From Lutraria lutraria (lineage: Eukaryota > Mollusca > Bivalvia > Venerida > Mactridae): 64,000 nucleotides of DNA. The notes beneath the pieces are model-generated. The model worked only from the letters and a program-made list of their open reading frames with translations, was not told the origin of the DNA and made no database searches. Position 1 is the stretch's first letter. Each line of letters begins with the position of its first letter. The stretch lies in contig OZ026851.1 of assembly GCA_964023205.1 (NCBI GenBank), positions 15,169,637-15,233,636 of the forward strand, written 5' to 3'. The position numbers and the translations under genes are program-made. Shown here piece after piece: positions 1 to 64,000 of the stretch.

Positions 1-59
1 GTATCAAAGATTAGCACAATTTGAAAGTTTAAACAAGTGGTTTTGTGAAACACAGATGC

Positions 60-312
60 CTCCTAAACACCAACTGGCTGGTAAGACCTATTGACATCAA
101 AATCTTTAGAGGTCATCTACATGTGATGACCCATCTCCACACTCCAAACTGAGGACCTTAGGTCAAATCATTCTCTAACTATATGCTGGGCAAGAATTTT
201 TACTTTAGAGTTGAAGGTCACTGTGACCTTGACCTTGGACCTACTGACCTAAAAATCAATAGGGGTCATCTGCATGTGATATCCAACCATCTTACCAAGT
301 CTGAGGACCATA
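60..312. repeat. Mollusc-type interspersed repeat with internal two-fold structure
   Basis: Two related halves share 'GGTCATCT.CATGTGAT' and end in 'CTGAGGACC'. Between them runs AAGGTCACTGTGACCTTGAC. I recognise this phrase as widespread in mollusc genomes, so this is a dispersed repeat fragment rather than a gene. It lies downstream of exon 5 of the adaptor-GTPase, in its next intron. Confidence 0.7.
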
Positions 313-327
313 CCCGATTTCTTTGAA

Positions 328-538
328 TACAGTATTTTCATTTATTTTCGTTGGGCTCAATTTTCGTGGTTTTTACTAAAATGGCTATTTCGTGGGTACC
401 AAAATTTGTGGATTTTGATTTTTGAAAAGAAATGTCTTATCTCTGCATTTAAATTCATAGGGATTTAATTTCGTGGATGACCCAACCCACAAAATCCACA
501 AAATTATATCCACAACGAAAATTTATGATTCCACAGTA
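328..538. mobile_element. TACTGT MITE, copy 1 (211 bp)
   Basis: Starts TACAGTATTTTCATTTATTT and ends ACGAAAATTTATGATTCCAC+AGTA. The ends are imperfect inverted repeats (TACTGT...TTTTCGTTGG). The interior matches copy 2 at 995-1203 almost throughout. No coding capacity; a non-autonomous DNA transposon. Confidence 0.8.
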
Positions 539-540
539 TG

Positions 541-994
541 TAAATGTTTGAATAAGAGACAATTTTTTCTTTCGTAATTATTTTATTTAATCAGCTATAT
601 CAATGTAAATACTTCAGTATACAGAATATGTGAAAGTGCATAGTATCCCTTCTCTTTCAAATAGTTTATCTTGGTTCTTTACCATGGCCTGAATAAAGCC
701 CTTTTAGAAACAATACTTGGCTAGGTAGCTGGGAAGGGGACACTGAAAAGCATCCCTGATAAATTTGAAAGGCTAAGTTGAGACTTACATAATAATTTCA
801 GGGCCCACATTTGGTCGACTTATACAGTAATTTTTCCGTGATCTTATTGATTTTATTCTTAATTTTTTCATAGATCGTGTCGTCACCGTGTTGTCACCAT
901 AATTTGTGTTGTCACCGTAATTTAAGGTGGCAGGTGGGGTTTGAGTGGGTTTTAGGTGACCAAATTTGCATTGTCACCCAGACAATGTACTGTA
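541..994. other. No gene seen; short local GTTGTCACC repeats
   Basis: AT-rich. At about 880-985 the phrase GTTGTCACCGTAATTT recurs in variant form three to four times. Nothing else supported. Confidence 0.5.
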
Positions 995-1203
995 TACTGT
1001 ATTTTCATTTATTTTCGTTGGGCTCAATTTTCGTGGATTTTATTAAAATCGCTATTTCGTGGGGACATAAATTCATGGATTCTGATTTTTGAAAAAATGC
1101 CTTACCTCAGCATTTAAATTCGTGAGGATTTGATTTCGTGGATGAGCCGAACCACGAAATCCATGAAATTAAATCCCCAACGAAAATTAATGATTCCACA
1201 GTA
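995..1203. mobile_element. TACTGT MITE, copy 2 (209 bp), abutting an exon
   Basis: TACTGTATTTTCATT at the left, ATGATTCCACAGTA at the right. In minus-strand terms the element begins four nucleotides after the exon 5 splice junction, so donor positions +5 onward are transposon sequence. Confidence 0.82.
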
Positions 1204-1207
1204 TTAC

Positions 1208-1408
1208 CTGAGTCTGTGAGTTTCATCATCGTCCATATAGGCAGATCCAGGTCTATTCTTAGTCCAGTGTCCTGTCTTAATGTTAAACTGACATTGTCGC
1301 ACATGGATCTCAATCCCATTTGTACTTCCTACTTGCGTGAATGGTTTACCCATAAGTCTCTCTGTTAAGGTCGTCTTCCCGGCTCCATGGTGACCAATCA
1401 CCATCAAC
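1208..1408 (-). CDS. SH3/SH2-Roc adaptor-GTPase, exon 5 (P-loop of Roc/Ras-like GTPase; gene continues off left edge)
   Basis: Acceptor TTCAG|G at 1409 and donor CAG|GTAATA at 1207; enters and leaves in phase 2 (201 nt, symmetrical). Residues 387-453 begin RLMVIGHHGAGKTTL: residues 392-399 fit Walker A GxxxxGK[ST]. STNGIEIHV follows, matching the switch-I/early beta-strand region of Roc GTPases, then QFNIKTGHW. Switch II (DxxG), the guanine-specificity motif and any COR, LRR or death domain must lie left of base 1. I assign it to the exon-4 gene because the split Arg codon joins in frame and the linker-to-P-loop sequence reads naturally. The intron between them is about 10.7 kb. Alternative: exon 5 belongs to a separate nested gene; less likely given phase and continuity. 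Confidence 0.82.
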
Positions 1409-2474
1409 CTGAAGTTAATAAAAATATTTCATGGATTAACAATTGATAGAATTTTTTACAAATACATACTTGAATATCAATCAACATTTCTCTTACTTCT
1501 TAGGCCTGTAGGTAGCAATTTCTGATTGAGGTAGGGGCAATTTTAGATTTTGTCTGACAGTGGGGAGTGGCGAAGGGGGAGAATATAGCCATTTATTTTC
1601 CCTTTTAAAAATTTATAGGAGAGCTAAGCATCAATTTATACATCAATTCACAGGGCCCACAAGTCCCTCCACATGCTCAAACAATCATACTGAGTGAACT
1701 AAATCAGTACCCTTTATCATGCAGCGATTTTTTTTTTCCTAATTGGGAAAGGTACCGGTACCAGACAAATTGGGAAAAATTTGCGACTTTTGACCAAAAT
1801 TGGGAATCTTCTAATAAATTGGGAATTTTTTAAAAACAAAGACATTAGAAACTGCTCCTCTTTGGTTTTTATTTCAGTACTGAATGTTGCAATAAATTTG
1901 ATAAAAAATAACCATTTTTTTATGAAAAAAGAAAATAAAGATCGTAATGTTGTCTTGCCCAAGAGTGGCCTGTGTTCAAAGGATTGACTGTATATATTAA
2001 GGGTGTAACGATACGCTCACCTAATGATACGATACGTATCACGATACAAGGTGAATGATATAATTTGTATCACGATACTCATCTCTAGATGAAAAGACTG
2101 TATAAACTGTTCAAACTTTATTATAACTTCACAACATTACATGAAATAAAATGCAAATAAATGTAAGCTAATTTTTTTTTTTTTTTTTTTTTAGCTTTTA
2201 CGTTTGTTTTAGTGCCATTCTTTTCAATGGTCCTAAACCAAAAATGGGTCCATATTTTGAACTTAAATGTCCATGGCAGTGACTTTCATTCGGCGAACGG
2301 GAATATTCCGTACCGTGCCGGGTTATGCAACGTATTGTGAACCGAACCGTGAGCAAATGACTGGCTTTAAACCGTTCAACGGTACAGTTGAATCTCGTTT
2401 GAGATAAACAAGTACTGTATAACTATATATGTTTCAAAGTATTTGTGTACACGCCCATACAGTAGCCTTTATTT

Positions 2475-3744
2475 AAACAAGAGGGCCATGATGGCCCTAT
2501 AAATGCTCACCAGGAGAAAAGGTCATTTGGAGATTAACATTGTTGAAGTTTTCTATACGAGTCCAAGTAAGATCAAGTGACCGATCTGGGCCGTTTTTTA
2601 TCCCATGGCCATTATATGAACAGATTTTAAAGAGGTCCATTAGACAAAGCTAGATACCAAATATCTTAGCTATAGGCCTTGTGGTTTCGGAGAAGAAGAT
2701 TTTTTAAATTTTCCTATATAAAATAGAATAAACCCCAGGGCAGGGCCAATTTTGACCCTAGGGCAATAATTTGAACAAACTTGGTAGAGGTCCACTAGAT
2801 AATGCTACATACCAAATATCTTAGCTCTAGGCCTTGTGGTTTCGGAGAAGAAGATTTTTTAAATTTTCCTATATAAGTCTATATAAATCAAGTGACCTCC
2901 AGGACGGGGCCAATTTTGACCCTAGGGCAATAATTTGAACAAACTTGGTAGAGGTCCACTAGACAATGCTACATACCAAATATCTTAGCTCTAGGCCTTG
3001 TGGTTTCGGAGAAGAAGATTTTTTAAATTTTCCTATATAAAATAGAATAAACCCCAGGGCACGGCTAATTTTGACCCCGGGGCCATAATTTGAACAAACT
3101 TGGTAGAGGTCCACTAGACAATGCCACATACAAAATATCTAAGCTCTAGGCTTTGCGGTTTCAGAGAAGAAGATTTTTTTAATTTTCCTATATAAGTCTA
3201 TATAAATCAAGTGACCCCCGGGGCGGGGCCAATTTTGACCCTAGGGCAATAATTTGAACAAACTTGGTAGAGGTCCACTAGACTATGCTACACACCAAAT
3301 ATCAAAGCTCTAGGCATTGTAGTTTTTGACAAGAAGATTTTTTAAATTTCCTATATAAGTCTATGTAAAATCAAGTTACCCCCGGGGCGGAGCCAATTTT
3401 GACCCCAGGGGAATAATTTGAACAAACTTTGTAGAGTTCCATTAGACAATGCTACATACCAAATATCTCAGCTCTAGGCCCTGTGGTTTCAGACAAGAAG
3501 ATATTTTAAGTTTTTTCTATTTGTTGCCATAGCAACCAGAATTTTTAATGAAATTTAATTTTTTGAACAACTTTGAAAGGGGACCACCCAAGGATCATTC
3601 CAGCAAATTTTGGTTGCAATCGGCATAGCGGTGTAGGAGGAGATGTTTTAAGTAAACATGGACGCCACGTAATCGTAACGACGCACGATGGACGCAGGGT
3701 GATCACAAAAGCTCACCCTGAGCACATTCGTGCTCTGGTGAGCT
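2475..3744 (+). repeat. GGGCC-ended interspersed element, copy A (internal ~160-bp tandem units)
   Basis: Begins ACAAGAGGGCCATGATGGCC and ends in the hairpin CTGAGCACATTCGTGCTC within GCTCACC...GGTGAGC. The interior has about five units of ~160 bp marked by 'AATTTTGACCC.AGGG' at about 2749, 2909, 3067, 3228 and 3388, and 'TTTCGGAGAAGAAGATTTTT'. Copy B lies inverted at 59382-60662. Probably a non-autonomous DNA element; class not established. Confidence 0.8.
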
Positions 3745-4024
3745 AAAAAACAATGCATGTATGATTACGTTTCGAATAAAACATATGCATACGTAGAGAA
3801 GAAACAAAATAATTATGTATCTATTCATAATAATTAATATCAACAATTATTGTCCCAACATAAAATACTTATTTCCGAAATTTGTTGAAAGAATTAAAAA
3901 AAAACGGAGCGTCTATAGTCCGACAACGACCTGTGAATGATCAAAGATCAGCTAAGTCCATTTTGTAGGGTGGGTGGCTTTTCGGAACGTTTCGTAGGTT
4001 TCCGTAATATATAAATATCAGTTA

Positions 4025-4130
4025 TTTGACCGTCATAGCTGAGACTAAGTGCGTAGCCTGATCGGTAAAGGCGCCAACCATTTTACTTTTGAAGCCTAGT
4101 AGTCAAGATGCTATGGGTTCGGAACACATG
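4025..4130 (+). repeat. Possible tRNA-derived SINE head
   Basis: TAGCCTGATCGG resembles a pol III A box and GGGTTCGGAAC a B box, about 60 bases apart. No recognisable cloverleaf was worked out. Tentative. Confidence 0.3.
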
Positions 4131-5544
4131 TGAACGTTTTTCCTTTCCATTTTTATTTGATATTTGGCATTTTATTATTGCAAAATTTTATTTCAATATT
4201 TGGAATGAATTTCATATGTATTTCATTTAATTTCATTTCAGGTAATTTCATGAAATTTCAATTACTGCGTTCATAAGCAGTATCTGTACTTGAGCCACTG
4301 TCAGAATCTAATAATTTGTTTCATTATATTAAGTTATATAACATGACATCCTCTACATACTTAGGAACATTATTTGAACAGAATTTGATTTTGATTGCAT
4401 AAGATATATATACCTTTCAAAACATAAATGCACCGAAATCACGAGCAATGCATTATTTGAAAAACACAATTCAGTTTAATAATGTTACTAGTGCGGCGCA
4501 CTGATTTCAGGGCCACATAGCTAGGCCTTTTATGTAGTGGTCTACAAATATAAGAGGCCAACAGTGGCCTACAAATGTAAGGTCGTGTTTAGTAATGTAC
4601 TTGGTCATTGTATTACTTATCCCTATTTTAAAGAATGGAACAGTCCATGACCTTCCGTCACGACTCACTGCTCGATTTCTATCTATAGCTTTACATATTT
4701 TCGGATCTGTACGCATTCCCTACATAATGTAAGATGAATCTGTTCGTTGCAACGTCGATCACGCTCTCGGAATTAATTATTTTTATCAAGCTAAAATCAT
4801 TTTACTATGATTGGAATCCGACACTATCATAGGTGGCAAGTAATCGTACTCAATTTTCAAGTTAAACCTACGAGTATCCTAGTATTCGGATACTCATCGC
4901 AGCCAAAGTTATGCGTGGTGCGTATTTGTTTACCTTACCTACCATAATTTTAGTTAAGTCAAAAAACAGGTATGATTATCATGCTACACTACACGTGTGC
5001 TCTCTGTTTGTCACACGGTTATAAATCTCCCGGAGCATTTAAATTGTTCAATTAGCAAAATGTCATGATAGGTGTGAAAGCGTCCATTGTTCGCTGATCT
5101 GCTACAACTTTGAGATAAACAACTCAAACTACATGCTAATTAGAGTCACGGGGACAAAAATTTAGTTTGACATAAACGAAATTTTGAGATAAGTGAATTG
5201 GAGGTAAGCAGATTAATTTCATATAGAGAAAGAACTAAAAAATCGGGACCCAAAGAAACAGTTTGACATAACCAAAATTTTGATATAAGCGAGTTTGACA
5301 TAACGACATTCAACTGTATATCGTTACACCCTTAGTATATATTATCAATTACTCGAAAAAGATTTAAATAAATATCACATTCTGCATGTATATTTTCATT
5401 GTTTACACAAAAATAAGACATATAAGTGTTTGTATTTTTGTGAAAAAAGCAAATTGTGTTCAAGGTTGTTCTAATTGAGAAATAATTTAGCAAAAAAAGG
5501 AGTAGAAAAGTGGAAACAGTGGAGAGATGAAATTATCATCCATC

Positions 5545-5832
5545 ACATTACTTGAGATAAAGCATCACATAACTTGAGACAAGTATCACATGACTTGAGA
5601 CAAAGCATCATATCACTTGAGACAAAGAATCACATGACTTAAGACAAAGAATCACATGACTTGAGACAAAGTTTCACATGACTTAAGACAAAGAATCACA
5701 TGACTTCAGACAAAGTATCACATGACTTAAGACAAAGTATCACATAACTTAAGACAAAGCATCACATGACTTCAGACAAAGAATCACATGACTTCAGACA
5801 AAGAATAACATGACTTGAGATGAAGCATCCTA
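5545..5832. repeat. 22-bp minisatellite (satellite 1 of 3)
   Basis: About 12 units of 22 bp with core ATCACATGACTTGAGACAAA; variants change GAG to AAG or CAG. Begins a run of three unrelated arrays inside intron 4. Confidence 0.85.
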
Positions 5833-6009
5833 GTTTGGGAAGTACACAAACAGATACAACAAGACTTTTATCACAGAGGAAACGCAAGGGACACAGATAC
5901 AGCTAAACTCCATTAACAGTAACCTGAATAAAAAGGTCACAATATGAACACTGGCCACTCTATAACCAAACAGTTATGGATGTTACAAACTAAACAAATC
6001 TCCAAATAT

Positions 6010-6530
6010 AGGTCAACTGTGTTATCATGTCACCTGTTTAATGAGGTCAACTGTGTATAAATGTCCAAGTGTTTTAAGGTCAGCTGTGCATAAATGTCAA
6101 CTGTGTTTTAATGTCAGCAGTGTATTGATAAATGTAAATTATGTATAAAGATCAACTGTGTTTTTAGGTCAACTGTGTATAAATTTCAACTAGGTATACA
6201 AGTCAACTTTGTATAAAGATCAACTGTGCATAAACGTCAAATGTGTTTTAATGTCATCTGTGTACACAGGTCAACTGTGTATTTAAGTCAACTGTGTATT
6301 TAAGTCAACTGTGTGTTTAAGTCAACTGTGTACACAGGTCAACTGTGTATTTAAGTCAACTGTGTATTTAAGTCAACTGTGTATTTAAGTCAACTGTGCA
6401 TTTAAGTCAACTGTGTACACAGGTCAACTGTGTATTTAAGTCAACTGTGTACACAGGTCAACTGTGTATTTAAGTCAACTGTGCATTTAAGTCAACTGTG
6501 TACACAGGTCAAATGTGTATTTCGGTCATA
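6010..6530. repeat. 17-bp minisatellite (satellite 2 of 3)
   Basis: Core GTCAACTGTGTATTTAA. The left part is diverged and variable in spacing; from about 6260 the units are nearly identical, with interspersed GTACACAG variants. About 25-30 units. Confidence 0.85.
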
Positions 6531-6612
6531 TTTCATCTCTTCATGCATTGACCCTAAAGACGTCTCATAAAGGGAGCCAGTTGTTAATAAAACAACTTGA
6601 GACATTACGAGA

Positions 6613-7931
6613 GAGATTGTTCATTGTAATTAAGATTGTTCATTGTAATTAAGATTGTTCACTGTAATTAAGATTGCTCATTGTAATTAAGATTGTTCAT
6701 TGTAATTGAGATTGTTGTAATTAAGATTGTTCATTGTAATTAAGATTGTTCATTGTAATTAAGATTGTTGTAATTAAGATTGTTCATTGTAATTGAGATT
6801 GTTCATTGTAATTAAGATTGTTCATTGTAATTAAGATTGTTGTAATTCAGATTGTTCATTGTAATTGAGATTGTTGTAATTAAGATTGTTCATTGTAATT
6901 AAGATTGTTGTAATTAAGATTGTTCATTGTAATTGAGATTGTTCATTGTAATTAAGATTGTTCATTGTAATTAAGATTGTTGTAATTCAGATTGTTCATT
7001 GTAATTGAGATTGTTGTAATTAAGATTGTTCATTGTAATTGAGATTGTTGTAATTAAGATTGTTCATTGTAATTAAGATTGTTGTAATTAAGATTGTTCA
7101 TTGTAATTCAGATTGTTCATTGTAATTAAGATTGTTGTAATTCAGATTGTTCATTGTAATTGAGATTGTTGTAATTCAGATTGTTCATTGTAATTGAGAT
7201 TGTTGTAATTAAGATTGTTCATTGTAATTGAGATTGTTGTAATTAAGATTGTTCATTGTAATTGAGATTGTTCATTGTAATTAAGATTGTTCATTGTAAT
7301 TAAGATTGTTGTAATTCAGATTGTTCATTGTAATTGAGATTGTTGTAATTAAGATTGTTCATTGTAATTGAGATTGTTGTAATTAAGATTGTTCAATGTA
7401 ATTAAGATTGTTCATTGTAATTAAGATTGTTCAATGTAATTAAGATTGTTCATTGTAATTGAGATTGTTGTAATTGAGATTGTTGTAATTAAGATTGTTC
7501 AATGTAATTAAGATTGTTCAATGTAATTAAGATTGTTCAATGTAATTTAGATTGTTCAATGTAATTGAGATTGTTCGTTGTAATTAAGATTGTTCATTGT
7601 AATTAAGATTGTTCATTGTAATTAAGATTGTTCATTGTAATTGAGATTGTTGTAATTGAGAGTGTTCATTGTAATTAAGATTGTTCATTGTAATTGAGAT
7701 TGTTGTAATTAAGATTGTTCATTGTAATTAAGATTGTTCATTGTAATTAAGATTGTTCATTGTAATTAAGATTGTTCATTGTAATTAAGATTGTTCATTG
7801 TAATTAAGATTGTTCATTGTAATTAAGATTGCTCATTGTAATTGAGATTGTTGTAATTAAGATTGTTCATTGTAATTCAGATTGTTCATTGTAATTCAGA
7901 TTGTTCATTGTAATTCAGATTGTTCATTGTA
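6613..7931. repeat. 19/15-bp mixed-unit minisatellite (satellite 3 of 3), 1.3 kb
   Basis: Two interleaved unit lengths: AGATTGTTCATTGTAATTA (19) and AGATTGTTGTAATTA (15, lacking four bases). Positions of AAG/GAG/CAG variants and short units recur in blocks, for example around 6720-6860 and 6860-6990, suggesting higher-order duplication. Confidence 0.9.
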
Positions 7932-8538
7932 AAAGAGACTGTGCTTTAGAACTGAATCATGCAACAAAGTGGAAATAGGCAGAAGAAAACAACAACTGAT
8001 GGAGGAACCATGAAACAAGTTGACAATATAATACATAATCTTACCTCAGAGGACATACAGACAGAAACTAAAATATACATATAGACTCATTTCATTACTG
8101 AAATAATAGTCTTGAAAACTATTTATAAACACAAAAAATACACGGTTACAGGCACAGGTAAAAAAAAATTACCATATTTTGGCCATATAGGCTACTTATA
8201 TATAATAAAATTTTATTATATAATTTTATCACATGCCCATGCCGTTTTGGCCGTGCCATAAAAACGATATGGCACGGCCGTGCATATAATATTATGTAAA
8301 TGACGTCACGAAGTAACGTCATGAACTTGATGAAGCATAGACATTGATTGGTGCATGTTTTTCAAAATTATAACTTCACATGAATAATGTTGAATTGATT
8401 TTAACAATTTGAGTAAGCAAAAATACTGTTTACATCGTTAGATGTTCACACATTTCTTATTTATGATGTTTCATTATGTAACTATTTTTGTGCTCCTGAT
8501 CAAAAAGCCTTATTACGCCTGTGTCACTCTTTTGTTAT

Positions 8539-10290
8539 TACGAGGGGTGACACAAAAGTTTTGTCACTGCTTCGATTATGCTAAAATGTAACGTCAGATT
8601 GAGTTAGTTTTGCCATATATAAATGCACCAATATGTTCTTAATTATTTTGAACAAAAAAGAACATACTTTCACTAAAAACGCGCTCGCAGGGAGTGTTGC
8701 AATGAACCCTCTGTGACGCACCCGCCGCACGCCGAATTTACAGAATACATTATTTTGCTTACCATATTTGATAATTTAATTACTACAAAAATAACGTGCA
8801 AAATCAGACGTAGTTTTCCTGACGTGACGTCATGTCATACAGTAAGCAGCAGTTAAATTTCTAATGACGTCAATGCACGTTAACGCTTTCTAAAGCCAGT
8901 TGATTGTAAGCCGTTGGAAGAAAAAAATGTCGCAACACGCAATATTACATTTTTGCTACACGCTCGGAAAATCGCCTTTAGAAACAGTAGAAATGGTAAA
9001 CGGGACATATGGTGATAAATCAGTAAATAGAAGACTTGTTTATAGATGGTATGAACGATTTCGAGAGGGAGATGAGTCCCTGGAGGATCACACAAGGACA
9101 GACGCGAACGTCAACGTTGTTTCCGACGCAATTGAGGAGGATCGGCGTATTACTGTTCGGACACTCTCTGAACGCACGGGTTTCAGTTACGGTACTGTGC
9201 AGCATATACTCACCGAAAACTTGAAGATGAGACGTGTGAGCGCTAGGTGGGTGCCTCGTTTGCTCACTGATGAACAAATGTTACGGCGCGTGCAAGAATC
9301 TGAGAAGTTTCTAAGGCGGTACAATCGAGAGGGTGATCAGTTTCTCAAAAAAATTATCACAGTTGATGAAACCTGGCTTTTCTACTACGACCCGGAGACC
9401 AAAATGCAGAGTAGCCAGTGGAAACGAGACAGCTCCCCTCCTCCTAAGAAGGCGCGTGTGTCCAGGACGATAGGCAAACACATGTTTATTGTGTTTTTCG
9501 ACATGGATGGAGTTGTATTGAGTCACGCCGTACCGAAGGGACAATCCGTCAATGCATCCTATTATTCATTTAAGTCGATCATACTGAGTACTAAAGAAAT
9601 ATTAATAGTTATGAATTAAATAAAACACATTATTTATTAAGCTTGTGTTTCAATTGTACACTTCAGGTCCTGACGCGTGATCTGATGATGGCGCTGCGGA
9701 AGAAACGGAACCACTTCTACACAGACATCGATGGTTGTATATTACACTATGACAAAGCCACGCCACACACTGGGCATGAGACACGTTTGAACATGGATGT
9801 CCTCGGGATACAGATACTTTCCCACCCGCCATACAGCCCGGACTTGGCTCCGTGCGACTTTGCTCTGTTTCCATATCTGAAGGGAGAGCTAAGGGGGCAA
9901 TGTTTTGATAACCTACAAGAACTGCAGACAGAGAGTAACCGCATTCTCTCTAGACTCCCATCCAAATGGTTTGATAAAGTGTTTCGGAAGTGGATTGCAC
10001 GACACAGGCATTGTATTGAGTGCGCTGGTCACTATTTTGAGAAGGAGTAACGCTACGGCATCGAGTGAATTGTAAAATAACGTTGTTGACGTCGTTGGTG
10101 TGCGGCGATGGTCGCTCATATGTTTCAGACAATACATTGTAATTTATGTAAGTATTTGTTACTTGTACACCAAATTTTGTATAGTATTTTGTTATTCATT
10201 AATTTACATGTACACCGACTTTGATTGTTATATCTTAAATACAGGCCGAGTTACAGAGGCAGTGACAAAACTTTTGGATCCCCGCTCGTA
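8539..10290 (+). mobile_element. mariner-family transposon, 1.75 kb
   Basis: Left terminus TACGAGGGGTGACAC...CAAAAGTTTTGTCACTGC and the inverted right terminus GCAGTGACAAAACTTTTGG...CTCGTA share the 18-base core AAAAGTTTTGTCACTGC plus CGAG ends. A TA dinucleotide lies at both edges, as expected for the Tc1/mariner superfamily. It carries the interrupted transposase described separately and lies inside intron 4 of the adaptor-GTPase gene on the opposite strand. Confidence 0.88.
8927..10050 (+). pseudogene. mariner transposase, frame-broken by a 98-bp insertion
   Basis: The ATG at 8927 opens an N-terminal helix-turn-helix region (HAILHFCYTLGKSPLETVEM, then VYRWYERFREGDESLEDHTR), continuing in one frame to 9568. 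The catalytic domain has the first Asp in ITVDETW, the second in LHYDKATPHTG and the third in SPDLAPCDFALFP. There are 34 residues between the second and third, so the class is DD34D mariner. Between the codons for YYS and VLTRDL (9569-9666) lie 98 foreign bases containing a stop and AATAAA, which shift the frame. The second half is open to the stop at 10050. Host-domesticated status is unlikely with both terminal repeats still present. Possible alternative: the insert is an unconventional intron, since it ends CTTCAG, but it has no good GT donor at the right place. Confidence 0.85.
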
Positions 10291-10367
10291 GTAGCAATGT
10301 CAAACAGGTATGTTTGTTTTTGCCGTATTTTCAGGGTATGTGATAAAAAGAATATTAAATTTGTGTA

Positions 10368-10476
10368 GATTCCGTCTTGAATTCATTGAACTCATTGAAT
10401 AAAACAGTATGAAGCTCACCAAAAACTCGCTTCGTACTGTTTTATACAACTCGTTCAATAAATTCAATACGGAATC
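10368..10476. repeat. Imperfect long palindrome
   Basis: GATTCCGTCTTGAATTCATT and AATAAATTCAATACGGAATC form the outer stem; ATAAAACAGTATGAAGC and GCTTCGTACTGTTTTAT form the inner stem around a short loop. Foldback element end or small MITE. Confidence 0.75.
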
Positions 10477-11407
10477 CACTTTCATTTAATATCCTCTATG
10501 TATGTAGCCTATACAGCCAAAATATGGTAAAAAAAAATTTGTATCCAATACCTGTGGTTATAGCACTGTATGATAAGTACAAAATACTGGAACAGCTAGA
10601 TGTAGATGACTTCAGGTGAGCCATCTTAAAGGTTATATGAGAGGAAATGTTACATTAATATTTAAAAGATATTTGAAGGAAAAAATAAATGGCTATATGA
10701 CTACATTGAACCCAAACAGAGGTAAACAAAAAGACTATCAAAAAAAAAAGAATTAAGTTTTATTAAATAATTCAGCAGACAGTTTAGTCATGCACTTTGA
10801 TTATCAAAACTTAAAAATATGAGTAAATCAATATTATAGTTTAACTACATAATACAAAATAGATTTAAAGTCCCATTAGCATTTTGCTATAAATATATGT
10901 ATGTAAAAAACAAACAATTGCTGATATTATCCCAAGATAATAATTACCGACGAAACAAGCCATTTTTCTTCTAAAAACACTCATATACGCTGTGAATTTT
11001 GCTTTGTAAACTTGAAATATATAGAGCGCATAACGTCACTTTATGCCGTGTACATAATATGACTGTGGAAAAACACAGCTGTTCTTTAAATAGTATTTTT
11101 TTCAATATCATTGAAAAAAATATGATACAGGTTTTGGAAACATTTTTTCTTGCTATAAAGTATGCACGAGAGGAAAACACACCAGATTCCTCTGTTATAT
11201 GACAAATAGAAACTATTACGACCGACACATTTATATGCTTATGGGACTTTTAAGATGTTATCAGATGCTAAAAATATACTATAAGTAGAACTAAACACAT
11301 ATAATTAGTAACTATCAAAGAAAAAAATACAGATTCATTCAAATATTTTATAACATCAAGATACATTAGAAATGCTAGTTTGATCATGAAATCAATAAAT
11401 TGAGGGT

Positions 11408-12065
11408 CAGTCAGGGCTCTCATGTGACATGTGGCATTTTGACTCTTTCAGAATTTTTTAGTAGAACATTCTGTTGACCCTTTAAATAATTATCAGCTAA
11501 GGGTCACTTTTGACTCCTTAAAGGGGCATGCCCAGGAACTGCTGTGTCTTTTTTTTCGTACACCAAAAATGCGTTTGTCACTTGTAAAACTAATTATTAC
11601 CGAAAAGTCAAAAAAGAATGTCTGCTCAAAAATTACCCTACAACGCGCGCGTCGGTATTCGTTTGTCGGTTTGAATAAAAGGCTTCCAGCCTTTTATTGA
11701 TGACAACGATATTTCCGGTACGTCTGAGTGATTAACTGAGCATGTGCGCTGCCTTTCACGTGAACATTACATGAGAAATACTTAACATTTCAGTTTGTTG
11801 ACATTTTTTCCGCGATATTTTCGGTATTGACAGATACCGAAAGGGTCGAGTTGTGAAAATGACGAATAATTTCTGAGGCCGAAATCGGCAGGTTTTATAA
11901 ATCTTGAAATGTGTATTTTGAGTAAACAAGCGGGATGTTTTGTAAATATTTTACAGGGTTTTCATTAATTGATTTAGGCATTAAAATGATACCAATTTGA
12001 TTGCTATTTGAGACGCTTCAGTTCCAGGGCATGCCCCTTTAACTTCTCCTACCTAATGAGAACCC
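11408..12065. mobile_element. Possible older element carrying the TTAA MITE
   Basis: AGGGCTCTCATGTG near 11408 and CTAATGAGAACCCT near 12052-12065 are inverse-related and flank the TTAA element. Only the ends support it. Confidence 0.4.
11522..12038. mobile_element. piggyBac-like MITE, 517 bp, flanked by TTAA
   Basis: Inverted ends AGGGGCATGCCCAGGAACTG and CAGTTCCAGGGCATGCCCCT. TTAA lies directly outside both ends (11518-11521, 12039-12042), the target duplication of the piggyBac superfamily (family knowledge). No transposase. A partial second copy, also next to TTAA, is at 16464-16625. Confidence 0.82.
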
Positions 12066-12154
12066 TAATTATACCTTAGCAACACAGCATTTTAAAAATT
12101 TGGCTTTTATAATAATTATTTCAAAATCAATTTTGAGGGTTGACTAAAAAGTAC

Positions 12155-12407
12155 CTTATATCCCTAACATGCTCCTTTCCTTCCTTCAAAGCCTTGAAAT
12201 ACATTTCTATAGAATCCATGTCCATCTGTTGAATTTCTTCAGGTAAAGATGTTTCCTTCCTTGACAACGGGAACAAAACACGGACGCACTCCTCATGGGA
12301 CGTCCAAAATCTTGTCTCTTGTTTATAATGGTCAACAAGTTCTAAAATACTGGTAAACTTTGGTAATTGTGGGTCAGCCCCTGTTGTTATTTGGCCATGT
12401 GAGTATG
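12155..12407 (-). CDS. SH3/SH2-Roc adaptor-GTPase, exon 4 (end of second SH2, helical linker)
   Basis: Acceptor CTTGTAG|C at 12408 and donor AG|GTACTT at 12154; enters phase 1, leaves phase 2. Residues 303-386 complete SH2 (AYSHGQITTG, then KFTSILELVDHYKQE, the usual final helix), then a linker with TSHEECVRVLFPLS, and a predicted helix from about 355 (LPEEIQQMDMDSIEMYFKAL) ending KEHVRDIR. An amphipathic helix ending in '(N/D)IRLMV.G' directly before the P-loop is typical of the Roc/MFHAS1-like GTPases expanded in molluscs (family knowledge). No adaptor domain is left incomplete, so the intron after this exon divides the protein cleanly in two. Confidence 0.88.
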
Positions 12408-12604
12408 CTACAAGTAAGAATAAAATAATCTTATAGTCTTAAGTCTAACAAGAAAGAGGGATCTTAACTGGCTTTGAAAAAGGTGAATTTTTTTAACAAA
12501 GAAGTACTTTTTCTATGGTGTTCAATGACACACCAAGATCATCTGGCCACTTCCTGCATTAATTTAATAGAGGAATGACACCCAAGTGTGCACCTGGGTA
12601 TTTA

Positions 12605-12750
12605 CAGTCTTTGAATTAGTCGGTTGCCCGGCTGCCTGAAAGGATTTTTTCCTTTTTTAAGTTCTCATTCAGACAACCTATTTTTTGAGAGTTTTCTTCA
12701 TAAAGTATATTGGCAGGCAACCTGCCACAAAAAACTAATTCAAAGACTGG
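12605..12750. mobile_element. 146-bp MITE with CAGTCTTTGAATTAGT ends
   Basis: CAGTCTTTGAATTAGT at 12605 and ACTAATTCAAAGACTG at 12735-12750 are perfect inverted repeats. The interior phrases GATTTTTTCCTT and TTCATAAAGTATAT recur in the degraded copy at 57260-57400. Lies in intron 3 of the adaptor-GTPase gene. Confidence 0.82.
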
Positions 12751-13172
12751 GGTAAAACCAAACTTTTTGTAAGCCTCTTGAACAGCTTCATCAATTTTTT
12801 ATTATTTCTGGTCTAGGTTTTTTATTCATTCAAACTCAAGAGCAATGATAACTAGTCAGGGACCACAACAATGGTAGCCATGTTCGTAACATCTGTTTTG
12901 AATTTTTATATTGTATTCTGGAGAGACAAGCTATGTTATTATACCTCAAGTGACTTATTTACTCTATAGTCTTATGTGACGTCAAAGGGTGACAATCCGT
13001 AATGTTACCCTCTGACATTACATTTCGGCCCGCTTGCCATAACAAAACTGCCCTCACGCGCTCACGCGATTTTACCGGGTGTCGAATTTTAATCCATCTC
13101 TGTCGTATCGAATACTAACCTTGTCTAGACACTTTAGGCACTTTAGTAGAATATACTTGTAGTTTGACATCC

Positions 13173-13322
13173 GGTTTTGCAGTAGACATTTTGACAGCAA
13201 AAGTAACTATGGTGTCAGAAAGAAGCTTCGTTTCAATTTCTATTTATATATATATATTTGTTAACATGTTTGTTGAATTTAGTGTCTTTCTTAATTGTTT
13301 TTTTTTTGTTCGGTATAATAAA
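13173..13322 (+). repeat. Dispersed repeat shared with 21399-21630 (copy 1)
   Basis: TTGACAGCAAAAGTA, TCGTTTCAATTTCT, GTTAACATGTTTGTTGAATT and TTCGGTATAAT recur in the same order and orientation at 21399-21630. Both copies keep one frame open through the first 70 bases (FA.D.LTA.V.M..ER.FVSIS). Confidence 0.65.
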
Positions 13323-13324
13323 AT

Positions 13325-13465
13325 AAATATCACATCCCACATAGGGTGATAGAACGTAATGTTCACCCTTGACAAAGTAATGTCAACCTCGGCTAACGCC
13401 TCGGTCGACATTACTTGTCTCGGGTGAACATTACATTCTATCACCCTATGTGGGATGTGATATTT
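13325..13465. mobile_element. Foldback (snapback) MITE, ~140 bp
   Basis: Arms AAATATCACATCCCACATAG and its inverse CTATGTGGGATGTGATATTT enclose further inverted TAGGGTGATAGAA..GTAATGTTCACCC sequences. The spacer is about 20 bp (AACCTCGGCTAACGCCTCGG). The whole unit can fold into one hairpin. Confidence 0.85.
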
Positions 13466-13981
13466 ATATAATGTCATACAATCAACCTTCAATCAGAATG
13501 ATTCTAGACTTATTGATCATCCGATAGTTGGATTTTCAACTAAGCTTTAAAATTAACCAGCCTAAGACCAGAACACAATCAGATTCACATCTCAGACTTT
13601 TAAGGTCGAATGTTCAAAGCTTGGAGAGGTGTGGCATTTCATTCATTTAAATAACAACTTGAACAGTGATCCAGATAATTTTTGCGGGCCATGAGTATTT
13701 CACTCTTTTAAATTGATGTGTTAAACAGCAAAATAAAACCAGTTAAATAAGTATTTTGCAATTGAACATACTTTTTATTAATTAAAAATAGATTTGGTTT
13801 CTTCGCTAATGGCTTATTGCTAGCCACCATGTGTTTACAATAGTTAACCCTCTGAACTACAGTCACCATAACGAAGAAAACTTAATTTCTAAGCAGATAT
13901 GACCCGGTCTGAACACTTTTGTTAAAACTACATCCAGTCTGAAAAGTGGAGAAATCCCTGGTGTTGACTAAATTAGTTTAC

Positions 13982-14175
13982 CTAGAGGTACATGTACAAT
14001 TTGGTCCGGACACCAGACGGACAGGGCATACATCCCTAATTTTGTAGTTCTCTCTCTAATCAAGAATGTACCATCACGACACGTTTTGTTCAGCATTCTC
14101 TCAGCTTCATCTCTCTCTATCTGTCCATGAAACCATTGAGGTATATAACAGTCCAATACATAACCTGGTACATAT
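13982..14175 (-). CDS. SH3/SH2-Roc adaptor-GTPase, exon 3 (end of SH3, start of second SH2)
   Basis: Acceptor TTACAG|A at 14176 and donor CTAG|GTAAAC at 13981; enters phase 2, leaves phase 1. Residues 238-302 finish the SH3 with GYVPGYVLD and begin a canonical SH2: WFHGQI at 252-257, a DEAERML helix, then GTFLIRER with the phosphotyrosine-binding Arg278, and YALSVW with VHVP before the exon end. Of the two SH2 domains this one is closest to Src/Grb2-type consensus. A tRNA-derived SINE sits immediately upstream of the acceptor (about 14215-14450), so the branch-point region of this intron is partly SINE-derived or close to it. Confidence 0.9.
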
Positions 14176-14214
14176 CTGTAACATACAATAATATAAATTA
14201 TCTCTTTTGTTTGT

Positions 14215-14450
14215 TTTTTTATATCGGGTTTTACACCCCTTTTCAACAGTCAGAGTCATATGAGGTGGACAGTTCACCTAAGCATCGTTCCTGGGAAGAA
14301 CCAGTACTAAACTACTATCCTCCGTAAGCAACTGCCTACGTTCTCACATAAAGAGACACGGTCGGTAGCAGGTTTCGAACCACACAACCCTCTATCAGTG
14401 ATTTGAAGTCAGCGACCATAACCACTGGACCATGAAAGCGGGTCTAATAT
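14215..14450 (-). mobile_element. tRNA-derived SINE, ~235 bp
   Basis: On the minus strand the head has a pol III A box (TGGTCCAGTGG) and a perfect B box (GGTTCGAAACC), followed by a non-tRNA body including TTCTTCCCAGGAACG and a tail GGGTGTAAAACCCGATAT. It ends about 40 bp before exon 3 of the adaptor-GTPase gene, in the same orientation. Confidence 0.65.
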
Positions 14451-14786
14451 AGCACTGTGACAGCAATTTACAATATGCAGTGATAAGTAACATCACTAAC
14501 TAAATGAGAAACAAGGTAACTTACATGAAAAACTAAATACACAACCTTGAACATAATATTCAGAGCCACATTGTGCAATTTTTGTTTTCAATTGTGTCAG
14601 AAAATTGAGTTTTTCATAGTACAAAAAACAAACTTTGTTTCTTCAGCAGCACATGTAAAACACTTTTTAGATTAACTCTATCATATAGATATCATTGTGC
14701 AGGCCTTTTCTTATGACATACTTATAACCAGTCTAAAATCTATATTTTAGTACAGACGACCAGTCAGAAATACTATTTTTCCTTAC

Positions 14787-14931
14787 CCTTCCTGGTCATT
14801 CTCATCCCTCACTATGAACCAGTCTGGATTTCTACAAGCTCGTATCACAGAGTATTGCTTCTTTTTTACAACAGACAAACATAACATATTGATTGACGGG
14901 AAATCATCAAACGCCACAGCGACATTTCCAG
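14787..14931 (-). CDS. SH3/SH2-Roc adaptor-GTPase, exon 2 (second SH3)
   Basis: Exon bounded by TTTCAG acceptor (14932-14937) and GG|GTAAGG donor (14786). It enters in phase 1 and leaves in phase 2. It encodes residues 190-237 with VAVAFDDFP (equivalent of the ALYDF motif), a basic strand VVKKKQYSVI, the ligand-binding Trp in NPDWFIVRD, and the start of the C-terminal G-Y-V-P motif completed by the next exon. This is a much more canonical SH3 than the one in exon 1. A competing plus-strand reading frame covers the same bases but has no domain signal; the minus-strand reading joins its neighbours without frame breaks. Confidence 0.88.
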
Positions 14932-15129
14932 CTGAAACAGTTTATAAAAATGGTTTTGTATTAAATCTTAGATTGATAAATATTGTAACTGAATTACTTC
15001 AAAACCTCTCAAAATTTAACAAGAGTGCAGAACTGTCACAAAATGTGCCTATAATCCTAAAGTGTTTAAAGCAATCTTGTTGGTCATCAAACTTGGCCAA
15101 TAATATACAATGCCAAACAACAATATAGT

Positions 15130-15275
15130 TATTTGACTAATTTTGGATAATTCAAGGGCCATGATCCAGAAATGCGACGAGAGACCTGGCCGGTTATCAA
15201 ACTTGCACGGGATATAACGCCAATAAATTTGTGATGAAGATCATCGGATAAAAACCATGCAGATACCATTTTAGA
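15130..15275 (-). repeat. Mollusc interspersed repeat fragment
   Basis: Plus strand reads AATTCAAGGGCCATGATCCA, then CTGGCCGGTTATCAAACTTG and GTGATGAAGATCATCGGAT. I recognise this wording as a common dispersed repeat in bivalves. The 103-residue open frame over it is repeat-derived, not a gene. Confidence 0.6.
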
Positions 15276-15454
15276 TCTGTAGCCCTCCCACCATGGGTAT
15301 TCCCCTAATACTTCCCATCTTTGACGAGTATATAAAAACCAGATGGGAAGAAAGGGAACAGTTTGACTGTTGGACAGAGAGAGAGTTCCTGTTAATTGTC
15401 TTCTTTTTGTTGATTCAGTGGCCATTATGCTGGTAATCAAACTTAGCTAGCACA

Positions 15455-15549
15455 AATTTCAAAATCAACGAATTAAAGTCCCCACGAAATAGCCATTTTA
15501 GTAAAAACCACGAAAATTGAGCCCAACGAAAATAAATGAAAATACAGTA
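15455..15549 (-). mobile_element. TACTGT MITE, copy 3 (5'-terminal fragment)
   Basis: Minus-strand reading from 15549 is TACTGTATTTTCATTTATTT and matches the first 80-90 bases of copies 1 and 2, then diverges. It lies 15 nt into intron 1 of the adaptor-GTPase gene. Confidence 0.75.
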
Positions 15550-15564
15550 AGAGAATAAACATAC

Positions 15565-16132
15565 CAACTATCCTCATCTGTATAGATTGAAGAGTGATGA
15601 CATTTCCAATATTCACAGTAGGTAGATTAAGGTCAGAATTCTTTAACCAATCCCCAAGGCATCCATCCAAAACTTTTTCATTAGTACATTTGTTGATAAA
15701 ATTTGGTATAGATTGATACTGTATCCCATTGTATTCAATTCCACCTCCACATTTAGAGAAACTGTAATGAATCACGTTTTTAAATTTTGCACTGATTACA
15801 ATTTTATCAGCTTCACGTGAATTATAGCGCAGAAGAAATGTCCCATTCGATTTGTCTGCCAAGATTCTTTCTGCCATGCGAGTGGTAAAATCGCACAAGA
15901 AGAAATCTTCGTAGAGATAAATATCAGCCGGATGTACATGAGACGAATACACTAATCCCTGAATGTTAAATCTATTCTCAACCAATAAGATTAAATTTGA
16001 TCTCTGATCTATCACAGTTAAGATTTCTCCTTTAATTATCGGCAAGAAGTGTTCCTCGTCTGGGTTTGTGGCCGGAGCATGAACCGATCGACTGGCTATC
16101 ACTTCATCCTTAGGATCATATGTTTTAGCCAT
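15565..16132 (-). CDS. SH3/SH2-Roc adaptor-GTPase, exon 1 (start codon; SH3-like + first SH2)
   Basis: First coding exon of a multi-exon gene read leftwards and continuing past base 1. Start chosen at the ATG at 16132: an in-frame TAA lies three codons upstream. Residues about 10-68 look like a divergent SH3 fold (PIIKGEILTVID, then GLVYSSHVHP), without the usual ALYDY or central Trp. Residues about 72-165 are an SH2 domain: GTFLLR carries the phosphotyrosine-binding Arg102, and VIHYSF supplies the conserved His region. The donor is G|GTATGT at 15564 and leaves phase 1, which the next exon completes as Ala. The family role known for SH3/SH2 adaptors is linking phosphotyrosine and proline-rich partners in the cytoplasm; the actual partner here is unknown. 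Reading through the donor would add a short tail encoded by a MITE that begins 15 nt downstream. SH2 call is sure, first SH3 moderate. Confidence 0.88.
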
Positions 16133-16463
16133 GATGTCAACTTAATGCATGTGTTTAAGTTTAGAAAACTACTGGCCTTCTCATTTCTGTTATGAAAACA
16201 TAGCATTGAACTGAATCATTTTATGGTCAACGACTCCACCGCTCTGCCTTTACTGCCATTGATTCTATGAGAGTGACTGAAAAAAAATATGAAAAACAAG
16301 GTCAGAAAAGTACATGATTAATGAACCCAGCATAACTTTTTAGGTTTCTGGTCACCCGACCTACAAATGTACCCTTATTCTTCTGCGACCCTAGATTTTT
16401 TTATTAGGCCTGACAATTATGAACCCTAATGCAAATGTAAATAGAAACAAACACATGGTAAGT

Positions 16464-16625
16464 TAAAGGGGCATGCCCTGGAACTGAAGCGTCTCCAATA
16501 GAAATCAAATTGGTTATCATTTTAAAGCCTAAATCAATTAATAAAAGCCCTGTAAAATATTTACAAAATATCCTGCTTAGTTTACTCAAAATACACATTT
16601 CAAGATTTACCAAACCTACCAATTT
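16464..16625. mobile_element. piggyBac-like MITE, truncated second copy
   Basis: Starts AGGGGCATGCCCTGGAACTG after TTAA and matches the right third of the 11522-12038 copy in inverse orientation (TGTAAAATATTTACAAAA; ACTCAAAATACACATTTCAA). The other end is missing. Confidence 0.75.
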
Positions 16626-16770
16626 CAGCTTCAGAAAGTATCCTGGCTTCTTATGTTTTCAACGGTGCAAGCATATATTGCCCGGACGTTTATTGCATGC
16701 ACAATTTGACATTGGAAGTAATTACCAACATTTAGATTTCTGCATAAAATACAGATTTCTAAGCAAAACA

Positions 16771-17647
16771 CAGGGCTTGAAAAATTTTCAAGGTGCTACT
16801 AGTCCTGTAGGACTAGTAACTGCAATTTCTTACTCGCCCCTTAGAAGAACCAACTCGCCCTTAAGAAAATTAAGTGTTTGTATACTTTTAGAATGTAATT
16901 AAGTTATGATTAAGACTTTAAAGGATGTATATATCTTCTGTTATGTATGACTGGTTGCGGGAAAATTACGTTGGATGCTGACATAAATTATTACAACATA
17001 CATGAACGATACAGATTTTATAACTGGCATTTTAATCTTTAATCACTAAGGATCACCGTGATTCGCGTACATATCAAGCCGTCTTTCAAGTAGCAACACT
17101 GATATTTATTGCGAATGCTTCTTCTACTTGAAATTGCTTTCTGTCGTCTGTTCATTTTCGGAAAACGGGCACTGTTTATTATCAGAAAACAGGTAACATG
17201 GTAAGGATATTCCGGATTTGACACTTACTTGAGTCCGTTGATACGAGACCAACAATAATCAACGCATCCTAATTTGTCAAGTAAGAAATCCAATTCTTGA
17301 AATAAATAGAAAGGCCGGCGAATGAGGCATTGTCGCAGTTAAACTTGTTAACTTGTAGCGGTGTTTTAAATATGCCGCAGGGCCGGGTACAGGGCAACAA
17401 TCTATTTTTAGTCATTATTGTCTAGTGCAAGCGTTTCACGAACGCGGATTTAACATAAACAAAACGTGAATCTAAATTGATTCGGATCGAATTGGAAAGA
17501 GATATTTCCAGTTTTAAATTAATTTTAGGGTGATTGAATGCCTGATTTTGTGCTCGCCCCGTCGGACTAGCATTCACAAATATCTACTCGCCCGATGCCA
17601 ACTTCAACTCGCCAATGCGAGCGGGCGAGTGGAATTTTCAAGCCCTG
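16771..17647. mobile_element. CAGGGCTTGAAAA terminal-inverted-repeat element, 877 bp
   Basis: CAGGGCTTGAAAAATTTTCA at the left and GGAATTTTCAAGCCCTG at the right. CTCGCCC-rich blocks lie inside both ends. AAACA lies immediately outside on both sides and may be a 5-bp duplication. No transposase seen; short open frames inside are not supported. Confidence 0.72.
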
Positions 17648-17733
17648 AAACAATAAAGTAATGAGTATTGACTGTTTTAGAGCCGTTTGATGAAGGGAGC
17701 CATTTATGTTTTCCCACTCAGTGACGTTACATA

Positions 17734-18386
17734 TTTTCGACGGTTTTCATTGGTCGATATAAATAGCTATACGGGGTGGTTAAAAAGTCAATAAACACAT
17801 TTTTTCTCATAAGCGAAGTTCAGTCAGTGACTTCAACGAATATTGGAAATTAAAACGCTGTTTTCACTAAAATACCTGTCAACTTTTAATAGCAAATATG
17901 ATGCACTTTCAACAACTTTTCGGTATTTCTTTCCATAAAAAAACAACAAACTATTGTTTAACCTTGGTTTACTGTTCATTGTCACCCTTTCTACTGATAC
18001 ATGTAAATCTTGCTTTATCACTGTTTTACAAGTATGCATTATGCAATTTTGTGGTCTGACACCGTAAGAAAGTATTAGATGGAGAAAAACTTTTGAGAAC
18101 ACCCTGTACAAAAATTTGTTCAGACCACGTGACTATCGGAAAAGGTTATATCTACTGCAGACATGCACATATTTGTTTGAAGATTATTTGATCACCATGA
18201 AATATCAGTAAGTGACTTTGATATTGCTAATCATGCTAGTTTACCAGTCCGAGTCGTAATTCCATTTTTAACCGCCTGATATTTTTGTGGCACCTAACAT
18301 CATTTGTTTACATTCAGAGGGGGCGGGGCTTAAAGAAATCTCGCGTGATCATGACGCAATCTTGAGAAAATGAAAACCGTCGAAAA
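17734..18386. mobile_element. TTTTCGACGG terminal-inverted-repeat element, ~650 bp
   Basis: TTTTCGACGGTTTTCATT (17734-17751) and AATGAAAACCGTCGAAAA (18369-18386) are perfect 18-base inverted repeats; weaker inverse similarity (TGACGTT) extends outside. No coding capacity recognised. Confidence 0.7.
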
Positions 18387-19430
18387 CATAATGAAGAACG
18401 TCAAAATCATAAGACGACACAATATTTGTCACTTTCGCAACTCGACCCTGTGAAATGGTAAGTATTGCTCATGTTATGTTCATTTTTGCAACATAAAACT
18501 TCTCAGGTAAATATCATTGTTTCGCTGCCTTTCAGCACGCTCAGTTAATTCTAAGACAACTACATAATAAAGAAAACCCCTTTTAACAATTATCATTATT
18601 CAAACTGTTTAGAACAAATTTGGTTTCCATATCATCATACTATCACATAAGTTTAAGTGGTTTAACATTATTATTTACATAGTAGATCTACATTACAAAT
18701 ACAATAACAAAGACATGACTTCAGTATACCGGTACGAAACGTCTCGATGCGAATATTACTACTATTGCATACACTGACACGCATATTGGAAAATAACAAT
18801 GACATTTAATTCGGTTTAAAGCAGTGAGATAAAACAATGTAATTTTAAGAAAATAATGTTCATTCCAAATGACAAATCATAAATTACAGTCAGAGAATTT
18901 AAGAGATAAAATTGACCGATTACTCACAATATTGTATTCGGATGAAGTACTTCCGGGTAATGTTTAACTAACGGATGAATTGCGTAATAAGCGCGGTGCC
19001 TTATAAATGCGATAAACACGTTAGATATAATTTATGTTACTAATTTGTTTATATATTCTTTGTAGAAATATCTGTATATTAAATATTAAACTGAATAGGT
19101 AACCATAATAATTTCTTGGTTAAGATTGAATTTGAATAAGGGAATATTTATATGAATTAATTATTAATTTATATGACATAAATAGAAGACCTGTATAATA
19201 TATAATACGTACATATGGATAGTTTATAGCCGTCTTTGATAATATATCTGATCGCTATTGTAAGAAAATCTCACATGTTTGATTGAGCACCGTACATATT
19301 TAGTTTCCATGAATGTGTTATATTGATTTACGTACATTACCAAGTCCATGACTATATATACAAGTTAGTATCTCAATGTGTAGCCATGCATACAACTAGC
19401 TGTGTCTGTATTTATAGAGATAAGCCTAAA

Positions 19431-19460
19431 CAAGGACTTATATACATACATAAGTCCTTG
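19431..19460. repeat. Short hairpin AAGGACTTAT...ATAAGTCCTT
   Basis: CAAGGACTTAT and ATAAGTCCTTG enclose ATACATAC. Half of it (AAGGACTTATATACATAC) recurs at about 25652. Confidence 0.65.
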
Positions 19461-21359
19461 GCCTAAATAAACTTACCATTGTTATTTGTTGAGGTCATAC
19501 TTGTCTAATAGTATTATTTATATACTGTACACATATTAAATATAGATTACAAAGTTTTTGGGGTAATTCCGTTATCAAAATCGCTGAAAAGTCCGTTCTT
19601 ACCAAACTGATATAAACACTTTGGTATATTAGACATCAATTTAAGCTATAATTGAACTACTTTTTTACTGTTCACTTTAATCATATTATTCATGAATATT
19701 AAGAACATCTTTCAGACAAAACACTTGATACTAAAATGATCTCATTACCTGGGATTATTATATATTGAAATTAAGTATATAGTTTTTATAAAGAGGTGGC
19801 CGCTATGTGAGGTTACTGTAATACTATAAATTAATACAATACCTATCACCATTGCATCATTCTTAAAATTACTATTTAGCAGACGACTATCGTCATCTTA
19901 ATGCATATATAGACAAAAAGGTATTTTAACACATTTTATTATTACGACGTCATTTTCTAGTACACCTATATACGTATGTACTCGTACATGTAAACTGCAC
20001 TTTTAATAATGCACGTATTACCATGACGATATTCAATAGTTCACGGTATTGATTATTCTATACTTTTAGTTTTAGAGACATTTATAAATACATAATGACG
20101 TCATGTTGACAGCACTGACTACATGACGTGGTAAAACCAATGATATAAAACACTTTAATTTTATTTAACATGAGCACAATGACTATCCTGATAAAAACGT
20201 ATTTATAAACACTGACGTTATCATCCGTTAACTAATGACACACGGGATAATTTAATATGGAATTCCACGTCGCAACTTGGACATAGTTCTGCGTGTGATT
20301 GAAGCTATGGTCAAACTTAAAGTAACATTATATTGCTGAAACCAAATACAATATATGTAGTTGTATTTGTATTAGATTTAAAACGTAATTTGTAACATGT
20401 TTTTTTTTGTCATCATCAACTGTTTTTTTTACAATTAGGTCAGAGCGACACACCAGTGAATTTTAAATCACTGTCTAATAAAAGTCTGAAAATAAAAAGT
20501 TTCAACCCTAGCTAACACAATCTTACCAATAGACAAAATTAATGTCAACAAAAGATCACAAGAAGTGTGGTCATTATACACGGTTATACAAGGGTGGTCT
20601 TTGTTCGCAGGTTTTACTATATTTTTATATGTAATCCAAAGGTACGCACTAATATGTCTAAATTAGCTGTACATAGATGTTAAAGATAGATTAAAAAATG
20701 TCTTCCAACCAAGATTGATTGTACCTTGTTCAAGTTTAAAACAACTGAGTGTAATGACAAACAAGTTTGAGTCAACCATTATAATATTGATTTAAAATGA
20801 TTTATCAAAAGGAAATTCCGATTAAAATATAATATTACATAATATGAGAAATGTAATATGACTTTTTATCAACGTACAAAGCTGTTTTAGTAAAGTCATT
20901 CATTCACAATACAATTAAATGGGATGACAAGGCAATATTTATTTCTTAATTACTTGATTAAATCAGAATAAAAACCCTTACGTTGTCAACAAATCAAGCT
21001 CGGAATTGAAAAAAAAATGTAAAAAGAAATAGTTATCAGGTAATAAAATGATAATAATTTACGTATAATGAGAATCCATTTCATTTTTTTTTTTAAATAA
21101 ATGTTTCATCAAAATATTGTTCTGTGTTCATAATCTGGGAATATTCACGATGGGTATCTCGTTTAGTTATTCGACGTTCATTTGATATTATATTAATCAA
21201 ATCTTTTATTGCGCGAATGAACCTTAATTATAACCGAAACTTCTTGTGAAATTTGCTGCACGAATTTGAAAAGAACTTATGAACAAGGGAGGCAATTGTG
21301 TAAAATTACAATATATATTTTATAGCGGTTGTCCCCCTTGCATGTTGTCGGGAAAGGAT

Positions 21360-21387
21360 AAACTGGTTCCCGTTGACTTGTGTGTAC
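21360..21387. mobile_element. AACTGGTTCCCGTT MITE, left-end fragment
   Basis: AACTGGTTCCCGTTGACTTG matches one end of the 70-bp family described at 56420-56489; the rest is absent. Confidence 0.55.
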
Positions 21388-21398
21388 CCTGTAACTCA

Positions 21399-21630
21399 TT
21401 TTGCAGAAGACAATTTGACAGCAGAAGTATTTATGGCGTTAGAAAGACGTTTCGTTTCAATTTCTGAATAAGACTTAGAAATCTACAGCTGTAGTATCTT
21501 TAGATAATGGTAAGATTCAACCAGTACGAAAACACGTATACACATGTACATAGATCTATTTCATTGTTAACATGTTTATTGAATTTCTTTTTGTCATTCT
21601 TAATTATTGTTTGGTTCGGTATAATCTATC
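21399..21630 (+). repeat. Dispersed repeat shared with 13173-13322 (copy 2)
   Basis: Contains TTTGACAGCAGAAGTA, TTTCGTTTCAATTTCTG, TGTTAACATGTTTATTGAAT and GGTTCGGTATAATC in the same order as copy 1. The frame reading F-A-E-D-N-L-T-A-E ends at GAATAA. Confidence 0.65.
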
Positions 21631-24600
21631 ACACCCAATTATCATTATTTCTTTGATTACCTTAGATTCTTTAAATTATTTTACGGCACGTTTTAAAAAC
21701 TGTAAAAGTTGTTCGTTGCCCTTGTTGAAAAATATGAACACATATTAATTTTTATAGATCTATACTGCGTGGTGGCCTATATTTTTCTTCATCAAATTAT
21801 TAATAGACTGATATTAGATTTATGTAATTGCATTTTTTTACCATAGGTTTTCATTAGATTTGAAGTTTGTGTTTTTTCTATCATGGAAACCTGGTAAAAT
21901 TCAGGAGCATTTCCTAAGACTGTCAGTCCCATTTTAAGATACGAAATGTAATAGGATTGACTCTTCATCCGCAACATAACCGTTTACCTTTCCATCACTG
22001 TTTCATGTAGTATAAGTGATTCATTTGTTTATGAACAGTCTGTTACGTTGATATGAAAGTGGTGTTATTAATTGCCACCTGTTAATTACCATTTTAGAGA
22101 TTGTTTTGTGTTGGTTGGCTAATTAACAATTTAATCAATGAACAGGCAACATCATTCCTTTAAACCTAGTGCAACTGCCGGGTCACTTTATTGGCACAGT
22201 GGGGGTAAGCTCTAAATCTGCAAGCAATAACGTCTTCAGAATAAACAGGGGAAGGTTTAAAACCTCCGCTTCCGCGACAACAAGGTAACGCTTAATGTTT
22301 ACGTTACCAGATAACGCAGTGTTGCATTTTTAACAAAATTGAGTCTTACTTTCGACAGGTTGTTGGCATTATGAGCATTTTTATCGTCTATGTAAATACA
22401 TGTCGACTAATTATCGATATTATTATTTTCTGAATTAAGAACATTTTCTTCCACCGCCATGACTTTGATGTACATGCCGAGATTTTTACGCGCGAACATG
22501 GAATGTCTGAAGTATTCGCAACAAAGTGGTAACGTTTATATGCTACAGGTGATACTAACATCATTAATAAAGTTATATACCATAATTTTATAGAACATTC
22601 GGGTCTTTCACTTACGTTTTTTTCACCTACAATGTTAGTTTGCACGTAGCAAAATCTACTAACGATTTTTTAGAACACGTGTTAATTAACCTAGTCGACT
22701 TAAGCACGTAATTTAGGTCTGAATTAATCAGCACGTGATTTATATAAAGTTTCTTCGCGAGTGGAAAAATGTGGACCCGTGTGCCCGACAGACTGAGTAT
22801 CAGTCTAGATTTCCTTCTGCTCTAACCTGGTTATTATATTTAAAACGTCAATTACTTTTGAATAAGATTTCCAAGCGGCTATTAATTATGTCTAACACAT
22901 AGTAAGTTTTTTGGTTTCGGATATGCAGTTACGTCTTTTAATGACGATATGCTATCACCCGGAAAACCCGTATGGATTTTGGTTAGGACTAAAACCACAT
23001 CATGCAAAAATCTCATATATCTCGTCTTATTAAATCAAACGTTAACAAGAATTGAAACTTTTATCCCCGACCTTCCCATTTTTATATCCGATGCATAATT
23101 TACTTGACCGCATGTGGTTTCGATTTTACGTTAATATACCGAATTAATAGATTGATTTATACGCTACTGAATTGTGTACCGACTATTAGACAAATATTAT
23201 CCCTTAAATTCTCCGTATTTTTTAATTGCACCACGTGCTTAACGAAAACGATTCAATACGGCTTATTGTTAGAATTCAGTCTTAAGATAACTTTGCCTAA
23301 AGTCCGTGGAACGCGGACAAGGCGGAAGGTATAATTAACTGCTGTGTTCGGTAATTGGATCCGCAGAAAATTACCCGATGCCGCTTTGTTAACAAGACAT
23401 CAAAGTAAAATCATATTACAAAACTATGCTAATTAAACCTAACAGTATTCGGCCTACCTCCTTGTTATTGTTCCTAAAATATTTTCTTTTCAAATATTTA
23501 TTTAAGTAGAAATCACTTAAAGTTTAAGATCGTTACAAAATGAACATTTTATCAAAGAAATGTGCCTTGTTCACTTATCGGCAGAAGTACAAAACGATCG
23601 AAGTTACCCTAATGAATTTTTATCAAGCGATTTAATCCTATTTTGTCACATTGAAAGCGTTCATACCTTCTCGACTCACTGAGGACTGTTGATAAGATAA
23701 AGGCAATAAGCGATATAGATTGAGTACGAATACAATATGGCGGGAACTGGAACGCACAGGGTCATTTAACAAATACAAAGTGATGAGTTTTTTTTCTTTT
23801 TGTTTAGCCTTAATGACAAGGATGGGTCCTATGAATCAGTCGTTTGTGAGAAATTTCTATAAAAGCTAAATGACTAACAATTGACTAACAATTAACACAT
23901 AATTGGGAAACAATAACCTAAAATAAACACCTATATCCATTACATGAGGCCATTATCATACGTCTTAATTGTAATTAAATTTTATTTCATTCGAAATAAA
24001 TGTCAAAAATTGTTACAAACATTATACTTTTCAACAACTATTTTCATAGCCGTTTTTGGAAACTGAAGGATAGTAAAGCTTTCTATAGCCATATCTCGCT
24101 CGGTGCGCATGAATTTTGATGCGGACTAAAGTACTTCGGTTTTCTACCTCCCCTTGCAATTATTTAATTATTTCTCATTCCATGTTGCATGCAAGTTCAT
24201 TTTCAATGAAAACTTTCAGCACTTGATTCATAAATGCCAATACTCGAGGGGTTCAACATATAGGAACTGCGATATTTACTCTCAAAAGTGTTCCACTAAT
24301 CTAAAATGTATCCGGTCGCTGCAGAACTGACATTTTGAAGTATCGAGATATACCGATTAACATCGATATATCTCTCGATTTGCCAATAAATCTTCAATAA
24401 TGTACAGAAGGCTTTATTCCGATTAATGTATGTCGTAGAGTCGGTACCGAAAACCGTAAGAAAATATCGATATAGCATCTTAGTGACTACGAAAGTGATT
24501 ATCGTCATAATTGTTATCGTGCATGGAATGATATGTGGAAATGTTTAATCCAATGCATCGCGATAATTCACCCGATTATCGGGATAATATATGTCTGTTT

Positions 24601-25445
24601 AGATGTGTGGTAAGATCGGTGAATATCGACATGGATTGGCATTCAACCGATATATGGTGTGTGTTAAAACCGATTATCGTGTCATTAAAAGGACGCCAGT
24701 TAACTTATTTCTTATTCAGATATCGCTAAGCCTAAAACAAACAGGTAAACGGGACCATTATTGCTGTGTTGGCTTAAATCCGTGTGACAGATTTCATAGA
24801 CGGTTTCCATACACAACGTCAGAATGTGAGAGAAAATGGCGGCTGATTCTACTGCAGCAACATTGTAACGTATACAAAGGATTACCTTACGTTCCATGTT
24901 ACTAAGCTACGAATGATGCAAATTTGAAGTATTAATCTTAACATATATTAAAGGATATTCACGATCTCCCGTAAGTCACCAAATACCTTGAAATTAATTG
25001 TATTTTAATCCTTGTACAAATGGCATAATTGTCCGCCCAATAGTACATCGTGTTATAAAAAAAATCTATAGACACGTTTACACTATATTATTTAATATCG
25101 TACTAGTGAACCATGCTTATATTTATAATACACTAAAGTGTTATTAATTACTATTGACACAGTTCCTTGCCTTAAATTATATCATGTTGGAAGATAACGC
25201 ATGTCGCCAATGAATGACTGTATAAAATTATACATAAAATGGATGCCATGTCGGAAAAAACATTTACATGTAGTTTAGTTTAGTAGAAGCCTAAACTGAA
25301 CAAAACAAAACTTACAAATCTATGTCTTACACGAATGATATTATAGTGATACAGAAACATGCACCATGCATGAAATCTGAACTGAAGAGTGTAGTAATGT
25401 TGTATATAACATTTGTATAAAATAAAATGGCTGTAATATGATCCA
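21631..25445. other. AT-rich intergenic DNA, no gene seen
   Basis: A stretch at 24300-24720 is rich in CGATAT/GATTATCG words but has no defined unit. Short open frames here lack any recognisable domain and are treated as chance. Confidence 0.55.
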
Positions 25446-25518
25446 GCCCGATTAGCTCAGTTGATAGAACATCTGACTTGCAAGCAGGAGGTCGTAGGTT
25501 CGAGCCCCACATCGGGTA
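25446..25518 (+). tRNA. tRNA-Ala(TGC)-like sequence, probably a pseudogene or SINE head
   Basis: 72 bases plus discriminator A. Acceptor arms GCCCGAT/ATCGGGT pair fully (G-U first pair). D arm GCTC...GAAC has one mismatch. The anticodon loop CTTGCAA gives anticodon TGC (Ala), but the stem closes with an A-G mismatch. T arm GTAGG-TTCGAGC-CCCAC has one mismatch. A-box GATTAGCTCAGTTG and B-box GGTTCGAGCCC are good. The 3' flank resembles that of the related sequence at 57078-57149, which favours a tRNA-derived repeat over a functional tRNA. Confidence 0.55.
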
Positions 25519-26365
25519 AATTATTTTCCTTCTCTTATTACAAGAGCAACAAAACATCGATAAACGGAAAGAAAAGGGAAAAATAATATTCTAAACAATT
25601 CGACCATTATTTGGTAACATGCTATTGGCGATGTATCTGTACAGAGCAGATGCAAGGACTTATATACATACGTCATTGGCTGATCGTACAAGTAAAATCA
25701 TGCATACTTCGGTAAACAAATAAAAGAAACGCCTGCGTATATGGACTCCGTACAATGCTGTCAATGTGAACCGTGTATGTTTCAAGTTTCAAGTCATCGC
25801 TTTTGACCTATTCTAAGAATACTAATATCATACAGCTGTGAATTAAGTTACAATGTAGTTTAATGATTATAAGACGTTTAAGCAAAACTATGACAATAAT
25901 ACCGTTCATGTAGCTTCCAAAGTTCTAAAAAAATTCGTATAACAAACATGTATGCGTAAATAAATAGGCGTGCCCTGGATTGACATTCAACTAACAGAGA
26001 TGTTCAGTACTGTGAAATAAGGTATCACATCAAAATTAAGATGAAAAAATCCGAATGTTTAGTCATGTTGATTCAAATTTGTCATATAAATAATAAATTC
26101 ATGATCTGTAATCTTGGTTGTACATTTGTACTTATAATGTGTACTGTCGAGGTCCATTTGTTTATGGGACAATGATGACGTAAATAGTATTGAAAACGTT
26201 GTCATGGTAAGGGAATAAATATTGGAATTTTCGGATTTTTTTTGTAAATTGAGGGCTTTGAGACAGCAGGATACGACTGTATACATGTACACGTATTTAC
26301 AAAAAAAATCGCAGAAATAACCTCCCTTAAACGACAATGTGAAGTTTTCTTATAACTATGAATTC

Positions 26366-26440
26366 AACCTCTCTAGAGCAACAACCTTTCAACAAGAATG
26401 TAATTTTGCTACTGCTAAAGGGTGTTGCTTTGGAGAGGTT
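26366..26440. mobile_element. AACCTCTC MITE, copy 1 (75 bp)
   Basis: AACCTCTCTAGAGCAACAAC at one end and GTTGCTTTGGAGAGGTT at the other. Same unit at 30965-31038 and 48071-48145. Confidence 0.75.
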
Positions 26441-27599
26441 GCACTCTACATCACTTATCTTAATAATAACACCGAGTTGACCATATAAGATATTCCACCG
26501 AGCCCGTGAGAGCACGGGCACTACTCTTCTTGGTTTAGAGAATGGCACGTATATGTCTGAACGCATGACATTTCCTCCATGCGTCGATTAAGTTCTAAGG
26601 GGCAGACCAGGACATGTAGCTTATTAGAATAGAGCTCTACCACTCATATTTACCGTTATATAACTAACGGAAACATGTGATCTTTTCTGACGTCACAAAT
26701 GGATTAATTCTAATAATTAGCCACCATTTCATAACAAATTCAGTGTTTGAATTTAAAATTAACCTCCGAACGCCGGTAAACTAAGGCGGGAAAAAAGCCC
26801 ACACCATTTCCGTCCGATGTCCGGGAACCTTTTGTACGCAAAGTAACCATGAATACTAGTATTTTCGCATGAAATGCCAAATATCGAACGATTCAATTAC
26901 TTTAACTTGTCATCGGTGCGTTAAGTAGATGCTCAACAGTGTAATATTAGCTTTTTATGAGTGACCACACATCGTAGCAGTTTATTTGTAAACCTAACAT
27001 GGACCTATTAATCATATGAGCCACGGCGTCATTCGCTGTATTAACCAATTAAATAACTCTGGTTACTTTCTCTTTGATGTGGTCCGTGTCTATTGCAAAG
27101 AAATAAGGGTAGTTATGCATACATAATTCACACAAATCACCTGTATTTGTTGCTTAAACAAGAAATGAAAAACTTGACATGGTTAAATATATGGAGAAAT
27201 ATTGACATTTGTCACGTAAATGTTTATATATTAGGTTTAAAATTCATTGCCAAACAAGTTTAACAAGACAGTTTTAAATCAATTTTATTGGCCTCTAATA
27301 TGTAGTTGCAAATTCCGTTTTGAAAAGAGCTTAATTCGTATAAACACCGCAGATTTATAACAATTTTACGAAGAAAGCACTTTGTGACAATGATGACGTA
27401 ATTTCGTGCACTTAAATGACTTGGATCAGAAATTCAAAATGCATTTAAGTTTCAAAATTGTTGCACACCAATTTATTCCTGTTCTTATTAACACAGGAAA
27501 ACATTATTTATCAGTCATCAGTAAATATAGTCCAATTAGTTAGACTGTTTGAGACGGTGAGACACTTTTCGAGTTGCCCCCGTCCCACACGGATGACTT
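26441..27599. other. Intergenic DNA, no gene seen
   Basis: No supported coding or RNA feature. Confidence 0.5.
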
Positions 27600-27649
27600 G
27601 TCTGTACAAAATCTTTGATGCACTGCAACATGGAACGGGAATCAGTTTA
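27600..27649. mobile_element. AACTGGTTCCCGTT MITE, partial copy
   Basis: CTGTACAAAATCTTTGATGC then GGAACGGGAATCAGTTT matches the family in inverse orientation. It abuts the 42-bp minisatellite. Confidence 0.65.
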
Positions 27650-27677
27650 TCTCTCCGGTAACCGGTTGATTATAATA

Positions 27678-28139
27678 GCCGTATTTTCCTCTCATTCCAG
27701 TAGCCACAAATGTACAATGGCCGTATTTTCCTCTCATTCCGGTAGCCACAAATGTACAATGGCCGTATTTTCCTCTCATTCCGGTAGCCATAAATGTACA
27801 ATGGCCGTATTTTCCTCTCATTTCGGTAGCCACAAATGTACAATGGCCGTATTTTCCTCTCATTCCGGTAGCCATAAATGTACAATGGCCGTATTTTCCT
27901 CTCATTCCGGTAGCCACAAATGTATAATGGCCGTATTTTCCTCTCATTCCGGTAGCCATAAATGTACAATGGCCGTATTTTCCTCTCATTCCGGTAGCCA
28001 CAAATGTATAATGGCCGTATTTTCCTCTCATTCCGGTAGCCACAAATGTATAATGGCCGTATTTTCCTCTCATTCGGGTAGCCAGTTGTGTACAATGGCC
28101 GTGTTTCCCTCTGACTCCGACAGCCAGTTGCCGTATTTG
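27678..28139. repeat. 42-bp minisatellite, ten units plus a diverged eleventh
   Basis: Unit starts GCCGTATTTTCCTCTCATTC and recurs exactly every 42 bases from 27678 to 28056, with a diverged unit at 28098. Because 42 is divisible by three, three frames stay open across it (a 14-residue repeat on the plus strand, two on the minus). No start context, splice signals or codon bias supports translation. Confidence 0.9.
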
Positions 28140-28202
28140 TCTCGACCCCGGTGGCTTTCATTCGCGGGTTCGTCCGTACGTGCAATGTCTACTAGGATTT
28201 AA

Positions 28203-30879
28203 ATACACTATATTTGATTGAGCAATCGATGTGTTATTGTATAAAGCACTTCTATGTTTTATTTGTTTAAACCAATGACCAATTGATTGTTTCATGCGAC
28301 AAATATAAATAATTTGATGATACTAGTATTTGACATTTTGAATGATATTTTATTGAGTGACTGTTATAATTAATCTCACTAAAATTTCCAGTTCATACAA
28401 ATTCAAAATGATAGTAAATCATAGTTATTCATTTTTTATTTTCCTGTCAACTTCAGATCCATCAAACGCCCAATTAATTTCTCGTTAATGAAATAGATTA
28501 ATTTACACTCGTACAAAACATCACGCCGTATGTGAGTTACTACCAAACGAAATGTCATAAAAAACGGTAATCCATTTATTTGAACCAGATCGACATTTCA
28601 TGATTTTTGTTTAACATTTCAATCTTTTTCTCTCTTTTTTTTGTTGGTTTAGAATAAAATACAATAATTAGTCTGTGTGGCCAAAGACATTTGAGATAAA
28701 GTAAAAAAGATATATATTTAGAAAACTGTATCAATCATTAACTAATTACCAATGATTGATTGATTCTCACAAGTACAAAATGAACGTTTTTTTTAAACCG
28801 GCAAATTCTCAAACTCCTCATTTTTATCATCTGGTAAATCATTAATCGAATAATGCAAAACGATAATCGTATACTATGTTAATATATTGATAATGCGATC
28901 CGTTTTCATGCCATTACGATATACATCGGTACATCACGGTGCGATATCACGTGCATGATCAGGTATCGCGTTCGATACGGCACCTACTATTATTACAACG
29001 ATACGGTATCGATATAAGATGATAATAAAGTGCGATATATCGCAAAACGAATAAAAACGGGACCTTTGTACATACTACGACATTATAAAACTTAGTACAC
29101 ATGTATGAAATGATATGACACATTTTCCGATATTATCGGAATTAGTTCGATATGATAGTCCAATGAATGAATAGTTACATAAAAACAAAGACCAATAGAA
29201 TAACAACGACAGATAACACTTTAAAGCTAACTTCAAGAACTGTGTCTAGAAAACCACAGGAAACTAGTGAGCCGTGTACCGGTGCTTTACACCGGGCGCG
29301 ATGAAGAACCATGCAGGAAATACTATTCTTAGATATAAAAAGAGTAGGGATATAAATGCCCGATTCTCCTGTATCTTCTCTCCCACACACCCCCTTCTCC
29401 CTCTCTGGGGAGGCCCTGAAATGAGCATAGCTTTCGAAACAACCGATAAATAAATAAATTAATTAAAAGCTAAGTAAATTGTCTTGTTCTTCAATGTGAT
29501 GTACCGCACAAATGAACGAAATACGTTACATAAAACCACAACACTGCGAGGAAAACAATAAAAAAAACTCAATAAATAAAAAAAATAGATTAAATCGACG
29601 ATTATCTTTATTGTGGTGTGAAATGAATAATCACATCGTGATCATTACGAGCGTTTATGTTTTAGTTTTCATCTGAATCTGTTGCCGTTGAAATAAAAAA
29701 AAATCTTATAAAATCTTTATTACACGCCCACACAGATGTCACGGAAATCCCGAGGGAGTTGTGGATTAAAATTGAAAATCTCGTGCAGGTCGAGGTATAA
29801 AATTACAAACGTTTCACTACTATTCGGAACCCAGCATGATGTCTTGGTCATTAGATTTAATAAGGTACCACCCCGAAAAAGATCTCATTTATCATACAAA
29901 ACTATCGGCTTATAAAATATGAATCATGTTAATTTATATACATAAAAAGTCAGAAAGTATTTTGTTCATTATCAAACGAAAGAAAGCTATCCTGAACCCA
30001 GTATATCGACAACAAAGAGATGAAAGAGTGAAAATAACCGACAAGTACTCTATAATATCTAACCAATATTTCATTTAGACAAACCTATCAAACTTCAAGT
30101 TCTTTCTACAGTCATTCAATTTGTTTAAACGCTTGTCACCGATTCAAACCGATTTGCCCGGGTGGTATTTTATTATATTTAAGATCATTTTTGCAATACT
30201 AAACTGTATAAATTTCTTTTATTTATATGTTTGTCAATTTGAACAAATGTTTGTTTAACAAAATGACAAAGTAAACAGAAAGTCCAGTCATCCATTCTCA
30301 ACTCTTGACTAATTTAGACACCTTTTGTGCGACCAAGGTTTCGTATTTGGAAATTTATTAAGCAGTAAATAATGAAATAAGAAAGAACTTTTCAGAACTT
30401 ATATTTATTATCGTTTTTTACGGTCTTGATATAGTCCTCGAAATATTTATTTGTCCACTGTTTGAAACTAAAAACACGTGGTCCATAGGTATTATACGCC
30501 ATGGCTTTGTTTGTTAATTAACGTAATTATACCAAAAAATGGCCACCATAGAACTTAAATCAATATTAGTGTAGTTTATCGATTACAATTAATCATTTAT
30601 TTGTCGACAGTTAAATTGTAAGTAAACTGGTATTAATTGCTAAGGATAATATTAATTATATACATGCTTAATATTCGTTTGTGTTACTTCGTAAACACTG
30701 TCTCTGTACACAATTTTTTTTTCAATTACGAATTACAATTATTTAGGTCTTAAACACACGTACTTACATATAATTGTCGTAGTGCGTCTTCGGCAGCTTG
30801 ACTAATAACCGTATAAAACAAACATCAAATGCAGTCTCAATGAATTGACAAAGTACAAACATAATCTACAGTACAACAT
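28203..30879. other. AT-rich intergenic DNA, no gene seen
   Basis: 28880-29040 is dense in ATACGATAT/TATCG words similar in flavour to hAT-like termini but with no defined ends. Nothing else supported. Confidence 0.5.
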
Positions 30880-31038
30880 ATCCAGAGCGGCCCTCTATTG
30901 AGCAACAACCTGCCCCCAACAACAGCAGCAGGATTTTTCCCACTTCAAGATTTAACTATGATTTAACCTCTCTAGAGCAACAACCTCTCAACAGCAAATA
31001 AGTTTGCTACTACCAAAGGATGTTGCTTTGGAGAGGTT
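30880..31038. mobile_element. AACCTCTC MITE, copy 2, with a diverged upstream half-unit
   Basis: Core at 30965-31038 (TTTGCTACTACCAAAGGATG centre). The preceding 80 bases (AGAGCGGCCCTCTATTGAGC, then GAGCAACAACCTGCC) are a diverged relative of the same unit, making a dimer. Confidence 0.72.
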
Positions 31039-31044
31039 GCACTG

Positions 31045-32054
31045 TATATGCAAACTGAACAAGCCATTATGTGACCTTTCAACAAACATTTGCACGAATT
31101 TCTTGATGTGGAATTGTTACAGAATTTGGTTGGCATTAAGCATTTTGAAAAAAAAAACAGCAACACCAAACAACTCGTCACTTTTCGGGTAACTATCAGG
31201 GAAAGGTTTTCTATAATAATATGGTGTTCATTTTCCTGAAATGTGATTGGAGGATCAGTGGTGGTACGGCACGCAATGGCTTTAATCCATCCGTACAAAG
31301 CATTCCCATTGGTTGATTTAAACCGACCAATAGTTTTATTAATGTCTTCTTTTCTATTTGGTCCCCGGCTTACTAATCTGACTGCAACAGGAAAACAGGG
31401 AGCCATGACATGGGGTGATTTTAGATAATCAGCATGTCTGTTCAGTCGGCATTGAAAATTCTTTCCGTTTATCCTGCTGCCGGCGGGTAAACAGGAATAA
31501 ATTGGACGAACTTTTTCTCGAAAAAAATACGTTTACAACATTGTGTTATGTTACACCACATGTTTTGTCTGGCTGTTTATCGAATGACAAACAGGTATAT
31601 CTATTTTATACATGATATTAGCAGTCATTAATATTATTGTTCCCGGAGGCACTAATTACTAACTCCAGGTATTTGTAAGACTGTGTTTAATCAACGACTC
31701 AAATAACATTTTCCACGCCCCCACAAACTTAACAAGATTACAAAACCAACTTTATACCTCTGCCAATTAGTCAACACTTATTCAATGAGGAACTTGGAGT
31801 AGATGAATAGGATTGGCATGGAAACCTGGGTTCACCTGCACTACATGTGTTTAGTATTTAATACAACATTCAGCAGCTTAATTGATCAATTATCAGTTTT
31901 ATTGTTTGAATATGCATGTGTCTGCACTATTAACTTATGACAAATAATGCTTATTTATTATCATAAGCAGATGAAGTTTATACATTGCTCACAATTAAAG
32001 CTCGATAATTGAAATAACGTGATAAATGTCCTTGTAAAATCGGCTTACTAGCTC
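31045..32054. other. Intergenic DNA with one unexplained open frame
   Basis: A minus-strand frame from 31406 to about 31215 starts MAPCFPVAVRLVSRGPNRKE and is not visibly repetitive. I do not recognise it. Lacking splice or domain evidence I do not call a gene. Confidence 0.3.
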
Positions 32055-32850
32055 TGGTCACTACAACAACAACAATCAACAACAACACTAGAAGTAGAAA
32101 CAATAGAAAGAACAACAGAAGAGGTAACCACAAAAACAGCACCAGCAACAGAAGTAGAAACAACAACAGAAGTAGAAACAACAACAGAAGTAGAAACAAC
32201 AAAAACAGCAGCAACAACAGAAGAGGTAACAACAAAAACAGCAACAACAACAACAGAAGAGGTAACCACAAAAACAGCAGCAACAACAGAAGTAGAAACA
32301 ACAACAGAAGAGGTAACAACAAAAACAGCAGAAGAGGTAACCACAAAAACAGCACCAACAACAGAAGTAGAAACATAAACAGAAGAGGTAACCATAAAAA
32401 CAGCACCAACAACATAAGTAGAAACATAAACAGAAGAGGTAACAACAAAAACAGCAGCAACAACATAAGTAGAAACATAATCAGAAGAGGTAACAACAAA
32501 AACAGCAACAACAACAACAACAGAAGAGGTAACCACAAAAACAGCAGCAACAACAGAAGTAGAAACAACAACAGAAGTAGAAACAACAAATACAGCAACA
32601 GCACCAACAACAGAAGAGGTAACCACAAAAAAGCAGCAACAACAGAAGTAGAAACAACAAAAACAGCACCAACAACAGAAGTAGAAACATAAAAAGAAGA
32701 GGTAACAACAAAAACAGCACCAACAACAGAAGTAAAACATAAACAGAAGAGGTAACAACAAAAACAGCGGCAACAACATGTAGAAACAACAGAAATAGCA
32801 ACAACAACATTAGTAGAAACAGCAACAACTAAAACAGCAACATCGTATCA
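32055..32850. repeat. CAA/CAG-rich compound repeat, ~0.8 kb
   Basis: Alternating blocks ACAACAGAAGTAGAAAC and AACAGAAGAGGTAACCAC with AAAAACAGCA. Open frames on the minus strand are poly-Leu/Val artefacts of the repeat. Confidence 0.88.
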
Positions 32851-33289
32851 TTAATCTATTTTTGGTGCATTTTCTGATTCGATCATGAGTTAATAATGTA
32901 TTTTGAGACACCAAATTAATATTTTTTCAAAGACTTAATAGATCAATCAAAGTCAAATTTATCCAGCTGATTAATAGGAAGTCTGATTAATAATACGTCA
33001 TTATTAAGATGAACCGCCGTCTTAGAAGTTCCTTACAACTTTGACTTCTTTGTTGTTATATTTGCTCTAGATTTGAATAGAACATTATGTATTTATGTTT
33101 AGCACTTAGTGAATAATTAATAATCAATTATAAGTTTAAAGACTTTATTTTCTATCATCAAAATAATCCTTAACACATTACCTCTTTAATCACTTTCATC
33201 ATAAAAACGAAAATGTCTATATCTTACAATGAATGAGAACAAAAGTATCGTAAATACTGTCACGTATTCTATGGTATACCAGACAGTTC

Positions 33290-33475
33290 TACATACCAAC
33301 ACTCACTCAACATTGTATATGTTATGTATACATACCAACACTCACTCTACACTATATATATCATGTAAACATACAAACACTCACTCTACACTATATATAT
33401 CATGTATACATACAAACACTCACTCTACACTATATATGTCATGTATACATACAAACACTCACTCTACACTGTACC
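33290..33475. repeat. 39-bp minisatellite, ~4.8 units
   Basis: Core ACACTCACTCTACACTATAT with ATCATGTATACATAC; units nearly identical after the first. Confidence 0.85.
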
Positions 33476-33739
33476 ACTCATCTGTTCATGATAGCACTTA
33501 CTATACATGACGGACAGCCATACACCCCCATTTGTCACTTGCTTCGTAACTAATGACCATTCTAGTTTCAGTCGTAGAGGCACCTCCGACATTGTAGTTT
33601 ACAGAGGACACGGAATTGTCCGAAGTTTCCCGACTGGAACGGAAATGTCCGGAGTTTCCCGGGGGGGGATCTACACACCTTTGACTGGTCTGATTAAATT
33701 GATATTAAGCCCGCCAGTAACAAATGTTTGAAAAACAAT

Positions 33740-34660
33740 TACCATACATCATTGTAAAGTTTCAACTCGACAAAGCGATCGTTTGATTTTTCAATTGGCG
33801 TTTGATTTCCTTCATCCGCATTAAGATAAATCTTTCGACAAGTTAGAAGACAAACTATTGAAGAAAATTGAAAATGTAATAGACTTGTTGTACACTGTAC
33901 TATCATTTAAAACTAGAGGTTATTTTGTCAAGGGAGTTGATTTTATCTGTTGTGAATGTCTCACTTCAAACTGAAATTACACTTGTACAGTTTACTAAGG
34001 ATTAACTTTGAGATGATAATATGGAGGTGGTAGTGTTACACAAATATGTGTCGATGGTAAAACTGAAGACATGCTTCTTCTTGGTTGGTGATTGTGGGTC
34101 AATCTATAAGTAATTGAAGCAGACTGTCTCTTCATATGTTATACACGTATTAGTTAACTACTTTTGTATAAATAATCGGGACCGAAAATTCGGACAACAC
34201 CAGAGTTTCGGATAATCCGAGTTCGGATATTCGAGGTTTTACCGTATACATGTCATGCAAATTTGTGTGTAGACTAAATAGAAGTTTTACAAATATATAA
34301 CGTTAATTGGACATATTTTGAAAATCCCCATTCTCATATTGATAATACATGCATGTTATATATTGTATTTTTTTGAGTGATTTCTGAAATATATGTAAAT
34401 GTTAAATTAGTCTTTCAGTTCGCATTCAGACACAAAATTTGACATATACAAATTTTACTTGATTTATGAGCTTATACCGACTGTAAATACTAAATTGAAA
34501 ATATCAACAAGTTAATAGTATTACGTAAGTGAGACTTTAAGCAAAGATAGAGAGAGTTCTGTGACGTATCTATATTGTAAAGAAAACTGTAGATTTTAAC
34601 GAAAGTGATCACTCGATTAACTAATGTCTTTACAAAAACCCACTCATTGTGTGTGACTAA
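33740..34660. other. Region upstream of Wnt10, no gene seen
   Basis: At 34175-34250 small inverse-related CGGAC/TCCGA words suggest a decayed element. No defined regulatory site is claimed. Confidence 0.4.
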
Positions 34661-34671
34661 CTCTACAATCC

Positions 34672-34678
34672 TATAAAA
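34672..34678 (+). promoter_or_regulatory. Candidate TATA box of Wnt10
   Basis: TATAAAA about 0.8 kb upstream of the Wnt10 ATG, followed by GC-richer sequence (GCCGCAG; CAGCGCTGAAGGAGGGAC). It would give a 5' leader of roughly 780 nt if unspliced. No transcript data; inference only. Confidence 0.35.
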
Positions 34679-35483
34679 ACGCCGCAGTTAAATTCAATTA
34701 CGCTCCTAAGCTATTGGGTTTTCGCTGGATATCAACAGCGCTGAAGGAGGGACAAAACAGACTTCGACCATTTATATCAGTTGTGGATTTTAGCAACGTA
34801 GGAGCTGATGTGAAGGGAACACCTTTTTATTTGTAACGAACGCTCTGTACTTGTAGGATTGACAAGTTTTCTGATGAATATTCATGTGGGTTTTTTATAT
34901 ACAAAAAAAGAATTTGGCTTAATTACTGATTAAATACGTTGTGTGTGGCACTGTGTATAATGTATTGTAATTGTTGTAGATGATGAGGAATTACAGATTA
35001 AATAATACGACTGATTTGACGTTCAGTCCACATTTTGAGGTTTTAAGTTGAATAAACGCCTGTGATAAACCTAATTTATTTGACACAAGCTTTTTTATTT
35101 TAAAAGTGTAAACAACGAAAAATACATCGGAGTTAATGTGATCTTTGATACACTTTTAAACTTACTGATTTTTATTTATCGTTTCCTTTTAAACGTGGGA
35201 AAGTTCGCTGACTAACGGTGTATTAAGACAATATAATTGGTTTCATGGGCTAAACGTTTTATTACAGTAAAAAACGTTAAAACGACATAATAACGATGTC
35301 ACAAGTGAATGCATAAAAAAGATAAAAAACTAATTAATTAAACTGTAAATACGAGGGTAGTTTAACCAAATGGTTAAAAAGTAAATTACAGAATTGTCTA
35401 CAAACCACGACTGTTAAAAATATGTTTTTGTGAGTATTTGTGATTTTTTTATGAAATTTTGAAAATTGGAAAGTGAATGTAAA

Positions 35484-35989
35484 ATGGACCTTAACGCACC
35501 TGAAGAAGAAATTAAATTTGGTTATTTAGAGGAGAAAATGAGCGGTGGCCGCCGGGAAGTTACTGCGGGAAGTGACCTGTATAGGGATGGTGTTGAATCT
35601 TCTGTGAACTTGAGTGTCTGTAGTGACGTGTGGGGCTATTTTAGAAATATGACAAATTCTGGTTCATGCATAATTTATAGAACTGAAGCTAAAAACCGAC
35701 ATGATTGTGTTAATCAACCGACATATGACAATAATTGTACAAATTGTGACTGTGAACTTATAGCACGAGACAACGTGCCGAACACGTGTTTTCAATGTGA
35801 TAGAATACCACGTGTGTCGCATAAACTGAAGTCAACATCATCACATAGTAATCACACATACGTAAATCATTGTAATATCAAACATTCAGATAATCAAACG
35901 TCAAGTTCAGGCGGAAAAAGATCATCTGTGTTTAACTTGGAAATAAAATATGTGATTTGTGCATTTCTTCTACTTGTGTCCGGGGCTGC
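35484..35989 (+). CDS. Wnt10: Wnt10 exon 1 (long N-terminal region and hydrophobic signal segment)
   Basis: First exon of a secreted Wnt ligand. The frame is closed upstream by a TGA near 35460, and ATG at 35484 is the first in-frame ATG. The exon encodes 168 residues and two bases; donor GC|GTAAGT. Only residues 156-169 (YVICAFLLLVSGAA) are hydrophobic and look like a signal-peptide core, followed by C170. The 155 residues before it are hydrophilic and contain Cys clusters (NNCTNCDCEL, TCFQCDR) and many Asn/Ser. Wnt signal peptides normally lie at the very N-terminus, so this is atypical. There is no ATG close before the hydrophobic stretch in this exon (nearest Met is about residue 61). The domain join to exon 2 is in frame (GC+G, Ala). 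Exon reality is good; the start is less certain. Confidence 0.78.
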
Positions 35990-36059
35990 GTAAGTATATC
36001 TATTTTCTTAATGGATGGACTTTTAGGGGGACGGGGTATATTTAGATATATCGAAATTA

Positions 36060-36130
36060 TCTTGGTCTAGTGTCGGTCTAGCGACCAGCCCTAGATAAAG
36101 AGAACAGGGTCCAATTCCATCAGTGACGAG
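36060..36130 (+). repeat. Possible tRNA-derived SINE head in Wnt10 intron 1
   Basis: TTGGTCTAGTG resembles an A box and GGGTCCAATTCC a degraded B box about 45 bases later. Tentative. Confidence 0.3.
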
Positions 36131-36764
36131 GCTTTGCTACGTCGTCTGACCCCCCAAATAATACAAGAGTTCTTGTAATTGTCAACATAACGTTATGTAC
36201 AACAATATATTTGTTGAACTGTCTCGAAAATATACTAAAATGAATCTAAAAAAATGTTTCGCAGTATGTCCGAAATCCATTCATATAAAGTAAACAAGTA
36301 AGGTGATGCCTATTAAGCAATTTTAGTAAAATTCAATATCTAAATCTATAAGGACTTACATCATACTCAATATTTCATAAAGTTGGTATTTTATACATTT
36401 ATGGGGGATATACAATGTTTATATTAACAATGATACCCGAACACAAATCTATACAAAAACATGCTTTAAATAATCTATTCTTTGTGGCGAACATTAAAAT
36501 TCAATACAAGCGACCCGCGTAAAATCAATAAAAGTCTTTTTTGATTGCAAATAAAATTAACGGATGTTGTCTTGTGATCAAAGGGAGGTACGTCGCTATC
36601 TTTGTAATAGAATACTCGAGTGTTTTGCTTCAATTCGTTTTTTTCGTGTACCACTTACAACTAGGAAAAGCTCAGTCAATACATGAAACAGTTATAATAC
36701 ATTTTGAAGTCATCTTTGTAAACTATTATGTTCTTTGTCCCTTGTTCTTTGTTTCTAAACTTCC

Positions 36765-36850
36765 AATCGCAATCCGGACTTACAGTCAAAACCGGACTTA
36801 CTATAAAAAACCGGACTTATAGTCAAAAACCGGACTTGCAGTAAAAAAAC
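36765..36850. repeat. CCGGACTTA minisatellite, ~4 units of 20-25 bp
   Basis: CCGGACTTACAGTCAAAA and variants (ACTATAAAAAA, ATAGTCAAAAA, GCAGTAAAAAA) in Wnt10 intron 1. Confidence 0.75.
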
Positions 36851-37529
36851 GATCGTGATAAGAAAATATGTATTAATTAATTGTTTTATATTATTTTCGA
36901 AGACAAAACGTGACCACTTGAACTACATGTATCTGAATAAAGTTGACCATTATAAAAGATAGCTGACACATTGATGTATCGCACTAGTTATATTTCTTAT
37001 TTCACAAACAATCATTGTTTTGAACAATACCAAACAAATAATTATATTTTTACATCAATTTTAATTCGAAAAGAAGACATCTTCAGATGGTGGTAAGCTT
37101 TGACGTAAAAATTCCACGTGCGTGCTTAGATTCTTATTACGTGGTGACCCGAGAAATGCTTGACCGCGTGTAAATTTGGACGCCTGTCTCATGTGCTTCG
37201 TTTGTCTCTGAACACACACGTCTCTGCTGATATTTATGTATGGCTACCAGAATAAGTTTATTTGAAGAAAAATATTAATAATAAGCTCATTGCAATAATG
37301 TTGTTACTGGACAAAGGGGATCAAACATTTAGCTTACCGAGTGGGGCTGTTTCTTGATATTGTGTGTACGTGTTACATGACGGTAGATCACGGACATTAT
37401 GAACTGACACAAATCTTGTTAATTATCGTAATAATTTATGACTCACACTGCTACATTCCGAACATTACTCAAAACGACACATCGATCTTAGACCGATGTT
37501 GATTTATTGCTTAATGCGAGAAGACCGGG

Positions 37530-37620
37530 AAAACGGCAACACCAGCAACAACAATAACTGACACAACAACGACTACAACAACACCACCAGCAACAGTAAC
37601 AACAACAATAATAGTAATGA
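37530..37620. repeat. CAA-rich simple repeat
   Basis: AACAACAATAACTGACACAA and similar runs in Wnt10 intron 1. Confidence 0.7.
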
Positions 37621-40600
37621 TGAGACTAAAATCAAACAGATTTTGACATTTAATGCAATAAAATATAACAATCAAATAAAGGATACTACATGTTGTTTGT
37701 CAATTCTATTAAATGAATTGTCGGCTCATTAAACGATGACAGATGGTCATTTTGAAATATGAGCATTATTCATGAAATGTCATTTCTATCACTGACTTAA
37801 TAAAAACCCAGTCTTGTAATCAATGTATTTAAGCTGATTGAAAGAACAAACGGACCAACTAAACGATACAACAATCTAGGATGTCCCCAACACGTGCCAC
37901 ATAAATCTATGGATCCTAAAAGGACAGAACGAACGGACAATTGTTGCTTTTGCGAATTATGATATTTTAGATACTGAACAAAATTGTGGTGAAAATTTAA
38001 ACACGTACATGATATATTATTGGTCTGTATCTAATATCTGCCATACTGACGGACGGACGGACACAACAGACAAATATTAGATAATCAAATTATACCACTT
38101 TTATAACAATGGAACGAGAAAGAAATGATATCAATTATAAAAAGTAACACACATTACTGTAAATAAATCGATCTGATTAGCTGTAATGGAACCCTTAATA
38201 GCGGGTCTTATTTTCACGTGATTGCCTCATTGATAATAATGTAATATGATATTTACAATCACTGAAAATTATCACCGCCAAGCTTATAGCAAAATTAATT
38301 TAAGTTGATCAAAAAACTCACGACTGACCTTTATACTTAGATGTTGAAGGTTTTTTAATTTGTCGTTTGTAGAGAAACATTTTAAAATTGGTTAATTCCC
38401 ATGAGAAACACAAATTAACTGATAATGACAATTTATGGAGCTATATTGGATCACAACAGGTGTTTTTTTTTTCAACCTGATATGTTTTAAATGAAATAAA
38501 CTGTAGCCACTAATTGAGATGATTTGTAAATGATACGTCCCTATTTGAACCATTTTTTATCTTAAGTTAAAATTTGACCTTTCTTTCTAATTGAGTTTTA
38601 ATAGATAATTCAACATGGTGTATATTTACTAAGTTAACAGGTTTTTTACGATCTCGCCTTTGATAGACTATTTCCACACAGTTGGTACATGTATATGGCA
38701 TACAGTATTTTATTATTTATGGTACAAACATTTTAGAAAAAATGACGCACCCAAGAGCGAACTAATTTGTTATTAATAAAAAACGCAACTACAAGTATTT
38801 ATTAATTTTAGAATAATTGAAAAAAGACATCTTCCACCCGAAGACATACCAAAATTTGAGTCTTAAAAAGTACTTTTAAGGCAAAAAAATATAAATACAA
38901 GATAGTACTTAATAAAATGTTCAACGTGTTATATATGTTCATAAATCATATAAATTAGACAATTATGATATATTCAGTTTATTGTATATTATTAGACATG
39001 CGGTCTGTCACTACAATAAAGTAACATGTAATTAAAATTGATATCTGTATCCATTTACAAGTTTTCTTCTCATTCTTTTATTTTTCGAAACTTAAACAGG
39101 ACAAAATATGTGTAGATTGTTGATGAATGTAAATAGTGGATACGTTAAGTATCATATTTCTCAATGTGTTATCATCTAATTATGTTGTCATTTATCAAAA
39201 TAAAACGTGGGTAAATAACGAATTTACACCTATTATGTTTCTTTCCCATAACTGCCATACTAACTATTTTACAAAATTGATCGAATCTTTTTTTCTAAAA
39301 TTATGGCAATATATTTTAAACTGTGATTACCAACAGCAATGTAACTGTGTGTAACGTTTTGTGGGCGCATCTTAGCTAAGCTAGCTGTGTGAAATAACAT
39401 GTTACTTTACACATTCCCATCTGAATGATATAATTAAAGTCAAATCTGTAAACAAAGGCCACCCTTGGGTAAGGCATTAAGTTACACTTATTGTAAGGGT
39501 GGATTTTATTCGGAGGTCATTTTGTTTTAGATAATCTGTGACGTTTTTTTTTAAAATGCCATTTATTCACAATGCGGCCTTTATTCGGAGGGTGCCGCTA
39601 ACACAGGTTTAGCTGCATACATGTATATTATTATTCGATTAAAAAACATGTTTTAAGATTTAAGAATATTAGACTAGATAATAATGTACACATTTAAAAT
39701 GCTACCGTTTTATAAAATATGTCAATGAAATAACACATTCATCCTAATCTCAACAAAATAGTACAAACATACCTGAGGGCTGAGATTGTATAACAACAAC
39801 TGAGTCTGACCATGAATCTCAAATCTCACTATAGTGTTCATTCTTTGTGTAAATATAGGATATAAAACGTGAGTGGCTATATAATATTTATGTCAGGAGT
39901 GGAGTGAGCGTGTACAAATACATGTAGTATACAGTGGCACGAGATTTTTATCATACTCAGTACACGTTCAGTCTTTGCACGGGTTTCACGAACAATTTTG
40001 ATACTTATTTTACACAACATTACATACTGTTATATCACATATTAAAATACTGTACAGCCATCGGCAGATAGATGGGGTGAGTGGTCAAATTTGAAATATT
40101 CTCTTATATATCATGTAGATAAAATAGACTCTGGAAATACATGTATTCTAGTTAATAACTAGTCAATAAAAACACACCGAAAAATGCTTTTCTAATCGAA
40201 AATGAGTTTAGAATGAGATTTAACTTTGAGAATGTAAACTGATCTCTAGTTTTATACGTGTATCTTGAATTTCAATAACAAGTTTAAACATGAGCCCAGA
40301 CACTGTAATAATTCCACAATAAGAATCACGAAATAAAAAAAATGGCTATTTGATTGTCACTGCGATAAAAAAAATAGTTCTATTTTTAACCAGTTGCTAA
40401 ATTCTAAAATCTGACAAAATGTATAATATCAAAATATTTCATGTTCATGTTAGTGGGGGAAGGAGATGATGATTTCTATCTATATTGATGGCTTATCAGA
40501 CGGCTCTTTCTTCCTATTTCTTGAATAAAACACAAACTTTTGCAAATTTATAAATTTAGTGCCCACTAAATCGATGAGTGTCTGTTTATTTAAAACCTGC

Positions 40601-43600
40601 TGTACTTAAAAAGTATATTTGTTTAAAGACGCGGTATTTATGCTAACATTTGAACTTTTTTATTTGCGTTTTAATTTTCAAAGACTTGCTCGCGATTTTC
40701 GAAGGTTGCATTTCAAATTGATATGTTTACACAACTGATTATTCTATCTGTGTAATTCATAATATTTTATGTAAACTTAGTACGTTTTCAGGGTATGAGC
40801 CACGTGTCTCGTGCGTTAGTACACGTGAAAAATGGTGTATTTTATGTGCAACGTGATTTTCTCTAAAATATCCGTATGGTTATTATACCATTAAATTTCT
40901 GTTTGCAGGTATGTATTGTTGAAAACTGTTGGAAAATTAAAAATCAGTTGTTTCGCGTTTTTTCTACACGGTGTTGACATAAATTAATACGCTTCTGTTT
41001 TGACACTTGATATCAGCTTTGCACCAAAATCATTCAGAATTTTTTAAAAAGTTTTAAAAATTTAAATAATAAATCGGATTACCGACAGCCGATAAAAAGT
41101 GTAAAAATGATGGTACTGTGTTTTGATTCGAGAAAACTTAATATTTGTCAGAGATTTCTTATAACGTTTTCTGTAATGGGCTTTAGATATGAACTACCAA
41201 ATCAAACTAGCAATAAATATTAAATAAATATACTTAACCCCTGTCAGAAATTACGCTTAAATTATTTATGATATTTTACAGACAACAGTAGTGAAATAGC
41301 GTCCTCTGATATATACAAAGTATTGTCATATCTAATACTCGGGTGGGAGAGATTAGCACGTAGTTATATTTCATTTTGAATTAATTTTTATTTGTATTTA
41401 TGGATACTTAAAGTTGATTATAGGTTTTTATTGGGGTAGATAGAGGATAATTCAAGTTAACCCCGTGTCCTTACTTTTCAAATAAACCTACAATAGTAGC
41501 CTAAACACAGCATTAATTACAGTAATGTTTACATTTTCTACCCGGTGATTTGAGAATTTTGAAATAGTGAGCGTATCTTTAAGTGACATCTTTATGATAC
41601 TGTAAGCCTTACGACAAGTTAGTCCAGTATCATTTCATGACGCCATTACCTTGTGCTGATAGCTTTAGTTTGTTTACAAATTAAATAACTTGTAAAATAT
41701 TTCATGAATAATCTCTTCCGTTCAAATGTCTGACAGAATGATAAAAATCATGAATGGATTCAAGAATTTACGGCCCTCGAAAACGCGTATCAGTCAATTA
41801 GCGCCGAGATAACCCGGCAACCAGGTTGCTAAACTTTTATAGTTACCAGGTAGCGGGCGATATCGTTAACAAAACACTGTTGGAAATTATCACCTTATTT
41901 ATTTTTTAAAAATAATTTTCCTTAGTGGCAAAATCAAGAGGATTAAACAAGATAATGTCACTATTCAATAAAAATACGGTGGCCGCCCTCACAATTTTCT
42001 GAAATAAAGAACGGAAGACAAAATTAATGGCAAAACAAGTAAATTGTCTGAGATTTTAGAAAGTCGCGTATTTTTTCTTTCCTAGCACATTGACATTTAC
42101 ATTTTATACATATTAATATATGTGATAGATGGTGTATATAAATTATCTGCTCAGTTCTGTTCTGTTCTGCAATATGAATCTATTCAGTCAGGGACCGCAA
42201 AACAAGGATTATAAACCGTGATGTAAGAACCAGTATACACCGACATCCAACTAGCTATGTTCTGGTTTTTATATAACACATGTAAAACATTGACCCACTC
42301 CGCCAGTGAATCAAAAAATAAAATAGATTTAGTCTTTTATCAATCAACGAAACTGGCTTGGAATTCCGGAGTATTTATTTTGTCAAAGAATAACAAATTC
42401 CCTTCGTAAAGGAATCATTAGCTCTTGAAATAATCTGGCGGTTTACAAATATACTGTGTCTGAACTATTTCAACTTTTGGTTTCAAAGCAGTTCCTTAGG
42501 CTTATTTACAAACTTTCCGTGATTTACGTATCTTTTCTCCCTTTTAGTAAAGTGTAAGTAAGTTTTAAAGAGAATTAAGTTTTCACCATACTAATTCAAC
42601 TAACACTGAAAATCTAACACCTGTTATTTGAACTAATCGATAGGAACATCGTAATTCACTTGCGAAATTCTCCACAATAAAAAATTACAATATTATGCAA
42701 TCTTATCTTTCACTGTAGCAGATTAAGAATTTTGAAATAATCGAGATCAATATTTATCTAATTGGTATACACCTGATAGGAACTTAGAAAACTTGTATAT
42801 ATTGTTAAAATCTGAAGACTATACAACCTTCCATAAAATTGCTCAATTTATTGATAAAGTAATGAAATGTTTAGAAATTGTATTTATATACTATGTACCA
42901 TTGACACTATTCAGCTATGTTATTATGTTAAAATTATATGTAATATGTATTTACTGACTTAATTAAACTTGTAATCGAACAAAATATTATAGGATCTTAG
43001 TAACTTTTGTAACAAGTTATTAATTGAAAAACTACAAAAAATGAAGATCTCTGAAACTCATGCAGACTGATGGACCGATCAAATTGTATTCCATTGTTTT
43101 AAGTTTGGCTGTATCCCACTCAGTTCTTTGCTTCAATACTTTGTGATCAACCCTCTATCAACATATGTAGTTTAATTTAGCTTTGTGGCCTTCCATAAAT
43201 AACACGTGCTATGAGGACATTTTTGTTTTGAAGTTATTGAAATTCCTAGTTTGCCTTTAAATGATTTAATAACGAAAGGTGTAATTAACTTCATTTCGTT
43301 AGTAAATTTTATCTCCTTTTATAAGTTTGAAAGTGACGTAACTCCTCAGCACGAATTTGTCAGTCAACCCTTCCCTTGAATTCCTTTTTATTTTATCAAC
43401 ATTTCTTTAAAGTTTCGGCCACTTTTTAAAGCCATACAAACAAAGATCGTACAAGGTCCTAACACAAACCATGTGGTTAAATGAACATTTTCTTATAAAC
43501 AGAAGTCAAAACTACAACGAGTTAAGCCATCAATAAGTTGAAATACTTTGATAGTCTGAAAAATTAGATAAGCAAGTTTTCAAACAAGAGTTAAGCCCCA

Positions 43601-44289
43601 CCACATGAAAAGAGGAAGCCTATAGTTTATCTACAGCCTCGCCCTACAAGGTAGATATCGGTTTTGATGCACATAATGACATTGCCAAAATTAATGTAGT
43701 TTTATGGCTGAATTATATTTGGTTTCGAATTAGAATGTTTTCACACGTAAAGAAAACTGGAAGATTAAATGATTAAACCGACTACAGTACGTATGACCTC
43801 AGTTTGGTCTCCATAAAAATCGAATCTACCAAGTACTCTTCAAATAAACGAGAAAAAGTAATTACTTCATGACCGTTAAGCCGCTCGACCAGTTAACCAG
43901 TTAATCAATGTACCAAATAAGTTTTCAAATTGTCATCAACGACTCTTAAAATTCAGTAATTTGATTGGTTGCTCCAGAAATCAACTCAAAGTTCGTCCAA
44001 TCATTTTCATAAATAAAGATTTGGTCACCAAAACCCACGGCCTTATATATGAATATTTAAAATTTGTACAGAAAGACATTTTAGTAGCAACAGTTGTTAT
44101 TTTATTGCCATTTCCACTTGTACACTATTTCTATGTCTAATTTAGTTACTTTGTTCATTGTTTTGTCATAATCTGGTAAAAAGGTTCATTTATTTCCCAA
44201 TATGCTTCAGTTAATGCTTTATAAATGAACTATATGACCGATGAATTTACACCAACAACAGATGATCAAACATTATTTTTATTTTGTAT
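37621..44289. other. Remainder of Wnt10 intron 1, no further feature seen
   Basis: AT-rich, no recognisable coding or RNA gene, and no alternative Wnt signal-peptide exon that I could identify by eye. Confidence 0.5.
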
Positions 44290-44540
44290 TTCGTTCAGGA
44301 CCGAATCCTTTATTTCTATCAAGATTAAATACTGAACCCTTTATTTCAATTAAGACCGAATTCTTCATTCAATCAAACATGAACACTTTATTTCAATCAG
44401 GCATGAACGCTTTATTTCAATTAAGACTGGATTCTGTATTTCAATTAGGCCTGAGTTCTATATGTCATTGAAATTTGAATCCTTTATTTCAATCAAGTCT
44501 GAATACTTTAATTCAATCTTTACTGAATACTTTATTTCAG
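44290..44540. repeat. ~24-bp minisatellite ending at the Wnt10 exon 2 acceptor
   Basis: About ten imperfect units built on CTTTATTTCAATCA and CTGAATA. The final unit ends ACTTTATTTCAG, which is the splice acceptor. Only this last full unit has AG where the others mostly have AA. Confidence 0.8.
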
Positions 44541-44809
44541 GTGTTTGGACAGTAACGATATTTTACAACTGAACATTCCTAAGGACGAGCCAGTGATTGA
44601 TCCAAACACAATATGCAAAACATTTCCCGACTTGTCCATGAAACAATATCGACTGTGTTCAAAATACCCGGATGTAACAGCTTCGGCAATTCAAGGAATA
44701 CAGATAGCAGTACACGAGTGCCAGCACCAGATGAAGGAAAACAGATGGAATTGTTCAAGTCTGGAGAAGAAGAACAAGAACCCTCACTCAAGTCCCATGT
44801 TAAAGAAAG
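44541..44809 (+). CDS. Wnt10: Wnt10 exon 2 (start of Wnt core)
   Basis: Acceptor TTTATTTCAG|G at 44540, donor AAAG|GTAACT at 44810; enters in phase 2, leaves in phase 1. Encodes residues 169-258 including the first conserved cysteines ([17 protein letters not shown]), then [20 protein letters not shown] and NRWNCSSLE, the last carrying a conserved N-glycosylation site. VTASA.QGIQIA.HECQHQ is wording I associate specifically with Wnt10 rather than Wnt1/6/9. Intron 1 is 8.55 kb. The acceptor is the last unit of a minisatellite (about 44290-44540). Confidence 0.93.
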
Positions 44810-47800
44810 GTAACTTGTTGCTTTGTTGTCACCATTATCTGGTCCTTAACATCTCATCTGATTGGCCAGGGTCATGTAGGAATATTTCCATGTTCAACGG
44901 TGGAGGTAAAACACCAGGCTACCATCCATAAGCTGGTCTGAAGTTTCCTACCACGTGGAATTCGTCTGACCGTGGATTGGATTCTAACTCGTAAAGAGGA
45001 GAGGCCAGTGCTCTCTAGTAAATTTTAGAGACTATATCCTCTGGACCTCGGGGGAGCCCTGGTTGTTCCCTGGTCTAGACGTTATATATAACTTTAGATC
45101 AGACTCCAAGCTCAATAGTCAATAATGATAAGACTATACAATATATTTATATTATAGTCTGACAACATAATTAATAAGAATATATGTTTTAAACATTCAT
45201 CAGCTCTGTATGTTCAACCAAAATGCTTTGAGAATGGAATTAATATTTGAGCTCAGAGACTATTCAAAGGTTTTATAACCTCGGGACCTGTTGTGTTTTT
45301 AGGGGAAATCTTTTGGATTCTTTTCTAAACATGGCAACCTCATTGATGCGGACGTTGTTTGAATCTTACACCATAAATTCATCAAATTACAAACCCATCC
45401 CAAATTGATGGGTAGGGCTATTGCGCCGGATTCTTTCTTAATTTATTGTTATCCTTTTGTTTGGGACTTCTTAGGGGTTTTATATACGGGTCTGATAAAG
45501 CGTGTATCTTCTTGTTGTGATATGATCGTTGGATACTGATAAAGTGACGAATCACTGGAAAGACCCTGTACGACTTTGTAATGTTTTGACCCTTTCTGGC
45601 TTTCAGGAATACCTTAATTTTAATCTCAAATACCTTGTCATTCAATTATCAATTAGGTAAATAAAACGTTCGATAATGGCTTTGGTTAAACATTTTTACA
45701 TTTCTGATAATTGTTACACTATAGACAACGTGGAGATTATAATTGAAGTAAAAATGAAAACTTGAATGTATTAACACGCTTTAGAACTAATCACACATAA
45801 CGCCTTATTTTTCGATAATTATTTTATATTTTTGAAAAAAAAAAGGATCGTATTATGTGAACACCACGGGCGGGCGTCGTCCACAACGGTGTCCGTTCTC
45901 TAATTCAAACAGTTTTATTCGGATCTTCATTAAACTTAATGGAAATGTTTATGGCCATGAGATCTCGGTCGAGTACGATAACCAGCCCAATCGGCCCAGG
46001 CACTTCGGAGTAATGCCCCGTGATGCTTTGAAAAAATGAATTTTGACGAGCGTATTTTGTGGCATGGCTTTCTTGTTTTATATCTGTAAACATTATGTTC
46101 GTGTTATCTCAATAAAAAATATTTCTGCATGGGAGATATATAAAACTAATCGCTGATAGAATTATAAGGTGGAGTAACCCTTCAACCGTTTTATTGAATA
46201 TAATTACACATTTGATCCATTATTAAGAAATATAACGCAAGAAAATAGACAAGATAACTTTGAGGTGATATTGTTTATCCACATACAAATGTATTGCTGT
46301 ATCTCTGAATCTCTCATATTGTAAAAAGGTCTTGCATGATAACAAGTTAAACAAATTACTTGATTTAGAGATACGTTTTATCTTCTGATGGGAGTTAAAT
46401 AAAAACCATCAGGGGAGACAATTAGTCCTTGGCGCGCACCGCGGGATATGGTTACCCTGTGAACAATTAGACGATCCTAAATTAACAATAAACTAATGTT
46501 TTGTGCGACGTTAATTTGCTTCGGCGTAAATAATAATGTAATTTTATCCGGTTTAGCTGTACGGACTGATGTAGGATAAGAGATGACTGTTAGATTTTTC
46601 TTGTATAAGATCACGTTTGTTATGGTTGATAGAATGGTACAATTGATTTAATTAACCAGAAAATTAGGATCTTTTACTCTATGGACGTAAAAATACTAAA
46701 ATTGAACCTCACAGCAGGAGAGAAAAATATGTCCCTTTGAACAAACAAACAAACAAATGTTTACATTTTCAGCTTCAGTCTGTTAGACAAGAAAATAATA
46801 CAAAGTCATGTCGAAAAAAATCAGTCGATTTAAAATTGTTGAAAAAACAGTAATGCATGTACATGTATAATATGTAGAAAATGTTGAATGACAAAATGTC
46901 CGTGAATGAGGTTTTATGAATTCGTACATTTGACTTGAAGTAACAAAATATCAAAAGGTGTGTGAATAATCTGGTGATTTTCGTATTATACTGAGTGTCT
47001 AAATGTATACTAAGTTGAAAAGAAATGGATTAAAAGCTGTCAGTAATGTACTAGTGTGTACATGATGCAATTTATTAATTATATACAGTGTAGCAAACTC
47101 TCCATTTTGTGATCGAAAGAAACAAACATGTATATACACGTCATTATAATGTTGTTGTTTCTTTCATAGAGATAAAAGAGACCACTACAGTACATGTGTA
47201 ATATTCGATTGAGATCTACAGTCGCGAATGTTACTTAGTATATCTGCACATTTGACGCGTACTATACTTTAAGATTAATTAAGTGCAGAAGGGCCCTATG
47301 CTGACAAGCAAAGATGACATTCTCTTCGTGAACAAGTGAAATCTTATATTTATAATTACACTTTCTGCTCCGTATGTAATCACAGGTTAAGTGATATCTC
47401 AATGTGGTCATAAATTCTTTAACCAAACCGTAAATTACGAGTTAATTCTGCAGAAAACAGGATTAAACCACATCGTTGATAACTCCATCAACTTTTTTAC
47501 AACTCTCATTAAAATCTAGTTAAACAATTTACTCGAGTCATGCAATGGAAAACATACGCCAAGTTACACATTGTGGATAATCGAGTTTGACAGTTTTAAT
47601 CAATGGAAAGCATGGTTCGTTATGTTTGATAATAAACCTGAATTTCACAATACTTTCATGTTTTAGTAAGTCCAAAATAGCATCGTGCTCGTTATATTCT
47701 TTGTCTTTATTTATACCTGTATGTCTCTAGTCTATAAAATTACCAAGTTCACTAAGTGCATCACTAAGTGCATACCTTTTCTGGACCACCATGACATTCG

Positions 47801-47984
47801 TCCATATTTTCTGGTATACAACGAAAAACACAGAGTGTCTCGAATGCTGAAGCAACACCAACCCTAAATTGCCCATTCCCCATCCACTGTTGTATCGTCT
47901 TTCACTCTGATTCTTCAGTACTGGGACATTTTTTAAGTTATAAAGTTAAGAATTAAGTTTTTGAATTAATACAATTACAAAACA
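44810..47984. other. Wnt10 intron 2, first part
   Basis: 45190-45300 resembles 62150-62250 (GAGCTCAGAGACT / AAGCTCAGAGATT and ACCTCGGG.CCTG), a small dispersed repeat. Otherwise nothing supported. Confidence 0.45.
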
Positions 47985-48145
47985 ACCTCACCAGAGCGGC
48001 TCTCTCTGAAGCAACAACCTCCCTTCAACAACAGCATTATTTTCCCACTGTACGATTTAACCATTAATTTAACCTCTCTAGAGCAACAACCTCTCAAAAA
48101 CAACACAATTTTGCAACTCCAAAATGATGTTCCTTTGGTGAGGTT
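47985..48145. mobile_element. AACCTCTC MITE, copy 3, dimeric
   Basis: Same dimer as copy 2: AGAGCGGCTCTCTCTGAAGC then the core AACCTCTCTAGAGCAACAAC to GTGAGGTT. Lies in Wnt10 intron 2. Confidence 0.72.
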
Positions 48146-49944
48146 GTAAAAAGGAGTAAAATTTCGATAATAAAAATCACTACTTGAAAAATAATTGTAA
48201 TTTACATGTACATTGTATTATTTCCTCATTAAAAAAAACTTAAATAGTACGCAGAGAAGTGTTAAAAAGGGATGTTTTGAAATATTTTGATATGGTCATG
48301 GCAACAAATACATCAGTAACTACATTAAAGCAGCATTGTTCCTGGTTAGTCTGTGAACATATTGCGGGCGACAGATGCTGAACTGGAAGCTGAAGCTTTG
48401 ATTCTTGATAACTATGATGATGAACGACTGATCAGCCAATCTTATTGTACGTAAATCATCGCAAATAATGGTTGAATCATTCACACTTATAGAGAACTTG
48501 ACCTTTAACAAGTATCTTCTGTTTGTTATTATATTCTTGATACGAGTTCAGCACACACACTCGAAGTATCAGATAAAGTGGTGAACATTATTTCATTTAT
48601 AAGATTTGCCGACTTTTATCAGAAAGTGGCTTTCTCTTCACACGAAAATGGCGGCTACTTTAATCCTTGTATAAAACCGAAATGATAAAATTGTTAGATA
48701 CCCTAAAGAAAAAGTAACACCCGTTTCCTTGTTTATGCTAAACCATGTTATTGATTAGCCGACGGACTCTTTGATGTCCTCTTGGTTTTGTATCGTAAAG
48801 TAGTTGTTTACATATCTCATTCATTAAAAGAAGGAAATGTTAAACGGTATATTTCCTAAAACCAGAGGAACATATACTTGTTTCAGACAAGATTGATGTA
48901 ATAAATATGTTACTTTACTCTATAATTATTCTGGTATATCAAAGTTAGTGTTTATATTTGTGTTCGGCTTTTGACTTTTATAACCAAAGACATAATATTA
49001 ATTGTGTTAAGTACAATACGGTTTATATGGCGTTTTAACATCCTGTACAATAAATAAACGTTACCAGAATCTTCTGAATGCATGTAGGTAGTAAACTGAT
49101 CTATGTGGTTATAACGTCATACAAACTACAATAAAATCATAATGATTCTTTTCCGACTGACATCCATTTTATATTTTTTTGTACAAACGCTCGTTAAAAA
49201 GAAGAATCTACATTCATTTAGTTCATTTCCTTCTGACGATTTCTTATTTTACCTTCAAATCCCATCTTTTCTGCTGTACTTTCTTGATCAATAAGGGGAC
49301 ACATTGTGACCCCAGATGCTTTCGTGTGGTGTTCTTTAAGCTGTGTTGTAATATGCGTTCCACGTAAGTTCGTTTGTAAACCACTACTACATGTAGTATG
49401 TTCTGTGAATAGTCACATTTATTATCAAGTCTTCTTTTCTATGTAAACGGTTTCCCTTCTTCTAACGACGTTTTGTTTCATTTGCCTTGGGGTAGGTGAT
49501 CTTTGATACCATGAAAAGTACAAGTTTATTTTTCGTAGTAGACCATCGACTTGAATCTTGCTTTCAAACAAGAATAATAATAATAAAAACAACTGCATAC
49601 TTATAGCTAATTAAAGATATGAAAATAAATAAAAATACGTAAATGGACAGACGTTGGTGTTGTTCCGGGGTAAACAAGCGCTTGCTTGATTTTCGAAGAC
49701 TCCGAGGTTATTCAGCGTTTGCATGACATGAAAAAATCCTATTGCACCGTCCTACTAAGAAAGTCCGGATTTCTGCAAGCTGAACCATGAATCAAAATCT
49801 ACATTAATCAGACCAGACTTTCTGTGTGTAACCTTGAGATGTATGAGTAACGTGATCAATCAGACATTAATTATCAATAAATTAACAGTACGAGCAGATA
49901 TCAACGGCTAGATTAGAAACAGATTTCTTGTTCATTTACAAATA

Positions 49945-50035
49945 CAACTGAACGCCGCGGAGTGGAAATACGACTGAACGCCGCGGAGTGGGTAGAAATT
50001 ACAATTACAACTGAACACGGAGTGGGTAACATATT
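49945..50035. repeat. Short minisatellite, 3 units
   Basis: ACAACTGAACGCCGCGGAGT, then ACGACTGAACGCCGCGGAGT, then a deleted unit ACAACTGAACACGGAGTGGG in Wnt10 intron 2. Confidence 0.75.
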
Positions 50036-51301
50036 ATACCAAGATCTCTTGAATCAACACATATGACACATAAAATATATAATAACAAAACATACACAGT
50101 ATAAATATATTTCAAACGTTTAGATTGTTCAACTATTTATTGTTTTACAATTCATTACATTTGGACGATACAAAAAGTATGATACATCGCACATGTATAA
50201 TATAAATACGCTACTTTTAATGCAAAGTTAAAAACAAATAAATATAAACGTTTGGGACAATATCTTACAATGTACGTCCGTGGTGTTTGCTGATTATTAG
50301 GGTGTAATTGAAACAAAACCAAATTATGGGAAAACATAACTAGTGTCGTCTTTCTGTTGTTTGAGAAACTAATGTATTCTGATTACAATTTAATACAAAT
50401 TATATTAATTCTCTTTAAATGATACTTTACTAAATGGCTTTTCATTTGTGTGACGTAAAGATGTTGTCACATTTTTTTATTGCTGAATTTGCGTATTGAC
50501 ACATTATAAATGTTTTGACATTTTGCATACATTTTCGATTATACTGTATAGTCAAATGTGTGTTCGCGGGAACAATTTTAACTTATCTTATGGATTAGAG
50601 GCGTTCATTTCGTGCAATGCTTTCTGCTCCAATTATAAACAATTACGAATCATTTAACGCGATATCGTCATCGACTATAGAATTATAAGGGAAAATTTTC
50701 ACTAGATTGTCAAAAAAAAATCTGTTTAAAGTAAATTTATGGATCTAGTCGCCAGGTACATTAACGCAAATCTGGCTTATAACGCTTGATAAATTCTGTT
50801 TAAGTGACGCACTTAAATGGTCGCTTAATAGAATATAACACTGCATGAAGTTCTCATCTTAGGCTTAATTTGTTCGAAATAATCCATTCATAGTGTGCGG
50901 GTGAATGAAATTCCTTTAAAATGATTGGTAAATGAAATGAAAACACATGTTTATGGAGGAATAATTTAAATTCCTAATACCCTGTAAGATACATTTAAGT
51001 CATATTAGAAGCATTAATAAATTACCTTAAAGTGTTTGTTACCCTGCAGTGGTTAACGTGGTGAAATTGCCATATCAGACTACGTCAGGTGGCTGGTAAT
51101 CTTTCTCAAGGTCAAAGTTTAACCCCGTGTCTTTATTGGCTATGTTAATATCCTGTTTGGGAACATTTGCCAGTGAGTAAGATCCCTTGAGCAGATGTGA
51201 ACACATTATTAAGTACTAGCACGGATACGAAGAATTCTTTTTCATATATTTGAAAAATACGCTGATTCACGGTTGTATTTACGAAAGAAAAAACATAAAG
51301 C

Positions 51302-51359
51302 ACTGGTTCCTGTTATTTATGTCCATGATTATCTTGAATGCATGGAACGGGAACCAGTT
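51302..51359. mobile_element. AACTGGTTCCCGTT MITE copy
   Basis: CACTGGTTCCTGTT to GGAACGGGAACCAGTT, an inverted-end unit in Wnt10 intron 2. Confidence 0.72.
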
Positions 51360-51379
51360 CAGTTCAGCACTACAAAATA

Positions 51380-51447
51380 AACTGGTTCCTGTTGACTCTG
51401 GTTGTACAGAGACATTGGTGCATCGGAACTTGAAACGGGAACCAGTT
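51380..51447. mobile_element. AACTGGTTCCCGTT MITE copy, opposite orientation
   Basis: AACTGGTTCCTGTTGACTCT to AAACGGGAACCAGTT; 20 bases from the previous copy. Confidence 0.75.
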
Positions 51448-51453
51448 CACACT

Positions 51454-51640
51454 ACAAACACAATCGGAACTCCTCGACGTTTGTCAAAGGAGAATGCGTA
51501 TTTTTTAAGTTACGGAAATGCCGAATAGTCACGATTATCTACAAACAAAAACAATCGGAACTCCTCGACGTTTGTCTAAAGAAAATGCATATTTCTCAGT
51601 GACTGAAAAACGTCAAAGTAGTTACGATTATACAAAACAA
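51454..51640. repeat. ~90-bp tandem duplication
   Basis: ACAATCGGAACTCCTCGACG starts both units (about 51456 and 51550). Both continue through TTTGTC.AA..GA.AATGC and a later TCACGATTAT/TTACGATTAT. Confidence 0.75.
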
Positions 51641-52019
51641 GTATTTAAAAACACACGAATCCCGTAACCAGTCCGGACTTGGTCAATAATCCAGTTTACA
51701 TAGAATTACAAACTACAGACAACTTACAATCATCCTGAAATATATTGAATTAAAGATAAGGAACGGACACATACACTAAATAAATCATTTTATAGTTTTC
51801 GCTAAATGGAATATACTACATGTAATTTTATAATTTCTTTATTCTTTGCAATATATGCGTACGCTGAGATATCAGCACATGAGTAAATTTTAACATTTAT
51901 AGATTTGCAAACATAATTTAGCTAATGATATAAGTTTGATGACCTTTCATGTTTACATTATCAATTTTAATAGATTTTTTTATATTTGTTTTCATGAATA
52001 TTATATTTTCTGTTTCTAG

Positions 52020-52285
52020 GTTACAAAGAATCAGCGTTCGCGTATGCCTTAGCATCAGCAGGGGTCACCCACCAAGTATCCACAGCTTGTAGTATGGGTA
52101 AACTGAAGTCATGTGGCTGTGACATGAGCATGCAGGGTGAGGTCAAGGACAAATTTGAGTGGGGAGGCTGCTCACATAACGTGGAATTCGGAGAAAACTT
52201 TGCACGAAAATTTACACGTGCACGTGAATCAGGGCGTGATATACACGCACGTATTAATCTCCATAACAACCGAGCTGGTCGTCTG
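52020..52285 (+). CDS. Wnt10: Wnt10 exon 3
   Basis: Acceptor TTTCTAG|G at 52019, donor CTG|GTAAGT at 52286; enters phase 1, leaves phase 0. Residues 259-347: [20 protein letters not shown], then KLKSCGCD, then [20 protein letters not shown], a canonical Wnt N-terminal-domain signature (W-G-G-C-S-x-N). Intron 2 is 7.2 kb and contains an AACCTCTC MITE dimer, two AACTGGTTCC MITEs and a 90-bp tandem duplication. Confidence 0.95.
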
Positions 52286-52788
52286 GTAAGTCAACAAATA
52301 ATATTAGACAAACCTATATTTACGGTTATTTAACGAAATCATTTGTAAGCATAGTCGAAAATCTTTCTTATTCTGTTTATGAACATACAATTCGTCCCCA
52401 AATATTTTCGAACTTCGTATATTTTTTTGCTGAAAACTTATGGGTCGGAGTCAAACTTTTGAGGTCGTTTGGGTAACACCTAAACACAACTACCAATGCG
52501 ATGTCTTGCCACAAGTTTTATTCTTCAAAACCGAGCGACCGAATTTTAAACGTAATGCATGTGTACATGTTTCGTTTAGAAATTATTAATTTGTTCATGT
52601 TATGGCTTTGTAATGTAAAAGATTAGTCATCAAGAAAGTTTGTAACCACAAAGTCATATTTCTTATTAATTCATTCAGTAAATACCTGATTTAGTGTATA
52701 CATACTAGAAAGAAACAATGGATTGTATTTAAATGTCATGTATATACATGTAGTCTGTTGTACATTTACCTTATTTATGACATTTCAG

Positions 52789-52929
52789 GTGATTCTGAGA
52801 AACGTCAGAAAACAGTGTAAATGTCATGGAATGTCAGGCAGCTGTGAAATAAAGACATGCTGGAAAGTGTCACCAGAGTTTAGAATTGTTGGGAAAATAT
52901 TGAAGGACAAATACGAGCAGGCGAACAAG
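52789..52929 (+). CDS. Wnt10: Wnt10 exon 4 (acylation site)
   Basis: Acceptor ATTTCAG|G at 52788, donor AAG|GTAAAC at 52930; phase 0 to 0, 47 codons. Residues 348-394 include [16 protein letters not shown]. By family knowledge the first Ser of this motif (Ser363 here) is palmitoleoylated by Porcupine and docks in the Frizzled groove. All motif cysteines are present. A three-unit 30-bp repeat begins 14 bases into the following intron. Confidence 0.95.
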
Positions 52930-52943
52930 GTAAACTTACTAGC

Positions 52944-53030
52944 ACCGCAAACGGTGCCAACACTCGTCTGTTAACCGCAAACGGTGCCAATACTCGTCTG
53001 TTAACCGCAAACGGTGCCAATACTCGTCTA
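52944..53030. repeat. 30-bp tandem repeat, 3 units, at the start of Wnt10 intron 4
   Basis: CCGCAAACGGTGCCAATACT then CGTCTGTTAA, three times, starting 14 bases after the exon 4 donor GT. Confidence 0.88.
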
Positions 53031-53875
53031 GTGTTCACCACTCCAATGAGATATATCCATCTATGAAATTTCATGTTGCCACCTCTTCTAGTTTCTGACT
53101 TATGAGCTACATTCAAGTTTTTGCACAGACGCCACAGTGATCACAATAGCTTGACTTTTCTTCGAAAACAAACGAGCTAATAAATGCCACCAACTATAAT
53201 CACTGTTCGCAATTTGCCGCATTTTTATTGACGTAAAAGATAAAGTGAACAACAGGGGCTGTACACATCGTCTTATAAAGTCTTTTTTCGCGAAGGTGTC
53301 TAAGCTCACTTTTGACCTACATTTTTGGCATGAAGAAATTCCTCATTCTATTGGTTGATTCAGAGGAAACTCTTTCCTTCATTGGCTAAATCTACAAACG
53401 TAGAAAAATTAAGACCACGCCTTAAAGTAGCGAGTCTGCAATTGTTTAATGTGTACTTCTTAAAATTCTGTTTATACAATTTGTATGGTAAAAATGTACG
53501 AAAAATAATTCTTATGCGATCAAAATGGGATTATAGACCGTTCTATAACGGTAATTTAGGAATTTAAAAAATCATACTTCTGTAACATCAAAGAAACTTC
53601 GCGACTGTCTTTTTTTAAGACATATGGTGTTTCTACATATTATGACAGATGTGCACAATTATTACATGGCTTGCATTTTGGTCGTAGCATATATAGTGAT
53701 ATAGTCTCTAAATATTGTTTTTCTTCGATTGATACGTTACACCATTTAAAATTACTTATTTAATTATCATAATAACAGTTCAGATAACACCACCGTGATG
53801 TAACATTATAGATATAAAACTACACATAAAAAATCACAGCAAGCTTGACTAATTGTTTTTGTTTCATTATTCCAG

Positions 53876-54193
53876 GTAAACATTAGCAACAAAACAGATA
53901 AAAGATCAAAACGCCGACTTGTGAAGAAACAGAAAAATTCCGAGTTAGTCTATTACGAAAAATCACCGAATTATTGCGACCCAAACCCTAAGGTGGACTC
54001 CCCAGGCACCACTGGGAGGTTTTGTAATAAAACCAGTATCGGGGTAGGGAACTGTGACACCCTATGCTGTGGCCGGGGGTACAATACTTTGAAAGTAAAA
54101 CGTACAGAAAGATGTAACTGCAAGTTTCATTGGTGTTGTTACGTCGTGTGTCAGACTTGTGTTTATAATGAATGGGTGACTGTTTGTAAATAG
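53876..54193 (+). CDS. Wnt10: Wnt10 exon 5 (C-terminal Cys-rich domain, stop)
   Basis: Acceptor ATTCCAG|G at 53875; phase 0; stop TAG at 54191-54193. Residues 395-499: a basic linker (KRSKRRLVKKQK), then ELVYYEKSPNYCDPNP, GTTGRFCNKTS, CDTLCCGRGYNT, and RCNCKFHWCCYVVCQTC ending CK, the complete Wnt C-terminal hairpin that contacts Frizzled and LRP. The five exons total exactly 1500 coding bases, giving 499 residues. A Wnt10 assignment rests on the overall wording of exons 2-5; a tree would settle it against Wnt6. Confidence 0.95.
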   Translation, partial: VNISNKTDKRSKRRLVKKQKNSELVYYEKSPNYCDPNPKVDSPGTTGRFCNKTSIGVGNCDTLCCGRGYNTLKVKRTERCNCKFHWCCYVVCQTCVYNEWVTVCK

Positions 54194-56366
54194 ATTTCCT
54201 CTGGTCACGTGGTCCAACCATCTTGGTCACGTGTTGCGGGCTATGTCAACGACCATACACTAAATATGTTATGTTTGTGTACAACACGGCGGCAATCGTG
54301 ATTTGACATCAAAACTTACGATTTTACTGGAATCAGTGACATGAAGGTGAAAAGTTACAACGAGATTCAAAAGGAAAATATGCTGCGGAAAATTAAAGAA
54401 CAAATAAGTTCCTTAAAAAATAGAAAAGATGAGATTGATCGAGGGTGTTCAACAAAATCAGTAACTGTTGTCGCGATACAACCAAATTAGCTTCAGGTTG
54501 CACCGTGATTGATAAATAGTGTTCAGTCTCACTATCTGAGAACAATTCTAAGTTTTGTTTCCTGTATGTAAATTTATGCATGCATTTAAATGACAGTCTA
54601 TGAATCCAGGCTGACCATTGGTCGATTTTAAGACTACGTTAAGATCCAACCAATCAGGTGCTTGGCTTCTTAAATTGCCTCCAAACATTTATGCATATTA
54701 CCTCATACCTAGAGGTGTTCTATTCCGTATACAGTTTTATTTTGTAAGGCGTAAAAGATTGTTTGTTTCTGGCGAGCTGCTCTTGGAAAATAGGTAAGGT
54801 AGGAAGTGAATTTTTCGTTTTGGTGGATTTTTACATATTAAAATAACTTTATTTATCGAAGGTTACATGTGTATCAAGACAATGGGACATCAACAAATGT
54901 AACAATACGTTTTTTACAATGTGGCTCTCTTGAAAATGAATAGTAATAGCAATCAATGAAAATTAAACAGCTAATACACAAAAGATAAGTACATTGTATT
55001 ATAAATAATAACCGGGTATAATATTCTTCCGAAACGAAATATAGAATATTAAGTAGTGTTACGTCATTCTTGAAAACATGTGGGAAGGTATAAAAGTGAG
55101 CATAGGTGGATGTACTGTTCCTCGGACAAATAAAAGGTCGTATGGAAATATAAGAGTAGGTCAGTTAACCAAAAACAAACATTTTTTACGCCCTAAGAAT
55201 TCAGGTAAATCTAATAGTGGCTGATTGTGAATAAGGACGACAGTTCTTATATACCTGAAGTGGCTTTTGTTCACAGGTAGTTCCGTTGTGTTTATAAATG
55301 ATTTTTTAGGCTACGATATTATTTAACTTTTATCTGTACAAATGTATGAGGCAATGTCAAAAATGTATTGAATGCGGTATAATAAAAATTATAAACTTTT
55401 TTACGACATTGTTCGTAATATACGGATACTTTTTATGGTATTAAACATTATTTTGTTTGTGTAGATAATTTTGTTATCAGTTTGGTTACGTTTAAAATAC
55501 GATATTATCTGTAACGTTCACTGTCTTTTTTCAATTTAATATATTTGTGCGATTAAAATGAGATTTTAACTTTTTGAACAATCTCAACTCATGTGACCTC
55601 TAATCTTAAATTAATCAAATTTCAACGTTACGTGTTGTTCTCTGGAAATATTAGATGTACATTATAAATACATTTTGTATATAATAGTGCCTCCTTTATT
55701 TTCATTATGTTCTCATTATGTTTATTATATACCAGGTGTTGTCAGAATTCCTAAGTTGACACCATTTTTTAAGATTTTCAGGATATAAAAGATACGTCCT
55801 GCATGGTGAATAATAAGCCTAGAAAATTTAATACTATGTCACATTATTTTGAAAAACCGAACGCTAGTTTCTAACACGTCCATGTGAAAATTATATGACG
55901 CTGATTTTCAAAAAAAAAACGTTCGAAATTACCCCACCCACACCTTGATCTACCAGCGCAGAATCAGCATACAGTACAACCTTGCCCACCGAACACCTCA
56001 ATATAACGACCTCGTCATTATAACGAACCATTTTGTTCAGACTGGTTTCCTTTTTATTTCAAATTGATAGATCACCTCAAAATTAAGACTGCTTTCTTCT
56101 GATTCCAGAGGTGATCATAATATCAATATATTTTACTGTACATGTTGAAAAGGCTTAAACATTTACTCATTGTTACACTTTGCAGACATTTTATAAATTA
56201 TTTATGTGCAATGCATGTTTGTTTAGATATTTCCCCCTTTTTGTAACTTGACTTGTACATTTCGGTATTATTTATATTATAATTATATACAATATGTTCC
56301 TATTTGTATTGTAGTGTTATATATTAAATATAACTGTTGGTGAGAATTCCATTGATATTAAAACCT
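54194..56366. other. Wnt10 3' side; 3' end not defined
   Basis: Two GGTCACGTG words lie just after the stop codon (about 54203 and 54226). AATAAA-type words occur near 55127 and 55380, but no clear polyadenylation site can be chosen. No other gene seen. Confidence 0.4.
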
Positions 56367-56367
56367 T

Positions 56368-56615
56368 AGATATGTGTGTAACCAGTCTTGCTTTTTTCAT
56401 GAAACCAGTCCATTTGTCTAAACTAGTTCCCGTTCCTTGTTGCAGTGTACCAAAGGCTTTGTACGGACAGAGTCAACGGGAACCAGTTTATCCATTTGTC
56501 TTGAGTTCAGTTTGTGAACCAGTCCATTTGTCACACATGCCTTAAGTGTAACCAGTGTTGAGTTCACGTAAACGAAACCAGTCCATTTGTCACACATGCC
56601 TTGAGTGTAACCAGT
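56368..56615. repeat. AACCAGTCCATTTGTC local repeat, 3 units
   Basis: AACCAGTCCATTTGTC occurs near 56403, 56517 and 56576, with TGTAACCAGT and ACACATGCCTT between. An AACTGGTTCC MITE is inserted in it. Confidence 0.72.
56420..56489. mobile_element. AACTGGTTCCCGTT MITE, complete 70-bp copy
   Basis: AACTAGTTCCCGTTCC to AACGGGAACCAGTTT; interior TTGCAGTGTACCAAAGGC and TTTGTACGGACAGAGTC. Used as the reference copy for the family. Confidence 0.8.
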
Positions 56616-57077
56616 TTTTTTTTGTTGGGATTGATTTATCCAATACCAACAGAGTTAACATACACGTACATTCGGACGGACGTACGTTCAGACACACCAC
56701 AACTACACGAAAAAAAACACGAACAAAACCGAATGCACAATATCTAGACCATGAATCAGAAATCGTAAGAAACTGTCATTACGGAACTATTTTCGGAAAT
56801 TTTTACATTTAAAAAAAAATCTGTAGTCTCACTCTGACAGGTTTCTTTTGGTCCGACAATTTTTTAGCTTGACTGTCCAATGTCTGATAGATTTTTATGT
56901 AATTGCTCACAGAGATGGTACTTGTCATAAGTTGTATACAAATACATTAATTGTGTTGTAGTTTTAATACCAAAAAAACAACCTGAACTGTTGAAAAAAG
57001 GTTAATCGTAACACATTAATCAGCACTTGACAACAATATGATTAACTCTAAGTGTAATAGGATGAGGGAAATAATGT

Positions 57078-57149
57078 AACTGATGCGGCGCTCGAACTCG
57101 TGACCTCCTGCTTGTTAGTCAGATGCTCTACCAACTGAGCTAATTGGGC
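57078..57149 (-). repeat. tRNA-like sequence (anticodon AAC, Val-type), degraded; tRNA-derived repeat
   Basis: Minus strand begins GCCCAATTAGCTCAGTTGGT and has AGTTCGAGCGCC as B box. The acceptor stem has three mismatches. Downstream ATTATTTCCCTCATCCTATT resembles the 3' flank of the 25446 sequence, so both look like members of one small tRNA-derived family. Confidence 0.55.
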
Positions 57150-57259
57150 TATTATCCCAGCCAATTTATAATACAATATACCACACTGGTACAAAAGAAT
57201 TGAATGATGATGATGTCAGGACTCGGATGGCTAGATGGCTGACTTATCTGTGTCCAGTC

Positions 57260-57400
57260 AACGAATCAGTGGGATATGCCCTCTCCCTGAAAAGATTTTT
57301 TCCTTCTTTAAGTCTTTTAGGAGACAACCTAGTTTTAGAGAGTTTCCTTCATAAAGTATATAGTCGGCCAACCTGTCACAAAAAACTAATTAAATAAAAG
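57260..57400. mobile_element. Degraded copy of the 146-bp MITE
   Basis: Shares AAAGATTTTTTCCTTCTTTA, TTCATAAAGTATATAG, and CACAAAAAACTAATT with 12605-12750; the terminal inverted repeats are eroded. Confidence 0.65.
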
Positions 57401-57409
57401 TACTGAAAG

Positions 57410-59381
57410 TACTGTCGGACTTGATTTTTACCACACGAGACAAAAGGCAGAAATGTGTACCCACATCGTTCGAGCCCATACAAATATTTTAACATTTAAA
57501 ATTACAGACCGATTTTTCATTCATATTGTAATGCAGGTCATATGCATATAGGTAAATGACATAAGCTGGGGCTTTACTATAGTCCCTTTGCTAAAATTTT
57601 AAAATGAAAAAGCCTGAGTATTGGAAAGTTTAATGATTAGCACATTAATTGAGGACAATTTAATTGCATTAAAAACTCTTTATTGTACAAAACTAGTAAA
57701 CAACACTTCAGTAACAGTAAATACAAACATTGATTCTTCTGGTTTTAACACAACAGAACATCGTCGCATTGAACACATTCAGGGTCACTCAAATCAAAAA
57801 GGTCCTGACACAGAAGAGTAAGACCTATATGACCTATAGTTAACCCGATGTTGCATGAAATTCAGACGTGATTATGTAATTCTAAATAATCTGGCGTAAA
57901 AGGAACTCTTAAACAGTAAATTTTAAAAGCACGTATCCAGTAATTTACGTTCGTATTTAGCGACTCGAATTATTATTCTTAAGCCGCAGTTTTAACATTC
58001 AACCTTCGATAAATCAACCTCCCCACATCGGTTACGCTTTGCTACTAGCCACTGCGGGGAGTGAGTCTATAAATAGCGATTCCGTCATCAAAATAACACT
58101 AGTTGGTGTGAATATCACGGAATACGATTAAATGAGAATTCGCTTTGTAATATTAAGAAATGTTAGAAAGGCACAAAACACACACATCGATGGTAGATTG
58201 TTGCAAATGCATGAATACGACTGTGGAGATTTTTCTGAACTATCGAACGAAGACCGAAAGTAGAACTACTTTTACGGCAAGATATTTTATTGGACAGTGA
58301 ATACGCGGTTTTAATTCTACGCTTTGAAAATCTCATGTATCTACCGACAAGCACTTATTTAGATACATGACTCTTTCCATGTAGTTACAATAGAATGATT
58401 TGAAATGTATTTAGATCTGACACACTTAATTGGGGAAACATTCCAGATACTTCTATATAAACATACCATTTAGTTGCGCACTATTTCCTTTATGTGGCAT
58501 TCTTTTAACCAAGCTGTTATGGAGTTCAGCGACAAATATAAGTCAACGATTACAAAGGACTTGATTTTGATAAAAATCAAGTCCAATGTCTTGTTTAAGT
58601 AATTGACAGCCATTTGATCCTCTATGAGTATTCTAGTAATTTAAACTATTAACTTTCATTTTTTAAAGTTTAATTCTAATGTGATTATGGATAGTACAAA
58701 AGGTATCTTAAAAACATTATGTTCTTTACTTGGTGTTCTGCATAATATATTGTGAGCACACTAGGGGCCACATTTTTAGCTGTTGAGAAATTTTTTCAAA
58801 AACCATATTTGTTATTTATTTGCAAGATTCGAAACCATATATCAGGCTGGTCCCCCCAAAAAGGTCAAACATAAGAGTTGCTAAGGTATATAAAATGTCA
58901 AATAATTCCAGTTGGCCAATACTTTTGTTTGTTTAGTCATATGAAGACGACGCTTTTTACGCTGATGACCTCAATCATTTCTTTTCATGACTGAGTTTTG
59001 AAAATTCACAGGCTTAATGTTCTAAATGAATGGATATTGTATTGAGTCAGGTATGTGATCTTCAAAACTTAGTTAATTTTTTGCATTTCCTTAGTAAATG
59101 ATTACTGCTGACATTCCAAAAAAACTTTAATTGACTTTAATAATGGAATTCAGGTCGTTTTTTATTTCACTGATAGCTGATATCTGTTGATATTGGCTCA
59201 AAGATAAAATTTAAAATGATCAATATGATGATTAAATGAAATAATTTCATTTTACCTTGTTGTGTATGTACAGTGATATACATATATACATTTTCCTTAG
59301 ATCAACTTGTAGTCATTTTACTGTTCTTATTCTTCTTATAATTACCGACATAGTTATGATAGTATTACACTCTGTTATTTT
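57410..59381. other. Intergenic DNA, no gene seen
   Basis: Only a small perfect hairpin (58557-58584) stands out. Confidence 0.5.
58557..58584. repeat. Perfect 12-bp hairpin
   Basis: GGACTTGATTTT and AAAATCAAGTCC around GATA. No T-tract or gene context makes it a terminator. Confidence 0.75.
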
Positions 59382-60662
59382 GCTCACCAGAGCACGAATG
59401 TGCTCAGGGTGAGCTTTTGTGATCGCCCTGCGTCCATCGTGCGTCGCGCGTCGTTACGATTACGTGGCGTCCATGTTTACTTAAAACAACATCTCCTCCT
59501 ACACCGCTATGCCGATTGCAACCAAACTTGGCTGGAATGATCCTTGGGTGGTCCCCTTTCAAAGTTGTTCAAAAAATTAAATTTCATTAAAAATTCTGGT
59601 TGCTATGGCAACAAATAGAAAAAGCTTAAAAATTCTTCTTGTCTGAAACCACAGGGCCTAGAGCTGATATATTTGGTATGTAGCATTGTCTAATGAAACA
59701 CTACAAAGTTTGTTCAAATTATTCCCCTAGGGTCAAAATTGGCTCCGCTCCGGGGTAACTTGATTTTACATAGACTTATATAGGAAATTTTAAAAAAATC
59801 TTCTTGTCAAAAACTACAATGCCTAGAGCTTTGATATTTGGTGTGTAGCATAGTCTAGTGGACCTCTACCAAGTTTGTTCAAATTATTGCCCTAGGGTCA
59901 AAATTGGCCCCGCCCCGGGGGTCACTTGATTTATATAGACTTATATAGGAAAATTTTAAAAATCTTCTTCTCCGAAACCGCAAGGCTTAGAGCTTAGATA
60001 TTTTGTATGTGACATTGTCTAATGGACCTCTACCAAGTTTGTTCAAATTATGGCCCCGGGGTCAAAATTAGCCGTGCCCTGGGGTTTATTCTATTTTATA
60101 TAAGAAAATTTAAAAAATCTTCTTCTCCGAAACCACAAGGCCTAGAGCTAAGATATTTGGTATGTAGCATTGTCTAGTGGACCTCTACCAAGTTTGTTCA
60201 AATTATTTCCCTAGGGTCAAAATTGGCCCCGCCCCGGGGGTCACTTGATTTATATAGACTTATATAGGAAAATTTAAAAAATCTTCTTCTCCGAAACCAC
60301 AAGGCCTAGAGCTTAGATATTTTGTATGTGGCATTGTCTAGTGGACCTCTACCAAGTTTGTTCAAATTATGGCCCCGGGGTCAAAATTAGCCCTGCCCTG
60401 GGGTTTATTCTATTTTATATAGGAAAATTTAAAAAAATATTCTTCTCCGAAACCACAAGGCCTAGAGCTAAGATATTTGGTATCTAGCTTTGTCTAATGG
60501 ACCTCTTTTAAATCTGTTCATATAATGGCCATGGGATAAAAAACGGCCCAGATGGGTCATTTGATCTTACTTAGACTCGTATAGAAAACTTCAACAATGT
60601 TAATCTCCAAATGACCTTTTCTCCTGGTGAGCATTTATAGGGCCATCATGGCCCTCTTGTTT
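59382..60662 (-). repeat. GGGCC-ended interspersed element, copy B
   Basis: Reverse-complement of 2475-3744 with only scattered differences, including both end hairpins (GCTCACCAGAGCACGAATGT and GGGCCATCATGGCCC) and about five ~160-bp internal units. The flanking bases next to GGTGAGC differ from copy A, which marks the element edge. Confidence 0.85.
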
Positions 60663-63600
60663 TTAATTATTTTTTTGTAATACACTCATCTTTTTATATG
60701 TTGTGATTATACAATTGCTGATTGAACAAATTTTGAGATTAAGGCACACTTAATGCTTACATCAATGCTTTTGTTTTCCATATGCTCCTACATTATTAAC
60801 TAACTTTTCCTGTACATGTATTTTACTTGAATGTGTTGTTAAATAGATTAAAGATACTGATAATAACAAATAACATGCCATTGTTAAATATCTGCCTAAA
60901 TTTAAACTGTTGGTTGTTATGATAAAAAACACACTTTGTAGAAGGTTGTACAATTATATTTTAGTCTTCTTTCCAATAAAGTTTATGTATATTTACTTGC
61001 AGAGTGCAGATATCTAGAAATACATTGATATCATTTTTTTCTACTTTTTCAAATGCATTGAATTTATTCTAGGAATTTAAAAGAAAGTATCTGCATTTCT
61101 TTTGCAATTTGGTATATCATTTACAAAACGATTTTGTTGTTTTTCCCTTATTAAGTGCATTGTCATTCTATTCAGCTGTCTGCCCTACTGACTTGGACAA
61201 ACTGTAATGGTAAACATGCCATTATACTGATGATTACTGCATCTCTTAGCCTTCTAGTGACAAGTGTTCAACTTGATCACAAAACGTACATCATGATCAT
61301 CCTTCACTAAATGGAGTTTACCAAAACTTTTCCTGTTTCTGTTCAAGATGGTAAAAAGTGGATAATACTCCTATGAAGATGAATGCTACTATCTTAATGA
61401 AAGGCTGTTTATTCAAACCTGTTCAGTGAATAGTGAATACTAGTACATTATACATGTAATTATAAAGTATGAATGGTTATGTCTAAATTGAAAAGTAAAT
61501 CACTATTAGGTGGTTAGTCAGTAAACAGTGATTACATGTGTTAAGTATGGATGGTACAGTAAAAATTAAAAAGGCTAGAAACACTGCTTTAAAAGCTTTC
61601 CGTCAGTCATTGAAGTACCAGTGATAACTACTGTCTTAAAAGATGCTTCACTGTTTCAAGGTGACTGCAACTTTCAACAGCAACCCCAACTTCAGCACTT
61701 TCAGTGCTTTGATTTTTCCCTCTTCAAAAGTTTCCGTTTTTTTATGGTGCATCGGAAATCAGAAATAGCACGGTATTTTTTTAATAATTTCCGTTTATGA
61801 CTACATTCGATAATTACACTTGTTCATAATTACGGCGAAAATAACTAAATGTAATCCAAGGGAGGTAATAGAAATAAATTATGTGATTTATGTGATATGC
61901 GTGATTACCTCCCTGTATCTCACTTATGAACATGTAGTCTGGTTACCGGACGTGCTCCATAATTATAACATCGTGTAAGGGGAAGGAACTCCAGACTAAT
62001 GAACATGTTGCAGTGCACCAACGAATGCTTGTACACACAAGTCAACGGGCACCAGTTTAAGAATACTATTGCAGACATAATGAAAATTTCAATTTATTTT
62101 TTAAGATAGCGATGCGACAGCATCCTTTCTGAAAATATATTTAAACATTAATTAGCCTTATCTTTTCATCAAGAATACAATGTACTTAGAAAATGAAATT
62201 GAGATTTAAGCTCAGAGATTCTTCTTGAGTTTATTACCTCGGGGCCTGGACTGACTTCGGATGTACCTGGTAAGCCGACAATGGAATTGGTCAAAATATC
62301 CAGTCTGTATGACTAAAACACTCTTGTCTAGATGTTTTTCTTCTTTACATTCTACTGTTTGTTTTGTACAAAAACTACAGAACTCTGACTCAGGGACACC
62401 TTGAGCAATGAACATGACAGACACTGAGTCATCGATAGACATTCTATTTTAAGAACTTAGTACTTAGTTCAGTGCAATAAAATATTCCTTAAAACTCTAG
62501 TTTTGTCTTTGCTGTGTTTCCATGAATTAGATTCTTGGTATTGTTCAGAAAGTAAACAATGAGAATGGTGCGTGTCAAATTTGATCCTCGGACACTTCAA
62601 GCCATGAATATATAGAATAAACCAAACTAATTTGTCCACAGGTAAGTACAAATCGACATTTTCTTGATTGCAAGTGCTTCAATAATTCAATACTTGTTAA
62701 AACTATACCCAATAATTTTTTTTAAAATGCAACAAAAACCAGTTGTGACTTAAACACCATGAAACATTTAGACATATAATTGTTATCTTAGTTTATCAAC
62801 ATAAAATAAAGTTTTTTTAAGTTCATGGGCGTTTTTGTACTGTTAAGTTATATGAAGGTGTGATACAGTTATACCTTATAAGGTATTGTATAGATTGCGT
62901 TAATCCCCGGGGCACAAATATTACTACATGGACGAAAATTAAAGTATGCTTTTAGTATATAGCTATTAAATTGTTCAGTATTTTGTTACTCAAATAAAAA
63001 GGCACTCAGTATAATTTACCATCAATCAGCCCATGAAAATACATTACAATAAATACGTGCACGTGATGTACATGTGAAAGTTCGAAGACAATTGACAGAG
63101 TGTGACTTTTGCAACACAGTGTTAATCATAAGATCATATTAAGATGCATCCATACAATATTTCCCATGACTATACCTTCAGACAACATAATTTGGACAAA
63201 TGAGATGGGATTTGTTCAAATGGGTCAAGGATGGACCTTTTCACTCACGCGCCAGAATGGACCGTTTCAATAATTCGATTAAAATAAACCAAAATACCAA
63301 CACAGAGACATACATGTGCATGTGTATCCACTCACGGCCGGTTAAGTGAAAAACACCAATTATATACCTCGGTTATGTGACGGAATCCAGGATGGACCTT
63401 TGAAAAAAAACTGAAACATCTTTCGGGCTCAAACGGGCTTATCAACAAGAAATCTTACTGCACCATTATGAATTTGAAGCATGTAGTTGCTTGACGCAAA
63501 ACTTAGATTTTTTCAAAGATTTACATTTAAAAGTGAAAAATAACATTACGTGGTATCCTACCATTGTCCATGGAGATCGGTTCTTGATACAACTTTGTAT
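60663..63600. other. AT-rich intergenic DNA, no gene seen
   Basis: 62150-62250 is related to 45190-45300. Other short open frames lack domain signals. Confidence 0.45.
62008..62059. mobile_element. AACTGGTTCCCGTT MITE, partial copy
   Basis: TTGCAGTGCACCAACGAATG then GTCAACGGGCACCAGTTT. Confidence 0.65.
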
Positions 63601-63671
63601 GATGGCGTAAAGGGGACATAGGAAATATTTTATTATATATGAAATATTTCCTATGTCCCCTTTAAGCCATC
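63601..63671. repeat. Near-perfect 30-bp-stem hairpin
   Basis: GATGGCGTAAAGGGGACATA plus GGAAATATTT on one arm; the other arm is its inverse with one mismatch (CGTA versus CTTA), around an 11-base AT loop. Likely a foldback MITE. Confidence 0.85.
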
Positions 63672-64000
63672 GTAACTTCGTGATATGTAACTAAAATTAA
63701 GTTTTTTAGTCAGTTAATAGTTACTTACTGACAACAGCCCTTACACATAACTGTCAACTTGTCACGATGTGTCAGGATGAAGGTCAAGTTCACACAGGAC
63801 GGTCTGCCTTTTCCTTTTCAGAAAACTGGAGCTTCGTTGTTCTTAAAACCCCTTTAGCGACTTTCTGTTTATGATTTCTACATTTTAAGAACATTCCAAA
63901 CTGTCACTATAAAGATCCCTGTTCGACACACCTCTACAGCCTCCTAGAGCGAGGTCTAGAAAAGATTGGGTCGTGCTGGATCCGGATGTGACGGCCCCAT
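63672..64000. other. Right edge, no gene seen
   Basis: Unique-looking sequence, somewhat less AT-rich after 63750; no supported feature. Confidence 0.4.

Follow-up and report, generated by a model that had tools for sequence, protein, structure and literature searches.

A 2019 review divides ROCO proteins, according to the order of their domains, into three groups; SH2 is absent from the available portion of its text (PMC6337361). According to that portion, MFHAS1 has the order LRR-Roc-COR without a Death domain, and in the DAPK1 group Roc-COR leads to a Death domain at the C-terminus, without LRR (PMC6337361). Among molluscs, TIR-like and MyD88-like proteins of Aplysia combine a ROCO with immune adaptor domains, Death being named in a figure legend; they carry TIR, LRR, EF-hand or Mbt domains, and SH2 is absent from the available part of that text (PMC9334734). 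Paired SH2 domains are described in RasGAP, where, in the accessible part of the report, they bind doubly phosphorylated partners with nanomolar affinity, and peptide binding altered the shape of the SH2-SH3-SH2 block and left GAP activity unaltered (PMC10470053).

We describe a gene of eight exons on the minus strand of the bivalve Lutraria lutraria, encoding a protein of 1196 residues with the order (SH3-SH2)x2, Roc, COR and a C-terminal Death domain (Table 1). Five of the exons lie in the window, by which we mean the whole 64,000-nucleotide stretch that was analysed, and exons 6–8 lie 0.1–3 kb to its left. Because the window boundary falls within intron 5, the rest of the gene was invisible to the initial annotation, which proposed an SH3-SH2-SH3-SH2 adaptor fused to a Roc-type GTPase. 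The fusion itself stands, the same order being found in six other full-length proteins; the description was incomplete, as COR and Death follow Roc. Exons 1–5 do join as proposed, with intron phases 1, 2, 1 and 2, into 1361 nt (453 codons) of reading frame without a stop, with GT donors throughout, AG acceptors at exons 2–5 and an ATG at the beginning of exon 1. The predicted helix followed by GHHGAGKT is also present, the helix in exon 4 and the P-loop at residues 392–399. A domain search of the joined frame plus the sequence left of base 1 placed SH2, Roc, COR-A and Death above the Pfam cut-offs and the SH3 domains below them.

Table 1. Exons, introns and N-terminal modules of the gene, in window positions; negative positions lie left of the window.
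Feature	Position	Strand	Content
Exon 1	15565..16132	-	Residues 1-190; start ATG, SH3-1 (about 9-72), SH2-1 (about 77-150)
SH3-1, divergent	15917..16108	-	Basis: profile comparison; Pfam below cut-off
SH2-1	15683..15904	-	SH2 match at C20:15185328-15185522; Arg102 and His122 invariant (7/7)
Exon 2	14787..14931	-	Residues 190-238; bulk of SH3-2
Exon 3	13982..14175	-	Residues 238-303; remainder of SH3-2, then the first half of SH2-2, including Arg278
Exon 4	12155..12407	-	Residues 303-387; second half of SH2-2, helix leading into Roc
Intron 4	1409..12154	-	10.7 kb; mariner-like transposase pieces on the opposite strand
Exon 5	1208..1408	-	Residues 387-454; first part of Roc including P-loop GHHGAGKT
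Intron 5, partial	1..1207	-	Gene runs on left of window
Exon 6	-77 to -958 (G000:C20:15168678-15169559)	-	Remainder of Roc
Exon 7	-1384 to -1503 (C20:15168133-15168252)	-	With exon 8: COR, post-COR, Death, stop
Exon 8	-1785 to -3012 (C20:15166624-15167851)	-	With exon 7: COR, post-COR, Death; ends with stop

An independently annotated protein of Mactra antiquata (1196 aa) aligns with the eight-exon model at 85% identity over 100% of its length, which excludes chance as the source of the model. Full-length relatives are also present in Mercenaria, Mya, Dreissena and Sinanodonta, covering the orders Venerida, Myida and Unionida, and a sixth relative, P0005, is a frame of 1176 residues on a 4,234-base contig that is probably a spliced transcript. 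SH2 and Roc are thus joined in one protein in at least five other bivalve species (five species besides Lutraria, plus P0005). Seven members were aligned (alignment A1, which leaves out P0008 and also P0006, a second and partial model from Mya), and these predicted proteins show that the whole domain order is conserved across heteroconch bivalves. A search with the Sinanodonta protein as query regained two of the six known full-length members, one of them the query itself, and so gives no grounds for calling the family absent in oysters, scallops, marine mussels or other phyla. The database labels of the relatives read 'hypothetical', 'uncharacterized', 'CRADD-like' (a partial Mya model) and 'non-specific serine/threonine' kinase. 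The last of these looks wrong, because no kinase was found among the Pfam matches of the window's protein or among the families listed for the members (25 of 26).

Exons 4 and 5 are set apart by a 10.7-kb intron holding transposase pieces, and two adjacent genes, one for an SH3-SH2 adaptor and one for a ROCO-Death protein, might have been misjoined there through phase-compatible splice sites. We consider such a misjoining exceedingly improbable. Exon 4 contains the fusion joint: this single exon codes for the second half of SH2-2 as well as for the helix that leads into the ROCO part, which makes the join independent of intron 4; this content also counters the case, named in the initial annotation, of exon 4 splicing to a different 3' exon with exon 5 belonging to a separate gene. 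The SH2 model stops at residue 330, and alignments to the genome's other ROCO loci begin at query residues 344–372. The same domain order recurs in six full-length database proteins, including the one carried by a 4.2-kb contig. Gene predictions make up most of these database models, and although they could share an error, this is unlikely across such divergence. Comparison among these sequences confirms that the five exons are real and the fusion correct.

Pfam identifies two SH2 stretches in the protein (the best at residues 252–330; whole-protein E = 2.9e-24). In SH2-1, all seven aligned members have betaB5 Arg102 and betaD4 His122, and the alphaA2 Arg is lacking. Position 278 in SH2-2 is Arg in five of the seven members and Lys in the other two, Mya and Dreissena. 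The phosphotyrosine-binding Arg first read in both SH2 domains is present here (Arg102 and Arg278), but at position 278 it is not kept across the family. Given the Lys at 278 and the lack of the alphaA2 Arg in SH2-1, binding of phosphotyrosine by both SH2 domains together may not be a general property of the family. Both SH3 domains are below every Pfam cut-off (SH3_9 at residues 23–45, E = 0.028; SH3_1 at residues 224–241, E = 0.035), and just one of the seven aligned members has a Pfam SH3 match, a weak one to SH3_2 (E = 0.019), so profile comparison was used instead. By this method SH3-1 matches SH3-2 (1.7e-6) and the RASA1 SH3 (1.4e-5), and SH3-2 falls inside the SH3-SH2 matches to Csk and Grb2. 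The two SH3 domains, originally read as one good and one weak, are putative and based on these profile matches. Compared with the family profile in single stretches, Csk matches residues 190–334 (72.8 bits) and Grb2 residues 194–334 (60.8 bits); the earlier comparison to Grb2-like adaptors thus applies to the second SH3-SH2 unit only, where Csk fits better. Unlike Csk and Grb2, the clam protein has a doubled unit that is fused to ROCO-Death, and it has no tyrosine-kinase match.

The order SH2-SH3-SH2, with two SH2 domains, is also that of RASA1 (p120RasGAP), and a tempting idea at first was that this block was taken from RASA1, giving a RASA1 front end and a ROCO-Death back end. All 55 of the 55 non-family proteins found with residues 232–440 of the Sinanodonta protein carry a RasGAP domain, but the search admitted proteins of 0.55–1.75 times the query length, so Src, Csk, Grb2 and others could not show up. 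The profiles also align collinearly over 252 columns (E = 5e-12). However, the similarity is crossed, with SH2-1 nearest to the C-terminal SH2 of RASA1 and SH2-2 nearest to its N-terminal SH2, and the SH3-2 profile has no match to the RASA1 SH3 (E = 0.15). Structures of SHP-2 (81.5 bits), PLC-gamma (75.4 bits) and Csk (72.8 bits) all score higher against the family profile than RASA1 does (66.0 bits), and the clam protein has no PH, C2 or RasGAP match. In the SH2 tree, an unresolved comb built on 79 columns, neither SH2 clade of the family joins a RASA1 clade. Of 43 SH2 matches in the genome, this tree took 13 as outside rows and the window's own two as family rows, together with 8 of 11 RASA1 rows; L059, L065 and L068 (stops) and L069 (length) were removed, and L067 and L070–L073 were unused. 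With crossed similarity and separate SH2 clades speaking against it, we regard a RASA1 origin as unlikely. Judged by eye from exon matches, the introns of RASA1 and of the clam gene show no obvious coincidence, an observation that carries no weight.

Roc scores 48.6 bits (Pfam cut-off 27) and is directly followed by COR-A at 58.6 bits (cut-off 35.3); the C-terminal Death domain, at residues 1109–1177, scores 39.8 bits (cut-off 22.6). SH2, Roc, COR-A and Death were found in all seven aligned members. The clam protein ends as the DAPK1 group does, with Roc-COR and then Death, but it has two SH3-SH2 units where DAPK1 has its N-terminal kinase. DAPK1 carries ankyrin repeats, and the window's protein has no ankyrin match in Pfam. 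No LRR was found among its Pfam matches or among the families listed for the members (25 of 26). The ROCO tree excludes the C15 LRR-ROCO, whose segment was too short, and omits L034, L036, L037 and L045; in it, the ROCO part forms one group with other bivalve ROCOs (support 98/97). These other ROCOs (the C19 trio, C13, C5 and Ruditapes P0008) share the lead-in helix, Roc and COR at about 30–35% identity, and the C19 trio also terminates in a Death domain; Ruditapes P0008 differs in lacking SH2 and continues into what would be the beginning of a kinase domain, scored below the cut-off. Of the 27 COR-A matches in the Lutraria lutraria genome, a single one lies within 100 kb of an SH2; no SH2 is present within 2 Mb of the C5 match or on the contigs of the C13 and C19 matches. 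The proposed placement with ROCOs of the MFHAS1 kind does not hold: Roc-COR is shared, but LRR was not found, and the tree puts the clam's ROCO part alongside bivalve ROCOs of which some have a Death domain at the end. The clam protein fits none of the three ROCO groups, as these are set out in the available portion of the review (PMC6337361). The ROCO family gains a new variant. We found no published description of the SH2-ROCO-Death order in the open-access literature searched, and within that literature the initial claim of an undescribed order holds.

The nearest PDB Death domains to that of the clam protein are those of RIPK1, PIDD and CRADD. The Death domain that follows COR at the C-terminus alters the likely output of the immune or growth signalling switch first suggested. 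It is rather probable, judging from the domains and their order, that the two SH2 domains bind receptors or scaffolds carrying phosphotyrosine, with doubly phosphorylated sites the probable targets; such docking would concentrate or release the Roc-COR dimerisation switch, and the paired C-terminal Death domains would nucleate an assembly of the death-fold type, like those of RIPK1, PIDD/CRADD or MyD88, and the output would be immune or cell-death. Phosphotyrosine recruitment of the protein is plausible, and an immune role is suggested by analogy only. A somewhat unlikely alternative is that Roc-COR has ceased to cycle with GTP and the protein serves as a scaffold, localised by its SH2 domains and with a Death domain that acts alone. 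The position of the G4 Asp, which reads N,N,S,S,N,E,D across the seven members and keeps Asp in Sinanodonta only, makes GTP specificity doubtful and would suit a scaffold, as would the poorly conserved Roc insert (residues 455–560, 36% mean pairwise identity) and the indifference of RasGAP catalysis to SH2 docking in the accessible part of that report (PMC10470053). On the other hand, all seven members keep the G1 and G3 motifs unchanged, Lys398, Thr399 and WDFAGQ included, and the Roc parts are among the better conserved stretches of the protein, which suggests that nucleotide still matters.

Under the docking and assembly mechanism, it is possible, and we propose it tentatively, that these proteins form a separate ROCO class with a single origin before the split of Unionida and Imparidentia. 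In such a class the double SH3-SH2 would replace the kinase or LRR as input and Death would provide the output, making a phosphotyrosine-triggered death-fold signalosome in one polypeptide that would wire tyrosine-kinase receptors to innate immune or cell-death output. If the docking and assembly mechanism is true, the protein would be a direct, hard-wired route from tyrosine-kinase to death-domain signalling. With a phosphotyrosine input and an explicit Death output, the protein would be a natural test of how Roc-COR converts binding into assembly, a matter relevant to LRRK2 and DAPK1 as well.

The five minus-strand exons proposed in the initial annotation lie where it placed them (16132 down to 1208), with GT donors, AG acceptors on exons 2–5 and phases 1, 2, 1 and 2. 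Joined, they give its open frame of 453 codons, with the P-loop GHHGAGKT at residues 392–399, and this observation is confirmed. Placing the window in its 728.5-Mb source assembly (G000:C20:15169637-15233636), we found a COR-A match about 2 kb to its left, on the same strand as the gene, and three further exons that join in phase after exon 5 (see table). The complete gene model has 1196 residues across 19.1 kb, and the gene is more complete than was visible from the window.

In Pfam searches of the joined frame plus left flank, SH2 (85.4 bits, in the two stretches expected), COR-A (58.6 bits), Roc (48.6 bits) and Death (39.8 bits) all exceeded their cut-offs on the 1196-residue model. The domain order is SH3-SH2-SH3-SH2-Roc-COR-Death; the proposed fusion to Roc stands, but the architecture was incomplete, because COR and Death follow Roc to the left of the window. 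One SH3 had been called good and the other weak. Both fall below every Pfam SH3 cut-off (best matches SH3_9 at residues 23–45, E = 0.028, for SH3-1, and SH3_1 at residues 224–241, E = 0.035, for SH3-2), but profile comparison suggests two divergent SH3 domains, the second better supported. SH3-1 matches SH3-2 with an E-value of 1.7e-6 and the RASA1 SH3 with 1.4e-5, where control SH3-with-SH2 pairs gave 0.01 or worse; SH3-2 had no match to the RASA1 SH3 in this comparison (E = 0.15). Among the best 60 of 334 matches to the family profile, the SH3-SH2 units of Csk (190–334) and Grb2 (194–334) are each matched in one stretch. The nearest Death domains in PDB are those of RIPK1 (E = 2.3e-7), PIDD (9.5e-7) and CRADD (1.9e-6).

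Searching a set of 5.8 billion proteins (E up to 1e-3) returned 13 proteins, among them full-length relatives in other bivalves that carry SH2 and Roc in one protein. An independently annotated Mactra antiquata protein also has 1196 residues (85% identity across 100%), a closeness that probably reflects a related clam as the origin of the window. Others occur in Mercenaria mercenaria (73%), Mya arenaria (58%), Dreissena polymorpha (53%) and Sinanodonta woodiana (40%). The sixth (P0005, 52%) has 1176 residues in a frame on a contig of 4,234 bases. Introns like those of the window gene would not fit there, so it is probably a transcript. The remaining matches are a partial second Mya model annotated 'CRADD-like' (P0006), a Roc-COR protein from Ruditapes (P0008) and five ROCOs of LRR or ankyrin type; an alignment-based repeat search found one extra LRR-ROCO and no further family member. 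Past Roc-COR, the Ruditapes philippinarum protein reaches the beginning of a kinase domain (Pkinase 694-760, below cut-off), and it is without SH2.

SH2, Roc, COR-A and Death are present in all seven aligned members, window protein included. Exon 4 encodes residues 303–387, the SH2 model spans 252–330, and ROCO loci elsewhere in the Lutraria genome align from query residue 344–372 onward. The joint thus lies inside one exon, independent of the 10.7-kb intron 4. Judged on these sequences, the fusion is real and common to heteroconch bivalves.

Exons left of the window and conservation along the protein (negative positions lie left of the window; identity is the mean pairwise value among 7 members)
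Feature	Position	Strand	Content	Identity
Exon 6	-77 to -958	(-)	remainder of Roc, including WDFAGQ	
Exon 7	-1384 to -1503	(-)	in-phase continuation	
Exon 8	-1785 to -3012	(-)	COR, long post-COR part, Death domain, stop	
SH3-1				40%
SH2-1				52%
Linker				42%
SH3-2				52%
SH2-2				62%
ROCO lead-in helix				71%
Roc, first part				67%
Roc insert				36%
Roc, rest				64%
COR-A				60%
Post-COR				50%
Death				62%

We take the SH2 Arg, His and Trp and the Roc G1, G3 and G4 positions to have their textbook roles. Arg102 and His122 of SH2-1 are kept in all seven members; by alignment its alphaA2 Arg is absent from all seven (T,T,S,S,A,A,K). Trp252, Arg259 and His299 of SH2-2 are likewise invariant. 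Position 278 is Arg in five members and Lys in Mya (P0003) and Dreissena (P0004), both Myida, possibly a lineage-specific loss or change of phosphotyrosine binding. The G1 and G3 residues of Roc are invariant; where G4 should have Asp, the seven members show N,N,S,S,N,E,D, with Asp only in Sinanodonta.

Only the window gene, among 27 COR-A matches in the genome, has an SH2 match (at least 43 found) within 100 kb, and in the second-closest pair the two matches lie 303 kb from each other. Counts of this kind are minimum values where a family is large. ROCO paralogues lie on contigs C19 (a trio with terminal Death domain), C13, C5, C8 and others. The C19 trio (L032-L034, G000:C19:15218871-15303179) is spaced about 40 kb apart, two being nearly identical over the compared stretch; we looked for N-terminal exons of these genes and found none. 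On C5, three ROCO genes that hardly differ from one another, spaced at about 50 kb (L038-L040, G000:C5:7039323-7144322), have single frames of 1091–1093 residues and a Death match below cut-off. At G000:C3:11352346-11355921 and C4:15065932-15069041, Death matches lie 2–3 kb from COR-A on the same strand, so these are probably additional ROCO-Death genes.

Elsewhere in the window, two overlapping frames within intron 4 (8894-9619 and 9595-10050, plus strand) resemble pieces of a mariner-type transposase, going by the ORF listing. ORFs at 44527-44931, 51998-52333 and 53849-54193 (plus strand; region 44527-54193, perhaps from 35463) have motifs that we take to resemble Wnt gene exons. A tRNA-Ala (anticodon tgc) lies at 25446-25518 on the plus strand (ARAGORN and Rfam), and repetitive stretches at 27597-28202 and 31978-32847 yield spurious long frames on both strands.

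In the SH2 tree, an unresolved comb of 79 columns, the family SH2s group only with each other, in two clades (support 100/100 and 99/97). Neither joins a RASA1 clade, so we dropped the RASA1 origin at which earlier sequence matches had hinted. Sinanodonta (Palaeoheterodonta, Unionida) branches first in each clade as drawn, the pattern expected if a single fusion was inherited vertically; Mactra and Mercenaria (Venerida) and Dreissena and Mya (Myida) are all Imparidentia. In the ROCO tree the core clusters with bivalve ROCO paralogues (98/97), apart from five LRR-ROCOs, and the SH2-bearing proteins are not resolved as a single clade (45/47). It appears likely that a mollusc ROCO-Death gene gained an SH3-SH2 reader in a single fusion event, earlier than the divergence of these Heteroconchia lineages.

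The initial annotation knew of no described protein with this order, and the titles and abstract openings retrieved from a mostly open-access library name no SH2-ROCO protein. None is described in excerpts of PMC8195603, PMC4053784, PMC3934975 and PMC3188802, which contain both 'SH2 domain' and 'Roco', or mentioned in those of PMC11593052. The nearest published mollusc parallel in the open-access literature searched is the Aplysia immunome, where ROCO occurs with TLR- and MyD88-like proteins (PMC9334734, in excerpt).

We infer the following mechanism, as we would any immune role. The Roc-COR unit is a dimerising switch in several ROCOs and would act as one here. Excerpts of PMC6337361 describe such a switch in several known ROCOs. 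The paired SH2s would dock on tyrosine-phosphorylated partners, by analogy with RasGAP, whose paired SH2s bind doubly phosphorylated p190RhoGAP and Dok1 (PMC10470053, in excerpt). Peptide binding there altered the shape of RasGAP and left its GAP activity unaltered, a warning that docking of the window protein may only localise it. The Death domain would pass the signal on through like-with-like assembly.
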